Shown here in pieces: positions 1-64,000 of a stretch of DNA of 64,000 nucleotides. The DNA lies in contig NZ_CP104311.1 in assembly GCF_036864975.1 (NCBI RefSeq), positions 722,001-786,000 on the forward strand. The letters run 5' to 3'. Origin of the DNA: Methylococcus capsulatus. GTDB lineage: Bacteria; Pseudomonadota; Gammaproteobacteria; Methylococcales; Methylococcaceae. The notes beneath the pieces were generated by a model that did no database searches, was not told the DNA's origin, and was given only the letters and a program-made list of their open reading frames with translations. The translations under genes were made by a program, and so were the position numbers. Each line of letters begins with the position of its first letter. The stretch's first letter is position 1.

Positions 1-1163
<1,163 letters not shown>

Positions 1164-1165
1164 TC

Positions 1166-1186
1166 CGCCCGGCTTGACGCCGGGCG
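1166..1186 (+). terminator. GC-rich hairpin after aroE
   Basis: An 8-bp perfect stem (CGCCCGGC / GCCGGGCG) with a 5-nt loop begins three bases after the aroE stop. It has no following T-run, so it is a weak candidate for an intrinsic terminator and may only protect the mRNA 3' end. Confidence 0.4.
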
Positions 1187-1319
1187 CGCGAAATTAAATG
1201 CAACGCCTGCTATTGGCCGCTGATCAGCACGATTCGCTCGATATGGACTCCAAGCCCAACGCCCCAGGTTATGAAATTTCTCATGTTTTTTATTCCTGTG
1301 GCGGTGATCCTAGATGTCA

Positions 1320-1360
1320 AGTCCCGGACGATCATAAATACGCCGATGAAATAGATTGGG
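1320..1360 (+). repeat. 41-bp inverted repeat, left copy
   Basis: The sequence from 1320 to 1360 recurs exactly, in inverted orientation, at 2000-2040. The pair brackets the IS30 remnant but lies outside its terminal repeats. The similarity stops sharply at both ends, apart from a weak match just left of it. Confidence 0.9.
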
Positions 1361-1372
1361 CAGTCTCAAGTT

Positions 1373-1969
1373 TGAAGTGCAACAGTTTCGGTTAGTTTGA
1401 GGATTTCCTCTTGGTACACTTCAGCCGGTGTCTTGAGGCCCGGCACATTCCGTGGCCGGTTGATCAGCAGCCGGGGGATGGCGTTCAGCTCGGCCTGCGA
1501 GCCCCCCGACCAATCCATGCCCTGGGGCAGGTACGGGCGAATCAGGCCGTTGGCGTTCTCGTGGCTGGGCCTTTGCCAGGGGCTGTACGGATCGGCGAAG
1601 TAGACCTAGACCCCGGTGCGTCCAGTCAGTTCAAGGGGCCGGGCCATCTCCTTGCGCTGGTCGTAGGTCTTCCTGACGCAGGCCGGGACGGCCCGAAGCT
1701 TGCGCGTGAAGCCCTCCAGCGCCGCGCCCGCGCCGCCGTCCTGGCTGGTAGCGCCGTTGGGCGGCAGGGGCGGCGTAGCTCGCCACGCCGCCGTTGCGCG
1801 CCAGCTCGCGAGAGACGGTAGACCGCGAACAGCCCAGGTTGTCGGCAATGGCGGCCGGGCTTTGGCCCAGCCAGCGCCCCCGGTGGCTCGCGTCGCGCTC
1901 GGACGCACTCAGCTGTTGGTAGCGGATTTTCATGGCAACACCTCATCTCAGCTTCGGTGTTGCACTTCA
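1373..1969 (-). mobile_element. Degenerate IS30-family insertion sequence
   Basis: A roughly 600-bp remnant bounded by short inverted terminal repeats, TGAAGTGCAACA at 1373-1384 and its complement at 1958-1969. Inside, on the minus strand, are the two ends of an IS30-type transposase. A full IS30 element is about 1-1.2 kb, so a large internal part is missing. The element is flanked by a 41-bp inverted repeat of other origin. It is surely immobile by itself. Confidence 0.85.
1385..1933 (-). pseudogene. IS30-family transposase, internally deleted and frameshifted
   Basis: The N-terminal part begins at ATG 1933 (MKIRYQQLSASERD) and contains the IS30 helix-turn-helix (SPAAIADNLGCSRSTVSREL). The C-terminal part lies in another frame near 1600-1385 and reads SHENANGLIRPYLPQG, which includes the catalytic glutamate of the DDE triad, then RPRNVPGLKTPAEVY. 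The central catalytic core with both aspartates is largely missing and the frames do not join. IS30 transposases cut and join the element ends; this one cannot. Confidence 0.85.
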
Positions 1970-1999
1970 TTCTGGAGACCGCCCTGGTATAAAACTCAT

Positions 2000-2040
2000 C
2001 CCAATCTATTTCATCGGCGTATTTATGATCGTCCGGGACT
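2000..2040 (-). repeat. 41-bp inverted repeat, right copy
   Basis: Exact reverse complement of 1320-1360. Between this copy and the IS30 right end lie 30 bp (1970-1999), while only 12 bp separate the left copy from the IS left end. The flanks are therefore not symmetric and one side has probably suffered a small deletion. Confidence 0.9.
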
Positions 2041-2172
2041 CGACACATACGCTCAACGTTTGACGTAACCGGTCGGGTGAGCGCGGAGAAAACCGGAAAG
2101 CACCAACTGCGGGCAATCCGATTGATCGCGAAGTCACGCAAAATGTTTACGGAGGCCGACCAACAATACTCA

Positions 2173-2904
2173 TCATTCCGGCACAGACTCCGTGATAGCA
2201 AGCTCAATCCGGGCAAGCACTCTCGGCCATCCGTCGCGCATTCCCTCGAATGCGGCCTTGCCTAGCGGCGAGGCAAGGTCGAACCCCTGGTGTTCCAAGG
2301 ACAAACGGGTGCCTTCACCTTCGGCCTGCAGCCGCCAGGTTAGGGTGGTGTTCAAAGTTCCCGGCGCGAATGAATAGGAGAGAAGCTTCTCGTATTCTAC
2401 TGCAAGGACCTCACAGAGTTGCTGACCCCATTGCCCCATATCCAGGGTAAAGCGATGACCGACGACCGGACGCACATCCCCGGCGCCCCACCATCGGGCC
2501 AGAAGCGCGGGATCGGTCAGCGCCGCCCAGACCTTCGCCGGCGGGTACGGTATGGATTGTGTGAGTTGAATCAAACCAGGCTCGATCATGGGGCATTTCT
2601 CCTTGGCAAGGGGCTCGTTGAGGGCACGCAGGCGCTGCTGCCAATAAAGTTCGAAGGGATGCAGCCAGTCCTCGAGCTCGGACAAGGGACCAATATTCAA
2701 GTGGTAGAAGCGCTGGCGGCCCCGAATCTCTTCCGCGACAAGCCCCACCTTTCTCAAAACCTGGAGGTGCTCGGAAACGGCAGGCCGATTCAGTTCGAAT
2801 TGCGAAGCGATGTCGCCTGCAGGACGCGGGCCTTCACGCAGGAGTTCGAGGATTCGCCGCCGCACTGGATTGGCGAGGACGCCAAAAATATCCATCACTG
2901 ACAT
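2173..2904 (-). CDS. ArsR-type winged-helix regulator fused to an SRPBCC (AHSA1-like) domain
   Basis: Residues 1-90 form an ArsR/SmtB winged helix (ANPVRRRILELL, then RPAVSEHLQVLRKVGLV with the recognition helix, then RGRQRFYHL). After a short linker, residues from about 105 form an SRPBCC fold of the Aha1/START type (IPYPPAKVWAALTDPALLARWW). Fused forms are known in bacteria, where the second domain is thought to bind a hydrophobic ligand. I see no paired metal-binding cysteines in the helix, so metal sensing is not supported. The start at MSVMDIFG (2904) fits the domain; an upstream start is possible but would cover the palindrome at 2918-2933. It stands alone, so the target is probably itself. 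Confidence 0.85.
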   Translation of the reverse strand: MSVMDIFGVLANPVRRRILELLREGPRPAGDIASQFELNRPAVSEHLQVLRKVGLVAEEIRGRQRFYHLNIGPLSELEDWLHPFELYWQQRLRALNEPLAKEKCPMIEPGLIQLTQSIPYPPAKVWAALTDPALLARWWGAGDVRPVVGHRFTLDMGQWGQQLCEVLAVEYEKLLSYSFAPGTLNTTLTWRLQAEGEGTRLSLEHQGFDLASPLGKAAFEGMRDGWPRVLARIELAITESVPE

Positions 2905-2917
2905 GGTTAAATAATAT

Positions 2918-2933
2918 GTCGGATATTTCCGAC
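2918..2933. promoter_or_regulatory. Palindromic operator candidate upstream of the ArsR-SRPBCC gene
   Basis: GTCGGA-TATT-TCCGAC, a perfect 6-bp dyad with a 4-bp spacer, lies 14 bp upstream of the regulator start in an AT-rich patch. Its size and placement suit an ArsR-type dimer acting on its own promoter. The binding is inferred. Confidence 0.5.
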
Positions 2934-3021
2934 GCGTCAAGCGGAGCAAACCGTACCCCGCCCCGCGCGTTATCGGAAGCGGGCTTGCACCATCATGATC
3001 GCGAGTCTGACGCGCGTTGGG

Positions 3022-3564
3022 TCATACCATAACGCTGTCGCACAAATACCGGTCTTTCAACCTGACGTAGCCGTCACGGGAGTGGACGAGGAACTCGAGT
3101 TCGGAGTCCTTCAGGGGCCGCGCCTGTTTGGCGGGCGAGCCGACGTAGAGGTAGCCGCTCTCCAGGCGCTTGCCCGGCGGGACCAGGGTGCCGGCGCCGA
3201 CCATGACATGGTCTTCGATGACCGCGCCGTCCATGACGATGGCGCCGATGCCGATCAGGCACAAATCGCCGATGGTGCAGCCATGGAGGACAGCGCGATG
3301 GCCCACGGTGACGCCGGCGCCGACGATCAGGGGGAAGCCGGCCTCGTTGAAAGCACTCGGCTGGGTGACGTGCAGCACGCTGCCGTCCTGGATATTGGTG
3401 GTGGGGCCGATTTCGATACGGTGGACGTCACCCCGGGCAACCACCATCGGCCAGATCGAAACATCGTCCCCCAGACTCACGTCGCCCGCCACGAAGGCGC
3501 TTTCCGCCACGAACACGTTGCGGCCCAGTGTGGGGTGGATGCCATTGTAGACATGAATCGCCAT
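3022..3564 (-). CDS. Gamma-class carbonic anhydrase-like left-handed beta-helix protein
   Basis: A 180-residue hexapeptide-repeat protein of the YrdA/PaaY type. The zinc ligands of gamma carbonic anhydrases are present as His65 (VLHVTQ), His89 (VGHRA) and His94 (VLHG), together with Arg44 and Asp46 of the WPMVVARGD segment. These proteins form trimers with zinc at the subunit interfaces; many members have weak or no CO2 hydration activity. The start MAIHVYNG at 3564 begins the first coil; an upstream in-frame start would reach into the lemA promoter region. It diverges from lemA. Confidence 0.85.
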   Translation of the reverse strand: MAIHVYNGIHPTLGRNVFVAESAFVAGDVSLGDDVSIWPMVVARGDVHRIEIGPTTNIQDGSVLHVTQPSAFNEAGFPLIVGAGVTVGHRAVLHGCTIGDLCLIGIGAIVMDGAVIEDHVMVGAGTLVPPGKRLESGYLYVGSPAKQARPLKDSELEFLVHSRDGYVRLKDRYLCDSVMV

Positions 3565-3641
3565 CTTTCCTCTCTGCCAGTCTGCGTTCTGGCGATGGCC
3601 GCCGGCCGTTATACTACCCTCCATGCAGGAGGAGAGCCACC

Positions 3642-4214
3642 ATGCCCATCGCCGGTTTCGTACTTTTCGGGGTGTTGATCCTGATCGCCCTGTATGCGGT
3701 CCTGATCTACAACCGTCTCGTTCAGCTCAAGCATGATACCGTAAAGGCCTGGTCCAACATCGACGTGCTCCTGGCCCAACGCCACGACGAACTGCCTAAG
3801 CTGGTGGAAACCTGCAAGCAGTACATGAAGCACGAGAAGGAGACACTGGCACGGGTGATCGAGGCCCGCAGCGGCGTTTCCGCGGCACGCGAACATCACG
3901 ACGTCCGCGCTCTAGGCGCCGCCGAGGGCGAGCTGCGCCAAGGCTTGATGAGCCTTTTCGCCGTGGCCGAGAACTACCCCGAACTGAAAGCCGACCAGTC
4001 GTTCCGGATACTGGAGCGGCGCATCACGGAATTGGAAAACTCGATCGCCGACCGCCGCGAGTTCTACAACGACCACGTCAACGCCAACAACGTCCGGCTC
4101 GACCAGTTTCCCGACCTCATCATCGCCCGCCTGTTCGGCTTCAAACCGTTCGACCTGCTGGAATTTTCGGATACCGACATCAGCAACCCGGACCTGCGCG
4201 CCCTGTTCGGCTGA
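3642..4214 (+). CDS. lemA: LemA family membrane protein
   Basis: A 190-residue protein with one N-terminal membrane segment (residues about 3-22, FVLFGVLILIALYAVLIY), then the LemA helical domain containing KAWSNIDVLLAQRHDELPKLVE and, later, EFYNDHVNANNVRLDQFPDLIIA. LemA proteins expose a long helical bundle outside the inner membrane; their molecular role is unsettled. A strong AGGAGGAG ribosome site (3627-3634) sets the start. It is followed after 5 bp by the GIDE-domain gene, so the two very likely form one unit working at the membrane. Confidence 0.9.
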   Translation: MPIAGFVLFGVLILIALYAVLIYNRLVQLKHDTVKAWSNIDVLLAQRHDELPKLVETCKQYMKHEKETLARVIEARSGVSAAREHHDVRALGAAEGELRQGLMSLFAVAENYPELKADQSFRILERRITELENSIADRREFYNDHVNANNVRLDQFPDLIIARLFGFKPFDLLEFSDTDISNPDLRALFG

Positions 4215-4219
4215 CGGGG

Positions 4220-5140
4220 ATGTCCGACTGGCTCGCGGCGGCGGAAGATCGCGAAATCTGGCGGCTGACCTGGCTGAGCGCCGCCGCAGCGGCGCTGTGC
4301 CTGTGGCAGGGTTTCCGCCATCTGGGCCATGGCCGGGCGATCACCGACCGGCCGACTTCGCGCATACGCTCGGCGGCCCAGGGATACGTCGAACTGGAAG
4401 GGCGTGCCCGGATGATGGCGGGCGCCCCTATCGTTGCGCCTTTGAGCGGGAAACGCTGCGTGTGGTACCGCTACACGCTGGAACGCAAAGACCGGGGTAG
4501 CGGAGACTCAGGCTGGCAAACGATCGACGCGGGCACCAGCACCGCCATCTTCGAAATCGAGGATGAAACCGGTCGCTGTGTCGTCGATCCCGAGGACGCC
4601 GAGGTGCTGCCGTCACTCCGCCTGAGCTGGCGGGGTCCCTATCTGCAGCCCGGTGGCCTGCCGCGCGGGCGCCGAAGTCTCTGGGACGTCCTGCTCCCGG
4701 CCGGTCCCTACCGCTATACCGAGTCCCGCATCCCCGAAGGCGAGTGGCTTTTCGTTTCTGGCCAGTTCGCCGGCATCGGCGGCGGCGATTGTTCTCCGGA
4801 GGAGGAGACGCGAGACCTGTTGGCGGCCTGGAAACGGGACAAAGCCACGTTGCTGCGGCGCTTCGACGCGAACAAGGATGGCGACATCGATCTGGAGGAA
4901 TGGGAAACGGCGAGGGAAGCAGCCCGCCGGGAGGTTTTGCAGCGTCGCGGCACCGCGGCGCATCCGATTGAGCTCAACGTGCTGCGGAAGCCGCGCGATG
5001 GATCGAGGTTCCTGATCTCGGCGCTGTCCCAGGGTCACCTGGCCCGGCGTCATTTGTGGCTGGGGCTCGCCTGGCTGACGGGTTTCCTGGTCGCCGTGAG
5101 CCTGGGCGGCGCGGTGTCGGCCAGGCTGTGGGCCGGTTAG
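4220..5140 (+). CDS. GIDE-domain membrane protein with an embedded EF-hand
   Basis: A 306-residue protein with membrane segments at about 17-31 and near the C-terminus ([19 protein letters not shown]). Between them lies a domain resembling the GIDE region of the MULAN/E3 ligase family ([24 protein letters not shown], then [10 protein letters not shown]). There is no RING finger, so ubiquitin ligase activity is not expected. Residues 216-227, [12 protein letters not shown], form a textbook calcium-binding EF-hand loop, unusual for this family. The gene follows lemA by 5 bp and converges on hisE with a 4-bp overlap. Function unknown. Confidence 0.75.
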
Positions 5141-5457
5141 CTGGGTTTGCGCAAAGCCTTCTCTTCCAGACCCGACATACTGAAGCGCCGGGCCAGCTCC
5201 CGCAGCACGTCGTCTGGCCCGAGCCCCTGTTGGGCGAGCAGCACGCAGCAGTGAAACCACAGGTCGGCCATTTCGTAGACGATCTTTTCGGGTTCTCCGT
5301 CCTTGGCGGCGATCACGGTCTCGGTGGCTTCTTCACCGATCTTCTTGAGGATGGTGTCGAGCCCCTTGGCATACAAGCTCGCCGCATAGCTCTTGTCCGG
5401 CGCTTCGGTCTTGCGCTGTTCCAGGATTTCCGCCAACCGCTGCAGGATGTCCATCAC
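5137..5457 (-). CDS. hisE: Phosphoribosyl-ATP pyrophosphatase
   Basis: HisE hydrolyses phosphoribosyl-ATP to phosphoribosyl-AMP, the second step of histidine synthesis. The 106-residue product has the all-alpha MazG-like fold: [15 protein letters not shown] supplies the metal-binding glutamates and [14 protein letters not shown] the aspartate helix. The start may be either of two adjacent ATG codons (5457 or 5454). It is the last gene of the his operon and lies directly after hisI. Its end overlaps the convergent GIDE-domain gene. Confidence 0.95.
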
Positions 5458-5844
5458 TCAGGCTCCGTAGATCGAATCGGGCGACTTCAGGACGGGCTCG
5501 ACCGTCGCCCAGCGGCCGTCCTTCAGCACGCGGTAGAAGCAGTGGTGGCGGCCGGTGTGGCAGGCAATGCCGCCGGCCTGTTCAACCTTGAGCAACACCA
5601 CGTCCTCGTCGCAGTCGATGCGAATTTCCAGTACCTTCTGGCGGTGGCCGGACTCCTCGCCCTTGCGCCACAGCCGGCCGCGCGAGCGCGACCAGTACAC
5701 CGCATAGCCTTCCTCGGCAGTCAGCGCCAGGGCCTCGCGGTTCATCCACGCCACCATCAGCACTTGGCTGGTCCCGGCCTCCTGCGCCACCACCGGCACC
5801 AGACCGTCAGCGGTCCAGCGTATCTCGTCGAGCCAGGCGCTCAC
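5458..5844 (-). CDS. hisI: Phosphoribosyl-AMP cyclohydrolase
   Basis: HisI opens the adenine ring of phosphoribosyl-AMP using zinc and magnesium. The 128-residue single-domain form is seen (HisE is separate, as in many proteobacteria). Motifs are [23 protein letters not shown], the [10 protein letters not shown] metal-binding aspartates, and the zinc cysteine/histidine cluster [11 protein letters not shown]. It overlaps the hisF stop by 4 bp and abuts hisE, so translation is coupled. Confidence 0.96.
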
Positions 5845-6605
5845 CGGCGTACCTCGATGCCCTGGGCGGCCAGAAAATCCTTGGCCTGGCCGATACTGTA
5901 TTCGGCGAAATGGAAAATGCTGGCAGCGAGCACGGCATCGGCCCGGCCCTGCAGGATGCCGTCGGCGAGATGCTGGAGGTTGCCCACGCCGCCGGAGGCG
6001 ATGACCGGCACGCTGACCGCGTCGCTGATCGCCCGGGTCAGTCCCAGGTCGAAGCCGGAGCGGGTACCGTCGCGGTCCATGCTGGTGAGGAGGATTTCAC
6101 CCGCGCCCAGTTCGACCATGCGCCGCGCCCATTCCACGGCATCCAATCCCGTCGGCTTGCGGCCGCCGTGGGTGAAAATTCCCCAGCGCGGCGGATCCTC
6201 GCTCACCTGCTTGGCGTCGATGGCTACCACGATGCACTGCGCGCCGAAACGCTCGGCGGCCTCGCGCACGAACTCGGGATTGAATACGGCGGCGGTGTTG
6301 ATGCTGACCTTGTCAGCGCCGGCATTGAGCATGCGGCGGATGTCGTCCAGAGTGCGGATACCGCCCCCCACCGTGAGTGGAATAAACACCTCGCCGGCTA
6401 CCTGCTCGACCACGTGCACCATGGTTTCGCGGTTGTCGGAACTGGCGGTGATGTCGAGAAAGGCCAACTCATCGGCGCCTTCCCGGTCGTAGCGGCGGGC
6501 GATCTCGACCGGATCACCGGCATCGCGGATAGCGACAAAGCGGACGCCTTTGACCACGCGCCCGTTGTCGACGTCGAGGCAGGGAATGATGCGCTTGGCC
6601 AGCAT
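5841..6605 (-). CDS. hisF: Imidazole glycerol phosphate synthase, cyclase subunit
   Basis: HisF joins PRFAR and the ammonia released by HisH to form imidazole glycerol phosphate and AICAR. The 254-residue beta/alpha barrel starts at [15 protein letters not shown], with catalytic Asp11. [12 protein letters not shown], the mid-barrel aspartate region around VVAIDAKQ, and VIASGGVGN bind the two phosphates. The start at 6605 is chosen from the family N-terminus; the open frame runs further into hisA. One base separates it from hisA. Confidence 0.97.
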
Positions 6606-6606
6606 G

Positions 6607-7338
6607 CTAGAAAGTTTCCGCCAGCTTGAGACCTTCGGCGAAGTCCAGTGTGCCCTCGTAGATCGCCCGGCCTGTGATGGCGCCGATGACGCCGTCGCCG
6701 ACGAGCTCACCCAGCGCCCTGATGTCGTCGATCGACGTGATGCCGCCGGATGCGATCACAGGGATGTGGATCGCCCGCGCCAGCCGGGAAGTGGATTCGA
6801 TGTTCACGCCGCCCATCATGCCGTCGCGGCTGATGTCGGTATAGATGATCGCCTCGACGCCATCCGCCTCGAATTTCTGCGCCAGGTCGATCACGTCGTG
6901 GTGTGAGAGCTTGGACCACCCGTCGATGGCGACTTTGCCATCGCGGGCATCCAGTCCGATGATGATGTGGTTGGGAAATTCGGCCGTGACATCGCTCACG
7001 AAATGGGGCGCACTGACGGCCTTGGTACCTATGATGACGAAATCGACCCCGGCGTTGAGGTAGCCTTGGATGGTCTCCTCGTCGCGGATACCGCCGCCGA
7101 CCTGGATCTCGACATCGGGACAGGCCTCGCGGATGGCATGGATGGCCCCGGCATTGCGCGGCTTGCCGGCGAAGGCCCCGTCCAGGTCCACCAGATGCAG
7201 GCGCCTGGCGCCGGCAGCGACCCAGCGGCCGGCCACCGCCACCGGATCATCGGAAAACACCGTATCGTCTTCCATGCGGCCCTGCCGCAGGCGGACACAT
7301 TTGCCGTCTTTCAAGTCGATAGCCGGTATCAGCAGCAT
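6607..7338 (-). CDS. hisA: ProFAR isomerase
   Basis: HisA catalyses the Amadori rearrangement of ProFAR to PRFAR. The 243-residue barrel is of normal length, beginning [17 protein letters not shown] with catalytic Asp8 and carrying [12 protein letters not shown] and [13 protein letters not shown] as phosphate-binding loops and [11 protein letters not shown] with the second catalytic aspartate. It is related by half-barrel repeats to HisF, its neighbour. It lies 49 bp after hisH. Confidence 0.97.
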
Positions 7339-7387
7339 AAACGTAAGGCCCTCAACGCCTCAGTAATGGATTTTTCAACGGGATCTC

Positions 7388-8029
7388 CTAAGGTTCCCAC
7401 CGGAGAAAATTGGCCAACAGACGCAAACCGGCAGCCTGGCTTTTTTCGGGATGGAACTGCACCGCGAACACCTTGCCCCGCGCCACGGCCGCCGCGAACG
7501 GGGTGGGATAGTCGCTGGTCGCGGCGACGTCGGCCGGATCGGCGGGCGCCGCGTAATAACTGTGCACGAAATAGAACCAACTCTGCGCTGGAATACCGGC
7601 CCAGAGCGGATGGGACGGATCGCTGAATTGGACACGGTTCCAGCCCATATGCGGAATCTTGAGTGGGGCACCGCCGGCATCGGTGAGTCCAGCCGGGAAC
7701 CGCAGCACCCGGCCGGGAATGAGGCCTAGGCTGCGGGTGCCGCCGTTCTCCTCGCTTTCGTCCAACAGTGCCTGCATGCCCAGACATATCCCCAGGAAGG
7801 GTTTCTCGGCCGCCACCCTCCGGATCACCGGCTCCAGGCCGCGTTCGGCGAGGTGCTCCATGCAGTCGCGCATGGCGCCCACCCCGGGGAACACCACACG
7901 ATCGCTGCCGAGGATCACGGCTGGATCGGACGTGAGCGTGACAGCAGCGTTCGCGTCTGCATGCTGGAGGGCCTTGGCGATGGAGTGGAGATTCCCCATG
8001 CCGTAATCGATGACCGCCACCGAAGACAT
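7388..8029 (-). CDS. hisH: Imidazole glycerol phosphate synthase, glutamine amidotransferase subunit
   Basis: HisH is the class I glutaminase that feeds ammonia to HisF. The 213-residue protein shows the nucleophile elbow LGICLGMQAL (catalytic cysteine), the oxyanion strand VFPGVGAM, and the C-terminal VQFHPEKSQ with catalytic histidine and glutamate. The start is set at MSSVAVIDYGMGN (8029), the family N-terminus; an ATG seven codons upstream is less likely. It lies 45 bp downstream of hisB. Confidence 0.96.
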   Translation of the reverse strand: MSSVAVIDYGMGNLHSIAKALQHADANAAVTLTSDPAVILGSDRVVFPGVGAMRDCMEHLAERGLEPVIRRVAAEKPFLGICLGMQALLDESEENGGTRSLGLIPGRVLRFPAGLTDAGGAPLKIPHMGWNRVQFSDPSHPLWAGIPAQSWFYFVHSYYAAPADPADVAATSDYPTPFAAAVARGKVFAVQFHPEKSQAAGLRLLANFLRWEP

Positions 8030-8074
8030 AAACTCAGGTTCTGTCAGCAAAGAAAGAGGGATCGAAGAGCGGGC

Positions 8075-8668
8075 TCAGAGCAGGCCTTTGGTTGAGGGGA
8101 GGATACCGGCGATTCTCGCGTCGCGTTCGACGGCCGCACGCACCGCGCGCCCGAACGCCTTGAAGATCGTCTCGGCGACATGGTGAGCGTTCTGCCCTTT
8201 GAGGTTGTCGACGTGCAGCGTCGCCTGGGCGTGGTTCACGAATCCGCGGAAGAACTCGACGAAGAGATCCACCTCGAAGTCGCCGATACGGTCGCGGGGA
8301 AAATCGACCTCGTAGAACAGGCCGGGTCGCCCGGAAAAATCAATCACCACCCGCGACAGCGCCTCATCCAGGGGGACGTAGGCATGGCCATAGCGGTGGA
8401 TGCCGCGTTTGTCGCCCAGCGCCTCGGCGAAGGCCTGGCCGAGCGCGATGCCGACGTCTTCGACAGTGTGGTGGGCGTCGATGTGCAAGTCGCCCTTCGC
8501 TTCGACCTCCAGGTCCATGCAGCCGTGCCGTGCCACCTGGTCGAGCATGTGGTCGAGAAAAGGCACACCGCTACGGAATTTGCCCTTGCCGGTACCGTCC
8601 AGGTCGATCTGGACCCGTATCTGAGTTTCCAGGGTATAGCGCTCGACCTCAGCGGTTCGCCTGTTCAT
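8075..8668 (-). CDS. hisB: Imidazoleglycerol-phosphate dehydratase
   Basis: HisB removes water from imidazole glycerol phosphate using manganese. This is the 197-residue monofunctional form without the histidinol phosphatase domain of enteric bacteria. Metal-binding motifs are [24 protein letters not shown] and, in the second repeat half, [11 protein letters not shown] and [16 protein letters not shown]. It is the first gene of the visible his cluster (hisB-H-A-F-I-E); hisG, hisD and hisC are not in the window. Confidence 0.96.
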
Positions 8669-8763
8669 GGAGGAAGGAAGAATGAATCATGTTCTGGCCG
8701 TTGAAGTGTCTATCATATACCGCGCACGGAACGAGCATAAGTCCCTGCCGGCCGTCCGGCCAT

Positions 8764-10431
8764 TCAGGCAGAAAAACCGGGCCCACAGGACTCCCAGGCC
8801 CGCCATACCTGATCGACCACCCGGTCGATCGCCCTTCGATCGGTCCAGGGGCTCATGATGAAGGATTTGATGGCGGCGATGCGGCCGTTGCCACGGCCTG
8901 CGTCGCGATAGGCGTCGGTCCAGGACAACAGCACGCCCTCGCCTTTTACCGCCTTGGCATGCATGCGGTCGAAGATTTCGCGGTTGAAACGGTTGTGGCG
9001 CTCCAGAATGTCCGCGTACGCCGGGTCGGTCAGTTCCCGCTGATAGGCCGCCGCCGCTTCGGTGCCGGGCGGGTAGAGCCGGAACAGGGTCACCGGCCCG
9101 AAGTTGCCACCGTTGAGAATATGGACGAAATCCAGCTCCTCCAGCAATTCGCGCAGACGCTCCGACATTTCCACGCTGTGGCCGAGGATGACGCGATAGC
9201 CCTCCTTGCCGAGCAGCCGGAGATTGGCCAGTGCCGCCAGCGCGCCGGCACCGGAGCGGGAGCATTCCAAAGTGAACAACCCCGGATGGTAATGGCCGAA
9301 CTGATAGAGATAAGGCATCTGGGCCGGATCGCGACTCAACAGCGCCAGATTCTCGCGGTCCTTCACCAGCACCGCGCTGGACACATAAGGCGCATAGCCG
9401 GTCTTGTGGAAATCCAACCCGATGCTGTCGGCGCGGTGCAGAAAGCCGATGCGCTCGACCGAATCCTGCAGCGAGCGCAGGGTGCGGGCATGGAATCCCA
9501 AGGGATTCAACTCGAAGTCGTAATCCTTGAACACCGACCACGGCCAGCCGATCACCGCATCGGCATGGAGGTGCGGCCGGTACGGCAGGCGGTATTCCTC
9601 CGCCAGCGCATCCCGGATATCGGCGATGGCGGCGAGGTCGTCGATGCCGAAGGCGTCGGTGGTGCCGAGGGTGGCGATGATCGCCGCCACTTCCTCACCG
9701 GCCTCGAACCGCCGCCGCAGCTCACTTTCCAGATGGGTCAGCGACATCTCGTTCTGAAGAGTGGTGGGCACGGTGACCAGGTTTTCGCTACCAAGCCCCA
9801 ACCAGCCGGCGACGTTCACCCTGGAATAGTGCGACACTCCCGAAGCCAGTATTTTGTACGGCTTGCGGATGCCTTCACGCATCGCGCGGCCGCCGGAAAT
9901 CTTCTCCAGGGCCAGCTTCAGGCCGTAGAGTATCGTGCCGGTACCGCCGAAGGTAAACACCCCGCCGGCACGCTCCCGCTCGTAGCCGACCAGATCCGCC
10001 AACATGGCCACCGCCTCGATTTCGGCTTCGGCGAAGCGGGCGGAATATTCATCCCAGATGATGTTCGGATTGTAGATGGCGCTGGCGATGAAAGCGGTGA
10101 TGCTGGCAATGGTGGGCGGCGGTATCACATTGGCCTGGGCGTTCGGATGCGCCCATACCACCATGCCGCGGCAATAGTCCGCCAGCATGGCGGTAATCCG
10201 CTCGATCGAGCTCATCCGCTCCGGCATCGGCAAAGCGCGCTGGGCGGCATAATCGCCGTCCAACGTCGCCCCCAGGACGGGTGCGGCGGACTTGAGGTCG
10301 TCCACCCGATCCAGGAAACATGACAGCGTATGCACGAAGTAGCCGTCCATGACCGGATTGGACACCGGTGACGGAAAACAGGTCTTCAGGGCCTCCAGGA
10401 TCTCGCTGTAATGACGATGATAGGTGTTCAC
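8764..10431 (-). CDS. Group II pyridoxal-phosphate-dependent decarboxylase
   Basis: A 555-residue fold-type I PLP enzyme of the glutamate/aromatic amino acid decarboxylase group. Seen are the FTFGGTGTILYGLKLAL cofactor-phosphate loop (from 159), His201 in ASGVSHYS, which stacks on the PLP ring in this family, HLHADAVIGW with Asp291 that pairs with the pyridine nitrogen, and DFHKTGYAPY with the PLP lysine 343. The substrate cannot be fixed from the sequence; glutamate, aspartate, tyrosine and related amino acids are all used in this family. It lies 95 bp upstream of hisB on the same strand, so histidine decarboxylation or mere proximity are both possible. Confidence 0.85.
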   Translation of the reverse strand: MNTYHRHYSEILEALKTCFPSPVSNPVMDGYFVHTLSCFLDRVDDLKSAAPVLGATLDGDYAAQRALPMPERMSSIERITAMLADYCRGMVVWAHPNAQANVIPPPTIASITAFIASAIYNPNIIWDEYSARFAEAEIEAVAMLADLVGYERERAGGVFTFGGTGTILYGLKLALEKISGGRAMREGIRKPYKILASGVSHYSRVNVAGWLGLGSENLVTVPTTLQNEMSLTHLESELRRRFEAGEEVAAIIATLGTTDAFGIDDLAAIADIRDALAEEYRLPYRPHLHADAVIGWPWSVFKDYDFELNPLGFHARTLRSLQDSVERIGFLHRADSIGLDFHKTGYAPYVSSAVLVKDRENLALLSRDPAQMPYLYQFGHYHPGLFTLECSRSGAGALAALANLRLLGKEGYRVILGHSVEMSERLRELLEELDFVHILNGGNFGPVTLFRLYPPGTEAAAAYQRELTDPAYADILERHNRFNREIFDRMHAKAVKGEGVLLSWTDAYRDAGRGNGRIAAIKSFIMSPWTDRRAIDRVVDQVWRAWESCGPGFSA

Positions 10432-10565
10432 GCCGATCCGTCCTCATTGCCCTGCCCCCGTTCGGGAGCACTCGATCGCAGCAAACTAAACCAAGCGCCC
10501 GCCAAGATCCAGCTCCGGGACCGGCGATATAATTCCCGCAACGCTGACCCTGCCGAGGCACACGC

Positions 10566-11157
10566 ATGGATTTCCGGATGAACTCTCCCACCGGCAAGGC
10601 CACCCTAGCGTACGCCAGAAACGGAGACTATGCCCACCCCGGCGAAGAGGATGCCGTTGTCGCGGCGGTCGACAGGCTCCCGCGCGAGGGGATCCACCAT
10701 CTGCTGGATGTCGGCTGCGGTTGCGGCATCTGAACCGAAACCTCACCCGGCCCGTATGATCGATCCACCATCTGCTGGATGTCGGCTGCGGTTGCGGCGG
10801 TACCGCCAACTGGTTCCGGCGCCATGGCTGGGGCGAGGTGACCGGGGTGGACATCGACGCCGTGTCGCTCGAATACGCCAGACAGCGCTATCCCGGCGTC
10901 CGGTTCTTGCAGCAGGATGCCTGCCGCATGGAGCCGGAGCAATTCCATGGATTCGACCTGGTTTATCTGTTCACGGCCCTGTACGCCTTCCCCGACCACT
11001 TGGAGGCGCTGCGCCGGATGAGGATGGCCGCGCGGCGCATTGGTACGGGCGGGAACGCAGGACTGAAGTCCGACCGTGACCTGGGCCGTTGGCCTATATG
11101 CAACGCCGCGATTACGCTTAGAATCCGCATGACTGTCCGTCAGGCAGCGTTCGGCTG
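10566..11157 (+). pseudogene. Class I SAM-dependent methyltransferase, broken by a 71-bp repeat-plus-insert
   Basis: The gene opens at ATG 10566 (MDFRMNSPTGKATLAYARNG) and reaches the SAM-binding motif LLDVGCGCG before a stop. Translation resumes in another frame with the same motif and continues as TANWFRRHGWGEVTGVDIDAVSLEYA, then FLQQDACRM. A 37-bp segment (10691-10727) is repeated at 10762-10798 with 34 unrelated bases between. Removing the 71-bp unit rejoins the frames exactly. The C-terminus after LEALRRMRMAARRIG no longer looks like a methyltransferase and the protein is shorter than usual, so there is probably a second lesion. The substrate is unknown. Confidence 0.85.
10691..10798 (+). 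repeat. Direct repeat 37 bp x2 flanking a 34-bp insert
   Basis: Copies at 10691-10727 and 10762-10798 are identical over 37 bases and differ immediately on both sides (G/C on the left, A/G on the right). The 34 bases between, 10728-10761, are not part of the methyltransferase reading. Within the repeat a dyad ATCCA / TGGAT encloses an 8-nt loop ending TCTGC. The unit has the proportions of one CRISPR repeat plus spacer; see findings. Confidence 0.95.
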
Positions 11158-11194
11158 AATGGCCGTCCCAGGTCGCGAGCACAGGAGGCAAGAT

Positions 11195-11632
11195 ATGGCT
11201 AAAGCAATTCCCGACGGTTATCACACCGTCATCCCTTATCTGGTGGTACGGGGCGCCGCCGAATTGATCGAATTCATGAAAACCGCATTCGACGCGAAGG
11301 AATGGGAACGGATCATGCGTCCGGACGGCACCGTCGGCCATGCCGAAATGCGAGTCGGCGACTCTGTGATCATGCTGAGCGAAGCCAGAGGCGAGTGGCA
11401 ACCCATGCCCGGCGCGATCTATCTCTACGTCCCCGATGCCGACGCCGCCTACCAGCGCGCACTCGAGGCGGGGGCATCCTCTATCTCACCGCCCGCCAAC
11501 CAGTTCTACGGCGACCGCCACGGTGGCGTACGCGATGCATCGGGCAACATCTGGTGGATCGCCACCCACATTGAGGACGTACCGGCCGCGGAACTCAAGC
11601 AGCGCGCCGAAGTCTTCTTCTCCAAGCACTGA
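11195..11632 (+). CDS. VOC (glyoxalase/PhnB-like) family protein
   Basis: A 145-residue protein with two beta-alpha-beta-beta-beta units. The N-terminal half (YHTVIPYLVVRGAAELIEFMKTAF, then GHAEMRVGDSVIMLSEA) and the C-terminal half (AIYLYVPDADAAYQRALEAGA, then GDRHGGVRDASGNIWWIATH) match the PhnB/YaeR-like group of the vicinal-oxygen-chelate superfamily. Actual reactions in this group are mostly unknown. The start at 11195 follows a good AGGAGG (11183-11188). It stands alone after the broken methyltransferase. Confidence 0.85.
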   Translation: MAKAIPDGYHTVIPYLVVRGAAELIEFMKTAFDAKEWERIMRPDGTVGHAEMRVGDSVIMLSEARGEWQPMPGAIYLYVPDADAAYQRALEAGASSISPPANQFYGDRHGGVRDASGNIWWIATHIEDVPAAELKQRAEVFFSKH

Positions 11633-12116
11633 ACGTTCGCATAAACGCTGACCGCCGCGTCACGCTGCTCCATGCGCCCGACGGCCGCTCCACCGGCACG
11701 CTCAGGCTGCTGAAAGAACGCTGCGCCGCCGCGAACGGCGCATTACGGTCAGATTCGGCCCGGTGCCGGCACTGGACGCGGAACTCGCCGCCGCCCAAGG
11801 CTGACACTTTCAATCGCTCCCGCCCAGCACCAGCCGCCCGGGCGCGCGCCCCAAACCGAGGCGACGCCCCATTATTGAGCGCCTACCACCCAAACGCCCG
11901 TCTAATCAGCCCCATACGGCCATCCAGGAACAGAAGGCTTGCCATGCCTAACGCATAAAGAAATCTATGGCGAATTGAAAAAAGAATAAGCCCGAGGTTT
12001 CGTTTTGAGACGATACGTAATATGATCTTGCGCACATCATTGGTGCATAGTGATTTTGTGCACCTATTTGATGCAAACTACAGTGACGCCAAGACCCCGT
12101 CCAAGAGGAATGCTCC
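11633..12116 (+). other. Intergenic region without a supported gene
   Basis: About 480 bp. The first part (to about 11800) is GC-rich and codon-like, and may be the eroded tail of a gene (RITVRFGPVPALDAELAAA can be read near 11740-11800), but no start or family is recognisable. From about 11880 it becomes AT-rich and contains the dyad GGTGCA-N11-TGCACC (12042-12064), upstream of the small exported protein gene at 12117. Confidence 0.5.
12042..12064. promoter_or_regulatory. Dyad upstream of the small exported protein gene
   Basis: GGTGCA at 12042-12047 and TGCACC at 12059-12064 form a 6-bp inverted repeat with 11 bases between, in AT-rich DNA 53 bp before the ATG at 12117. It may be an operator. 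The half-sites are those of NtrC boxes but in the opposite order, so NtrC binding is not claimed. Confidence 0.3.
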
Positions 12117-12425
12117 ATGCTTACCAAAACCATGACGACAACTACCTTGGGCATAGCGCTGACCATTGGCCTCCTGGCCGGGCAGGCCCATGCCAAACCA
12201 AACATCGTCACCGAAACCGACGTCAAAAGCTGCCGGTTTCTGAAAACGGTCGTGGGATCGTCGGGCTACGGCAAGAAAATCGGGAGCTGGCAGCCCCAGG
12301 CCAAGGCATCCGCCGAAAGAGAGGCCACCCAAATCGGCGCAAGCCACATCGTCTGGGGCGACTTCAAGTCGTTCGGAGCATTCAATGGCATCGCGACCGC
12401 CAAAGCCTACGACTGCGGCAGATAA
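12117..12425 (+). CDS. Small exported protein, DUF4156-like
   Basis: A 102-residue protein with a signal peptide (hydrophobic TTTLGIALTIGLLAGQAHA, cleavage likely near residue 26). The mature part carries SCRFLKTVVGSSGYGKK, then AEREATQIGASHIVWGDF and a C-terminal AKAYDCG. Two cysteines at the start and end may form a disulfide. The pattern resembles the DUF4156/RcsF-like small periplasmic proteins with a core reading ATHIVW; assignment is by recollection of the family pattern only. Function unknown. Confidence 0.7.
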   Translation: MLTKTMTTTTLGIALTIGLLAGQAHAKPNIVTETDVKSCRFLKTVVGSSGYGKKIGSWQPQAKASAEREATQIGASHIVWGDFKSFGAFNGIATAKAYDCGR

Positions 12426-12648
12426 ACCTTCCGCCATGCCAGAGCCGGGGGAGACCGCCCTCCCCCGATCAACCAACAGACTTCCTCAATCCCCGTCGTT
12501 TTGAACAGGGCGGAGTATCCGTCCGGTACTTAATTTCAGCCGGCGCCCCGTCACTATCCTCGCTCTGCATCGGCATTGACACGATTAAACAGGTCGATAT
12601 GCTCGTTAGCATCGGCGAGGAAAAAATGCGACTTCACTTCCCGCCGAA

Positions 12649-13098
12649 ATGTCTGCCGAACACGAACCGGACTACCAGTCCATGCGTGGACTGCACGGGA
12701 TTCAACTTGCGTAAGGCCATGCGCGCGGTCGGCCCGCACCATGACGACACCTTGCATCCCGCCGGTATTCGGGGCCCTCAGTTTTCCCTCCCGGTTGCGG
12801 CGAAGATGGCCGGGCCGGTGGCGGTGACCCGGCTGGCCGAAATGGCTGTGGTGATCGGACCACACTGACCCACGATCTGAACCTGCTGGAAAAGCAAGGA
12901 CTCGTCACCGTGGCACCGGGCCCGGACCGCCGGATCCGATGGGCCGCGATCATGGCACAAGGCCTCGCCGTCCTTCGGCAGGCTTACCCGCTCTGGCAGT
13001 AAACCCAGGCCAGGCTGCTGGCGAAACTCGGGCCAGACCGCCTGCAATCTCTGCGGGGAAACATGGCGACACGGGTCGACGCTGCCCTGGTACGGTGA
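12649..13098 (+). pseudogene. MarR-family transcriptional regulator, decayed
   Basis: A MarR-type winged helix can be read by changing frame. MSAEHEPDYQS begins at 12649; the next frame gives NLRKAMRAVGPHHDDTLHPAG, then KMAGPVAVTRLAEMAVVIG; after a second shift near 12855-12865 comes TLTHDLNLLEKQGLVTV with PGPDRRIRW as the wing. At 13000 a TAA interrupts the tail, which continues in the same frame as TQARLLAKLGPDRLQSLRG to a stop at 13096-13098; TAA for CAA is the likely mutation. Two frameshifts and a nonsense codon make it nonfunctional. It lies upstream of the RND efflux operon, which such a regulator could once have repressed. Confidence 0.8.
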
Positions 13099-13169
13099 AA
13101 TTTTTTCTCGTTTCAGTGCAGATACACTCTTTTGGTCCACCCTGCGGTGGAGGTCGATTTCAACAAACC

Positions 13170-13835
13170 ATGACGCCGCAAAAAAATCCGCCCCCCGCGA
13201 CAAGGCGCCTTTGGGACGGATATCCGGTGCGGCCAAAGGAAACACCGGCGATCGAAACGGCCTGGCTGCGCAAGATTGCCTTGGGGGCGGGGCCGAGGAT
13301 GTCGGCTACGCCAGAATGGAACGGGCCGAGATAGCGCGGCGCGCATTCGATATCCTGCGGGCATTTCCTTGCGCGAAAACCCTGCTTGGGTTTCATCTGC
13401 CACGGCAACCGCGAAACCATCCGCACCCTCAGTCGTTCCATCGCCAATCTCGAACTCCACCCGTTGGCGGATGCGGCAACGACATCGCCCGGCGGATCGT
13501 CCAGACACTGGAACGGTACGGCGGTCCTGGATGCCATGGCCGATCATGACTCCGGCCCCATCGACTACAATCCCTGTCTGGAATGTGAGCCTTGCGTCGG
13601 TGCCTAATCAGCGGGAGGGATCGGGAAGGACGGCCATTTCGATTTTTCTGCCTGTCATACCCATCACTTCCGGGAGTTCATGGAAGGCGCCGTCGACTGG
13701 GCCGATACGATCGCCGCCGGCGCATCGGGCTAGCGGAAAATAGATCACCGAAGCGGCATCCCTGTGGCAAGGCCTTCTCGTTCGGGGCGGACTATAAAGC
13801 CGCCTACGGCCTGCCGGTGATGTCCCGCGTGATTC
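13170..13835 (+). pseudogene. 4Fe-4S ferredoxin-like / QueG-type iron-sulfur protein, decayed
   Basis: Pieces in several frames line up as one gene. They read TAWLRKIALGAG, then GAEDVGYARMERAEIA, then ILRAFPCAKTLLGF, then CHGNRETIRTLSRSIANLEL. After an apparent internal deletion come GPIDYNPCLECEPCVGA and, in another frame, KDGHFDFSACHTHHFREFM, then SFGADYKAAYGLPV. The CxxCxxC-type segment and the later SACHTHHF and AAY segments match a family of cytosolic 4Fe-4S double-cluster proteins as I recall it. Key cluster cysteines have been lost. At least three frame changes and a stop at 13731 show it is dead. It sits between the marR relic and the efflux operon. Confidence 0.65.
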
Positions 13836-13969
13836 CCCCTTGCCATGAACAGGGAAAAAACGTTATGAAATGCCTTGCCCGCCTTGCGGGCCACGCCGTC
13901 CAAAGTTCAGGACTTTACGCCCGCCGAGGTGCTCGCGTGGTCGCCTCCGCCAGGGCCAGGGAATCCTCC

Positions 13970-15082
13970 ATGACTGCCACCCTTCCGTCGAAACCGGGAA
14001 GCTTCATCCCCATCGCTCTCCTCGCGATTTTCTCGGCGCTCGCGGCCTGCTCCGACAGCCGCGGCGGAGCGGAGCTGACCCGACCGGTCGTCACCTTTCG
14101 GGTCACCGAAGAAGCCGGTTCCGCCGGCATGAGTTTCGCCGGCGAAATCAGAGCCCGCCATGAAACCACCCTGTCTTTCCGGGTCGCCGGAAAACTGGCC
14201 TCCCGCCCGGTCGAGCTGGGCGACCGAGTCCGGAAAGGCCAGTTGCTGGCCGCTTTGGACCCTGCCGATTACGAACTGGCCATGCAGACGGCCAAAGCCC
14301 AACTGGCCGCCGCCCGGGCAGAACTGGAGTTCACCCGCGAAGATCTTCAACGATACCGCGAACTCCTGGAGCAGCGCGTCGTCAGCCCTCCCGAATTCGA
14401 TCGCCGCCGCACCGCCTTCACCGCCGCGAAGGAGCGCGTGACTGCGCTCGAAGCCCAGGCGGCCCAGGCGTCCAACCAGGTGGACTACACCGAGCTGCGC
14501 GCCGACCGGGGCGGCGTGGTCACTGCGGTCTCGGCGGAAACCGGCCAGGTGCTGGCCGCCGGCCAGCCGGTGCTCACGCTGGCCCGGCTCGACGAACCGG
14601 AGGTCAGCGTCGATGTCCCCGAGCACCGCGTCGGCCGGATCCACTCCGGCCAGGAGGCGGCCGTGACGCTTTGGGCCGACGGGCGGCGGCTCAAGGCCCG
14701 CATCCGCGAGATTGCCGCGGCGGCGGACCCTGCGAGCCGAACCTACCGGGTAAGGGCCACGCTGCTCGAAGGCCAGGAGACTGTCCGTTTCGGCATGACC
14801 GCGACCCTCTGGATCGACGCCGTCGGAACGGAACGGCTGGCGATCCCCCTTTCGGCCGTGTTCAGTCCCCAGCAGCAGCCCGCTCCGCCTCGCGTCTGGC
14901 TGGTGGACGAAGCACAGCTTACGGTCAAATCGGTGCCCGTCCGCCTGAATGGAGTCACGGGCGCGGGACGCGTTTGGGTCGAAGGCGTGGTGCCAGGCCA
15001 GTTGCTGGTGAGTGCCGGCGTGCAGCGCCTGACCGAAGGCCAGAAAGTGCGCATCATCCCCGACCCGACCGGCCGGCCATGA
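13970..15082 (+). CDS. RND efflux membrane fusion (periplasmic adaptor) lipoprotein
   Basis: A 370-residue HlyD/AcrA-type adaptor. It begins MTATLPSKPG, with a lipoprotein signal ending LAAC (Cys27), so it should be anchored in the inner membrane facing the periplasm. Then come the lipoyl half (GKLASRPVELGDRVRKGQLLAALD), the coiled-coil hairpin (residues about 100-165, AAARAELEFTREDLQRYRELLEQ), and beta-barrel and membrane-proximal domains. Stop and next start overlap as ATGA with the pump gene. An in-frame extension upstream is ignored because it precedes the signal peptide. Confidence 0.92.
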   Translation: MTATLPSKPGSFIPIALLAIFSALAACSDSRGGAELTRPVVTFRVTEEAGSAGMSFAGEIRARHETTLSFRVAGKLASRPVELGDRVRKGQLLAALDPADYELAMQTAKAQLAAARAELEFTREDLQRYRELLEQRVVSPPEFDRRRTAFTAAKERVTALEAQAAQASNQVDYTELRADRGGVVTAVSAETGQVLAAGQPVLTLARLDEPEVSVDVPEHRVGRIHSGQEAAVTLWADGRRLKARIREIAAAADPASRTYRVRATLLEGQETVRFGMTATLWIDAVGTERLAIPLSAVFSPQQQPAPPRVWLVDEAQLTVKSVPVRLNGVTGAGRVWVEGVVPGQLLVSAGVQRLTEGQKVRIIPDPTGRP

Positions 15083-18000
15083 AAGGTTTCAACCTCAGCC
15101 AATGGGCGCTGGAACACCGCGCCTTCACCGGCTTCCTCATGACACTCGTCCTGCTGGGCGGGCTTTTCGCCTATTTCCGGCTGGAGCAGCGGGAGGATCC
15201 CGAATTCACCTTCCGCCTGATGGTGGTGAAGACGCTGTATCCAGGGGCGACGGCGCGGGAGGTGGAGGAACAGCTCACCGACCGCCTCGAAAAAAAACTC
15301 CAGGAGCTGCCAGACCTCGACTACCTGCGCAGCTACTCCAAGCCGGGAGAATCGCTGATCTTCGTGGTACCGCGTGAGGACACCTCACCGGAAGAAGTCG
15401 CCGACATCTGGTACCAGGTCCGCAAGAAAGTCGGCGATGTCCGGATGACACTGCCACAGGGGGTCATCGGTCCCTTCTTCAATGACGAATTCGGCGACAC
15501 CTACAGCCTGATTTACGCTTTTTCCGGCGAAGGCTTCGATTACGCCCGGCTCAAGGAGCGGGTGGAAGCGGTCCGGCAGCAGATTCTGCGAGTCAAGGAC
15601 GTGGAAAAGGCCGATCTCATCGGCGCCCAGGAAGAAAAAATCTACCTCGAGTTTTCCGACAAGAAGATGGCCCGCCTGGGACTGGACGCCACCGAGGTCG
15701 CCGCCGCCCTGCAGACGCAGAACGCCATGGCGCCGGCGGGAACGGTGAACACCGGGGCGGGCGATTTGCCGGTGCGGATCACCGGAACTTTCGACTCGGT
15801 GGAGAACGTGGCGAATCTCGCGGTGCGCATCGGCGGCCGGACCTTCAGGGTCAGCGACTTCGCCGAGGTCAGGCGCGGCTATGTCGACCCGCCGGAATTC
15901 CGGATGCGTTTCAACGGCAAGGATGTGATCGGGCTGGGCATCGCCATGAACCGGAAGGGCGATGTGCTGGCTCTGGGAAAGGCCCTGGACGCCACGCTAA
16001 AGCGCGTCGAAGGCGAACTGCCGATCGGCATCGCGGTGGAAAAGGTCGCCGACCAGGCGCAGGTCGTCCGCCGCTCCATCGGCGAATTCAAACGCACATT
16101 CTTCGAAGCGCTGGCGGCGGTGCTCCTGGTCAGCTTCCTGAGCCTGGGGATTCGGGCGGGCGCGGTCGTTGCGCTCACGGTGCCCTTGGTGCTGGCCGCC
16201 ACCCTGCTCGGCATGCTGCTGGCCGGCATCGCCCTGCACCGCATCTCCCTAGGAGCGCTGATCCTGGCGCTGGGCCTGCTGGTGGACGATGCCATGATCG
16301 CCATCGAGATGATGGCCCGTAAGCTCGAGGAAGGCTGGGACCGGATGCGAGCCGCGACTTTCGCCTACACTGCCACCGCCTTTCCGATGCTCACCGGTAC
16401 CCTGATCACCATCGCCGGCTTCCTGCCGGTGGGTCTAGCCCGCTCCCAGGCGGGCGAATACACGCAAGCGATCTTCCAGGTGGTGGGGCTCTCGCTCATG
16501 TTGTCCTGGTTCGGGGCGGTGATCTTCACGCCTTACCTGGGATTCATGGCGCTCAGGCCGAAAGGTGCCGGATCGGCCCATGAGCTCTACGACACCCCCT
16601 TCTACAACCGTCTGCGCAGAGGGGTGGCGGCCTGTGTGGAGCATCGCGGCAAAGTAATCCTGGCAACGGCCGCGCTGTTCGCCCTCGGCATCGCGACCTT
16701 GACCCGGGTACCGGAGCAGTTTTTTCCGCTGTCGAACCGGCCGGAGGTCGTGATCGACCTGTGGCTGCCCGAAGGAAGCAGCTTCGCGCAAACCGAGGCC
16801 GCCGCCAAGCGTATGGAATCGGTTCTGGCCCATGACCCGGACGTGTTGAGTTACGCGACCTACATCGGTGGCGGCAGCCCGCGTTTTTTCCTGCTCATCG
16901 TGCAACAGCTCGCCAATGCCAACCTGGCCGAATTCGTGGTGATGACGGGCGACAATGGCGCCCGCGAACGGGTCATGCGACGGATCCGCCAGGCACTCGC
17001 CGCGGATTTTCCGGAAGTACGTGGGCGCGCCATGCGGCTCAACGTCGGTCCGCCGATGGATTATCCCGTGGTGTTCCGGGTGTTCGGCAAAGACCCCGCC
17101 GTCGTCCGCGGCATCGCCGACCAGGTGGCGGCGGTCGTGCGGGCCAACCCGCATACGGTGGACGTAAACGACGACTGGCACGAGCGGATTCCCGCGCTGC
17201 GGCTGGTGCTGGACCAGGACAAGGCGCGGGCCCTGGGGGTCAGCACGGCTTCTCTCGCCCGCGTCCTACAGGCTCATTACAGCGGCGTGACGGTAGGACA
17301 GCTCCGCGAAAACGACCAGCTCATCGATATCGTCTGGCGCGCCCAGACCCGGTTGCGCACGGACACTGCAGGTCTGCCCGACCTCGCCGTACCCACCGGC
17401 AGCGGCCAACCGGTACCGCTGTCCCAATTGGTGCGGTTCGAAACGGTGTTCGAGGACGGCGTGCGCTGGCGACGCAACCGTTTCCCCGCTATTTCGGTGC
17501 GCGCCGACGTGACGGACGGCGTGCTGGCGCCCGACGTCGCAGCGGAAATAGAACCGGCGCTCAAGCCCATCCTCGATGAACTGCCGCCCGGCTATTTCGT
17601 CGAAACCGGCGCCGCCCGGGAGGACGCGTGGACCGCCCAGAAATCGATCCTGGTCTGGATTCCCTTAGTGCTGGTGGCCACGCTCTTGCTGTTGATGCTG
17701 CAGTTGCAGAATCTGTCCCGGACCTTTCTGGTCTTCGTCACGGCGCCCCTGGGCGTGATCGGCGCCGCCTTCGCCCTCCTCCTGTTCCAGGCGCCGTTCG
17801 GATTCGTGGCTCTGCTCGGGATCATCGCTCTGGCAGGCATGATCATGCGCAATTCGGTCATCCTGGTGGACCAGATCGAACAGGATGAAAAAGCCGGTCT
17901 CGATACTCGCCGCGCCATCATCGAATCCACGGTCCGCCGTTTCCGGCCGATCATGCTCACAGCGGCGGCCGCCATACTTGCCATGATCCCACTGTCCACC

Positions 18001-18132
18001 AACGACTTTTTCGCTCCGCAGGCGATCGCGATCATGGGCGGCCTCAGCGTCGCCACCGTGCTGACGGTATTCTTCCTGCCGGCGCTCTACGCGGCCTGGT
18101 TCAAGGTCGAACGGCGCGAGGGGGCTGCATGA
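15079..18132 (+). CDS. RND family efflux pump, inner-membrane transporter
   Basis: A 1017-residue AcrB-type proton antiporter: one N-terminal membrane helix, a large periplasmic loop, five helices, and the same again. The proton-relay acidic pair is seen in LLVDDAMIAIEMM in the fourth helix region, with many periplasmic porter-domain motifs such as YPGATAREVEEQLTDRLEKKL. It looks closer to the multidrug/unknown-substrate (HAE1-like and proteobacterial YegN-like) groups than to heavy-metal CusA, as the methionine triad is not obvious. It is sandwiched between adaptor and outer membrane channel genes in one operon with overlapping ends. Confidence 0.93.
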   Translation: MKGFNLSQWALEHRAFTGFLMTLVLLGGLFAYFRLEQREDPEFTFRLMVVKTLYPGATAREVEEQLTDRLEKKLQELPDLDYLRSYSKPGESLIFVVPREDTSPEEVADIWYQVRKKVGDVRMTLPQGVIGPFFNDEFGDTYSLIYAFSGEGFDYARLKERVEAVRQQILRVKDVEKADLIGAQEEKIYLEFSDKKMARLGLDATEVAAALQTQNAMAPAGTVNTGAGDLPVRITGTFDSVENVANLAVRIGGRTFRVSDFAEVRRGYVDPPEFRMRFNGKDVIGLGIAMNRKGDVLALGKALDATLKRVEGELPIGIAVEKVADQAQVVRRSIGEFKRTFFEALAAVLLVSFLSLGIRAGAVVALTVPLVLAATLLGMLLAGIALHRISLGALILALGLLVDDAMIAIEMMARKLEEGWDRMRAATFAYTATAFPMLTGTLITIAGFLPVGLARSQAGEYTQAIFQVVGLSLMLSWFGAVIFTPYLGFMALRPKGAGSAHELYDTPFYNRLRRGVAACVEHRGKVILATAALFALGIATLTRVPEQFFPLSNRPEVVIDLWLPEGSSFAQTEAAAKRMESVLAHDPDVLSYATYIGGGSPRFFLLIVQQLANANLAEFVVMTGDNGARERVMRRIRQALAADFPEVRGRAMRLNVGPPMDYPVVFRVFGKDPAVVRGIADQVAAVVRANPHTVDVNDDWHERIPALRLVLDQDKARALGVSTASLARVLQAHYSGVTVGQLRENDQLIDIVWRAQTRLRTDTAGLPDLAVPTGSGQPVPLSQLVRFETVFEDGVRWRRNRFPAISVRADVTDGVLAPDVAAEIEPALKPILDELPPGYFVETGAAREDAWTAQKSILVWIPLVLVATLLLLMLQLQNLSRTFLVFVTAPLGVIGAAFALLLFQAPFGFVALLGIIALAGMIMRNSVILVDQIEQDEKAGLDTRRAIIESTVRRFRPIMLTAAAAILAMIPLSTNDFFAPQAIAIMGGLSVATVLTVFFLPALYAAWFKVERREGAA

Positions 18133-18200
18133 GAAATTCGTGGGGAACGAATTTGGACAGCCGGCGGCTGCCCGAAGGAGGCGCGCTACGGAGGACGCGC

Positions 18201-19649
18201 ATGAAGCCGTTCCGTCAGACCTTGACCGGCGCTCTGGCCGTAAGCCTCCTATGCGGATGTACGCCGACTCGGGTCGCTCTCCCGCCAGCCCCGTCCGCAC
18301 CCGCAAACTGGGCTCAGGCACCCGCGGTGCCAACATCCGAGCCTGCGGCCTTGAAGCACTGGTGGAAGAAATTCGACGACCCGGTTCTCGATGGACTGAT
18401 CGACCTCGCACTGGCTGCCAACTCGGATCTTCGGAGCGCCCAGTCCCGGGTGAGGGAAGCTGCGGCCATGGTGGTCGTTACCGAATCCTCGCTTTATCCC
18501 GGCATCGACTTCTTCACTTCCGGCGGACGCGAAAAACGGATCGACCGCATCATTGCCGTGCCAGGTGCCAAGGGCTATCAGCTGATCACCCCCACCGCCG
18601 ACATGGTGACCGGTGGCATCGCCGCACGCTGGGAGCTGGACATCTTCGGCCAGCGCCACCTGGAAGCCGAAGCAGCGGCGGCGCAGGCGCTGGGCGTGGA
18701 AGAAACGCTGCACGCCGCCCAGGTCGGCCTGCTGGCGCAAGTGGCTACGAACTACCTGGAACTGCGCGGCGTGCAGCAGCAGACGGCCCTGTTCGAAGAC
18801 AATCTCAATGTGCAGCGTGAGCGGCTGAAAACGCTGAAAGCCTTTTACCGCGCCGGCCTCGCCGAGGAAGCCAGCGTCGCCGGACAGGAAGCACTGTTGC
18901 AAAGCGCGGAGGCGGCCCTGCCGGCACTGAACGAAACCGCCATCCGCCTGATCCATCGCCTGAGCGTGCTGACCGGTCAGCCGCCGCAGGCGCTGCAGGC
19001 CAGGCTGACCAAACCCCTTCCGTTGCCGGCCTCGACCCCTGCCGTCCCCAATTTGTTGCCGTCGAGCCTGCTCGCGCAGCGCCCCGACCTTCGCCAGGCC
19101 CAGGCCGAAGTCATCGCCGCGGCGGCCAGCCTGGGGGCTGCCCGCGCCGACCTGCTGCCGAAACTGGTGCTCTCGGCCAGCGGTGGCTTCGGGGCCCTAG
19201 CGGTCGGCGGTTTCCCCAGCCTGGCCGAAAGCGTCTACGCCCTCGGCTCGGGCCTCACCGCACCGATTTTCAACGCAGGACGCATCCGCGCGCAGATCGC
19301 CGCCGCCGACGCAAGGCTCGACCAAGTGGCCGCGAGTTACGAAAAGACCTTTCTGGCGGCGCTCGAAGACGTGGAAAACGCCTTCCTCGCGCACCGCACG
19401 GCGAATGAGCGCTGCAACCGACTGGCAGACGCAGAAACCGCTGCAGAACATGCCCGGCATTCGACCGAAGCACTGTATCGACGGGGAGCGGCGAATTACC
19501 TTGCGGTGCTGGACTCGAAAGCTTCGAAACTGTCCGTCCTTGGCGAAAACGTCAAAGCCCGAACCACCGCGCTGGTTGCGCTGGTCTCCTTATACCGGGC
19601 GTTCGGCGGAGGCTGGCTGGATGAACCGGTTGCCGTTAAAACGGACTGA
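18201..19649 (+). CDS. Outer membrane efflux lipoprotein, NodT/OprM family
   Basis: A 482-residue TolC-like channel. It starts MKPFRQTLTG with a lipobox LCGC (Cys20). Two repeated helical halves follow (ANSDLRSAQSRVREAAAMV and later QAEVIAAAASLGAARADLLP), with VLSASGGFG and TAPIFNAGRIRAQI typical of the OprM family. The open frame begins upstream at 18129, overlapping the pump stop, but the signal peptide shows that ATG 18201 is the real start. It completes the tripartite efflux system across the cell envelope. Confidence 0.92.
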   Translation: MKPFRQTLTGALAVSLLCGCTPTRVALPPAPSAPANWAQAPAVPTSEPAALKHWWKKFDDPVLDGLIDLALAANSDLRSAQSRVREAAAMVVVTESSLYPGIDFFTSGGREKRIDRIIAVPGAKGYQLITPTADMVTGGIAARWELDIFGQRHLEAEAAAAQALGVEETLHAAQVGLLAQVATNYLELRGVQQQTALFEDNLNVQRERLKTLKAFYRAGLAEEASVAGQEALLQSAEAALPALNETAIRLIHRLSVLTGQPPQALQARLTKPLPLPASTPAVPNLLPSSLLAQRPDLRQAQAEVIAAAASLGAARADLLPKLVLSASGGFGALAVGGFPSLAESVYALGSGLTAPIFNAGRIRAQIAAADARLDQVAASYEKTFLAALEDVENAFLAHRTANERCNRLADAETAAEHARHSTEALYRRGAANYLAVLDSKASKLSVLGENVKARTTALVALVSLYRAFGGGWLDEPVAVKTD

Positions 19650-19680
19650 CAGGAACCCCGACTTCGGCGATGCAGGTGGC

Positions 19681-20061
19681 TCATTCCCCCAAAGCCTCCA
19701 GCAGCTTCGCCTCGCCCTTGATCACCTCGCCTCGTCCCCAGGCCGTTACGCCCTCCACGAACCAGCGCGGATCGGTAGGGTGCGGCAGGACGATGTCGAA
19801 CTCGGCATAAAACGAACCGTCTCCATGGAATTTAATCTGCCCGACGCTATGACCGCGGGCGTCACGCCAATGGCCGCAGAGGGTCTCTTCGCCGCTGTAG
19901 GGGTCCCTGCTGGATTCGAACTCCGCCTGGTCATAGAAGGGCAACCGCGCAAGCCGGCCCGGGGCGATACCCAACTTCTCGATTTCGTCCAGGAGCCTTG
20001 CGCAGACGGCCTCGCCGCAGCGTCGAATCTCGGCATCAATCGTCGTCGTCATCGTCGTCAT
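19681..20061 (-). CDS. Conserved hypothetical protein at the end of the rnf operon
   Basis: A 126-residue soluble protein, MTTMTTTIDAEIRRCGEAVC at its start (a second ATG at 20052 is equally possible). It has a helical N-terminal part and a beta-rich centre (AEFESSRDPYSGEETLCGHW, then FHGDGSFYAEFDIVLPHP), with a WFVEGVTAWG motif near the end. I do not recognise the family. Its first codons overlap the 3' end of rnfH through a run of GAT/GAC-type triplets, so it is translationally coupled to the rnf operon and may help assemble or regulate the Rnf complex. Confidence 0.75.
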   Translation of the reverse strand: MTTMTTTIDAEIRRCGEAVCARLLDEIEKLGIAPGRLARLPFYDQAEFESSRDPYSGEETLCGHWRDARGHSVGQIKFHGDGSFYAEFDIVLPHPTDPRWFVEGVTAWGRGEVIKGEAKLLEALGE

Positions 20062-20326
20062 CAGAAGCGATCTTGCGACGCCGCACCGTCTTGGGATCGG
20101 CCGTGATGGGCCGGTATATCTCAATGCGGTCACCTTCCTTCACCGGGGCGTCCAGTTTCACCAGTTTGCCGAAGATACCGACTTTCTGGACGCTCAGATC
20201 GATCTCCGGAAACCGTTCCAGAATGCCCGAATAGCGGATGGCCTGTTCGACCGTGCTATCATCCGGCATTTCCATCCGGAGCCACAATTGGCGGTCGGCA
20301 TCCGCATAGCAAACGCCCACGTTCAT
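20036..20326 (-). CDS. rnfH: RnfH family protein
   Basis: A 96-residue ubiquitin-fold (beta-grasp) protein of the RnfH/UPF0125 family: MNVGVCYADADRQLWLRMEM, then TVEQAIRYSGILERFPEIDL and VGIFGKLVKLDAPVKEGDRIEIYRP. It ends with eight consecutive aspartates coded by a triplet repeat. RnfH is often found with rnf genes and its role is unsettled. It starts 10 bp after rnfE and overlaps the next gene by 17-26 bp. Confidence 0.92.
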   Translation of the reverse strand: MNVGVCYADADRQLWLRMEMPDDSTVEQAIRYSGILERFPEIDLSVQKVGIFGKLVKLDAPVKEGDRIEIYRPITADPKTVRRRKIASDDDDDDDD

Positions 20327-20336
20327 CCCGTCTCCT

Positions 20337-21023
20337 TCAAGTCTCCACCACCGTTTCGCCCACCGTGATCGACCGGCGCTGGCGGACGGCCAGCCGCTTG
20401 TCGATCAGCTTTTTCCCCGCCAGCAGGAAACCGAGCATGAGGAACCCGCCCGGCGGCAGCGCCATCAGCAGGAACCCGCGGTAGCCGTGAATGAACGTCG
20501 TTTCCAGCCAAGCGAACGAATCGCCCATCAAAAGGCGTGCACTGGCGAACAAGGTACCTGCGCCAAGCACTTCCCGGGCCGCCCCCAACACCACCAGGGC
20601 CAAGGTGAAACCCAGCCCCATCATCAGCCCGTCCATCGCCCCATACGCCACGGGATGGCGCGAAGCATAGGCCTCGACCCGGCCCAGGATGGCACAGTTG
20701 GTCACGATCAGGGGGATGAACAGGCCCAGCACCTTATGCATCTCGTGCAACCAGGCATTCATCATCATGTCCACCAGCGTCACCACCATGGCGATGAGCA
20801 CCACGAACACCGGGATGCGGATCTCCGAGGGGATCAATACCCGTACCCAGGAAACCAGAACATTGCATACGACCATGACCGCCAGGGTGGCCAGCCCCAT
20901 GCCGAGCCCGTTGGTCGCGGTGCCGGTGACGGCCAGCAGCGGACACAGGCCGATGCTCTGGCTGAAGACGATGTTGTTGTCCCACAAGCCGTCGCGGCTG
21001 ATTTTGCGAAATTCCGGATTCAT
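20337..21023 (-). CDS. rnfE: Rnf electron transport complex subunit E
   Basis: RnfE is an integral membrane subunit of the Rnf complex, which couples ferredoxin:NAD oxidoreduction to ion transport across the inner membrane. The 228-residue protein has about six membrane helices and the family patterns NNIVFSQSIGLCPLLAVT and FIPLIVTNCAILGRVEAYAS, the latter with the cysteine that, with RnfA, holds a membrane 2Fe-2S cluster. It overlaps rnfG by 4 bp. Confidence 0.96.
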   Translation of the reverse strand: MNPEFRKISRDGLWDNNIVFSQSIGLCPLLAVTGTATNGLGMGLATLAVMVVCNVLVSWVRVLIPSEIRIPVFVVLIAMVVTLVDMMMNAWLHEMHKVLGLFIPLIVTNCAILGRVEAYASRHPVAYGAMDGLMMGLGFTLALVVLGAAREVLGAGTLFASARLLMGDSFAWLETTFIHGYRGFLLMALPPGGFLMLGFLLAGKKLIDKRLAVRQRRSITVGETVVET

Positions 21024-21724
21024 CGTTGACCTCCTGTTGCGGGCAATACCAGCTCGGTGCGGTGCCGCCGGAAGAACTCAAGGCCCTTGAACACCCCCCC
21101 CACCACCGCACGCGGGGTGATGGTGGCGCCGGCGAACTGGTCGAAATCACCGCCGTCCTTCTTGACCCGCCAGCGCTCGTCCGAGGTGTTGTCCAGCGAA
21201 CGGCCGGAAAAGGACAGAATCCAGTCCGACTTGGCAATTTCGATCTTGTCGCCCAGCCCGGGGGTTTCGGCATGGGCCACCACCCGCACCCCCAGCACCG
21301 TACCGTCGGCCTTCACCCCCATGACCAGGGCGATCGGGCCGGAATAGCCGCCGGCAGCGGACAGACTGAAGGCAACGGCGGTGACCTCGCCGTCCTTGCG
21401 AGCCAGATACACCTGAGTCTCGCCCAACCCGGTGTCGGACACTGTTTTCACCTCGTGCAGCAGATCGTTGTCGTGCAAATCGGGCGGCAGCACCTGCTCC
21501 AGCGTCGCCAGCAGGTCCTCGGCCTGGCGCTGCTCGATGGCCCCCTGAGTGGCCAGGTCTCCCACTCCCAGGAGCAGGCTGGCCAGCAGACCCGCGGCAG
21601 CCAGCAGTCCGGTCTGGTAGTCCAGCCGCTGGCGCAGAGTCTCTATGTCGTCGAACCGCTGCCGCAGCCGCTCCCACCGGCTGATGGCTTCCGCCCGCAG
21701 ATTCTCAGGCATCATACTGCTCAT
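21020..21724 (-). CDS. rnfG: Rnf electron transport complex subunit G
   Basis: A 234-residue protein with an N-terminal membrane anchor (TGLLAAAGLLASLLLGVG) and a periplasmic FMN-binding domain. The flavinylation motif appears as FAGATITPRAV, in which the second threonine is the expected covalent FMN site. The ATG at 21724 overlaps the rnfD stop. It carries electrons between RnfD and the periplasmic side of the complex. Confidence 0.94.
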   Translation of the reverse strand: MSSMMPENLRAEAISRWERLRQRFDDIETLRQRLDYQTGLLAAAGLLASLLLGVGDLATQGAIEQRQAEDLLATLEQVLPPDLHDNDLLHEVKTVSDTGLGETQVYLARKDGEVTAVAFSLSAAGGYSGPIALVMGVKADGTVLGVRVVAHAETPGLGDKIEIAKSDWILSFSGRSLDNTSDERWRVKKDGGDFDQFAGATITPRAVVGGVFKGLEFFRRHRTELVLPATGGQR

Positions 21725-22800
21725 CGCCGCCCTCCCGGCAGGTCCAAAGGCCGACCCTTGAGGTCGCGTCCGTAGATGCGCGGCCGTACGTAATGGTCGA
21801 TGACCGGCGTCAGGGCGTTCATCAGTAATACCGAGAACCCGGCGCCTTCCGGGTAAGCCCCCCAGGTGCGGATGACGAAGATGAACAAGCCGCAACCCGC
21901 GCCGAATATGAGTTGCCCGGCCGGACTGCTGGGTGACGTGACGTAGTCGGTGGCGATGAAGAACGCCGCCAGCATCACGGCGCCGGAAGTGAGATGAAAG
22001 ACCGGTCCGGCATAGCGTTCGCCGTCGATCAAGGCGAAGACCGAGGCGGAGAGCGCCACCGTCGTCAGCAGGGATAGGGGGATATGCCAGCTGATGATCT
22101 TTTTCTTCAACAGCCAGAGTCCGCCCACAACCACCAGCAGGGAGGAAGTCTCGCCCAGGCTGCCTGCTTTCCAGCCGAGGATCGCCGCTAGTACGTTGTA
22201 ATGGCCGGAAATCAGCGATTCGCTCAATCCCCGCCCCTGCGAAAGCTCAGTCTTCCAGTTGCCAATCAGCGTCGGTCCGGTCATGCCATCCACCGCAGGC
22301 GCGCCGGCGAAAGTGATGGCCAGACTGTCGAACAATCCCGGCGCGGACGAGGAAAATGGCAGCGAAGGCAGCGTCCAGGTGGTCATTTCCAGCGGAAACG
22401 CCACCAGAAGGGCCACACGCGCCAGCATCGCCGGATTGAACGGGTTCTGACCGAGGCCGCCGAACACCTGTTTGCCGACCACGATGGCGATACCTGCACC
22501 TACCACGCCGATCCACCACGGCGCCCAGGGCGGCAGCGTCATGGCCACCAGCCAGCCGCTCAACATGGCTGAGCCATCCCGCAGAATCGCATTGACCGGT
22601 TTGCCAGCCAGGGCGAGACAAGCCGCCTCGAACACCAGAGCCGAGAGGACGGTCACCGTCCACAGGAAAAACGCGGGCCAACCGAAGATCACCACACCGA
22701 ACACAGTGGCCGGCACCAGCGCCAGCATCACCGCCGCCATGATCCCCTGGACCTGGCTGTCCGAGCGGGTAAAGGGGGCGCTCAACAGCGACAGATTCAT
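21721..22800 (-). CDS. rnfD: Rnf electron transport complex subunit D
   Basis: A 359-residue polytopic membrane subunit with about ten helices, starting MNLSLLSAPFTRSDSQVQ. GKQVFGGLGQNPFNPAMLARVALLVAFP is the family core. The segment around VDGMTGPTLIG (residues about 175-190) is where other RnfD/NqrB proteins bind FMN covalently on a threonine. The start at 22800 is 4 bp inside the end of rnfC. Confidence 0.94.
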   Translation of the reverse strand: MNLSLLSAPFTRSDSQVQGIMAAVMLALVPATVFGVVIFGWPAFFLWTVTVLSALVFEAACLALAGKPVNAILRDGSAMLSGWLVAMTLPPWAPWWIGVVGAGIAIVVGKQVFGGLGQNPFNPAMLARVALLVAFPLEMTTWTLPSLPFSSSAPGLFDSLAITFAGAPAVDGMTGPTLIGNWKTELSQGRGLSESLISGHYNVLAAILGWKAGSLGETSSLLVVVGGLWLLKKKIISWHIPLSLLTTVALSASVFALIDGERYAGPVFHLTSGAVMLAAFFIATDYVTSPSSPAGQLIFGAGCGLFIFVIRTWGAYPEGAGFSVLLMNALTPVIDHYVRPRIYGRDLKGRPLDLPGGRR

Positions 22801-24284
22801 GCGGCCTCCTCCGTCTTGCGCTGCGCCTGAGCCTTGCGCTGGGCAGCCAGGGCCGCTTGCTCGCGCTTTTGGCGCTCGAACCGTGCCTGCCGCTCCTCCG
22901 CCAGGCGCTTGGTCTGCTCGGTCCTGTGCTTCGTCTGTTCCCGCGCCACGAGCTCGCCGCTGGCGTACTTGAAATAGTGTACGAGCGGGATTTCCGAAGG
23001 GCAGACATAGGAGCAGGACCCGCAACTGATGCAGTCCTTCAGGCCGTAGCCAAGCGCGGACTCCAGTTGTCCGGCCCGGATCCGGGCCATCATTTCCAGC
23101 GGCAGGAGTCCCGCAGGACACGCGCTCACGCAGCGTGCGCAGCGGATACAGGCCTTGGCATCGGACGCGGCCACCTCCTGCCGCGACAGCGCCAGGATGC
23201 CGCAGGCGCCCTTGACCAGTGGCACCCTGGGATGCGGCAGAAAATCGCCCATCATGGGACCACCCATGACGTAGCTCGCGGTATCCTCTGGACGATGGCC
23301 GCAGAACGCCAGCAGATCCGCCAGCAACGTCCCGATCGGCGCTTCGACGTTACGCGGCGCACTTACCGCCGAACCGCTGACCGTGACGATACGGCTGACC
23401 AGCGGTCGGCCGAACCGCACTGCCTGTTGCACCGCATAGGCCGTGGCGACGTTGTGCATCAGGACACCGATGTCGGCGGAACGCCCGCCGGCCGGCACCT
23501 CCTTGCCAGTGAAATAGCGGATGAGCTGCTTGTCCCAGCCCATCGGATAAAGCGAGGGCACCTGCTGCACCTGCACCTTGCCGCCATACGGCGCCGCTGC
23601 GGCCGACATCGCGGCAAAAGCCTCGGGCTTGTTGTCCTCAATGCCGACAATCGCCTGGTTGCATTCCAGGCCGTGCAGCATGATGAGGATGCCATCAACG
23701 ACGTCCGCCGCCCGCTCGCGCATCAGCCGATCGTCACAAGTGAGATAGGGTTCGCACTCGCCTCCATTGATCAGCAGGGTCTGAATCCGAGTCTTGCGCC
23801 CCAGGTTCAGTTTCACGGCGGAAGGGAAAGCCGCCCCACCCATGCCCACCACCCCGGCCGCACCGACCCGGGTACTGATTTCCTCCGGCGGCAGACTGAA
23901 CGGATCGGCGAGCTCGCATGTCTCGATCCAGCGATTCTCCCCGTCGGGTTCGAGCAGCAGCGTCGGTGTCGGCAAGGCGGACGGATGGGCCGCGGGATAC
24001 TCCAGGATGTCCGTCACCACGCCCGATGTCGGCGCGTGCACCGGTGCCGAAATCGCGCCCTGACCCGCCGCCAGCAGTTGGCCCCTGAGCACTTTCTCAC
24101 CCACCCGGACCACGGGTTCGGCGGGCTGGCCGGCATGTTGCTGTAGCGACAGATAGAGCCGCTCCGGCAGCGGGAACGCGGTTTCGATGGGCCGGTCGGC
24201 GGTGGACTCTTTACGCGGCTCCGGATGGACGCCGCCGCGAATCCTGCCGGACGTCCCGAACGGGAAGAAGCTGAGCGCCGCCAT
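22797..24284 (-). CDS. rnfC: Rnf electron transport complex subunit C
   Basis: RnfC is the cytoplasmic NADH-oxidising subunit with FMN and two 4Fe-4S clusters. In the 495-residue product GAAGVVGMGGAAFPSAVKL is the nucleotide/FMN loop, LLINGGECEPYLTCDDRLM the NuoF-like region, and CIRCARCVSACP and CISCGSCSYVCP the two cluster motifs. A lysine/arginine/glutamine-rich charged tail follows, as is common in RnfC. The start MAALSFFPFG (24284) lies 2 bp after the rnfB stop. Confidence 0.95.
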   Translation of the reverse strand: MAALSFFPFGTSGRIRGGVHPEPRKESTADRPIETAFPLPERLYLSLQQHAGQPAEPVVRVGEKVLRGQLLAAGQGAISAPVHAPTSGVVTDILEYPAAHPSALPTPTLLLEPDGENRWIETCELADPFSLPPEEISTRVGAAGVVGMGGAAFPSAVKLNLGRKTRIQTLLINGGECEPYLTCDDRLMRERAADVVDGILIMLHGLECNQAIVGIEDNKPEAFAAMSAAAAPYGGKVQVQQVPSLYPMGWDKQLIRYFTGKEVPAGGRSADIGVLMHNVATAYAVQQAVRFGRPLVSRIVTVSGSAVSAPRNVEAPIGTLLADLLAFCGHRPEDTASYVMGGPMMGDFLPHPRVPLVKGACGILALSRQEVAASDAKACIRCARCVSACPAGLLPLEMMARIRAGQLESALGYGLKDCISCGSCSYVCPSEIPLVHYFKYASGELVAREQTKHRTEQTKRLAEERQARFERQKREQAALAAQRKAQAQRKTEEAA

Positions 24285-24286
24285 GG

Positions 24287-24835
24287 TCAAGCCGCCTTCG
24301 CCGTGACCGTGTCCGGACTGGGCCAGCGCCAGTTGCGCAGCGTCACTTTGACGGGATGGAGCCGCAGACATTCGGTCGGACAGACGTCCACGCACTTGCC
24401 GCAGGCGGTGCAGGCATCGGCAATCACGGCATGGATCTGCTTGGGCGCACCCACCAAGGCATCGGTCGGACACACCTTGTAACAGCGGGCGCAGCCGATG
24501 CAGGTGGATTCGTCCACCCGCGCCACCATCGGAACCTGATCCTCCACCTCAGACAAGTCCAGATCGATCGACAACTTGTTGGCCAGCTGCTCGGCAAGCG
24601 CCCGCCCGCCGGGGGGACACAGGGTTGCCGGCGCCTCGCCCGCCACCAGCGCCTCGGCCGCCGGGCGGCAGCCGGGATAACCGCACTGGCCGCATTGCGA
24701 TCCCGGCATCATGGCCTCGATCTCATCGATCAGCGGATTTTCTTCCACTTTCAGATAGCGCGCCGCGGCACCGAGCAGAAACCCGAGCGCGAGCCCCATG
24801 CCGGTCAGGCTGATGATGGCAAACAATATGTACAT
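24287..24835 (-). CDS. rnfB: Rnf electron transport complex subunit B (ferredoxin-type)
   Basis: A 182-residue iron-sulfur subunit. It begins with a membrane anchor (MYILFAIISLTGMGLALGFL), then the Fe-S domain with CGQCGYPGC, and then two ferredoxin motifs CIGCARCYKVCP and CTACGKCVDVCP. RnfB accepts electrons from soluble ferredoxin. The ATG at 24835 is chosen from the membrane anchor; the open frame extends into rnfA. Confidence 0.95.
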   Translation of the reverse strand: MYILFAIISLTGMGLALGFLLGAAARYLKVEENPLIDEIEAMMPGSQCGQCGYPGCRPAAEALVAGEAPATLCPPGGRALAEQLANKLSIDLDLSEVEDQVPMVARVDESTCIGCARCYKVCPTDALVGAPKQIHAVIADACTACGKCVDVCPTECLRLHPVKVTLRNWRWPSPDTVTAKAA

Positions 24836-24858
24836 AGGACTCTCCTTCGGGTGTCGGT

Positions 24859-25440
24859 TCAATGCGTGGCCAATCCTGCAAACCCCATGAACGCCAGGGA
24901 CAGGATGCCTGCCGTGATGAAGGCAATGGGCGGGCCGGTGAAGGACTCGGGCACGCTCATCAAAGCCAGCCGCTCCCGGATGCCAGCGAAAATCACCATG
25001 ACCAGGGTAAACCCCAGCGCCGAGCCAAAGCCAAACAGCGCGCTGTGAATGAAATCGTATTCCTGCTGGATGTTCAGCAGTGCCACCCCCAACACCGCGC
25101 AGTTGGTGGTGATCAGCGGCAGAAAGATACCCAGCACCTGGTACAGCACCGGGCTGGTCTTCTTCACCACCATCTCGGTGAACTGGACCACGGCCGCGAT
25201 CACCAGGATGAACGAGAGGATGCGCAGGAAGCCGATGCCCAGAGGCATCAGGACGAAATGCTCGATGAGCCAGCTCGCCACCGCGGTCAGGGTCAGCACG
25301 AAAGTCGTGGCAAAGCCCATGCCGATGGCTGAATCGAGCTTCCTTGACACCCCCATGAAAGGGCATAGTCCCAAGAACTTGACCAGCACCACGTTGTTGA
25401 CCAGGGCCGTGCCGAGCAGCAACATCAGGTAGTCGTTCAC
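24859..25440 (-). CDS. rnfA: Rnf electron transport complex subunit A
   Basis: A 193-residue membrane subunit with six helices, the counterpart of Rnf[22 protein letters not shown] and [17 protein letters not shown] are the family motifs, with the cysteines that bind the intramembrane 2Fe-2S cluster. I set a GTG start at 25440 ([11 protein letters not shown]), preceded by GAGGAGG at good distance. It is the first gene of rnfABCDGE-rnfH plus the small unknown gene. Confidence 0.93.
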
Positions 25441-25523
25441 ACTCAAAGCCTCCTCGGAGGTTTTAGCTTGGCTAACGCATAACGCATGCCAATGGTGAGC
25501 CGCGGCCCTTACCCCAACAAGTG

Positions 25524-25584
25524 TGTGCAATTGCAGCACCGGGCAGCATCGGCCGCCGAATCGCGGCTTGTCAGGAATTGCACA
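25524..25584. promoter_or_regulatory. Inverted repeat in the rnfA-iscX divergent intergenic region
   Basis: TGTGCAATT at 25524-25532 and its exact complement AATTGCACA at 25576-25584, 43 bp apart. The left arm overlaps a perfect 10-bp palindrome TGCAATTGCA (25526-25535). Centre-to-centre spacing is 52 bp, close to five DNA turns. The site lies between rnfA (minus) and iscX (plus) and could serve a looping or dimeric regulator for one or both. Confidence 0.4.
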
Positions 25585-25726
25585 TGACCCTCCAATTCAT
25601 AGGGCTTTGTCACCTTTGCGACAAACCTGGCCGGTCGCCATAGGGGATGGCCGGGGGATGGAGCCGCCTGGCCGCAAATTTGCTCGGTCCATGAGATGAC
25701 CTTTTCCGACACCTTGGTACCCGCCC

Positions 25727-25921
25727 ATGAAATGGAACGACACCTACGATATTGCCGCCGCCCTCGCCGATCAGCACTCGGACGTCGACCCGCGGTATGT
25801 GCGCTTCACTGATCTGCTGGCATGGATCACGGCGCTGGACGGCTTCGCCGACAGCGCCGACCGATGCAACGAGAAAATTCTGGAAGCGATCCAGATGGCA
25901 TGGATCGATGAGGTCAGCTAA
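25727..25921 (+). CDS. iscX: IscX (YfhJ) iron-sulfur assembly accessory protein
   Basis: A 64-residue acidic protein with the complete IscX pattern: MKWNDTYDIAAALADQHSDVDPRYVRFTDL, then WITALDGFADSADRCNEKILEAIQMAWIDE (quoted in short parts). IscX binds the cysteine desulfurase IscS and iron and tunes cluster assembly. Here it is apart from any isc operon but next to the Fe-S-rich rnf operon, which may explain the location. Confidence 0.93.
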   Translation: MKWNDTYDIAAALADQHSDVDPRYVRFTDLLAWITALDGFADSADRCNEKILEAIQMAWIDEVS

Positions 25922-26042
25922 CAGACAGCGGTCCGGAACCGCCGGAAAGTGCGGCAGCACTTTCCGGCATGGCTTGACGGGCAGGTGAGGCGGGTCGATG
26001 ATGGGTTGTGAACCTTGCTCATTGAACCCTACGAGGCGACCT

Positions 26043-26546
26043 ATGACCGGACCCCGCAAACGATTCGACCCCGCCCACCAGCCGCGCCGGGACAGCATGT
26101 TCGAAGAGCATGTGCACGATCCCTACCGCGCCCGGGGCAAATGGCCGGAGCCAACGGTATGCCCCGAATGCGGTGCCGTCTTCCATCAGGGACGCTGGCA
26201 GTGGGGAGAGGCGGCGCGGGATGCCGAACGGCATCTTTGTCCCGCATGCCAGCGGATGCGCGACCAAGTACCGGCGGGTGAGTTGACGCTGAGCGGGGCT
26301 TTCTTCGTCGCTCACCGTCCGGAAATTCTGAACCTCGTCCGCAACACCGAAACTGCCACCCGGACGGAGCATCCGCTCGAGCGGATCATGGCCATCGAGG
26401 AAAGCGAAGACCGCACCGTCATCACCTTTACCGACAAGCATCTCGCCCATGGCGTCGGGGAGGCGCTGCGGCATGCCTACCAGGGTGAGATGGATTCGCA
26501 CTACACCGATGAGGATGCGCTCCTGCGGGTATCCTGGAGCCGCTGA
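26043..26546 (+). CDS. BCAM0308-like zinc-ribbon protein
   Basis: A 167-residue soluble protein. It starts MTGPRKRFDPAHQPRRDSM and has a four-cysteine zinc ribbon: VCPECGAVFHQGRW and, about 25 residues later, HLCPACQRMRD. The C-terminal half (MAIEESEDRTVITFTDKHL, then GVGEALRHAYQGEM) is an alpha/beta domain. The layout fits the uncharacterised BCAM0308 family, often near ribosome- or stress-related genes. It is followed by a phosphoribosyltransferase relic and a hibernation factor. Confidence 0.75.
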   Translation: MTGPRKRFDPAHQPRRDSMFEEHVHDPYRARGKWPEPTVCPECGAVFHQGRWQWGEAARDAERHLCPACQRMRDQVPAGELTLSGAFFVAHRPEILNLVRNTETATRTEHPLERIMAIEESEDRTVITFTDKHLAHGVGEALRHAYQGEMDSHYTDEDALLRVSWSR

Positions 26547-26630
26547 CAAAGGAGCGAGCCTGGCCGCGGCCGCCGCCAGTCCAGGCACGCGGTGAAGCTG
26601 CCGGAAAAGGGTGAGCAGGCTTCACCGACT

Positions 26631-27310
26631 ATGATCGATCCCTTCCTTCCCTGCGAGTTGGTGACCTGGAATCAGGTGTGCCGGCTATGCCGGCGTGTGG
26701 CCGAAAGCATCCGCGCCTCCGGCTACCGGCCCGAAGCCGTGGTAGCCATCGCCAGGGGCGGTTACGTGCCGACGCGGCTCCTGTGCGATCCTTAGGGCTG
26801 TACGACCTGCAAAGCATCCGTATCGGCCATTACCAGGCAGGGGCACGAAAAACCGAAACGGCGCGCTGTTATTCGCCGCCTCCCGCAAGCGTTTGCGGAC
26901 TCAGGGTGCTGCTGGTCGACGATTGCAGCGATACCGGCGATACCCTCCGCCTGGGCTTGGAGCAGCTTCGAACCTGCCGCACGCGGGACGTCAAAATTGC
27001 GGTACTGCATCACAAAAAGGTTACACCGATCGTGCCGGACTGCTATGGGCGGCAAGTCCGCTCCTGGCGTTGGCTGAGTTACCCCAGGGCACTCACCGAA
27101 GACCTGAGCGGTTTCATCGGCGCCATGGAACCCGACCCGACGACAACGGAAGAGGCCATCCAGCAACTGTATCGCCGGCATGGAATCAAGGCGCCGCGGC
27201 CTTCCGTGGCCTACGTGCTGGCCTTGATACAACAGCGCCCTGGACTCGAGAAAACCGACCCTATCGACGCGGACCGAAAAGGTCTATCGTTGAACATCGA
27301 GCCGAAATGA
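26631..27310 (+). pseudogene. Phosphoribosyltransferase with a single frameshift
   Basis: Type I PRTase. The first part (MIDPFLPCELVTW, then EAVVAIARGGYVPTRLLCD) ends at a TAG near 26793. One missing base there, within LLCD(L)LGLYDLQSIRIGHY, restores the frame and gives VLLVDDCSDTGDTL, the PRPP-binding motif, and a normal C-terminus ending DADRKGLSLNIEPK. This is the only lesion seen, so it is either a very young pseudogene or a sequencing error. The family moves phosphoribosyl groups from PRPP, probably to a purine base. Its end overlaps the hibernation-factor region. Confidence 0.8.
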
Positions 27311-27324
27311 GTGAGGGGGAAGCA

Positions 27325-27891
27325 ATGAAACTTTCGCCGCAGATCACGTTTCGAAACATGTCGCCCTCCGAGGCGATGGAACGGAACATCCGGGAGCGGG
27401 TCGAGAAGCTGGATTCGTTCTACGACGGGATCATGAGCTGCCGGGTCATGGTCGAGGCATCCCACAAGCACCACCATCAGGGCAACGTCTACCACGTGCG
27501 AATCGATCTCACCGTGCCAGGCCATGAACTGGCAGTCAGCCGGGACCCGGGGCTTGATCATGCCCACGAGGACGTCTATGTCGCGATCCGGGACGCCTTC
27601 GACGCGGCGCGCAGGCAGTTGGAAGACCTGGAACGGCGCCAGCGCTCCCAGGTCAAGATGCACGAGGTACAGGCGCACGGCCGGATTTCCCGGCTGATCC
27701 CGGCGGAAGACTACGGCATCATCGAGACACCGGATGGCCGGGAAATCTATTTTCACCGGCACAGCGTGGTGAATTCGGACTTCGACCGGCTGACCGTCGG
27801 CACTGCAGTGCGCTTCGCCGAAGAAATGGGCGAGGAAGGACCCCAGGCCAGCTCGGTACGGGTCGAAGGGAAACACCACCTGATCGGATGA
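27325..27891 (+). CDS. Ribosome hibernation-promoting factor-like domain fused to a cold-shock domain
   Basis: A 188-residue protein. Residues 1-110 resemble HPF/RaiA (MKLSPQITFRNMSPSEAMERN, then RVEKLDSFYDGIMSCRVMVE, then HEDVYVAIRDAFDAARRQLED). Residues about 120-180 form a cold-shock-type beta barrel (AHGRISRLIPAEDYGIIETPDG, with REIYFHRHSVV). HPF domains bind the 30S decoding region and silence ribosomes in stress. The fusion with an RNA-binding CSD is known in several proteobacteria. An alternative start at 27307 overlaps the PRTase stop; 27325 has the better ribosome site. Confidence 0.85.
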   Translation: MKLSPQITFRNMSPSEAMERNIRERVEKLDSFYDGIMSCRVMVEASHKHHHQGNVYHVRIDLTVPGHELAVSRDPGLDHAHEDVYVAIRDAFDAARRQLEDLERRQRSQVKMHEVQAHGRISRLIPAEDYGIIETPDGREIYFHRHSVVNSDFDRLTVGTAVRFAEEMGEEGPQASSVRVEGKHHLIG

Positions 27892-27937
27892 ACACCGGTC
27901 TGCGAATCCCGACAACGCTTTTTTGAGGGGAACCACC

Positions 27938-28159
27938 ATGAGTGATCAGCTGCTGCGAGACATCGAAACCGTAGCCCCGGAAAATCTGGACGACCTGCTG
28001 CTGGTCATCGCCAGGAATGTGGAAGAAAGCCTGAAGAAGGGCGGCGCACGGCCGGGCATCGATTATTCCATCCTGGATCTTTATCAACTCGCCCAGCCTT
28101 TCGCCCTCGAGATTTTCAAGAAGAACATTGACATCATGAACTACGCGGTCCGTTGGTGA
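27938..28159 (+). CDS. Small acidic protein of unknown function
   Basis: A 73-residue protein, MSDQLLRDIETVAPENLDDL at the start, predicted all-helical with a central KKGGARPGIDYSILDLY and a hydrophobic C-terminal helix. A GAGGGGA ribosome site precedes the ATG at 27938. I do not recognise a family. It lies just downstream of the hibernation-factor gene and directly before the broken diaminopimelate dehydrogenase, with which its stop overlaps. Confidence 0.65.
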   Translation: MSDQLLRDIETVAPENLDDLLLVIARNVEESLKKGGARPGIDYSILDLYQLAQPFALEIFKKNIDIMNYAVRW

Positions 28160-28182
28160 CCCGCGACGCCGCGCCACCGACG

Positions 28183-29158
28183 ATGCGGGCGGCCGTGGTC
28201 GGGTTCGGCCGGCTGGGGCGGGCCTGCGTCGAGGTCCTGGCGCTGGACGATCATTTCGTCCCGGCCGGTTTCGTCCGGCGTCAGCAGATGATGGCGGTAC
28301 CGCTGCCCCCGCGTTTCTCGGCCTGGCCGGCGGTAACCCACATCAGCGAACTCGGAACGGTCCACGCCGCACTGGTCTGCGTGCCGATCGCCCAAGTGCG
28401 GGCTTTGGTCCAGCCACGTTCCCGCATGGCCCATTCGCGCCGCACTGGTCTGCGTGCCGATCGCCCAAGTGCGGGAGGTGTCGCGCGAACTGCTGCAGCG
28501 AGGCATCCCGGTGGTGGAATGCGCGCGATTCGAGGGCAGGGACTTCATCGAGCACAAGGAAGAGATGGGACGCATGGCTGCCCTTTAGGAAACTCCGGCC
28601 ATCGTCGGCGCCGGGTGGGAGCCCGGCGCGCTGTCGCTGTTCCGCAGCATCTTCGCCTTCCTCACCCCGAAAGGGGAAACCGAGATGACCCACCGACCGG
28701 CCGGAACCAGCCTCCACCATTCCACGATGGCCCGCGCCGTGCCGGGCGTGAAGGATGCACTGTGAACCGAGCTGCACGTCCCCGGCGGCAAACGGCAGCG
28801 CTATCTGTACGGGGAGCTGGACGTGGGTGCCGAGTTCGACCGGGTGGAAGCGGCGCTCCGCAGCGATCCGCTGTTCCTGGGGGAGGAAACGCTGGTATTC
28901 CAAGTGGAAGACGTTTACGCCCTGGAGGACGAGGGACAGGGCATCCTGCTCAAACGTTACGGCACGGCGGCACGCACAGCCCACCAAATGCTGCTGTTCG
29001 AGGCCCGAGTTTCGGAACTGGCGCTCAGCGCGCAGTACATGGCCGCCGCCGCACGTGCCCTGCCGGGGCTCAAGGCCCGCGCCTACTCTCTGTTAGACCT
29101 GCCGCTGGGCGCGTTGTGGGGCCGGCTGCGCGCCGAAGCCGAGCAGCAATGGATCTAA
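28183..29158 (+). pseudogene. Meso-diaminopimelate dehydrogenase, broken by a 73-bp repeat-plus-insert and two stop codons
   Basis: The N-terminal Rossmann motif MRAAVVGFGRLGRACVEVL opens the gene. At 28365 a 38-bp segment coding AALVCVPIAQVR is followed by 35 foreign bases and repeated at 28438-28475; removing 73 bp rejoins the frame, giving EVSRELLQRGIPVVECARF. Later a TAG (before ETPAIVGAGWEPGALSLF) and a TGA (within KDAL-TELHVPGG) interrupt. Segments HRPAGTSLHHSTMARAVPGVK and YGELDVGAEFDRVEAALRSD fit D-amino-acid dehydrogenases of this family, which make D,L-diaminopimelate from tetrahydrodipicolinate. A GTG at 28156 is an alternative start. The cell must use another DAP route. Confidence 0.8.
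28365..28475 (+). repeat. Direct repeat 38 bp x2 flanking a 35-bp insert
   Basis: Copies at 28365-28402 and 28438-28475 are identical over 38 bases, with different bases on each side. The insert 28403-28437 has no place in the diaminopimelate dehydrogenase reading. The repeat contains GCAC-8 nt-GTGC, whose loop also ends TCTGC as in the repeat at 10691. Same lesion type as in the methyltransferase; see findings. Confidence 0.95.
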
Positions 29159-29380
29159 CGGCTGGACCGAACGATCGCCGGCCCCGGCCTTGCCCGAGCG
29201 CAGTTCATCGATGATCTTCTGTCGCTGCGCAAAGACCTCGTTCCACTGCTTGCCCAGCTTGCGCACCTTGGTGCCGACGTCCTTGCCGAGAACCGGCGTG
29301 TCCTTGTAGTGGTTGCGCGATCTGGCGTAGATGTAGACCAGCCGATTGGCGTCGCCCAAGTACGGCAGCCCTGCGGGGGC
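29159..29380 (-). pseudogene. Type I restriction enzyme R subunit, fragment
   Basis: On the minus strand a fragment reads LGDANRLVYIYARSRNHYKD, then TPVLGKDVGTKVRKL, a pattern of the C-terminal region of HsdR proteins as I recall it. It then changes to QWNEVFAQRQKIIDELRSG and runs into the antisense of the dehydrogenase relic. No helicase or nuclease domain is present. It is the far end of the dead hsd locus that starts at 30199. Confidence 0.6.
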
Positions 29381-29424
29381 GCGGCAGCACCGTATTCAAC
29401 GATGACCAGTGTGGGTATGCCGGC

Positions 29425-29724
29425 TTACGGCCTGACGATCTCCGGCCACAGATCGCACCGCCGCGGGCGGATTGTGCTGCTCGATCAGCTCGATTTTCCA
29501 AGCCCGATTCCATTTCTTGAGTTGCTTTTCGCGGGTGATGGCTGCACGCATGTCCGCGTGTTGTTCGTAGTAAACGAGGGTATGAACCTGGTATTTCTTG
29601 GCAAAGCCCTTCGGCAACATCGTTTTTGTGTTCCCAATACCCGTTTGACGAGGTCGCTGGTCACGCCGATGCACGGTGTACCTTTGCGTTTGCTGGCGAG
29701 GATATAGACGGACGGCTGTTTCAT
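29425..29724 (-). pseudogene. GIY-YIG nuclease-superfamily protein, frameshifted
   Basis: A small UPF0213/YhbQ-like GIY-YIG protein. It begins MKQPSVYILASKRKGTPCIGV, followed by TSDLVKRV; the tyrosine expected before IGV is cysteine. After a frame change near 29650 it continues FAKKYQVHTLVYYEQHADM, then REKQLKKWNRAWKIELIEQHN, and after another shift CDLWPEIVRP and the stop at 29425. Two frameshifts and one catalytic substitution make it nonfunctional. It was inserted into, or originally lay within, the hsd locus. Confidence 0.8.
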
Positions 29725-29786
29725 GGGGTGACCTTGGATTCCCCCCGCTTTTGCGGGCATGATGGCTTGCGCGGGAGTCATGGCGT

Positions 29787-30199
29787 TTACATATACCCCA
29801 ACCCCTTCAAGAACCCATGCAGCGCCTACACCGCCATGTCGCGCTTGGCCTCGATCTCGGTCACCGTCACGCGGTACTCGTCCCACCAGCTCTAGAACGC
29901 GGCGACGATGCCGCACACCTGGAAGGGGTCTAACAGGCCGATGGCTTCAAGTGATTCGCTGAAGCTGGCAAGCAGGTCGTTGCGCTTTCGGCGGCGAGCC
30001 GCGCCGCGGCCTCGGTCTTGCCGCCTTCCATCTCGAGGCGGATCACCTCCTCGCGGCGCTGGTCGAACACGTCGGAGCAGCGCGTCAAGAACAGCATCCC
30101 GAAGATGTATTCCTTGAACTCTGATGCGTCCATCTTGCCGCGCAGGATGTCGGCGGCTTTGAAGAGGTGGCGTTCGAGTTGAGGAAGGGTCAAGGGCAT
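29787..30199 (-). pseudogene. Type I restriction-modification M subunit (hsdM), internally deleted
   Basis: The start [21 protein letters not shown] leads into the HsdM N-terminal helical domain ([19 protein letters not shown]). Near 29990 the frame jumps to the C-terminal part [20 protein letters not shown], then QVCGIVAAF, a TAG, SWWDEYRVTVTEIEAKRDMA, another TAG, and ALHGFLKGLGYM ending at 29787. The whole SAM-binding core and NPPF motif are gone. HsdM methylates adenine in the target site; this copy is dead. Confidence 0.8.
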
Positions 30200-30317
30200 G
30201 GGCGATCTTCCTGATTCTTCATGGCTCGCCTTTCCGGCACGCGGTGCATTCGTGGAGTGCGGCTTCGCTTCTGCCGGTCCCGGCGCCACGGTGCTCCCGT
30301 TCCGTCAGAGGACTGGC

Positions 30318-30536
30318 TCAGTAATGCGGCGGCTTTTCGTCCGCCGCCGGAGCAGCCGCCTCGGCCAGCGCCGACATCTGCTGCACGCGCTCGACCACCT
30401 GCCGGATTTTGGATTCGAGCTGATCGATCTGTTTTTGCTGCCGTGCGAGCACTTCGTTCAAGGTGAGAACGGTGTCCTCCAGGTAAGCGAGCTTGGTTTC
30501 GATGTCGACCCGCCGCGCCTCGTTTTCCACCGTCAT
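30318..30536 (-). CDS. slyX: SlyX family protein
   Basis: A 72-residue coiled-coil protein: DIETKLAYLEDTVLTLNEVL, then ARQQKQIDQLESKIRQVVER, ending ADEKPPHY, a C-terminus typical of SlyX. Its function is unknown; in enteric bacteria slyX lies next to slyD. Here it follows the HNH nuclease gene by 3 bp, so it is cotranscribed with it. Confidence 0.92.
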   Translation of the reverse strand: MTVENEARRVDIETKLAYLEDTVLTLNEVLARQQKQIDQLESKIRQVVERVQQMSALAEAAAPAADEKPPHY

Positions 30537-30539
30537 GGT

Positions 30540-30920
30540 TTACTTTTTCGCCTTCAGCAGATCGGCCAGGCCGGCGAAGGCATTGTGGGTGAGCGTGGTA
30601 GCCTGCCGTGCCCCGGGCTCGACCTTGCCGGTCAGCTCGGCGCTGAGATAGCGCTGATGCTCGTTGTCGTGACAGTACAGGCACAGCAACTCCCAGTTGC
30701 TGCCATCGGCCGGATTGTTGTCGTGGTTGTGGTCGCGATGATGCACCGTGAGTTCCCGCAGATTCTTGTGGTTGAATTCGCGGGCGCAGCGTCCGCAGAC
30801 CCAGGGGTACATCTTGAGCGCCTGCTCGCGGTAGCCGCGCTCCCGCTCCTCCTGGCTGCGCCGGGCTTCGGCGACGATACGGTCGAGTTTGTTGGAATCG
30901 GGGCTGGTCTTTCTTGGCAT
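30540..30920 (-). CDS. yajD: HNH nuclease, YajD-like
   Basis: A 126-residue protein with the HNH core: YPWVCGRCAREFNHKNLREL, then TVHHRDHNHDNNPADGSNWE and LLCLYCHDNEHQ. Two CxxC pairs bind structural zinc, and HH with the later N and H form the nuclease centre. It matches E. coli YajD along most of its length; substrates are not known. I set ATG 30920 as start; one 15 codons upstream is possible. Confidence 0.88.
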   Translation of the reverse strand: MPRKTSPDSNKLDRIVAEARRSQEERERGYREQALKMYPWVCGRCAREFNHKNLRELTVHHRDHNHDNNPADGSNWELLCLYCHDNEHQRYLSAELTGKVEPGARQATTLTHNAFAGLADLLKAKK

Positions 30921-30982
30921 GTCTTTCGGCGACGGCTGCGCGATTTTTGGTTTCGGTACCGCCATTTTACCCGGGAAGTCCG

Positions 30983-32281
30983 TCAACTGGAGCCGGTGCG
31001 GGCGTTTCCGGACCAGATGGCGCCCATGCGCCAAAGCGCCCACACCGCCGGCAACGTGGCCAGACCCCAGAGGGCGGCCTGGGGCTGGCGGACCAAGGCG
31101 GCGGCAGTCATGGCGAGGACCGCCAGCAGGTAGACCAGCGGCGCCCAGGGCCAGCCGATGACGGGACAGGCATCGCCTTCCTTGAGCCGCAGCCGGATCA
31201 GGCCGAAGACCGTCGCCGCGGTGCTCAACCCGAGGGTAAAGCCGGTGTAGGTCAGCAAATCCTTGAAGCCCGCGCTCCATAGCAGCACCAATGACAGGGC
31301 GCATTGGAGGAAAGTCGCCCGTCTGGGCGTACCATCTTCGTGCAGCGACAACCAGGGCGGAAGATACCCGTCCCGCGCCATGCACGCACTGACGCGGGGA
31401 CCGGCCATCATCATGGCCGAAACCGAGAGGGACAGGGCAAAAGCCACCAGCAGGGTCAGAAAATCCCCCCAGACGGGGCCGCCCAGGGCGAGCGCCGCGG
31501 CACGGCCGATGTCCGCCTTGCCCGCCAAATCCTCGGGAGCAGCGGAAAACATGAAAGCAGTGTTCAGCGCCAGATAGAGCACAGTGACCAGGCCGGTGCC
31601 CAGCAGCAGAGCCCGCGGCAGGCTGCGTTGGGGGTCGCGCACTTCGCCGCCGAGGTAGACGGCAGCGTTCCAGCCGGAATAGCTGAACGACACCCAGATG
31701 AGCGAGGAAAAGAAGGCGCCGAAGCCGGCGCCGCCACTCGATCCGGTCGCAAGAGCAAGCGGCGCGATGGCCAACCGCGGCCAGGCCAGCACAACGAAGC
31801 CCGTGATGAGCACGAGCTTGAACACGACGGCGAAGTTCTGCACCCAAGCACCCGCTGGACCGTGTGCGCCGTGGAGCAAGGCGAACGCGGCCAGCAGCAA
31901 TGTTCCGGTGAGCTGAGGCGCATCCCAGGGCATCCAGGGCGCCAGGTACTCACCGAAACCATAGGCGGCGGCAGCCATGGGCGCGGAAAAACCCACCACC
32001 ACGGACACCCATCCGGCCACATTGCCGGCGGCGGGATGCAGGGTACGGGACAGGAACAGGTATTCTCCCCCCGATTCCGGGAAACGCTGCGCCAGTGCAC
32101 CGTAGCTCAGGGCGCCGCAGGCGGCGATCGCTCCGCCGACCAGCCAAGCCAGCAAGACCAGCCAAGGCGACCGTAACGTCTCCAATAGGAAGCCGCCGGT
32201 GGTGAAAACGCCGGAACCGACCATACTGGCCACCACCAGCAAGCTGGCGGAAGGCAAGCCGTACCGGCGTACTTCGTGCAT
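30983..32281 (-). CDS. APC-superfamily amino acid permease
   Basis: A 432-residue transporter with about 12 membrane helices and the LeuT-like 5+5 fold. Diagnostic are the first helix VVASMVGSGVFTTGGFLLE with the GSG loop for the substrate carboxylate, and SLIWVSFSYSGWNAAVYLGGEVRDPQRSLP at the end of helix six (quoted from 190 on, in short form). It belongs to the large amino acid/polyamine group; the solute cannot be told. It lies on the minus strand 20 bp after the PIMT gene. Confidence 0.88.
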   Translation of the reverse strand: MHEVRRYGLPSASLLVVASMVGSGVFTTGGFLLETLRSPWLVLLAWLVGGAIAACGALSYGALAQRFPESGGEYLFLSRTLHPAAGNVAGWVSVVVGFSAPMAAAAYGFGEYLAPWMPWDAPQLTGTLLLAAFALLHGAHGPAGAWVQNFAVVFKLVLITGFVVLAWPRLAIAPLALATGSSGGAGFGAFFSSLIWVSFSYSGWNAAVYLGGEVRDPQRSLPRALLLGTGLVTVLYLALNTAFMFSAAPEDLAGKADIGRAAALALGGPVWGDFLTLLVAFALSLSVSAMMMAGPRVSACMARDGYLPPWLSLHEDGTPRRATFLQCALSLVLLWSAGFKDLLTYTGFTLGLSTAATVFGLIRLRLKEGDACPVIGWPWAPLVYLLAVLAMTAAALVRQPQAALWGLATLPAVWALWRMGAIWSGNARTGSS

Positions 32282-32301
32282 TGTCAGCGCTCAATGCCGC
32301 A

Positions 32302-33096
32302 TCATGGCGGCGTCCCCTTCAAAACCTCGCCGGTCATGGGGACGAATCGGACGGGCAGGATCGCCCGCCGTTCCAGTTTTCCGCCCTGCTTTTTCAGCAG
32401 GTACAGCTCCTGGTAAGACGACTGGCCAAGGGGAGCGATCAGACGGCCACCGTCTTTGAGCTGTCCGATGAGGGGCGGCGGCACCTCGCTCGCCGCACTG
32501 GTCAGGATGATCGCATCGAAAGGCGCGGCTTCCGGCCAGCCCCGGTAACCGTCTCCGATCCGGACCTGCACGTTGCCGAAGCCCAGACGCTGAAGATCGG
32601 CCTTGGCCCTTTGCCCCAGCGGCTCGACGATCTCGATGGTGTAAACCTCCGCCACCAACTTCGAGAGCACCGCCGCCTGGTAACCCGAACCGGTCCCGAT
32701 TTCCAGCACCTTGTCGGAGGGCTTGGGCTCGAGCCGCTCGGTCATGAAGGCGACGATGTAAGGCTGGGAAATCGTCTGTCCGAAGCCGATGGGCAGCGGG
32801 CTGTCACTGTAGGCGTAATCCCGCAGCGGCGGGGGCACGAATTCGTGCCGAGGCACCTCGGCCATCGCCTGGAGCACCCGCGGATCGCGGATGTCGCGCC
32901 CGGCGCCCTTGAGCTGCAACTCGACCATGCGGCTGCGGGCCGCAGCGTAGTCGCCCGGCTGGGCAAGAACGCAGCCGAGGGGAACCGACGCGAGAGCCAA
33001 CAGGCAGCCGAGCAAGCGTACGACGGCGAGTGGCCGGCTGCCACACCTCCCCCCGGCGTTAAGCGGTGGACGAGCGTGGATCGGTAGTATCGTCAT
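32302..33096 (-). CDS. pcm: Protein-L-isoaspartate O-methyltransferase with a signal peptide
   Basis: PIMT methylates isoaspartyl residues in damaged proteins to start their repair. The catalytic domain is complete: [39 protein letters not shown], then the SAM motif [15 protein letters not shown] and the family LIAPLGQ loop. The 264-residue product also has an N-terminal stretch with [19 protein letters not shown] ahead of the domain, a probable signal or lipoprotein sequence, which points to the periplasm. SAM is not available there, so a membrane anchor with the domain in the cytoplasm is an alternative. Confidence 0.88.
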
Positions 33097-33250
33097 GCGG
33101 TATCACCTCGATGTTACTCAAGCCCGACACCTTTGCCGAACTCAAGGATGCGGAGCAATATGCCCGTCGGAGAGTACCTCACTGTCGCGGCTGATTCCAT
33201 CGGCCAAGCGCCCAACGCTCCGTTCATTCTCATACCGATGTCGCGCGGGG

Positions 33251-36200
33251 TCAGCCCCCTGCCGGCTTCACCGCCAGCCGGATGACGATCCGCCCGTCCC
33301 TGACATCACCGGATGCGGTCTCGCCGATCTGGATGCGGCCAGAGTCAAGTGCGCCCCGCTGCGTCAACACGCTGGCCACCGCCTGGGCACGGCGGCCGGC
33401 CAAAGTCGCCAAATCCTGAGCCGACAGCGGCGCGGTTTCGACCAGATAGTCGAACAAGGCCCGATAGAACGCCGAATCCGGACTGGGGCGACCCATCAGG
33501 GCGGAAACGCGACCGATACGCTCGGCCTTTCTGCCTTCCTTCTTTTCAAAAGCGGTCTGAAACTTTTCCACTGCGTTCGGACCACCGCGCTCGCCGGCCA
33601 GTTCCTCGAGCACCGACTGGGTCGCGGTACTATCGAAGGGGACCGGCCCCGGCTCCTCCTCCGGCGACCACCGGAAACCCAGCTTCCCGGCCACGGCCCG
33701 CCTCACCTGTAAGGACTTCAGCGCACGTCCGTCCAACTCCGGATCGAACCCGCCCTGCACTTCCAGATCGAGTTGCGGACGCTGGACCAAAACGATCATG
33801 ATATTGTTGAGCTTCTCCAGTTCAGGTGGCGCGATGTCGGCGCTGCCGGGCTCGAACAGCACGCCCCCCATGTCTTCGCCGTCGCCAACAAACAGGCGGC
33901 CCAAGGCTCTGAACGGCGCGGTCACCGTCCTGGTGATCACGTTGACGAAAGCCTCCCAGATCACTTTTCCATAATCGAACCTGGGATTGCCGAGATCGCC
34001 CTCGACGGGAACCGATACGTCGATCTTGCCGTCGCCGTCGGTCAGCAGCGCGACCGCCAGGTCGAGCGGCAGCGAAACCGCCTTGGGGCTCTCGATCCGC
34101 TCGCCCAGGGCGAACCGTTCCAATACGATCCGGTTGTCGTTCTTCAGCCGGCCGTCTTCGATCTGGTAACGGATGTCCAGGTTGAGCTTGCCCGAAGTGA
34201 TTTCCCGGCCGGCAAAGGTCGCGCTGTAGGGCGACAGAGACGGCATGTCCACATTGCGGAACGCCACGCTGACGTCGCCGAAATGTTTCGGCGCCAGGGG
34301 GCTCAGCTGACCATAGACGTTGACCGCGCCGTAGCGGTCGACCTGCCCGTGGAACTGGAGCATCGTCCGCGCCTCGGGCCGGGTCGAAAGGCCCGCCGCG
34401 GTACCGAAAAAATCATGGATCCGGGTGGCGAAGGGGAGGACGAGCGACCTATCGCTGAAATCGATGTCGCCCTTCTCGACACGAACGGCTTCCACCGTGA
34501 CGAGCCACGGCTTGGACTGTTCCGTCCGGCGCCGGCCTTCGACGGCTTTCGGTGCCGCGCCGGGCGGCCGGTCGCCGGCGAAAATCCTCTGGATGTTGGT
34601 CGAGCGATCCTCGAAGATCTCCATGTTCCAGCCCGGCTCGGCGATGCGCACATGTTTGACTGCCAGCCGCCTTTCCGCCAGTCCGAAGTCGAGCATTTCA
34701 GCGGACAAATTCTTCCACGACAGGAAACGCTTGCCGGTGGCGGTCTCTTTCACGAGCAGCCCGCCCACGCTCAAATCGCCCTTGGCCTTCAAGGCCGTGC
34801 CGGTATCCTGCCGGTAACCGAATTCGAGTTGCGCCGACAAATCCCCGCTTTCGAGCTTGAGGCCCGAGAAGCGGGCCAGCAGGGGATGGAGCGATTTGAG
34901 ATCGATCCGCCCCAGCCGGACCTCCCCATCGGCCTGGTCCAGCCTTTGGGACAGCGAACCCGACGCCTTGAACTCCCCGCCCTGCCTGACCGCGAATGCC
35001 GCGTCGAACGTCATGGGCGTATCCACGCCGCTGGCGACCGGCCCCAAGCTCAGCTGCAGATTTTCCAGGTCGTAGGCGATCGCCGGGGTGAAGGTTCGGT
35101 CGGCCATGGCCAAAGCGAAATCCTGCAGAACGACCTGCTGCACTGCGTAGCGCCATGCCCCCGCCTCCGGCGGCTCCGGAGGACGACTCGCGCTGGCCTT
35201 GGGCGCCAGCGCCTCCGCCGGCATGATGCCGCCCGCCGTCTCGCGCACGATGCGGGTGCCGCCGCCTTTCAGCGTAATCCGGCCGATCGCGGCTTCGCGT
35301 TTGGCCAGATCCAGATTTGCGTCCTCGACCGTGAGCGATTCCAGGGTCGCCAGGTCTTCCCGCTGCCCCGAGACACCGGCCGCGGTCAGCCCGATGTTGT
35401 CCATCCGGATTGTCAGGCGGTTTATCGCCGCCTTCCAATCCTCCGCCCCGACCTCCATGTCGGCGGCAAACGAAAGCTCGAGCGCGCCGACGCCGAGGCG
35501 GACCGGCGCACGCCGGGTGGCATCGGCATAATCGACGGCGATCTCGGCCATGCTGAAAGCACCGACCCCGACCCGCCACGGCGGCTCCGGCTGATCCTTC
35601 GAAACGGGAGGGGCGGCGGCCAGTGCATCTGACCTCGACAGTTTCAGCCAGTCGATTTCGCCCGCTTCGTCGACAGCCGCGCGCAAGCGGCCTTCCCGGA
35701 TTTCGAACTTCGGCACGCGGACCAGGCGGTTTCCCTGATCGAATCCGACCTCCTTCGCTTCGATGCGGGCCAGGTCCAGGATCGGTTCCGAACCTCCCTC
35801 CGGGGTCAGCTTCAGTCCCTCGATTTGCGCGTTCAGGCCGCTCACGCTCAGAGCGAGTCCGGCCGGCCCTTCGGCCAGCCTATAGTGCGCGACGCACCCC
35901 AGTTCACCGACCGGCTCGGCCAGAGCGAGCCGTTCCTTCACGAATGGCCAGAGGGCCGCGAGCGGGACATTTCCGACTCGCAATTCGCCCTCGGCATAGG
36001 GCGGATTGATCGAAACCCTGCCCCGCCAGTCGAGGATGCCGCGCTCACGGAATTTCGCGGTCACATGCTGGGTTCCCTGGGCTTCGGGCAAGGTGGAAAG
36101 ATCGGCGACTTCGATATCGATGGAATCGAATGTCTCGTCGAAAGGCGCCGTCCTCGACCGGTCAGCGAACCTGACTTTGCCACCGACCATCGACAGATGT

Positions 36201-36658
36201 TTGAAGGTCACCGCCAGGGGCTGGCCCTCCCGCTTCCCCGGTTCCGCCGATTCGGGCAACTCGTTGCCGAGCTTTGCGAGATTCAGCCGCCCTTCCGCAT
36301 CGACCACCAGATCGACCGAAGGCCGTTCGACCAAAGCTTCGGAAAACGTCCACGTGTTGTCCAGCAAGCCGACCGGATCGAGATCGAGGAAAAGGCGCGC
36401 GAAACTCAGCAAGGGCTCACCCGAAACCTCAGCGAGCGCGCCCCCCCGCAGCTCGAGGCTGAAGCGGAACGGATTGAAGCTGACTTCGGCGATCGATAGC
36501 TGCCGTTTGAGGTACCTGGCAGCCAGCTCCGGAGCAAACTGTTCGGCCAGCTTGGGCAGCAGCAAAAACCCCAGCACCGCGTACAGTCCAATCAGCGCCA
36601 ACACCGCCGCGAATGCTTTGGACCACGGCGTGCGCAGCCACTGCGGGAGGAATGTCAT
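33251..36658 (-). CDS. AsmA/DUF748 family large envelope protein
   Basis: A 1135-residue protein with one N-terminal membrane helix (AFAAVLALIGLYAVLGFLLL) and then a very long beta-rich repeat region in the periplasm, containing several copies of the DUF748/AsmA-like pattern (for example FSLELRGGALAEVSGEPLLS and RVEKGDIDFSDRSLVLPF). The C-terminus (ELEKLNNIMIVLVQRPQLDL, then GGFDPELDGRALKSLQVRRA) resembles an OmpA-like peptidoglycan-associated module. AsmA-like proteins are thought to bridge inner and outer membranes and move phospholipids. It stands alone between the PIMT and the unknown metal cluster. Confidence 0.85.
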   Translation of the reverse strand: MTFLPQWLRTPWSKAFAAVLALIGLYAVLGFLLLPKLAEQFAPELAARYLKRQLSIAEVSFNPFRFSLELRGGALAEVSGEPLLSFARLFLDLDPVGLLDNTWTFSEALVERPSVDLVVDAEGRLNLAKLGNELPESAEPGKREGQPLAVTFKHLSMVGGKVRFADRSRTAPFDETFDSIDIEVADLSTLPEAQGTQHVTAKFRERGILDWRGRVSINPPYAEGELRVGNVPLAALWPFVKERLALAEPVGELGCVAHYRLAEGPAGLALSVSGLNAQIEGLKLTPEGGSEPILDLARIEAKEVGFDQGNRLVRVPKFEIREGRLRAAVDEAGEIDWLKLSRSDALAAAPPVSKDQPEPPWRVGVGAFSMAEIAVDYADATRRAPVRLGVGALELSFAADMEVGAEDWKAAINRLTIRMDNIGLTAAGVSGQREDLATLESLTVEDANLDLAKREAAIGRITLKGGGTRIVRETAGGIMPAEALAPKASASRPPEPPEAGAWRYAVQQVVLQDFALAMADRTFTPAIAYDLENLQLSLGPVASGVDTPMTFDAAFAVRQGGEFKASGSLSQRLDQADGEVRLGRIDLKSLHPLLARFSGLKLESGDLSAQLEFGYRQDTGTALKAKGDLSVGGLLVKETATGKRFLSWKNLSAEMLDFGLAERRLAVKHVRIAEPGWNMEIFEDRSTNIQRIFAGDRPPGAAPKAVEGRRRTEQSKPWLVTVEAVRVEKGDIDFSDRSLVLPFATRIHDFFGTAAGLSTRPEARTMLQFHGQVDRYGAVNVYGQLSPLAPKHFGDVSVAFRNVDMPSLSPYSATFAGREITSGKLNLDIRYQIEDGRLKNDNRIVLERFALGERIESPKAVSLPLDLAVALLTDGDGKIDVSVPVEGDLGNPRFDYGKVIWEAFVNVITRTVTAPFRALGRLFVGDGEDMGGVLFEPGSADIAPPELEKLNNIMIVLVQRPQLDLEVQGGFDPELDGRALKSLQVRRAVAGKLGFRWSPEEEPGPVPFDSTATQSVLEELAGERGGPNAVEKFQTAFEKKEGRKAERIGRVSALMGRPSPDSAFYRALFDYLVETAPLSAQDLATLAGRRAQAVASVLTQRGALDSGRIQIGETASGDVRDGRIVIRLAVKPAGG

Positions 36659-36763
36659 TCTCGTCTGCCTGTACGCCGCTTTCCTCCCGGACTTTCTACC
36701 ACAGATCGAGACCGCGGCCCAAACGGACGCAAAACCCGGCGCGCTTCCCCCGGGAAGGACGGT

Positions 36764-37756
36764 TCACAGACAATAAGGCTCCGCAGCCCACCGCTTCAGC
36801 ACGGCAGCATCCCGGTCGGGCAGATAGGCATAGTCCTTGGCCAGGTCGCGCTGCACCGCTTCCCCTACATGCGGCGAAACCAGCCCCTTGAGCATGTAGA
36901 AGTACCAGGCAAAGGGATAGCCCGCCTGCGCATCGAAGCGGTTGAGGAGCGCTGCCAGGGCCTTGCCCTTCTTGCCGTCCGGCCCTTCCAGGCGGGGCAC
37001 TTCGCGGGTGCGGTTGTGGACGGTCTCGACGTTCATGATCTGCTCGCCATGGCGGCCGATGTGCTGGAACAGGCGTAGGCTCCATTCCTCGCAGAAGATC
37101 TGGTGCTGGCCCGCGCTACTGGCGTTCCAGTCGTCCATGAAACGCTGGGCGGGGTGGCGGTCCGCGCGATGCCGCCCCAGCTCGCGCATGAATAAGGCCA
37201 CATCGGTTTTGCGGCGGTAGGTATAGCGGGCGGCACCCACTGCGAACGGCTGGATCTCGACTGGCTCGATGGGATCGATCAGCCCTTCCAGATCCTCTGG
37301 CGGATTTTCCGGGTCGATCAGATAGCGGTCCGCGGTTTCCTGGGTCCGGTCCACTTCGATCTGGACGAAATCCTCCGCCCGGCCTCCGGTCTGGGCCACG
37401 AGATAAAGTGTCACGCCGGTGTGGTGGGTAGCCAAGTAGCCGCCTTCCTCACAGTGGGCGAGCAGCGTGCTGAAATTTTGCCCGCATTCGATGTAGGTGC
37501 GCTCCGCCCATTCGCCGATGTCCGCCGCGATCTTCGCGCCGTTCGGCTTGACGATGCCGCCCAAGCGGTACCACTCGTGCCCCAGGCGGGCGAGGTGCAG
37601 CGGATACTCTGGATAGGCCTGGCGCAGACGGTCCAGCAGGCCCGCGTCGCCGCAAGAGGCCAACGTGTCCTTGCAGAGCCGGTCCAGCAGGTGGCCGTCG
37701 AACCGGACCGGGGCGTCCATATCGTGCTCGGGCGAAACTCTGACTTCAGCAACCAT
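36764..37756 (-). CDS. Unrecognised 330-aa soluble protein
   Basis: Starting at MVAEVRVSPEHDMD (37756), the product has no signal peptide or membrane segment. It is rich in histidine, aromatic and acidic residues: LARLGHEWYRLGGIVKPNGA, TYIECGQNFSTLLAHCEEGG, LATHHTGVTLYLV, and near the end YPFAWYFYMLKGLVSPHVGE. I do not recognise the family. It is the last gene of a minus-strand run with a DUF364-type protein and a ModC-like ATPase, and conserved His/Cys pairs could bind a metal. Only the genomic context supports a role in metal handling. Confidence 0.7.
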   Translation of the reverse strand: MVAEVRVSPEHDMDAPVRFDGHLLDRLCKDTLASCGDAGLLDRLRQAYPEYPLHLARLGHEWYRLGGIVKPNGAKIAADIGEWAERTYIECGQNFSTLLAHCEEGGYLATHHTGVTLYLVAQTGGRAEDFVQIEVDRTQETADRYLIDPENPPEDLEGLIDPIEPVEIQPFAVGAARYTYRRKTDVALFMRELGRHRADRHPAQRFMDDWNASSAGQHQIFCEEWSLRLFQHIGRHGEQIMNVETVHNRTREVPRLEGPDGKKGKALAALLNRFDAQAGYPFAWYFYMLKGLVSPHVGEAVQRDLAKDYAYLPDRDAAVLKRWAAEPYCL

Positions 37757-37864
37757 CAAAACCGTCTCCACAAAAAACTTGATTCCGACCGCATTGTACT
37801 GCCCCGGCAAAACCGGTCAAATTGCATGGTTATTGGCGCATCCGATGATGCCGGTGGTGGCGGG

Positions 37865-38860
37865 TCAGGGAGAAACGCCGGAGAACCGTGCCGGTGCCGG
37901 GTCGGGAAAGGCGTCCCAGAGCCGCTTGAAACAAGTATCGAGACGCGACAAGCGGCGGTCGACCGTTTCCAGTTGCGCATACTCCGGAAAACGCACGGTA
38001 TTGCCCCGGGCATACCATGCTTCCATGTCCTCTTTGAGGCGTTCCCGCTCCGCCGTCGCCTGGACGATCATGCGCCGCGCCCAGTCCTTGGTGGATTCCG
38101 GGCCGATGGCCGCGATCCGGTAGCGCACTCCGGCATCGAAAATCCGCACGCCCCCGCCTTCACACACGGTGTCCTTCAGAACTTCGGTATCGGCGATCTC
38201 CACACCGGCCAGATAGTCGATCCCAAAGTGCCGTAGTTCCGGCAACCAGGGGACGGTAGGCCCCATCAGGACCGTGTTGGCATCGCGCGCCAGCGCCGCA
38301 AGACGTGGAAAGGTCTTGTTCGGAATCGAGGTGGCGGTGAGGAATACCCAGTCCGCTTCCGGAAGCAGGTACTCGCAGGCCGAATCCGGCAGGTCTTCCG
38401 GACCGGGCTGACGCTCGAGGACCGTCAGTTTCAGGGCGTGCGCTTGGGCGAAGCGGTCCAGGCCGGGATAACGGCCGATCACCACGACCCGTTTGCCGCG
38501 CATCTCTGCGAGAAAATGCTCGAAGACGGCAAGGTTGTTATCCGCGCCGTCTTTGGGCGCCAGCGTCACGCCGTCCGGAAGGATGCCGAGCCGGTTGATG
38601 CCGGCATTGACGGCCGCCATGCCCACCGTAGCCCGGTACGGGTCGAACTCCCGCACCCAGGCGACCAGTTCGGCCAGGGTCTTGCCGCGCAGCGTACCGG
38701 CCCAGGGAAGCGTCCGGGTCTGAACGCCCGGGCTCATCGAGAGCCCCACGGCATCGGCTTCGCAAAGCGTCCAGACCAGACCGATGACCAGCCTCCCGCT
38801 GGGCACCGGCCCGCCAGCATAATCCTGCAACAGATCGTAGATTTCGTAAGGATTCGTCAT
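37865..38860 (-). CDS. DUF364-type putative heavy-metal chelation protein
   Basis: A 331-residue protein with MTNPYEIYDLLQDYAGGPVP at the start and the N-terminal DUF4213-like part (VIGLVWTLCEADAVGLSMSP). The C-terminal Rossmann-like DUF364 domain reads RGKRVVVIGRYPGLDRFAQA, then LPEADWVFLTATSIPNKTFP and VLMGPTVPWLPELRHFGIDY. The family is annotated as putative heavy-metal chelation and, as I recall it, occurs near metal-cofactor genes. ATG 38860 is used because the family N-terminus begins there. It starts 17 bp after the upstream 103-aa gene. Confidence 0.8.
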   Translation of the reverse strand: MTNPYEIYDLLQDYAGGPVPSGRLVIGLVWTLCEADAVGLSMSPGVQTRTLPWAGTLRGKTLAELVAWVREFDPYRATVGMAAVNAGINRLGILPDGVTLAPKDGADNNLAVFEHFLAEMRGKRVVVIGRYPGLDRFAQAHALKLTVLERQPGPEDLPDSACEYLLPEADWVFLTATSIPNKTFPRLAALARDANTVLMGPTVPWLPELRHFGIDYLAGVEIADTEVLKDTVCEGGGVRIFDAGVRYRIAAIGPESTKDWARRMIVQATAERERLKEDMEAWYARGNTVRFPEYAQLETVDRRLSRLDTCFKRLWDAFPDPAPARFSGVSP

Positions 38861-38877
38861 CCCCGACAGCGGGCCGG

Positions 38878-39189
38878 TCAGCCGTCGCGGTTGGCCAGAG
38901 CCCGGTTCTGGACCGCGCGGATGCGTTCCGAAAGCCCTTTGGGGCTGCGCGCATAAGCCTCCCACGCCGCATCCAAAGCGGCCTGCGCGGCGGCGGCTTC
39001 GTCCGCCGTGAGCGGCAGCCGGCCCGCCATGTGGGTGGCTGCCGGCATCGCCGCCAGGATGGCATCCCGGTTGGGGTGCTCACTGACGGGAACCAGACGG
39101 GTGGCTTCCTTGTGGCCGTCGAGGCAAACGGCCAGTCCGATGACTTCGACCTTACGGCCGTCCTGTGTGCTCTTGATAAACGTACTCAT
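38878..39189 (-). CDS. Unrecognised 103-aa protein
   Basis: A 103-residue protein, MSTFIKSTQDGRKVEVIGLA at the start, with a beta-rich first half that contains a CLDGHKEATRLVPV segment and a charged helical second half (LTADEAAAAQAALDAAWEAY). No family recognised. Its spacing (31 bp after the ModC-like gene and 17 bp before the DUF364 gene) ties it to the metal-type cluster; it may be a small partner protein. Confidence 0.7.
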   Translation of the reverse strand: MSTFIKSTQDGRKVEVIGLAVCLDGHKEATRLVPVSEHPNRDAILAAMPAATHMAGRLPLTADEAAAAQAALDAAWEAYARSPKGLSERIRAVQNRALANRDG

Positions 39190-39220
39190 CGATGTTTGCC
39201 TTGGGAATGAGCCCGATGCT

Positions 39221-40360
39221 TCAGTGAATGACTGATACTTCCCTGGAGTCCGGAGGTTGTCCGTCCCTTGACGGGTTGCCCAGGTAGGAGAACGCATGCA
39301 CCTTGATCAGGCAATACACGATATCTCCTTCCTGCAACGCCATTGCATGGAGCGCTTTCAGCGAGATGCCCGCCAGCAGGGTGATACCGCAGTCGATCTG
39401 TACGACCGCGTGCCCCGGCGTGCGGATGACAGCGCATACCCGACCCTTGATCTGGTTCTGGATCGACGTTCCCCGCAGATACTGCTTCGACAGCGCGATG
39501 TCGCTGGAGCGGATGGACACGTTGACGGAATCCCCGGGCGCCAGATGCGCGGCCATCGGCAGCACCAGCGCGCTGCCGTGATAGTAGGCGATCGTGCAGC
39601 CATTTTCGGCTTCATGCCCAAGCACCGTCACGGGAAGCACGCTTTCGATGCCCTGCAGGACGGACCCGGCGGAAAGGATTTTGTCGGTGATGATTTCATG
39701 CGGGTCCCCGAATCCCAGCACGCGCCCGTTGACCATCAGCACCATGCGGTTGGTGAGCTGCAATACCTCTCCCAGGGAATGGCTGACATAGATGACCGAA
39801 ACGTTCAGCTCATCTCGGACCCGCGTGAGATAGGGCAACAGGGCAGAGTTGGAAACACCCGAGACTTCGAGCTGATCGTCGAGCAGCAGCAGGCGCGGCG
39901 CCGGGATGAGCGCGTGTGCCAGTGCCACCCGCTGTCTCTCGCCGGCAGGCAAAGCCTGAATGCCAACGTCGAGCAGAGGTTGCAGTTCCAGGAGATCGAC
40001 CACCCCGGCGAATCCGAAGGTGCCACTTCGAACCGAATTCCGGTGGGTATCCCGAAGCAGTTCGCCGACCGTCTGCCTAGGATGGCTGGCCGGATCGAAA
40101 CGCACGAGACCGATCCGGCGGCGGGGCGGCGGCACGCGCACGCCTTGACGACTGTCGAAAACCGTCTCGCCGCCCAGCCGGATCCAGCCGCGCTGCGGCA
40201 TGACGACTCCGGCGATTATGCTCAGCAAGGTGCTTTTGCCGGCGCCAGGCGGTCCGAAGCATGCGGTCATCGGGCTGTCGATGGCGAGCCGGGCGGACAA
40301 ATCGAAATGGTCCCGGCTCAGTCTCACGTCCAGTTCAAGCATCGGGCGATCCTCCGTCAC
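39221..40360 (-). CDS. Solitary ModC-like ABC ATPase with degenerate catalytic motifs and a TOBE domain
   Basis: A 379-residue protein with an ABC ATPase domain (1-235) and a C-terminal region like the molybdate-binding TOBE/Mop repeats of ModC (240-370). Walker A is intact (GPPGAGKST). Other motifs are altered: the Q-loop reads VRFDPASHPR without the glutamine, the signature is LPAGERQRVALAHAL instead of LSGGE, Walker B ends LLLLDDQLEV with aspartate instead of the catalytic glutamate, and the D-loop is SGVS. The H-loop histidine (YVSHSL) is kept. Neither modA nor modB is nearby. It probably binds nucleotide and perhaps oxyanion but is unlikely to drive transport as such; a regulatory or sensor role is inferred. 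Confidence 0.8.
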   Translation of the reverse strand: MTEDRPMLELDVRLSRDHFDLSARLAIDSPMTACFGPPGAGKSTLLSIIAGVVMPQRGWIRLGGETVFDSRQGVRVPPPRRRIGLVRFDPASHPRQTVGELLRDTHRNSVRSGTFGFAGVVDLLELQPLLDVGIQALPAGERQRVALAHALIPAPRLLLLDDQLEVSGVSNSALLPYLTRVRDELNVSVIYVSHSLGEVLQLTNRMVLMVNGRVLGFGDPHEIITDKILSAGSVLQGIESVLPVTVLGHEAENGCTIAYYHGSALVLPMAAHLAPGDSVNVSIRSSDIALSKQYLRGTSIQNQIKGRVCAVIRTPGHAVVQIDCGITLLAGISLKALHAMALQEGDIVYCLIKVHAFSYLGNPSRDGQPPDSREVSVIH

Positions 40361-41928
40361 GCCGCCGTCCGCACGACGAAGCGGCCCGCCAGGAGGGTGT
40401 TTACGTCGTAGGCGAACTCGCGCCAGGCGGCAGCCAGATCGCGGGCCGTAGTTTCCAGATAATCGGATGAAGGCCGGTGTTCGGACGGAAAATTGGACAG
40501 TGCACAGGAACTGCCATTGAATGCAATGGCTTCATCGAGCAGGACCTTGTTGAAGCCGACGAAGGGCGCCAGCAGGTCTTGCGCCAGTGTCGCAAGACCG
40601 GTTTCGATACTTCCGGCAGGAGGCTCGAAGGAAAGCTCGCCGAGTCTTGCCAAGGCTTCGCTGTAAACCTGCTCCATCACACCGAGCACGGCCCGCTGGG
40701 TAAGCTGCTCGGTGCGCTGGCTCGCGAGATTCTGATGGAGCAGACGTTTGTAGCGTTCGAGCACGACCCCGCGCTGAGCAGCCACCCACTCGCCGAAACC
40801 GGCAACGGCCTGCTCGTTCCGCCCGCCAGACGGTGCGAGCGAAGTCCGTTCCACGATGAGGGCCCTCTGGAGCCGGGCACCCGCCTCCAGAGCGCCTTCA
40901 AGGTAGCCGCCGCCATAGCTCGCGGTCTCCGAACCGCCGAAATACAACCGCCCGCCCCATTGCGGCCGCCGCAGCAGGGGGTGGCCATATTCCGGCTGAT
41001 TATCCGGCGGCACGTGATCCCGCCGGCTGCAGGTATAGGGCTCCGCCGCCCAGTCCTGGAAGTGCAGCTCGCCATGCTCCGCCGCGCTGCCGAAGACTTG
41101 TACCATCTGGCTCGAAACCAACATCGGCATGCCCGGCAGCAACGCGACCCTCGCCGCCGGGGGCAGTGCCAAGAAGCCGCCCAGGGCGGCCCGCTCGGCA
41201 GTGGCGTCACAGGCATCGAAGATTTCGCCGAGAACCACATGCTCATGCCGGACGAAAGCATTTCCCGACTGGCCTGCCGTGCGCCAGAACGGTTTGTCGT
41301 AAGCCACCAGTGCTTTGGCCTGGTCGGCCATCCAGGAATAGGTGTCATGCAATGCTTCGAGTACCTTGCCGTCCAGGGCCGGCTCGAAACGGATGCGCTC
41401 CTCGACTAGGCGCGGCGGCATCGCGAGCACCGTGCGGCGCGCGGCAACGACGATGGTTTCCCCACCATGGACGAAGCACAGTTCCACGTGATCGCCGCGG
41501 TCGGTCACGGCGGTCAGCTCATGACCGAGCCTCAGTGCTTCGGGAGGAAGACGCTGGATCAATGCCTCCACCAAGCTCGCCATGCCGCCTTCGACACGAT
41601 GGGCGCCGTCGTGCAGACCGGGCCGGCTCAGTGTATCCGGCGCCTTGTCGTGATCGGTGAGGTAGAGGACCTCCCCCGTATCGTGCTGGGGAAAGCTACG
41701 CAAGCCGAGATCGTTCACCAGCTTGAACATGCGCGGCTGGATTTCCGGCCAGAACCAGGTGGGCCCAAGGTCCAGCGCCATCCCAGCCTTTTCGCTATGC
41801 ACCGACAGGATGCGTCCGCCCAGACGGCCGCGAGCCTCGAACAGGACAAAGTCGCACCGCCTGGCCTCTAGGCTCTGCGCAAGCGCCAAGCCGCACAGTC
41901 CGCCGCCGACGATGGCAATTTCGAGCAT
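40357..41928 (-). CDS. FAD-dependent amine oxidase
   Basis: A 523-residue flavin monoamine oxidase-type enzyme. The dinucleotide-binding motif IAIVGGGLCGLALAQSLEAR is at the N-terminus, followed by ARGRLGGRILSVH and, in the second FAD segment, LDLGPTWFWPEIQPRM. The C-terminal FAD motif is GRLYFGGSETASYGGGYLEG. After it comes an extra helical region of about 150 residues not usual for the family (from EAGARLQRALIV to the end). Its substrate is unknown. The end overlaps the ModC-like gene start by 4 bp, so it heads the operon. Confidence 0.85.
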   Translation of the reverse strand: MLEIAIVGGGLCGLALAQSLEARRCDFVLFEARGRLGGRILSVHSEKAGMALDLGPTWFWPEIQPRMFKLVNDLGLRSFPQHDTGEVLYLTDHDKAPDTLSRPGLHDGAHRVEGGMASLVEALIQRLPPEALRLGHELTAVTDRGDHVELCFVHGGETIVVAARRTVLAMPPRLVEERIRFEPALDGKVLEALHDTYSWMADQAKALVAYDKPFWRTAGQSGNAFVRHEHVVLGEIFDACDATAERAALGGFLALPPAARVALLPGMPMLVSSQMVQVFGSAAEHGELHFQDWAAEPYTCSRRDHVPPDNQPEYGHPLLRRPQWGGRLYFGGSETASYGGGYLEGALEAGARLQRALIVERTSLAPSGGRNEQAVAGFGEWVAAQRGVVLERYKRLLHQNLASQRTEQLTQRAVLGVMEQVYSEALARLGELSFEPPAGSIETGLATLAQDLLAPFVGFNKVLLDEAIAFNGSSCALSNFPSEHRPSSDYLETTARDLAAAWREFAYDVNTLLAGRFVVRTAA

Positions 41929-42137
41929 GGTGGCTCCTCACATTCTGGGATCGTTTGACGATTCCCAGCAAACAGCGTTCCATCGCCCAGGCGAGTGCGC
42001 GAAGAGTTCCGAAGGCCGTAAGTCTGCTTGGGTTTGCCGGCTCCGGTACGGTCCTGCCGGAGGCATCTATGCCGGCTGATTGCGACACTCGGGCAGTGCC
42101 TGGACGCACCTTTGTCGGATTTGCGACAGGCGCCGCT

Positions 42138-42698
42138 TCAGCGGATGCGCCGTCCGCTCATGGCGTCGAAGATGGCGGTGGGACGAGTGGCGCCGCCGAG
42201 GCGGCCGGGCAGGAAATGGACCGCCTGTCGGGAAAACTGGCACCACAGCCGTACCGGGGTATGGGCGGGCCGGTGTCCGGACAGATTGGCGCTGGTCGAC
42301 ACGATCGGCCCGCCAAAAGCGCGGCACAACGCTGCCGCCACGGGATGGGCGGTAACGCGGACCGCCAGGGCATCATGGGTACCGCGCAGCCACTCGGGAA
42401 TGCCCGGGCGGGGTGGGATCAGCCAAGTCGTGGGACCGGGCCAACCCGCGCGCACCTCGGCGCTGAGCGGCACGCGGGCCAGATCGACCAGAGCCTCGAC
42501 GGCTTCCACATCCGCCGCGATCAGGATCAGGCCCTTGGTCTGGCTGCGGCGCTTGAGCGCCAGCAGCTTGCGGACGGCTTCTTCATTGAACGGATCACAT
42601 CCCAGACCGTAAACGGCCTCAGTGGGATAGGCTACGGTCCGGCCTCGGCGCAAGGCATCCGTGGCAAGCCTCAGCCGGAACTCGGAAATCCAGCTCAC
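42138..42698 (-). CDS. tsaC: L-threonylcarbamoyladenylate synthase (YrdC/TsaC)
   Basis: TsaC makes threonylcarbamoyl-AMP from threonine, bicarbonate and ATP for the t6A37 modification of tRNAs. The 186-residue product shows the family motifs YPTEAVYGLGCDPFNEEAV, LALKRRSQTKGLILI with the KR-S-K catalytic set, and GPIVSTSANLSGH. It lies 15 bp after topA and is cotranscribed with it, as in many gammaproteobacteria. Confidence 0.95.
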   Translation of the reverse strand: MSWISEFRLRLATDALRRGRTVAYPTEAVYGLGCDPFNEEAVRKLLALKRRSQTKGLILIAADVEAVEALVDLARVPLSAEVRAGWPGPTTWLIPPRPGIPEWLRGTHDALAVRVTAHPVAAALCRAFGGPIVSTSANLSGHRPAHTPVRLWCQFSRQAVHFLPGRLGGATRPTAIFDAMSGRRIR

Positions 42699-42713
42699 GC
42701 GCGGAGCCGATGC

Positions 42714-45020
42714 TCAGGCAGCGGAATCGGTCAGCGGCTCACCCTCGTAGGGCGCTGCATAACCGCACTCCTTGCGTGGGCAGACTTTCTCGGTGCCGCG
42801 GCGCTTGGTGGTTTTCAGTGTGAGCACGGGCCACTGACAGGCGGGGCAGGCCTCGGCGATGGGAGGATTCCACACCGCATAGCTGCATTTGGGATAAGTC
42901 GAACAGGAGTAAAACAGCTTGCCAAAGCGGGACTTGCGCTTGGTCAGGGTGCCCTGGCCACACTCCGGGCACGGCACGCCGGTGTCGGTGGGTTTCTCCA
43001 GCGGCTCAATGTGGCGGCAGGCGGGGTAGCCGCTGCAGCCGATGAACCGGCCATAGCGCCCGGTCTTGATGACCAGCGGCGAGTTGCACTTGGGGCACTG
43101 CCGCCCCTCCACAACCTCGGGATCGGCTTGCTCCGACTCTTTGCCAGCCAGATTCCGCGTGTATTTGCATTGCGGATAGTTGGTGCAGCCGACGAAGCGG
43201 CCGTTGCGCCCCAGCCGGATCGAAAGCGGACTTCCGCATTCCGGGCATTTCTCGTCGATCGCCTCGTGGGTGACGTCGGCCCGTTTCAGGCTTTCATCCT
43301 TCTCACCGATGAGTGCATGGAAGGGTCCCCAGAATTCCCGCATAAGCGGAATCCAGTCCTTCTCACCCCGCGACACCGCATCCAGGTCGTCTTCGAGATT
43401 GGCGGTGAAGTTGTAATCGACATAGCGGTTGAAATGCTCCGTCAGGAACTTGTTCACCACCCGTCCCAGATCGGTGGGACGGAAGCGCTTGTTTTCCAGC
43501 TCGACATAATGCCGCTGCTGCAGCGTCGAAATGATGGTCGCATAGGTCGACGGCCGGCCGATGCCGTATTCTTCCAGTGCCTTGACCAGACTGGCCTCGG
43601 TGTAGCGGGGCGGGGGCTCGGTGAAATGTTGGGAAGGAATCACGTCCTTCAGGTCGACCTCCTGCCCTTCCGCCAACTTGGGCAGATAGATTTCGTCGCT
43701 TTCCTCCGGCACGTCATCCTGTCCTTCCCGGTACACCGACATGAAGCCCGGATGGATCACCGTCGAACCGGTGGCGCGGAACAGGTTGTCAGTGCTGCCG
43801 CAGGCGAAGTCCACGGTGACGGTGTTCAAGGTGGCATGGACCATCTGACAGGCCACGCTGCGCTTCCAGATCAGGCTGTAGAGCTTGAACTGATCCGGCG
43901 TCAGATGCGCCTTGACCGACTCCGGCGTCCGGAACGCCGAGGTCGGACGGATCGCCTCATGGGCTTCCTGGGCATTCTTGCTCTTGGTTTTGTAAAGTCG
44001 CGGCTGCGCGGGCAAATTGTCCTTGCCATAACGCGACTCGATCAGCTCGCGCAACTCCTGGACGGCCTCCTGGGCGAGATTGACCGAATCGGTACGCATG
44101 TAGGTGATGAGCCCCACGGCCTCGCCGCCCAGGTCGATCCCTTCATAAAGCTGCTGGGCCACGGTCATGGTCCGGCGGGTAGTGAAGCCGAGCTTCCTGG
44201 CTGCTTCCTGCTGCAGGGTCGAGGTCGTGAAAGGCGCGGCCGGATTGCGCTTGCGTTCCTTCTCTTCGACCCGGACCACCCGCAATTTGCCATGGGCCTG
44301 ATCCAGCAGGCTCTGCCGCGTGGCCTGCGCCTGCGCTTCGTTGACGATGCTGAACTGCTCCAGCTTCTCGCCGGCAAGATGGGTCAGGCGGGCCGAAAGT
44401 GCCTGGTCTTCGGATTGGATCGCCGCCTCGATGGTCCAGTACTCCTGAACCTGGAAGCGCTCGATTTCAAGTTCGCGCTCCACGATCATCCGCAAGGCCG
44501 GGCTTTGCACACGCCCCGCAGACAATCCGCGGCGGATCTTCTTCCACAACAGCGGAGAAAGTTTGAAACCAACCAAGTAATCGAGTGCCCGCCGGGCCTG
44601 CTGGGCGTGGATCAGATCGGTCGAGAGTGTTTTGGGGTTTTCGACGGCTTCTGTGATGGCGCGCTTGGTGATTTCGTGAAACACCACGCGATGGACCGGC
44701 TTGCTGTCGAGAACCTGCTGTTCCTTCAGCAATTCATACAGATGCCAGGAAATCGCTTCGCCCTCGCGGTCGGGGTCGGTCGCGAGGTACAGCGCATCGG
44801 CTTTTTCCATGGCTTTGGAAATCGCCTGCACGTGTTTCTTGTTTTTCTCGATGATTGCGTACTTCATCGAAAAGTCGTGATCGGGATCGACTGCGCCTTC
44901 CTTGGGGATCAAGTCCCTCACATGCCCGTAGGAGGCATAGACCTGGAAAGACTTACCGAGATATTTTTCGATCGTCCGGGCTTTGGCCGGCGATTCGACG
45001 ATGACGAGGTGTTGAGCCAT
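42714..45020 (-). CDS. topA: DNA topoisomerase I
   Basis: TopA relaxes negative supercoils by passing a strand through a transient single-strand break. The 768-residue protein has the Toprim domain (VIVESPAKARTIEKYLG at the start, TDPDREGEAISWH with its acidic triad), the catalytic tyrosine in GLITYMRTDSVNL, and four C-terminal zinc or zinc-ribbon-like segments, each beginning CPEC, CPKC or CPAC (for example SPLSIRLGRNGRFVGCTNYP). The length is close to that of other gammaproteobacterial TopA enzymes. It lies between smg and tsaC. Confidence 0.97.
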   Translation of the reverse strand: MAQHLVIVESPAKARTIEKYLGKSFQVYASYGHVRDLIPKEGAVDPDHDFSMKYAIIEKNKKHVQAISKAMEKADALYLATDPDREGEAISWHLYELLKEQQVLDSKPVHRVVFHEITKRAITEAVENPKTLSTDLIHAQQARRALDYLVGFKLSPLLWKKIRRGLSAGRVQSPALRMIVERELEIERFQVQEYWTIEAAIQSEDQALSARLTHLAGEKLEQFSIVNEAQAQATRQSLLDQAHGKLRVVRVEEKERKRNPAAPFTTSTLQQEAARKLGFTTRRTMTVAQQLYEGIDLGGEAVGLITYMRTDSVNLAQEAVQELRELIESRYGKDNLPAQPRLYKTKSKNAQEAHEAIRPTSAFRTPESVKAHLTPDQFKLYSLIWKRSVACQMVHATLNTVTVDFACGSTDNLFRATGSTVIHPGFMSVYREGQDDVPEESDEIYLPKLAEGQEVDLKDVIPSQHFTEPPPRYTEASLVKALEEYGIGRPSTYATIISTLQQRHYVELENKRFRPTDLGRVVNKFLTEHFNRYVDYNFTANLEDDLDAVSRGEKDWIPLMREFWGPFHALIGEKDESLKRADVTHEAIDEKCPECGSPLSIRLGRNGRFVGCTNYPQCKYTRNLAGKESEQADPEVVEGRQCPKCNSPLVIKTGRYGRFIGCSGYPACRHIEPLEKPTDTGVPCPECGQGTLTKRKSRFGKLFYSCSTYPKCSYAVWNPPIAEACPACQWPVLTLKTTKRRGTEKVCPRKECGYAAPYEGEPLTDSAA

Positions 45021-45096
45021 GAATGAATGAAACCTGCCTCAGACGGCGGCTCCCGGAACGGGCCGCGGCATCGCGGCCGGAGCTGCCACCCGGGCG

Positions 45097-45564
45097 TTAG
45101 TGGATATAGCCGGGAAAACTTTCATAAACGAGATTTTCCATGCGCGCGAATGCGACCTCCTCGCTGGGCTGGCTGAACAGCACCATCAAGACGACCCATT
45201 TCAGGTTTTCGAGCGAGATGGTTTTCTCGTTCAAAGCCATGAGGCGATCGATGACCATTTCCCTGCTCGCAGCGGTCAGAATACCGCTCTGCTCCAGGAA
45301 CATCAGGAAACCGCGGCATTCCACGTCCAACTTGGCCCGCTCTTCCGATGAAAAGATACGGAAAGCCGGAAGGGAGGCAGCCCGCATCGGCTGCTGGGTC
45401 CCCAACGTCTCCAGCCAGTCGAACGCCCGATTGACCTCCTGCTGAGGAAAACCCGCTTCCAGCAGTTCGGTCCGCATCTCATCGGGATCCGGCGCCTGTT
45501 CCGGATCACGGTCCAGATAGTTTTCGAACAGGTAGATCAACACATCAAACACGTTTTCTTTCAT
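45097..45564 (-). CDS. smg: Smg (DUF494) family protein
   Basis: A 155-residue, mostly helical protein starting MKENVFDVLIYLFENYLDRD, with LEAGFPQQEVNRAFDWLETL and SLENLKWVVLMVLFSQP further on. Smg is conserved in proteobacteria next to dprA and topA, exactly the order found here, and its role is unknown. It starts 35 bp after dprA and ends 76 bp before topA. Confidence 0.93.
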   Translation of the reverse strand: MKENVFDVLIYLFENYLDRDPEQAPDPDEMRTELLEAGFPQQEVNRAFDWLETLGTQQPMRAASLPAFRIFSSEERAKLDVECRGFLMFLEQSGILTAASREMVIDRLMALNEKTISLENLKWVVLMVLFSQPSEEVAFARMENLVYESFPGYIH

Positions 45565-45599
45565 TGGCCCTCTCGAGTGGGAGAGCGTCGGGACGCTCC

Positions 45600-46694
45600 C
45601 TACTTTACACGGCAATATCCGCCGCCTGGCGCAGCCGCCACATGGCCCTCCATCTCGAGCAGGACGAGTTTCGAGGCGATGAGGTTCGCTGTATAACCTG
45701 TTGCCGCGACTAGAGTATCCACCGACGTCGGCGCATAGGCAATATGCGCCAGAATCCGCGCGGCCTCCGCGTCCGCCGGCGGAACCACGGCCGACTCCTC
45801 CTGATGATCCACGAAACCCGCCAACGCCCCGAGATCCTCGAGGATGTCCGGCACCGATTCCACCAGTTTGCCACCCTCGCGGATCAGGGCGTGGCAGCCC
45901 CGAGCCAGGGGATCGAGGATCGACCCGGGTATGGCGAAGACCTCGCGCCCCTGCTCCATCGCCTGGCGCGCGGTGATGAGCGAGCCCGATTTCAGAGCCG
46001 CCTCCACCACCAGCACCCCCAGACTGAGACCACTGATGATGCGGTTGCGACGCGGAAACCCCTCCCGGCTCGGCGGGGTACCAGGGGGAAACTCGGAGAC
46101 GAGTACCCCGCCGCTAGCGATGATCGCATCGGCCAACGCCCTGTGCCGGGGCGGATAGATGCGATCCGGGCCGCATCCGAACACGGCAACGGTCGGCCCC
46201 CCAGCCTCCAGGGCCCCCTCGTGTCCGGCGGCGTCTATGCCCGCGGCCAAACCGCTGGTGACCACCAGCCCGGCTCGAGCCAAGGCGGCAGCGAAGCGCC
46301 TTGCCGTCCGCTGCCCCGTCGCCGTAGGGTTGCGGCTGCCGACAATGGCGATCTGCTTGCACCTGAGCACGGCGGCATCACCCCGCGTGAAAAGCGCCAC
46401 CGGCGGATCGGCGATATGGCGCAACAAAGCAGGATATTCGCGATCGTGCAGCGTGAGGCAGCCATGTCCCGGCTGCGCCAGCCAAGCGAGATCCGCCTCG
46501 ACCTCCTCCCAGCGGGGGCGCATCAGATGATCCAGTGCATCCTCGCTCAAGCGCAGCCCATCGTAGTCCGCACGCGGCCGTGCGAATACCGCGCCGGCCG
46601 AGCCGAACCGATCCAGCAGGGACGCCGCGCGGCGCGGCCCGACACCGGGCAACCGCACCAGGGCCAGCCAGCAGTGCAAAGGGACCCCCGTCAT
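45600..46694 (-). CDS. dprA: DNA-processing protein DprA (Smf)
   Basis: DprA protects incoming single-stranded DNA and loads RecA during natural transformation. The 364-residue protein has an N-terminal SAM-like part (LVRLPGVGPRRAASLLDRFG), the Rossmann core (IAIVGSRNPTATGQRTARR, SGLAAGIDAAGHEGALEAGG, GFPRRNRIISGLS) and a C-terminal winged helix (ATGYTANLIASKLVLLEMEG). All are complete. It sits between the LysM protein and smg in a minus-strand operon. Confidence 0.95.
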   Translation of the reverse strand: MTGVPLHCWLALVRLPGVGPRRAASLLDRFGSAGAVFARPRADYDGLRLSEDALDHLMRPRWEEVEADLAWLAQPGHGCLTLHDREYPALLRHIADPPVALFTRGDAAVLRCKQIAIVGSRNPTATGQRTARRFAAALARAGLVVTSGLAAGIDAAGHEGALEAGGPTVAVFGCGPDRIYPPRHRALADAIIASGGVLVSEFPPGTPPSREGFPRRNRIISGLSLGVLVVEAALKSGSLITARQAMEQGREVFAIPGSILDPLARGCHALIREGGKLVESVPDILEDLGALAGFVDHQEESAVVPPADAEAARILAHIAYAPTSVDTLVAATGYTANLIASKLVLLEMEGHVAAAPGGGYCRVK

Positions 46695-46704
46695 CGGCCA
46701 GACG

Positions 46705-47736
46705 TCACCGGGATTTCACAATGTCGCCGACGTGCATCGCCCTGATGGCCTTCATGACCAGCGCATAACTGACCCGCTCGAACGGCCGGAATACCACCAG
46801 CGAACCCGACCAGTCTGGCGGCATCTCGACCACGTTGCCGAAACCGCCGGCGACATAGTCTTTGATCGTATCGACTTCATGGTAGATGTCGAGCACATGC
46901 CCGACCTCCAGTCCGTCCCGGCTGCCTCGGTCCAGGACGATCACTTGGTATTGCCCAAGCTGGGTCACGCCGTCACGCACACCGATGATCCTGCCGGAGA
47001 CCGGCTTCGCCGGAGCGTGCAGCGTGTACGAAGTCATAAGCTCTCGCGGCTCGACGGCCAGCAGACGATCACCGATCACGGCCTCCCGCTCGGCCCGGAC
47101 CAAGAGAAACTCCGCCAGCTCGCCGGCACGGCGCAGCTGCGCATCCCCGATATACAAGGCTTCATGGCCAAGCACTTCCTCGGTGACGCCATCGCGATAG
47201 ACGGGGCCCGGCCGCACGACCGCCAGAACGCAGCCATCCGCTGCTTTGACCCCTCGCGCATAGAATCTGTAACCGGCGCCGCCGGCGATGTGCTCGTCCG
47301 GGAACCCGACGATGTAAGGGAGCGTGTCGACATTGGCGCCGTCCAGGACTCTGGGCCGGGTCAGGAATGCCCGGATGGCATGCTCCGGAATGACCGGGAT
47401 CTCCCGCACCAGCGGTGTCACCCGAATGACGGGACTCAAGGGGACGGTGGGGGCGGTCTCGATCTCGATCCTGGGCTCACGCCCCCGCCGGCGCAGTACA
47501 AGCACGTCGCCCGGATAGATTTGGTCCGGGTTGGCCAATGCCGGGTTCCGGTACCATACCTGCGACCACTGCGCCGGATTCTGCAGAAAGCGGGAGGCGA
47601 TGTCCCAGAGCGTATCGTTCACCTGCACCAGGTAGCGATCTGGAGAATCCGGATTGAGGGCGATCCCGTCCGCGAAGGCGCCTGCGTAGATGAGGAGCAG
47701 AGCCAGGCCGGCGGCAAGCCTGGCGATCATGGGCAT
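46705..47736 (-). CDS. LysM-domain exported protein
   Basis: A 343-residue protein with a signal peptide (IARLAAGLALLLIYAGAFAD) and a LysM domain from about 35 to 82 (YLVQVNDTLWDIASRFLQNP, then YPGDVLVL). The remainder is beta-rich and unrecognised beyond the LysM-containing proteins that precede dprA in many gammaproteobacteria. LysM modules bind peptidoglycan, so the protein probably acts in the periplasm. ATG 47730 is an alternative start. Confidence 0.88.
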   Translation of the reverse strand: MPMIARLAAGLALLLIYAGAFADGIALNPDSPDRYLVQVNDTLWDIASRFLQNPAQWSQVWYRNPALANPDQIYPGDVLVLRRRGREPRIEIETAPTVPLSPVIRVTPLVREIPVIPEHAIRAFLTRPRVLDGANVDTLPYIVGFPDEHIAGGAGYRFYARGVKAADGCVLAVVRPGPVYRDGVTEEVLGHEALYIGDAQLRRAGELAEFLLVRAEREAVIGDRLLAVEPRELMTSYTLHAPAKPVSGRIIGVRDGVTQLGQYQVIVLDRGSRDGLEVGHVLDIYHEVDTIKDYVAGGFGNVVEMPPDWSGSLVVFRPFERVSYALVMKAIRAMHVGDIVKSR

Positions 47737-47857
47737 CCTCGGGAGATCACGAGGAAACCGGAGTGAAGTTTTCTTGTCTTATTATTCACAGACCTTGTAT
47801 TTCCAGCTGCATCAGGCTTTAACGTGAAACAACGCGAAGCGCTTTTTTTGTTCTCCC

Positions 47858-47875
47858 TCTCCCGCGTGCGGGAGA
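47858..47875. repeat. Short GC-rich hairpin
   Basis: TCTCCCGC-GT-GCGGGAGA, a perfect 8-bp stem with a 2-nt loop, in the space between the divergent lysM-type gene and def. It resembles a dispersed palindromic element and follows CGCTTTTTTTG. No second copy was found in this window, so its repeat nature is only suspected. Confidence 0.4.
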
Positions 47876-48034
47876 ACTCTGGAGGGAAGGGACCGATCCT
47901 GGCAAGGAGCGGCTCTCGTCCATCCAGAGTGGCTGGCCGCCATGATCATTAGATTCATTCTCCCGGCGGAATTCGTTAGAATTCTCCTTGCTTGAGCAGC
48001 TATGTTTCCCGCCCGCCCGGCGGAAGAGGCTACC

Positions 48035-48571
48035 GTGACCATTCTATCCATTCTCGAATTTCCTGACGAACGTTTGCGCAAGAAGGCCGCGCCCGTCGAA
48101 GTGTTCGACGACGACCTGCGCAGGACCGTCGACGACATGTTCGAGACCATGTACGCAGCCCCCGGTGTCGGCTTGGCGGCCACCCAGGTCAACCTGCACA
48201 AGCGCATTCTCGTCATCGACGTTTCCGAAGAAAAAAATGCGCCGCTTTGCCTGATCAATCCGGAACTGCTCGAAAAGCAAGGGAACGGGGAGATGGAGGA
48301 AGGCTGCCTTTCGGTGCCGGGGATTTTCGAAAAAGTGTGTCGAGCCGAATCGGTCCGCATCCGCGCCCAGGACCGTAACGGCGAATTCTTTGAAATGTCG
48401 GCGGAGGGATTGTTGGCCGTCTGCATCCAGCACGAGATGGACCATCTCGAAGGCAAGCTGTTCCTGGACCATCTTTCCGCTCTGAAGCGCCAGATGGCGC
48501 GCAAGAAACTCCAGAAAGAGCGGCGCATGAAGGCGATCAACAAGACTCCGCGTGCCGCGGCAGCCGTCTGA
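48035..48571 (+). CDS. def: Peptide deformylase
   Basis: Def removes the N-formyl group from new proteins. The 178-residue enzyme shows all three motifs: [16 protein letters not shown] with the metal cysteine, and [12 protein letters not shown] with the two metal histidines and catalytic glutamate. I use GTG at 48035, giving [15 protein letters not shown], because it follows GGAAGAGG and matches the family start; an ATG at 48002 is possible. It heads the operon def-fmt-rsmB. Confidence 0.95.
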
Positions 48572-48651
48572 CCGCCTCGCGTGGGAGCAGAAAGCGACGA
48601 TCGCCCCTTTTGCGGCAGGCCGCCGCTTCCGCCCAACCGTAAAACGGCTTC

Positions 48652-49578
48652 ATGAGAATCGTATTCGCCGGCACCCCAGAGTTCGCCGTCCCTGCCCTGC
48701 GCGCCCTGATCGCATCGGGCAACCCGCCATGCGCCGTCTATACTCAACCCGACCGCCCCGCCGGCCGTGGCCGTAGAATCGCGTCCAGCCCGGTCAAGCA
48801 ACTCGCGTCCGATCACGGCCTTCCCGTGTTCCAGCCGGAATCCCTGAAAGGGCCGGAGGAACTCGAACGGCTGCGCGAGTTGGCGCCGGACCTGATGGTG
48901 GTGGTGGCCTACGGCCTGATCCTGCCCCCCCCCGTCCTGACCGTTCCACGGCTTGGCTGCGTCAACATCCATGCCTCCCTGCTGCCCCGCTGGCGAGGCG
49001 CAGCGCCGATCCAGCGTGCCATTCTCGCCGGCGATCGGGAAACGGGCGTCACTCTCATGCGCATCGAGCCGCGTCTGGATGCTGGGCCGATGCTGGGCAA
49101 GCGGAGCTGCCTGATCGGTGACGACGATTCCGCCGCCACCTTGCATGACCGCCTCGCCGGCCTCGGGGCCGAATTGCTGGCCGAGTTGCTGCCCGCGCTG
49201 GCAGAGGGCTGCCTGGCCGGTGAAGCGCAAGACGAGAGTCGGGTGACCTACGCCGAGAAGATCGAAAAATCCGAGGCACGCATCGACTGGCAGCAGGATG
49301 CAACCACCCTCTCCCGCCGGGTGCGCGCGTTCAATCCCTGGCCGGTGGCGGAAACGACGCTGGATGGAACGGTGTTGCGAATCTGGTCGGCCCGGGCACT
49401 AGACACCCCGCAGGACACCGCCCCCGGCACTGTCCTTGCAGCAGCGAAAAACCTCGACGTAGCCTGCGGGCGGGGCACTTTGCGTATCCTTGAAATCCAG
49501 ACCCCGGGAAAACGGCGGATGAGTGCCGCAGACTTCCTCAACGCCCACGCGCTGGCCGGAAAACGGCTGGGGACATGA
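48652..49578 (+). CDS. fmt: Methionyl-tRNA formyltransferase
   Basis: Fmt formylates initiator Met-tRNA with 10-formyltetrahydrofolate. The 308-residue protein has the usual start MRIVFAGTPEFAVPALRALI, the SLLPRWRGAAPIQRAILAGD segment with catalytic asparagine and histidine just ahead (VNIHA), and the C-terminal OB-like domain (RRVRAFNPWPVAETTLDG). It overlaps rsmB by 4 bp. Confidence 0.97.
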   Translation: MRIVFAGTPEFAVPALRALIASGNPPCAVYTQPDRPAGRGRRIASSPVKQLASDHGLPVFQPESLKGPEELERLRELAPDLMVVVAYGLILPPPVLTVPRLGCVNIHASLLPRWRGAAPIQRAILAGDRETGVTLMRIEPRLDAGPMLGKRSCLIGDDDSAATLHDRLAGLGAELLAELLPALAEGCLAGEAQDESRVTYAEKIEKSEARIDWQQDATTLSRRVRAFNPWPVAETTLDGTVLRIWSARALDTPQDTAPGTVLAAAKNLDVACGRGTLRILEIQTPGKRRMSAADFLNAHALAGKRLGT

Positions 49579-50870
49579 CGACCAAAACCCGCATGCTGGC
49601 CGCCGCAGCGCTTCATGATGTCGTCGTCGACCGGCATTCGCTGACCTGGGCGCTGGGAAAACGCCTTCCGTCTTTGCCAGATGCCCGTGACCGGGCGTTC
49701 GTGCAATCGCTATGCTACGGCGTAATTCGCGCCTTCGAGCCGCTGGATTTCCTGCTCGGCAGCCTGGCGACCAAACCGATCCGCGACCCGGAAATCCGGC
49801 TGCTCGCGCTGATCGGTCTCCACCAGTTGCGCAGCATGAACGTCAAACCTCATGCCGCGGTGTCGGAAACAGTCGAGGCGGCCGGCCGGAAAAGCTGGGC
49901 GAAACCCTTGCTCAACGCCATTCTGAGGAACTATCTACGCCGCAAGGAGGAACTGGAATGCCGGGCACTGCAGGACCCCGCCAGCCGGGATGCTCACCCT
50001 GCCTGGCTGCGCAATCGGCTCGCCGCCGACTGGCCCGAGCGATGGGAATCTCTGGTGCAGCAGAACAATCTGCCGCCGCCGATGACGCTCCGGATCAACC
50101 CGCTCAAGGACGATCGCGCAGCCTACCTCGCACGACTGGCCGACGCCGGCATCGCCGCCCGCCCCTGCCACCATTCACCTTGGGGACTGACCCTCGAATC
50201 GCCGGTCCCGGTCGAAGCCTTACCGGGTTTCGCCGAAGGATGGGTATCGGTCCAGGACGAAGCCGCCCAACTGGCGGCGCCGCTGGTGGGCGCCGAACCG
50301 GGCGAACGGATCCTGGATCTGTGCGCCGCTCCCGGTGGAAAGACACTGCACATGATCGAACTCTGCCGGGGAGACATCCAAGCCGTCGCGGTGGACATCG
50401 ATGCCGATCGGTGCGTGCGTATTCGTGAAAATCTGGAGCGGGAAGGACTCTCCGCAAAGGTCATCGCCGGCGACGCCCGCGCACCGGAATCGTGGTGGGA
50501 CGGCTGCCCCTTCGACCGCATCCTGCTCGATGCGCCCTGTTCGGCGACCGGAGTCATCCGGCGCCACCCGGACATCAAGCTGCTGCGGCAAGCACGCGAT
50601 CTCGACACACTCAACGAACTTCAGGCAGCCATCCTTGCTGCCGCCTGGCCTCTGCTCAAACCCGGCGGCACCCTCGTCTATGCCACCTGTTCGGTCATCC
50701 GTGCCGAGAACGACTTGCAGATGAAACGCTTTCTGGAAACCCACGCCGATGCGGCGGAACTGCCGCCGACCGCGGACTGGGGCATCCCCTTGCGCCATGG
50801 CCGCCAGATTCTCACCGGCGAATCCGGCATGGACGGCTTCTTCTATGCCCGTTTGCGCAAGACGGGATGA
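49575..50870 (+). CDS. rsmB: 16S rRNA (cytosine967-C5)-methyltransferase
   Basis: RsmB (Sun) methylates C967 of 16S rRNA. The 431-residue enzyme has the N-terminal NusB-like domain (KTRMLAAAALHDVVVDRHS, RDRAFVQSLCYGVIRAFEP) and the C-terminal Rossmann methyltransferase: ILDLCAAPGGKTLHMIELC, the catalytic cysteine in LLDAPCSATGVIRRHPD, and LVYATCSVIRAEND. It overlaps the DUF4390 gene by 4 bp. Confidence 0.96.
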   Translation: MTTKTRMLAAAALHDVVVDRHSLTWALGKRLPSLPDARDRAFVQSLCYGVIRAFEPLDFLLGSLATKPIRDPEIRLLALIGLHQLRSMNVKPHAAVSETVEAAGRKSWAKPLLNAILRNYLRRKEELECRALQDPASRDAHPAWLRNRLAADWPERWESLVQQNNLPPPMTLRINPLKDDRAAYLARLADAGIAARPCHHSPWGLTLESPVPVEALPGFAEGWVSVQDEAAQLAAPLVGAEPGERILDLCAAPGGKTLHMIELCRGDIQAVAVDIDADRCVRIRENLEREGLSAKVIAGDARAPESWWDGCPFDRILLDAPCSATGVIRRHPDIKLLRQARDLDTLNELQAAILAAAWPLLKPGGTLVYATCSVIRAENDLQMKRFLETHADAAELPPTADWGIPLRHGRQILTGESGMDGFFYARLRKTG

Positions 50871-51424
50871 ACAGGTTTGCCGGCTGGCTGGTCCTCTTCT
50901 GCCTCCTCGCCCCCATCGCGGGCTGGAGCGCCGAAGCGGGGTTCGCCGTGCGCCGCGCCGACCTGTTCCGGCACGAGGACCGCTCCTGGGGGCTCGATGC
51001 CGACATCGACTACCATTTCAGCGAAACCGCCGTCGAAGCCATGCACAACGGCGTCCCCTTGACCCTGGTCTTACGTCTTCGGGTCAAGCGGGTCAGACCC
51101 TGGTGGTGGGATGAAACCATGATCTCGGAAAACCATCGGCGGACCATACGCTTTCACCCGCTGGCACGCGCCTATCAGCTGACGACGGCCGAATCCGGTG
51201 TGACCGAGAACTTCGCCAGTCTGCGCGCCCTCCTGGATGCATTGGGGCGGATAAGAAACCTGCCGATCGAGGCCCCCCAAACGTTCGGCAGCGGCGAATA
51301 CCGCGCCGCCCTCTCGGTGACGCTGGACATCGAATCACTCCCCCTGCCATTGCGCCCCACGGCCTATCTCTCCCCCCAGTGGCATCTCAACAGCCCCTGG
51401 TTCCGATGGTCATTCGCAAACTGA
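50867..51424 (+). CDS. DUF4390 family exported protein
   Basis: A 185-residue protein with a signal peptide (FAGWLVLFCLLAPIAGWSA) and the DUF4390 body (FAVRRADLFRHEDRSWGLDA, YHFSETAVEAMHNGVPLTL, ending PTAYLSPQWHLNSPWFRWSF). This family sits next to ntrY or a similar two-component pair in many gamma- and betaproteobacteria and its role is unknown. It is in operon with rsmB and overlaps ntrY by up to 46 bp. Confidence 0.9.
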   Translation: MNRFAGWLVLFCLLAPIAGWSAEAGFAVRRADLFRHEDRSWGLDADIDYHFSETAVEAMHNGVPLTLVLRLRVKRVRPWWWDETMISENHRRTIRFHPLARAYQLTTAESGVTENFASLRALLDALGRIRNLPIEAPQTFGSGEYRAALSVTLDIESLPLPLRPTAYLSPQWHLNSPWFRWSFAN

Positions 51425-53610
51425 GAATCCGCCTGCCCCTCAGCCTGGTCGTGATCGCGCTGTTCACGGCCATCGTCGCGTCACTGCATCTGATGAGCTC
51501 CGCCACGCAGAGTTCGCCGCAGCTCGGCAGCATGTACTCGCTGCTGGTCCTCATCAATTCGGTCGGTTCGATCCTGCTGCTCACACTGGTCGTCGTCAAT
51601 GTCTATGGACTCCTCCGCCAGCTCGCCAAGCGGACAGCCGGCTCCCATCTGACGGCCCGCATGGCGTTTCTGTTCGTCCTGCTCAGCCTGGCACCGGCCT
51701 CCATCGTTTTCTACTACTCCATGCAGTTCCTCAAACAAAGCATCGACAGCTGGTTCGACGTGCGCATCGACCAGGCCATGGAGGACGCGCTGGAATTGGG
51801 GCAGGCCGCGCTCGATGAGCGGATGCGCGCCATGCTGCACCAAACCGAACAAGCGGCGGCCGAACTGCAGCTCGCCCCGATCATGGAATATCCCTTGCGC
51901 CTGACCGAACTCCGGGACGAGCTGGGGGAAGGCGAATTCACAGTGTTTTCCAGGCAAGGGCGGATCATCGCCGCCGGCGGCTCTCAGCTCGGCTTCATCC
52001 TCCCCGATCTGCCGGACGCCGGGGTTCTGCTCCGGGTCAAGCAAGGCAAATCCTCTGTCCGCCTGGAACCCAACCCGGATGGTAATCTACAGATCCGTGC
52101 CGTCGTGGCCATCCCTTCCGATGATCCTCTGTTCCTGCAGGCCGTGTTTCCCGTACCGCTGCGAATCTCCCAGCTTGCCAGCACGGTCGAAGCGGCCTAC
52201 GTGCACTACAAGGAACTCGGCTTCCTCCGCAGTTCCCTCAAGCACACGTTCATCCTCACACTGTCATTGGTATTGCTGCTCAGCCTCCTGGCAGCCATCT
52301 GGGTGGCCTTCGTGAGCATCCGCCGCATCGTCGCGCCGGTGCGGCGGCTGGCCCAGGGCACGCGCGCGGTCGCCGAAGGCCGCTACGGCCAGCGCCTCGC
52401 AGTGCGGGCGAAAGACGAACTCGGCTTTCTGGTCGAATCGTTCAATACGATGACAGAAAAACTCGCTCTGGCCAGCGAAGAAGCCCGGCTGTCACGGCTC
52501 GAAGTCGAGCGCCAGCGCACCTATCTCGAAACCGTACTGTCCAATCTGTCCTCGGGTGTGCTCAGCTTCGACAACGCCTCCCGGCTTCTCACCGCCAACC
52601 GGGCCGTGGACGACATTCTGGATGTTCCCGCCCACGATTACCTGGGCCTCCCACTCGGCCGGCTCAAAGCCAAACATCCCTATCTCGCCGAACCGCTGGA
52701 CCGTATCGAACGCTGGCTGGAAAAGGGCGCAGGCACCTGGCAGGGCGAAATGGCTTTCGTCGGCCCCTCCGGCCGCCGTGAGCTGTATTGCCATGGCACC
52801 CCCTTGTTCAACGGCAACGGCGAAAAACTCGGCGCCGTGGTGGTATTCGAAGATGTGACGGCACTGATCCTGGCCCAGCGCCAGGCGGCGTGGAGCGAAA
52901 TCGCCCGGCGCCTGGCCCACGAGATCAAGAATCCGCTCACACCGATCCAGCTCTCCGCCGAACGGCTGCATCACAAGCTGGCCAACCGGCTCGACGCCCG
53001 CGATGCGGAAATCCTGGACCGTTCGACCCGCACCATCGTGCATCAGGTCGAGGCGCTGAAAGCCATGGTCAACGCCTTCGCCGAGTATGCGAGATCTTCG
53101 ACCATCCAGCTCCGGCGGGTTGCGCTGGCCGAAATCGTGGAGGAAGTGCTGGCCTTGTACCCGCCACAATCCGGCCTCACCTTCGAAATCGATGAAACAC
53201 CGGATCTGCCCAGAATTTCCGCCGATCCGCTGCAACTGCGACAGGTCTTGCACAATCTCATCAAGAACTCACAGGAAGCCCTGTCGCCGTCCACTCAAGG
53301 TAAGATGTGCTTTATTCTTCGCAAGACAATCGACCAGGGAGAATCCTTCGTGCAACTGACCGTCCGTGACGACGGCCCCGGCATTCCGAAGGACCAGGCA
53401 GATCGGATTTTCGAACCCTACGTCACCACCAAGACCAAGGGCACCGGCCTGGGGCTTGCGATCGTCAAAAAGATCATCGAGGAGCATGGTGGGACCATCC
53501 GCGTGGAAAACGGGTACCAGCAGGGTGCCGGCTTCATCATCCGGTTCCCGGTTCCAGAAACAGACATTAGAGCCGAAGCAAGTGGCGGGAGCTCTGGAGC
53601 GAAATCATGA
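51406..53610 (+). CDS. ntrY: Sensor histidine kinase NtrY
   Basis: A 734-residue membrane sensor kinase. Membrane helices lie near the start (LSLVVIALFTAIVASLHLM; LLVLINSVGSILLLTLVVVN; FLFVLLSLAPASIVFYYSMQ) with a periplasmic part and a fourth helix (TFILTLSLVLLLSLLAAIWV), then HAMP, a PAS domain (about 380-480), the phosphoacceptor in RRLAHEIKNPLTPIQLSAER, and the HATPase motifs LHNLIKNSQEA and DDGPGI. It pairs with NtrX. An ATG at 51379 is the alternative start. Stop and next start overlap as ATGA. Confidence 0.94.
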   Translation: MVIRKLRIRLPLSLVVIALFTAIVASLHLMSSATQSSPQLGSMYSLLVLINSVGSILLLTLVVVNVYGLLRQLAKRTAGSHLTARMAFLFVLLSLAPASIVFYYSMQFLKQSIDSWFDVRIDQAMEDALELGQAALDERMRAMLHQTEQAAAELQLAPIMEYPLRLTELRDELGEGEFTVFSRQGRIIAAGGSQLGFILPDLPDAGVLLRVKQGKSSVRLEPNPDGNLQIRAVVAIPSDDPLFLQAVFPVPLRISQLASTVEAAYVHYKELGFLRSSLKHTFILTLSLVLLLSLLAAIWVAFVSIRRIVAPVRRLAQGTRAVAEGRYGQRLAVRAKDELGFLVESFNTMTEKLALASEEARLSRLEVERQRTYLETVLSNLSSGVLSFDNASRLLTANRAVDDILDVPAHDYLGLPLGRLKAKHPYLAEPLDRIERWLEKGAGTWQGEMAFVGPSGRRELYCHGTPLFNGNGEKLGAVVVFEDVTALILAQRQAAWSEIARRLAHEIKNPLTPIQLSAERLHHKLANRLDARDAEILDRSTRTIVHQVEALKAMVNAFAEYARSSTIQLRRVALAEIVEEVLALYPPQSGLTFEIDETPDLPRISADPLQLRQVLHNLIKNSQEALSPSTQGKMCFILRKTIDQGESFVQLTVRDDGPGIPKDQADRIFEPYVTTKTKGTGLGLAIVKKIIEEHGGTIRVENGYQQGAGFIIRFPVPETDIRAEASGGSSGAKS

Positions 53611-54974
53611 ATCAAGGCTGCATATTGGTCGTCGATGACGAGCCCGACATCCGGGGACTGGTGCAGGACATCCTCACCGACGAAGGCTATGCGGTAGTCG
53701 CCGCCAACAACGGGGCTGCCGCCCGCCAGGCCGTCCGGGAACATCGGCCGGACTTGGTCCTGCTGGATATCTGGATGCCGGACGAGGACGGCATTTCGCT
53801 GCTCCGGGAATGGCTGGAAAGCGGAGCGATCGACTGCCCCGTCATCATGATGTCCGGCCACGCCACGGTGGAAACCGCCATAGAAGCCACCCGCCTGGGT
53901 GCCCACGACGTGCTGGAAAAGCCCATCTCGATGGCGAAACTCTTGATCACCGTGGAGCGGGCACTGGAGTCGGTCCGCTTGAAGCGCGAAACCGTGGGAG
54001 TGAAGCGTGCGGCCGAAATGGTGCCGGTGGAACTGGTCGGCAAGAGCGCGTCGATGGAGCTGCTGCGGGAGCAGATCAAACGCATCGCCCAGCACGACGC
54101 ACGGGTTCTTTTGGTCGGAGAGGCCGGCAGCGGCAAAGAAACCGCCGCGCGTTACCTGCATGCCCACAGCTCACGCCGTTCCGGGCCGTTCCTGGAAGTG
54201 GCCGCCGGCACCATTTCGCCCGCTGCATCCGCCATCGAATTCTTCGGCAGTGAAAACAATGGAAAAATCCGCAGGGGATTGCTGGAACAGGCCCACGGAG
54301 GCACGCTGTTTCTCGAGGATGTCTCCGACCTCGAGCCGGAAACCCAGGTCCGTCTCCTTGGGGCGCTGGAAACCGGCGTGTTTTACCGCGTCGGCGGCAC
54401 CGAACCCATCCATGCGGATTTCCGGCTCGTCGCATCGACGCATGTGCCCCTGGACGATGCGGTCCGCGCCGGACTTTTCCGCCGGGAACTGTTTTATCTG
54501 CTGAACACCGTCACGCTCAAGATTCCGCCGCTTCGGGAACACAGTGAGGATGTCCCTGAATTGCTCCGGTTTTATGTGGACTATTTCGTCAGCCGGGAGA
54601 AGCTCCCCTTTCGGCGTTTTCCGGTCTCGGTGCAAAACTTTTTACGTCACTACGCATGGCACGGCAATGTCCGGGAGTTGAAAAACCTGGTCCAGCGGCT
54701 GTTGATTCTGGGCAGCGGCGAAGATGTCTCACTGGATGAGGTCAAATCCATCCTCGGCGGCACCACCGATGCCCTGAAAGCGGAAGGCAAATCCGACTTT
54801 TTCGAGCTTCCGCTGAAAGAAGCCCGCGAACGCTTCGAAAAGACCTATCTCGAATACCATCTGGACAAGTACGGCGGCAGCGTCGCACGGCTGTCCCAGG
54901 CCATCGGCCTGGAGCGTACGCATTTGTACCGAAAGCTCAATGCGTTGGGTATCAAGTTCAAAGACAAGCGCTGA
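53607..54974 (+). CDS. ntrX: Response regulator NtrX, AAA+ type without GAFTGA
   Basis: A 455-residue regulator with a receiver domain (ILVVDDEPDIRGLVQDIL, phosphoacceptor in VLLDIWMPDEDG, and VLEKPISMAKL), an AAA+ domain (Walker A GEAGSGKETAARYL) and a Fis-type HTH at the end (VARLSQAIGLERTHLYRKLN). The sigma-54 contact loop GAFTGA is not present; the region reads FFGSENNGKIRRGLLEQA. It therefore probably acts without sigma-54 activation, as reported for NtrX of other bacteria. It is cotranscribed with ntrY and trkA. Confidence 0.94.
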   Translation: MNQGCILVVDDEPDIRGLVQDILTDEGYAVVAANNGAAARQAVREHRPDLVLLDIWMPDEDGISLLREWLESGAIDCPVIMMSGHATVETAIEATRLGAHDVLEKPISMAKLLITVERALESVRLKRETVGVKRAAEMVPVELVGKSASMELLREQIKRIAQHDARVLLVGEAGSGKETAARYLHAHSSRRSGPFLEVAAGTISPAASAIEFFGSENNGKIRRGLLEQAHGGTLFLEDVSDLEPETQVRLLGALETGVFYRVGGTEPIHADFRLVASTHVPLDDAVRAGLFRRELFYLLNTVTLKIPPLREHSEDVPELLRFYVDYFVSREKLPFRRFPVSVQNFLRHYAWHGNVRELKNLVQRLLILGSGEDVSLDEVKSILGGTTDALKAEGKSDFFELPLKEARERFEKTYLEYHLDKYGGSVARLSQAIGLERTHLYRKLNALGIKFKDKR

Positions 54975-56347
54975 TGAAGATCATTATCCTGGGAGCCGGT
55001 CAGGTCGGCACGAGTGTTCTGGCCAGCCTTTGCAGCGAGGACAACGACATCGTCGTCGTCGATAAACAGACCAGTGTCCTGCGGGAACTGCACGACCGCT
55101 TCGACATCGGCACCGTACAGGGTAATGCGGCGCATCCCACGGTGCTAAAGCGCGCGGGCGCCGACGACGCCGACATGCTCATCGCCGTGACCAGCGATGA
55201 TGAAACCAACATGCTGGCCTGCCAGATCTCGCACACCCTGTTCAACATTCCGAAGAAGATCGCGCGGGTGCGTGCCATCGAATACCTGAGCTACCCGGAG
55301 ATATTCTGCAAGGAAGGCGTGCCCATCGACGTAGTCATCAGTCCCGAACAGATCGTCACCCAGATGATCGAACGGCTGCTGCAATGTCCAGGCGCATCCC
55401 AGGTTCTGGATTTCGCCGGAGGACGGATCCGCCTGGTATCGGTCCGGGCGCTGAGCGGAGGACCTTTGGTCGGCCGGGAAATTCGCGAGCTTCACCAGCA
55501 CATGCCCAATGTCCATGCCCGGATCACCGCAATTTTCCGCAATGGCCGTCCCATCGTCCCGAATGGACGACAGACGATAGAGCACGGCGACGAAGTGTTC
55601 TTCATGGCCTCGTCCGAAGAAATCAGTGATGTAATGAGTGAGCTGCGTGAACTCGACAAGCCTTACAGACGGCTCATGTTCGCCGGAGGCGGACATATCG
55701 GCAAGCGGGTGGCGCAGGCATTGGAACAACGCTATCAAGTCAAGGTCATCGAGAAAAACGCCGATCGCGCCAAGAAGATCGCGGGCGACCTGACCAATAC
55801 CGTAGTGTTGCTGGGAGATGCTTCCGACAAGGAACTGCTGCTGAGCGAAAACATCGAAACCACGGACATTTTCTGTGCCATCACCAATGACGATGAAGTC
55901 AACATCCTGTCCGCGATGCTGGCCAAACGGCTGGGTGCACGGCGCGTCATCAGTCTGGTCAACAAAGCCGCTTATGCGGATATCGTCGACCCCAACCAGA
56001 TCGATCTGGTCATTTCACCACAGCAATCCACCATAGGCGCCCTCCTCCGTCATATCCGCAAGGGCGATGTAGTCCAGGTCCATTCGCTGCGCCACGGCGC
56101 CGCCGAAGCGCTCGAAGCGGTCGCACACGGAACGCCCGGCAAATCGAAGGTGATCGGCATACCGATAGACCGCATCGCTATTCCGCCGGGCGTGGTCATG
56201 GGTGCCCTGGTCAGAGACAAAGAGGTGATACAAGTCCATCATGACACGGTCATAGAAGAAGGGGATCATGTCATCATGTTCTTGCTCGACAAGAAGGTGA
56301 TTCCGATCATCGAACAGATGTTTCAGGGAGAATCTCACCGGGGTTGA
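54974..56347 (+). CDS. trkA: Trk potassium uptake regulatory protein TrkA
   Basis: A 457-residue cytosolic gating subunit of Trk potassium transporters. It has two RCK units, each with an NAD(H)-binding Rossmann fold: IIILGAGQVGTSVLASLC at the start and LMFAGGGHIGKRVAQALEQ after about residue 230. Each is followed by a TrkA_C domain (HQHMPNVHARITAIFRNGRP in the first). It starts on the last base of the ntrX stop. The order rsmB-ntrYX-trkA is common in gammaproteobacteria. Confidence 0.96.
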   Translation: MKIIILGAGQVGTSVLASLCSEDNDIVVVDKQTSVLRELHDRFDIGTVQGNAAHPTVLKRAGADDADMLIAVTSDDETNMLACQISHTLFNIPKKIARVRAIEYLSYPEIFCKEGVPIDVVISPEQIVTQMIERLLQCPGASQVLDFAGGRIRLVSVRALSGGPLVGREIRELHQHMPNVHARITAIFRNGRPIVPNGRQTIEHGDEVFFMASSEEISDVMSELRELDKPYRRLMFAGGGHIGKRVAQALEQRYQVKVIEKNADRAKKIAGDLTNTVVLLGDASDKELLLSENIETTDIFCAITNDDEVNILSAMLAKRLGARRVISLVNKAAYADIVDPNQIDLVISPQQSTIGALLRHIRKGDVVQVHSLRHGAAEALEAVAHGTPGKSKVIGIPIDRIAIPPGVVMGALVRDKEVIQVHHDTVIEEGDHVIMFLLDKKVIPIIEQMFQGESHRG

Positions 56348-56349
56348 CG

Positions 56350-56937
56350 ATGGACACCGAGACGACCCGGCGAAAGTGGGACCGGATCTATCGGGAATGG
56401 AAGGCTCCCTTCCCCGATGTCGCCACGGTACTGTCCCAGAACGAGCACCTCCTGCCAGCTGGCGGCAGGGCGCTGGACCTTGCCTGCGGACTCGGAAGCA
56501 ATGCCCTGTTTCTGGCTCGGCGGGGGTTCGAGGTGGACGCCATCGATATTTCCGAGGCGGGAATCGAAGCGCTGGCCCATACCGCGCGCATGGAAGGTCT
56601 GCCCATCCACGCCCGCGTCGGCGATGTCATGGAATGCCAATGGGCCACCGAACATTATGATGTGGTCGTCGTAACCCGGTTCCTCGAGCGAACGCTGGTG
56701 CGGGCGATCGTGGACGCACTCAGACCGGGCGGCTTGTTGTTCTATCAGACTTTCGTGAAGAGCAAGAGCAGTGATTACGGTCCCAGCAACCCGCGCTTCC
56801 TGCTGCACGACAACGAACTCATCCGGCTCTTTGATGGGTTGCTGATCCGTTATTACCGGGATGAAGCACGGGCAGGCCGACCGGATGCCGGCCAACGCGA
56901 CGAAGCTTTTCTTGTAGGCCAGAGACCCGAATCATGA
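56350..56937 (+). CDS. Class I methyltransferase, TehB-like
   Basis: A 195-residue SAM-dependent methyltransferase: GGRALDLACGLGSNALFLAR is motif I, VDAIDISEAGIEALA motif II, and GDVMECQWATEHYDVVVVTR the next strand. It resembles the TehB/UbiE-like proteins found after trkA in other gammaproteobacteria. The substrate is unknown. The ATG at 56350 is used; it overlaps the rhodanese start as ATGA at the other end. Confidence 0.85.
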   Translation: MDTETTRRKWDRIYREWKAPFPDVATVLSQNEHLLPAGGRALDLACGLGSNALFLARRGFEVDAIDISEAGIEALAHTARMEGLPIHARVGDVMECQWATEHYDVVVVTRFLERTLVRAIVDALRPGGLLFYQTFVKSKSSDYGPSNPRFLLHDNELIRLFDGLLIRYYRDEARAGRPDAGQRDEAFLVGQRPES

Positions 56938-57326
56938 TCGAGCAGATCGACCCCGCTGCCGCCTGGCAGTTCATGCTGAACCATCCCGAGCACGTTCTTC
57001 TCGACGTGCGTGACCCCATCGAATTCGCGATGATCGGGCACCCGCCGGAGGCGAAAAATGTTCCCTGGAAATTTGCACCCGGTTGGCGAATCAATCCCGA
57101 TTTCCTCGAAGGGGTCAAGCAGCTCGTACCCGATGTTGCGACGCCGGTCCTGCTCCTGTGCAGAAGCGGGCAGCGGTCCCAGGAAGCCGCGGAACAGTTG
57201 GCAGCGGCCGGCTATTTGAAACTGTACAATATATGCGAAGGTTTCGAAGGCCCTCTGGACGACGACCGCCATCGCAGCTCGAGAGGAGGTTGGCGTTTTC
57301 GAGGTCTGCCTTGGGAACAAAACTGA
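56934..57326 (+). CDS. Rhodanese-like sulfurtransferase
   Basis: A 130-residue single rhodanese domain with the active cysteine in LLLCRSGQRSQEAAEQL and the start DPAAAWQFMLNHPEHVLLDV. The loop CRSGQRS is typical of sulfur-transfer rhodaneses. Its partner is unknown. It is the last gene of the def-to-rhodanese run. Confidence 0.9.
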   Translation: MIEQIDPAAAWQFMLNHPEHVLLDVRDPIEFAMIGHPPEAKNVPWKFAPGWRINPDFLEGVKQLVPDVATPVLLLCRSGQRSQEAAEQLAAAGYLKLYNICEGFEGPLDDDRHRSSRGGWRFRGLPWEQN

Positions 57327-57478
57327 CCGTCATGACGACCGGCCGCCCCGGATGCGGAAAGCGGCTTCCCGCTCCTTTCAAAGAGAAAGGGTGAGCAGGG
57401 TAAGTCGGCTTTCACATCGGAGCGAGCCGTCGTTCTCCGCGAAACCGCAAAACTGAAATCGCGGTCAAATTTTCCATA

Positions 57479-57521
57479 AGCACCCGGCTTCGGCTTGAAG
57501 CTGGGTGCTTTCTTTTTTCCC
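57479..57521 (+). terminator. Intrinsic terminator between the rhodanese gene and typA
   Basis: AGCACCCGGCTTC and GAAGCTGGGTGCT form a strong stem with one G-T pair and a short loop, followed by TTCTTTTTT. It ends the upstream operon about 150 bp after the rhodanese gene and about 20 bp before typA, so it could also act as an attenuator of typA. Confidence 0.75.
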
Positions 57522-57542
57522 ACCCGACACCCTTTGAGAAAC

Positions 57543-59363
57543 ATGGTAGAAAAATTACGCAACATAGCGATCATCGCCCACGTCGACCACGGCAAAACCA
57601 CCTTAGTCGACAAACTGCTCCAGCAAAGCGGCACCTTCGCTGCTCATGAGCGGGTGGGGGAGCGCGTCATGGACTCCAACGACCTGGAGAAAGAGCGAGG
57701 CATCACCATCCTCGCAAAAAATACGGCCATCAAGTGGCGGGATTACCGTATCAACATCGTAGACACACCCGGCCACGCTGACTTCGGCGGCGAGGTCGAG
57801 CGCGTCCTTTCCATGGTCGATTCGGTGTTGCTGTTGGTCGATGCCGTGGACGGCCCCATGCCACAGACTCGCTTCGTCACTCAGAAAGCCTTCGCCATGG
57901 GGCTGCACCCCATCGTAGTGATCAACAAAATCGATCGTCCCGGCGCCCGTCCGGACTGGGTGCTCGACCAGACTTTCGATTTGTTTGACCGCCTCGGCGC
58001 TACCGAAGCCCAGCTCGATTTTCCGGTCATCTACTGCTCGGCGCTGAATGGCTATGCGGGATTGAATCCCGATATCACGGAAGGAACGCTCGAGCCGCTG
58101 TTCGAAGCCATCGTGAATCATGTATCGCCGCCCGACGTGGATATCGACGGGCCGTTTCAGATGCAGGTCAGCAGTCTCGATTACAATTCCTATGTGGGAG
58201 TCATTGGCATCGGCAGAATCACCCGAGGAACCATCAAAAGGAATACCCCCGTCACACTGATCAAACGCGATGGCAGGCAGGGCGCGGCACGCATTCTTCA
58301 GGTTCTGGCGTTCCACGGCCTCGAACGCATCGAAAGGGAAGAGGCAAGCGCCGGCGATATCATTGCCTTCACCGGTATCGAGGGGCTCGAGATTTCGGAT
58401 ACGCTTTGCGCAGTGGGGTTTGCAGAACAGCTCCCCCCGCTCACCGTGGACGAACCCACGGTGAGCATGACCTTTCAGGTAAACAATTCGCCTTTCGCAG
58501 GAAGGGAAGGCAAGTTTCTGACGTCAAGGCAGATTCGCGACAGACTGAATAGGGAACTGATCCACAACGTTGCACTGCGGGTGGAGGATACGGCCGACCC
58601 GGACAAATTCACGGTTTCCGGCCGTGGTGAACTGCATCTTTCCATTTTAATCGAAAACATGCGAAGGGAAGGTTACGAGCTGGCCGTTTCCAGACCCGAA
58701 GTTATCATTCGGGAAATCGACGGCGAACCTTGCGAACCGTATGAATTCGTGACGATCGAAGTGGAGGAAGCACATCAGGGTGCCGTCATGGAAAAGCTCG
58801 GTGAGCGTAAAGGCGACCTCCAGAACATGGTGCCGGACGGCCAGGGACGCGTGCGTCTCGAATACCTTATTCCTTCCCGCGGCCTCATCGGATTTCAAAC
58901 CGAATTTCTCACCACGACTTCCGGAACCGGCCTGCTGTATCACATATTCGATCACTACGGACCGGTCAAGAAAGGCGCGATTGGACAAAGAACCAATGGG
59001 GCGCTTATTTCCAACACGTCGGGCAAGGCGCTGGCATTCTCATTGTTCAATCTACAGGAACGGGGACGCCTGTTCGTCGAACATGGCGATGAAGTATACG
59101 AGGGCATGGTCGTAGGCGTGCATAATCGGGGCAACGATTTGGTGGTCAACCCTACGAAAGCCAAACAGCTCACCAACATCCGGGCGGCCGGCAGCGACGA
59201 AAACATACTGCTGACACCTGCGATCAAATTCAGTCTCGAGCAGGCGATAGAATTCATCGATGACGATGAACTCGTGGAAGTGACCCCCCAGACCATTCGT
59301 ATCCGCAAGAAACTCTTGCAGGAACACGAGCGAAAGAAGGCTTCCCGAAGCGCCGAGGCCTGA
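57543..59363 (+). CDS. typA: GTP-binding protein TypA/BipA
   Basis: A 606-residue ribosome-associated translational GTPase. G1 is [15 protein letters not shown], the switch region [12 protein letters not shown]3 [16 protein letters not shown], and G4 [12 protein letters not shown]; the C-terminal BipA-specific domain is complete ([20 protein letters not shown]). TypA helps assemble 50S subunits and supports growth at low temperature and stress. The start is [10 protein letters not shown] (57543), 22 bp after the terminator, and the gene stands alone. Confidence 0.97.
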
Positions 59364-59389
59364 CAGCGGTCCCCCCACGGCACTAGACA

Positions 59390-59416
59390 AAAGGCCCCGC
59401 CAAGGCGGGGCCTTTT
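59390..59416 (+). terminator. Intrinsic terminator after typA
   Basis: AAAGGCCCCGC and GCGGGGCCTTT form a perfect stem around CAAG, followed by TATTT. It lies about 27 bp after the typA stop and is a textbook rho-independent terminator. Confidence 0.9.
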
Positions 59417-59454
59417 ATTTGAAAGCTCGCACCTGAAAATCCAAAGCCAGGCAT

Positions 59455-59489
59455 AAAAAAACCCCCGACCGTTGCCGGTCGGGGGTTTT
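59455..59489. terminator. Bidirectional terminator between typA and pmoB
   Basis: AAAAACCCCCGACC and GGTCGGGGGTTTT around GTTGCC, with A- and T-rich flanks on both sides. It can stop pmoB transcription (minus strand) about 50 bp after the pmoB stop and also any read-through from typA. Confidence 0.85.
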
Positions 59490-59537
59490 GGCTTTCACCA
59501 CCGCAAGGGGAGTCCCGAAGGACTCCCCCTCAGGCGA

Positions 59538-60782
59538 TTACATGAACGACGGGATCAGCGGGGCGTCGATCTGTACGATCTGACGGTTGCCCGTGGCGTC
59601 GAAGAAGAACAGCAGACCGGCGAAGCGGCTGTCCGGATCGTAGATGATGTCGGACAGACGATACACTTCCCATGCCGCATCCGACGCCGTCACGTCGACC
59701 GTGCGGGTCTCACCCGGCGCGATCGGGCTGTTGTCGCTGACGCTCAGGCCGTCTTCAGCCAGCAGGTCTTCCGGATAACCGGTGGTGTCTTTGTACACGT
59801 CGGAATCCAGGAAACGCACCGAGGCGGTGTAGAACTCACCCAGCCGGATCGGGCTGTTGCCATGGTTGGTGATGGTCAGCTTCATCCGCATGGCGCGGCC
59901 CGGCACGCGGTAGGTGGCGTCTTCCACTTTCACCGACACCGTCGGCGCCGGCAGTTCCAGCGGCTTCATGCCACGCATGGTTCCGGCCTGCAGCGGGATG
60001 GTGATCGGGTACTTGCTGTTGGTGCTGGACATGGCCATGACCACGATCAGAATGGTGGCGGCCAAGAAGCCCATCGCAACCTTGCGGTCGGTGCCCGAGA
60101 CCAGTTCGTCCCCACGACCGGCATCCACCATCAGCAGACGGGGGATGAAGATCGGACGACGCGACCAGTAGGCGATCCAGGCGACACCGATGGCATACCA
60201 GAACGCGTGCCAGAAGTAGGTGTTGCCTTCGTTGTAGGTCTCCAGGTCGATCGTCTGACCGGTCAGGGTGGTGATGGGGTTGCGGAATTCACTCATGGAG
60301 CCTTCCACGGTGATCCATTTGCCGGGGCCGATGATCGGTCCGCCACCCTGGACGTTCATCATGGTGTGAACGTGCCAGTCACCCGGACGACGGGCTTTGA
60401 GAACCACCCGGAAGTCGTAGGTCTTGCCGATTTCCAGACGCACCGAGCGCGGCACCAGCTGGCCACCGATGTACGATTCCTTACGGATGAACACCGGACC
60501 CGGCATGCCGACGTTGAGGAACGCCACATCCGGTTCGTCGACCGTTTCCGGCCAGCCTTCGAACACGTGGAACTTGCCTTTGATTTCCACGGTTTCGTTG
60601 ATTTTGACTTTCTCTTTCGACCAGCTCAGGTCGTACCAGTGGATGGTACGCATGCGCATGAACGCCGCCTGCGATTTTTCACCGTGGGCGCTGGCGCTCG
60701 GCGCATAGAAGCTGGTGGCTGCCACGGCGGACAGCAGTCCGATTGCAGACCATTTTGCAATCCGGTCCTTTATTGTTTTCAT
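59538..60782 (-). CDS. pmoB: Particulate methane monooxygenase subunit B
   Basis: PmoB is the periplasmic copper-binding subunit of pMMO, which oxidises methane to methanol. The 414-residue product starts MKTIKDRIAKWSAIGLLSAV with a signal peptide ending SASA. The copper ligands are His33 (just after it, in AHGEK), and His137 and His139 in DWHVHTMMNV, exactly as in M. capsulatus Bath; His48 is also present. Two cupredoxin domains flank two membrane helices. GAGGAGA precedes the ATG. It is the last gene of pmoCAB. Confidence 0.98.
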   Translation of the reverse strand: MKTIKDRIAKWSAIGLLSAVAATSFYAPSASAHGEKSQAAFMRMRTIHWYDLSWSKEKVKINETVEIKGKFHVFEGWPETVDEPDVAFLNVGMPGPVFIRKESYIGGQLVPRSVRLEIGKTYDFRVVLKARRPGDWHVHTMMNVQGGGPIIGPGKWITVEGSMSEFRNPITTLTGQTIDLETYNEGNTYFWHAFWYAIGVAWIAYWSRRPIFIPRLLMVDAGRGDELVSGTDRKVAMGFLAATILIVVMAMSSTNSKYPITIPLQAGTMRGMKPLELPAPTVSVKVEDATYRVPGRAMRMKLTITNHGNSPIRLGEFYTASVRFLDSDVYKDTTGYPEDLLAEDGLSVSDNSPIAPGETRTVDVTASDAAWEVYRLSDIIYDPDSRFAGLLFFFDATGNRQIVQIDAPLIPSFM

Positions 60783-60879
60783 GATCTCTCCTCTTTCGAG
60801 TTCTTGCTGTTGGGTCACTCGCCGGCCTGTCGCCAAGCCGGACGACGGTCTTTCACTCACAGGTCTTGCCGCAGCCCGA

Positions 60880-61623
60880 TCAGGTGCTCTGCAGGAACCG
60901 TTCGTTGGAGAACCAGCGACCGATGAAGTGCCACATGAAGTAGATCAGGATCGACATGAACGCGGAGAAGAATGCCGATACCGGGGCGACGTCCTTACCG
61001 AAGGTACGCAGGGTGCCCTTCTCTACCATGCGGATGTACTCGGGCGTGCCGGTACGCACATAGTTGTAACCCTGGATGTCGGCAACCGACATCAGCATGC
61101 CGTTGTATTCCACCGGCACGTGCAGCGGCGCGATGATCGGCCAGTTGCCCGGGTAGAAGATCAGACCCCAACCCATCGCACCGACGATGGCGGTGAACAG
61201 GTAGCTGCCCGACAGCATCAGTACGGTGTCCAGGATGATGGCGCCCGGCACCAGCGAGGCGGGGAACACGAAGTTGATCGGGAAGTAGGTCCAGCCCCAG
61301 AAGTTGAAGTAGCGGTTGATCCACTCACCCAGCAGCAGGCCGAGTACGCAGACAGTCGCTCCCCAGGGCAGACGAAACCGCTCCCACAGGTAGGATTGGA
61401 CGGCCGCCGGGAAGGTGACCAGCACGATCGGAGTCACGGTGACCCACAGACGCCGGTCTTTCCAGTCCGACCAGAAGTCCCAGTCGCCCATGGTGAGCAT
61501 GGCGTGAATGTGGTACGAGCCCACGATCACGAAGAACACCACGAACAACGCCATCCAGTCGATGGTCCGGGATACCTGGACCGCTTCGGCGTGCGAACGA
61601 ACCGCAGATTGCGCAGCACTCAT
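60880..61623 (-). CDS. pmoA: Particulate methane monooxygenase subunit A
   Basis: A 247-residue integral membrane subunit with about seven helices and the well-known pmoA marker stretch GDWDFWSDWKDRRLWVTVTP. The ATG at 61623 follows GGAGGT, the same ribosome site as in pmoC. PmoA lies between PmoB and PmoC in the membrane trimer. It starts about 150 bp after pmoC and ends 97 bp before pmoB. Confidence 0.98.
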   Translation of the reverse strand: MSAAQSAVRSHAEAVQVSRTIDWMALFVVFFVIVGSYHIHAMLTMGDWDFWSDWKDRRLWVTVTPIVLVTFPAAVQSYLWERFRLPWGATVCVLGLLLGEWINRYFNFWGWTYFPINFVFPASLVPGAIILDTVLMLSGSYLFTAIVGAMGWGLIFYPGNWPIIAPLHVPVEYNGMLMSVADIQGYNYVRTGTPEYIRMVEKGTLRTFGKDVAPVSAFFSAFMSILIYFMWHFIGRWFSNERFLQST

Positions 61624-61658
61624 TAAAGTTACCTCCAAATTTGTCGTTTTCTTATTTT

Positions 61659-61690
61659 CGACGGGAGCCGGGACCACCCGCCCCCCGTCG
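61659..61690. other. Hairpin in the pmoC-pmoA intergenic space
   Basis: CGACGGG (61659-61665) and CCCGTCG (61684-61690) form a 7-bp stem around an 18-nt loop that is itself GC-rich. Such stem-loops in pmo intergenic RNA may adjust the relative stability of the subunit messages; no function is shown here. Confidence 0.35.
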
Positions 61691-61771
61691 CCGCGAGTCC
61701 TTTCCGGCCGCCGGTCCGGCCCGGGGTCTGTGCGCCAGCACCCCCACCGGCCCGCCGGCCTGCGAAGTTCC

Positions 61772-62554
61772 TTATTTCGCGATCAAGCCTTCGTCCACGG
61801 CTTCACACAGGGATTGTCCCAGTCCGCCCTGGGCAAAGCTGTAGAAGGTCTGGGTCAGGGTGCCCATGACGGCCAGCGCCAGCCAGCCGAAGATCACGAA
61901 GCCGTAGTGCAGCGGCGCCACGAACAGCTCTTCCATGAACCAGAAGGTGTGGCCCCACTCGTTTAGACCCACGTTCGGCAGAATCATGAACGGACCCACC
62001 ACCAGCACCAGGTACGGCAGCGAAATGCCCTTCGCAAAGAACGGCAGACGCGTCTTGGCGTAGATGAACGCCGCAAAACCGGTGATGATGTAGATCGGGT
62101 AGCTCAGATAGAACTCGATGATGTGCGACGGCGTGAAGTCGGTGTCGCGCACGATCGTCTGATGCCAGGTGCCGTCCTGCTCGGTGAAGTAGGAAGCGCC
62201 CCAGTAGAGGGCCCAGGCGTAGGCCACCAGCCAGGTCAGGTGGGTGAAGTTGCGGCGCAGCTCTTCACGCGGGGTCAGCGCGGCCAGGTTGCGGTCGCGA
62301 GTCTTCCAGAGATAACCCCACAGGATCGAAGCCGTCACGATCTCCAGGACGATCTCGGTGTACAGGAAGTTCATCCAGTAGGTTTCAAACTCCGGCGCGA
62401 ACGAGTCCAGACCGGCGGACCAGCCGTAAACACCTTCGTACCAGCGTACCCACATGTAGAACACGGTGTAGATCGCCAGCGCGAACGTGAGCCACTTTTT
62501 GTCCAGCAGCGGCGCTTCGGCCGCGGCTGCACCACCCAAAGTTGTTGCTGCCAT
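61772..62554 (-). CDS. pmoC: Particulate methane monooxygenase subunit C
   Basis: A 260-residue membrane subunit that holds the CuC and CuD copper sites of pMMO. The residues Asp127, His131 and His144 of this start (Asp156, His160 and His173 in Bath numbering), and Asn198, His202 and His216 (Asn227, His231 and His245), are all present. The ATG at 62554 after GGAGGT is used; MEVK upstream is an unlikely extension. It is the first gene of pmoCAB and is expected to be strongly transcribed from the promoter at 62697-62724. Confidence 0.98.
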   Translation of the reverse strand: MAATTLGGAAAAEAPLLDKKWLTFALAIYTVFYMWVRWYEGVYGWSAGLDSFAPEFETYWMNFLYTEIVLEIVTASILWGYLWKTRDRNLAALTPREELRRNFTHLTWLVAYAWALYWGASYFTEQDGTWHQTIVRDTDFTPSHIIEFYLSYPIYIITGFAAFIYAKTRLPFFAKGISLPYLVLVVGPFMILPNVGLNEWGHTFWFMEELFVAPLHYGFVIFGWLALAVMGTLTQTFYSFAQGGLGQSLCEAVDEGLIAK

Positions 62555-62920
62555 TTTTACCTCCAACTGTTATATCGGACATAAACACCGGTGCATCGCC
62601 CGGTGAATCTTCTCTCACTTCCCTGCTTGGTTTATGCATCCTTGCCACCCCTTAGAACCGCAGCCCTCAGGCTGGCCGGCCCTCTTGGTGCGTCGCAGTC
62701 TATCACCCGCCCCGAAGCTGTCAAGAAAAATCTGCGGCAATTTGACGCAGGTTCGCCGGGTGAGCCAACGTCATGAATCTGCGCCCATGGACGGAATTAA
62801 GGTAACGGACGGCGCGGGACGAAACGCCCCCCGCCATCCGACAACGGCGGGAACCATGGCCTCCTGGCGGCTTGCCTCGGGACGCCGAGAAGTCCGGCGC
62901 GCCGGAGGAGACCGCAAGGC
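62555..62920 (-). other. Intergenic region upstream of pmoC
   Basis: About 365 bp between fhcC (its stop, minus strand) and pmoC. It carries the pmo promoter and a 140-bp 5' leader ahead of pmoC. The rest shows no gene or clear dyad; the fhcC stop lies at 62921 with no obvious terminator in the part I inspected. Confidence 0.6.
62697..62724 (-). promoter_or_regulatory. Sigma-70-type pmoC promoter
   Basis: On the minus strand a perfect -35 box TTGACA (62719-62724) and a -10 box TAGACT (62697-62702) are 16 bp apart. They lie about 140 bp before the pmoC start. A sigma-70 promoter in this region is known for M. capsulatus pmoCAB. No extra operator is evident. Confidence 0.8.
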
Positions 62921-63733
62921 TCAGGCGACCAGAAGGATTTCGCCCTTGCCCTGGACCGACAGGTCTCCAGCCAAACGGCGCACGCGCAACCGGCGCGCCT
63001 GAGGGTCGGAGAAGCAGGTATTCAAACCCTGGTAGCCTTTGAGGAGCAAAGGCAGAAAACCCAGGGTATGCAAACCGCAGTCGTTGAAAGTGGCGCCGAT
63101 GGCCACCGGGGAACCGTAGAGCAACAGGGTTCCGCGCCTCATGGCGTAACCGGCGCAGGCGCCGACGCGTCCCCGTACGGCGATGGTGCCGGCCGTCATC
63201 CGGGCGCCCAGGTACATCCCGGCGTTGCCTTCGATGAGAATCGATCCGCGGCGCATGTGATCGCCGACCCGGTCTCCGGCATCGCCACGAACGATCACGA
63301 TCCCTTCCGACATGCCTTTTTTGTTGCCGGGGAGAGCGCTCCCGAGCAGATCACCGGCATTGCCGCAAATCTCGACGATACCGCCCTTGAGTTCGCACGC
63401 CGCATACAGACCGGTCGAACCGGACACGCACAAATACCCTCCTTTCATGTGCATACCGGCGTAAGCCCCGGCATCACCCTCTATGATGAGAGAGCCCCGC
63501 GCCATCCCCCTGCCGGCGAAGTCGAGTTTCGGCGAGCCGGAAATACGGACCGACTCCGCATCGTCCCCTTCGATGTCGAACAGCTCTGCCGCGGCGATTC
63601 GGCGGTTGCCGTACTGCAGGTCCAGCGCGGCAATCTCCTTGGGCGCTTTGCCCAACAGCAGATCCGGCACGAGCGGCGAGACATCCAGCCGCTGCCGCAA
63701 CGGCGACTTCAGCGTAAAGCTCAATGCAGTCAT
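62921..63733 (-). CDS. fhcC: Formyltransferase/hydrolase complex subunit C
   Basis: FhcC belongs to the complex that hydrolyses formyl-methanofuran analogues to formate in methylotrophs, the last tetrahydromethanopterin-linked step of formaldehyde oxidation. The 270-residue product starts MTALSFTLKSPLRQRLDVSP and then consists of parallel beta-helix repeats of the GXXGXXXGXXM type (MHMKGGYLCVSGSTGLYAAC, GDAGDRVGDHMRRGSILIEG), as in formylmethanofuran dehydrogenase subunit C and glutamate synthase. The ATG at 63733 is used. It follows fhcD by 34 bp. Confidence 0.95.
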   Translation of the reverse strand: MTALSFTLKSPLRQRLDVSPLVPDLLLGKAPKEIAALDLQYGNRRIAAAELFDIEGDDAESVRISGSPKLDFAGRGMARGSLIIEGDAGAYAGMHMKGGYLCVSGSTGLYAACELKGGIVEICGNAGDLLGSALPGNKKGMSEGIVIVRGDAGDRVGDHMRRGSILIEGNAGMYLGARMTAGTIAVRGRVGACAGYAMRRGTLLLYGSPVAIGATFNDCGLHTLGFLPLLLKGYQGLNTCFSDPQARRLRVRRLAGDLSVQGKGEILLVA

Positions 63734-63767
63734 AGTCGATTCCTTGTTGGCCGGGGCCGGACGGTGT

Positions 63768-64000
63768 TCAGCCCATGATTTCGCGGAGATGGAACAGGAA
63801 CGGCCCGAGCTTGCCGCCGTAGTTGCCGGCGCTGATACGCCGGATGCCATTGGCTGCCCCCAGCCCGCAAGCCGCTTCGATGCCTGCGCGCATCGCCCGG
63901 GCGATGTCGGCATCGCTCAAACCGTCGATCACGATCTCCATCACCGATTCGATTTCCGGCGAAAGCTCCGTCCTCGTTTGCCCTTTCAAGGTCGGGCAAA
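63768..64000 (-). CDS. fhcD: Formyltransferase/hydrolase complex subunit D, C-terminal part
   Basis: Formylmethanofuran:tetrahydromethanopterin formyltransferase, which moves the formyl group between the two carriers. The gene continues beyond the right edge. The visible C-terminus is CPTLKGQTRTELSPEIESVM, then DADIARAMRAGIEAACGLGA and RISAGNYGGKLGPFLFHLRE, typical of Ftr/FhcD proteins. It lies 34 bp upstream of fhcC in the same operon. Confidence 0.93.
   Translation of the reverse strand, partial: CPTLKGQTRTELSPEIESVMEIVIDGLSDADIARAMRAGIEAACGLGAANGIRRISAGNYGGKLGPFLFHLREIMG

Follow-up and report, generated by a model that had tools for sequence, protein, structure and literature searches.

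Putative natural cases of spacer insertion outside CRISPR arrays were reportedly described in Yersinia pestis and Sulfolobus islandicus by Nivala, Shipman and Church in 2018 (Nat Microbiol 3:310), where a spacer-sized insert is said to be flanked by a repeat-length duplication of host sequence. The three scars that we describe here from the chromosome of a methane-eating strain recorded as Methylococcus capsulatus are of the same form, each being a spacer-sized insert that lies outside the arrays between two copies of a repeat-length host duplication. Non-canonical integration into non-array regions is otherwise known upon overexpression of Cas1-Cas2, mainly in E. coli; the section of PMC11788318 that deals with it credits it to Nivala et al. 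2018. Unlike that work, the present set comes from a wild Methylococcus with a type I-C system and comprises three scars for which relatives have the empty site.

The type II-A Cas1-Cas2 of Streptococcus thermophilus integrates in vitro at non-CRISPR sites and prefers G at the attacked position, according to the portion of PMC6895254 that covers these assays. The Methylococcus scars resemble these products in lying at non-CRISPR sites, and at two of them (sites 1 and 3) both strands carry a G there. The S. thermophilus events, as that portion presents them, are likely half-site events on plasmids, at sites like the leader-repeat junction, whereas the Methylococcus insertions are completed, chromosomal and without visible leader-repeat likeness. 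Ectopic spacer acquisition, as treated in the relevant part of PMC7999890, also puts a spacer in an unusual place, but inside the CRISPR array, whereas the Methylococcus scars are outside arrays.

Type I-C arrays are described in a survey of CRISPR systems in Methylococcus from 2026 (PMC12924245), whose main text does not use the terms off-target, orphan or evidence level. Among the literature matches listed, none reports off-target spacers in a Methylococcus chromosome. We regard the scars as new examples, and an unusually clear set of them, of a known type of event, in a wild strain with type I-C. The anomaly of 71 bp from which the analysis started is very probably the mark of a spacer that the resident type I-C adaptation machinery integrated off target.

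Insertions in three genes and their empty sites

The window is the whole stretch of 64,000 nucleotides that was analysed (positions 722,001 to 786,000 of contig NZ_CP104311.1) and is part of a one-contig chromosome of 3.43 Mb. Site 1 lies on its forward strand in a methyltransferase gene that is now split into two frames (10566 to 11158, assigned from an open reading frame to 11158, PF13649 and alignments with congeners). A first host copy of 37 nt (10691 to 10727) is followed by a 34-nt insert, the presumed spacer (10728 to 10761), and by a second host copy (10762 to 10798); the repeat search of the window gives a period of 71 from start to start. The frame that begins at the ATG at 10566 reaches LLDVGCGCG within the first copy. 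From the ATC at 10763, within the second copy, it is open again, and there the same motif is followed by GTANWFRR, and the segment 10763 to 11155 by itself matches the methyltransferase domain PF13649 with 57.4 bits in a profile search. The insertion of 71 bp shifts the frame.

The search of five other Methylococcus genomes showed, in all five, just one copy at this place with flanks that match on both sides; the residue-level alignments are with M. capsulatus Texas and a Methylococcus MAG. A neighbouring protein is 96% identical to its counterpart in M. capsulatus Texas, and the locus is 86-88% identical at the DNA level, which makes the organism a Methylococcus, though probably one of another species. 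The same alignments reveal that the gene is shorter than those of congeners by about 300-400 bp in its 3' part. A preliminary description of the window had reported an exact 37-bp direct repeat around 34 unrelated bases, a frame recovered through the SAM motif and a window free of CRISPR arrays, and had looked to orthologues as a check. The repeat and the motif are as described, an array scan of the window found none, and the orthologues have the one copy expected. The description had also seen here a single event in an intact gene. Insertion into an intact gene is not established because the 3' part is also lost.

A second structure of this kind, which is absent from the preliminary description, occurs in the same window. 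Here, two exact direct copies of 38 nt (28365 to 28402 and 28438 to 28475, forward strand) enclose a presumed spacer of 35 nt (28403 to 28437). In our reading, the duplication proper is of 37 nt and one further position agrees by chance, which makes the insert 36 nt. The structure interrupts an oxidoreductase-like gene of the Gfo/Idh type (28153 to 29182, forward strand), assigned from open reading frames, the frame of congeners and PF01408. Two genomes (G002 and G003) have one copy at this site and an uninterrupted frame of 387 aa; the other genomes searched had no match on both sides. The G003 protein scores 24.4 bits with PF01408 against a cut-off of 24, and the profile search gave the gene product a match to diaminopimelate dehydrogenase below cut-off. 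The insertion of 73 bp shifts the frame, and an in-frame stop is also present downstream. At sites 1 and 2, the insertion may have come before or after the further lesion. Just 17.7 kb lies between the two sites (window 10691 to 28475).

Site 3 is outside the window, at 3,196,285-3,196,393 of the contig (L112:9285-9393), and is a 37/35 scar (copy and insert length) in a gene for an OmpR-type response regulator. One copy is present in each of two genomes (G004 and G005), and the other genomes searched were without a match on both sides. The insertion of 72 bp keeps the frame, so that the response regulator remains open with 24 additional residues, which lie at the near edge of the DNA-binding domain (domain match from residue 289).

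At every empty site the two matching segments share 35-39 nt of the relative's sequence, which is about the length of one copy. The second copies at the three sites were probably made by gap repair. The copies are identical across 112 positions summed over the three scars. Because of this identity, because scanning uncovered no diverged scar (below) and because these species are about 7-22% apart in orthologous DNA, the scars are young and specific to this lineage.

Frequency of such structures

We scanned 83 stretches of the genome, the window included (1,704,000 bases, 49.6% of the total), for direct repeats that are exact over 30 nt or more and whose copies lie 5-100 nt apart, leaving both arrays out. 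Six places were found in the 1.70 Mb, of which three are tandem-repeat loci (L061, L118 and L133) and three are the scars. The tandem repeat at L118:11129-11322 has a unit of 72 bp with a palindromic core. The same sample was scanned for imperfect repeats, with at least 28 of 37 positions identical at periods of 60-85. Diverged scars were not found: at periods 71 and 73 the scan returned the exact scars alone, if one disregards L070, where 2000 masked bases (N) match themselves at every period. Its matches in L061, L087, L118, L119, L126 (two), L130 and L132 were rejected as tandem or coding repeats, judged by their periods alone. The window also contains an inverted repeat with arms of 59 nt (1302-1360 and 2000-2058) that are 90% complementary and 639 nt apart.

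Three scars in half of the genome would suggest a total of about six, or of about four after correction for a window that was chosen by its scar. Two congeners have a nearly identical 37-nt I-C array repeat, and the 800,000 bases sampled from them contained no scar. About 1.4 would be expected there at the strain's own rate (3 in 1.70 Mb) and about 0.5 if the rate is taken from the sequence beyond the window (1 in 1.64 Mb); the sample is too small for a difference and shows nothing either way. Loci of other organisms, 419,988 bases in all, had no repeat of 36-38 nt around 33-37 nt; they include one tandem locus (L050) with a 43-nt repeat and a 36-nt gap. A candidate in G003 (L196:6141-6239), with a 38-nt repeat and a 23-nt gap, was rejected as belonging to a slightly diverged AT-rich tandem of 61 bp.

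Resident CRISPR systems and the origin of the inserts

The chromosome has two cas1 loci. Locus A is of type I-C, with matches to the Cas3c, Cas5c, Cas8c, Cas7c, Cas4c and Cas1c profiles, and adjoins an array; cas1 and cas4, the two adaptation genes tested with PADLOC, are both present. Array A (L004:1652-14771) consists of 183 repeats, each of 37 nt. The distance from one repeat start to the next is 71 in 54, 72 in 69 and 73 in 36 of 182 cases, and the spacers are of 34 nt (54 of 181), 35 nt (68) or 36 nt (36) in most cases, these lengths accounting for 158 of the 181. The scars measure 37/34, 38/35 and 37/35. The preliminary description had suggested setting the 37/34 structure against the genome's own CRISPR, and it matches the repeat and the usual spacer lengths of the I-C array. 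Array A is very long, with 179 distinct sequences among its 181 spacers and two spacers that recur.

The inserts differ from one another, each occurs once, and their GC contents are 56, 63 and 34%. At up to three mismatches, a second copy of any of them was found neither in the genome itself nor in 200 relatives, and the local source of the 34 bases that the preliminary description had considered was likewise sought in the genome and not found. The protospacer with a PAM that it had looked to for the insert of site 1 did not emerge from phages, plasmids, IMG/VR or the strain's own genome. For the three inserts, the phage search returned short matches alone (E of at least 1) and the plasmid search returned nothing at E up to 1. 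IMG/VR was scanned six times, with two exact 18-mers from each insert, and 0, 0, 0, 2, 2 and 1 matches came back; these were rejected as protospacers and treated as chance, their identity over the whole insert being 19-24 of 34-35. An 8-kb stretch of array A had no phage match either, so the lack of matches for the inserts says little.

The third insert has 12 nt in common with an array B spacer, a weak overlap. When array spacers were compared with the sampled loci, one of array A aligned to a congener over 29 nt with one mismatch and another over 25 nt with one mismatch, and the remaining array spacer matches were of 17-18 nt. No PAM could be derived from the array spacers; the flanks of the 29-nt and 25-nt matches disagree. 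The insert of site 1 had been called foreign. It is unrelated to its target and present in a single copy, and no protospacer was found for it; the inserts may derive from phage or other mobile DNA.

Staggered double-strand breaks, when long overhangs are filled in and a short filler is captured, can in principle be repaired to leave a duplication flanking the filler. We consider such repair, or replication template switching, a very improbable origin of the scars: a source for the inserts is missing from the genome at the mismatch level given above, and neither process offers a reason why three independent events should have dimensions of 37-38 and 34-35, which are those found in the resident array.

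The second system has its own cas1 and an array, and its Cas1 might also have carried out off-target integration. Locus B is type III-B-like, with Cmr6, Csx1, Cas1 and a divergent second Cas1, and its array B comprises 59 repeats of 36 nt at distances of 68-72. It is very unlikely to be the agent. If copies may be lengthened by chance matches, the likelihood of the lengths 37, 37 and 38 is 0.083 for a 37-nt duplication and 0.009 for a 36-nt one, and array B, with its 58 periods, has none of 73, the period of site 2. Both results point to the I-C integrase as the likely agent. As observations on the III-B-like locus, two Cas1-like genes are adjacent there (L006:14196-15940), one of which matches a profile for a diverged, second-in-locus Cas1, and the second Cas1-like match is also found in three congeners.

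A transposon or IS footprint, or an assembly artefact, can be dismissed almost entirely: a transposase-like open frame (L112:9926-10996), which we take to be of IS110 type, does lie near site 3, but transposon target duplications are far shorter than 37 nt and the inserts differ and occur once each, while an artefact would have had to reproduce CRISPR dimensions three times in a one-contig chromosome.

Spacer integration by Cas1-Cas2, as the preliminary description had proposed, is well supported by the I-C dimensions, the three scars, the empty sites and the single-copy inserts. The agent would be the native type I-C Cas1-Cas2, probably with Cas4, loaded with a prespacer processed to about 34-36 nt. 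The complex would have attacked the two strands of ordinary chromosomal sequence, and not of the leader-proximal CRISPR repeat, at points staggered by 37 bp, and repair of the gaps would have left 37 bp duplicated on either side of the inserted spacer. Events would have taken an identical course at two more places, window 28365-28475 and contig position 3,196,285.

Integration targets and wider meaning

The preliminary description had assumed a target that resembles the CRISPR repeat by chance. At the three sites, a small number for this comparison, the targets are identical to repeat A at 7-14 of 37 positions, against a background of 9.3 +/- 2.6, and have no overall likeness to it. The scars were also rejected as canonical CRISPR arrays in view of this low number of matching positions, their two copies only and their location within coding sequence. 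No IHF-like motif was found in the 100-bp flanks of the three sites. At sites 1 and 3 the first base on both strands is G, the same as in the array repeat; site 2 has G at one of the two attack positions at best. With 31% G, the probability of finding G at all four borders of sites 1 and 3 is about 0.01, and a G preference at the borders, coming from three sites, is suggestive only.

Natural evidence of CRISPR integrases misfiring into host chromosomes is scarce in the literature that we found or recall, and here a single wild genome provides three scars, with empty sites as controls. Genomes can easily be scanned for the signature: an exact repeat that stands alone, is as long as the resident CRISPR repeat and encloses an insert of spacer length. 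The rate of off-target adaptation, its target preference and its mutational cost are in this way measurable across prokaryotes by sequence alone. More tentatively, the Methylococcus I-C integrase may be a recurrent mutagen of the chromosome. Deletion between the 37-bp repeats could reverse its insertions, and off-target integration would then possibly offer both a reversible alteration of genes and a seedbed of new arrays.
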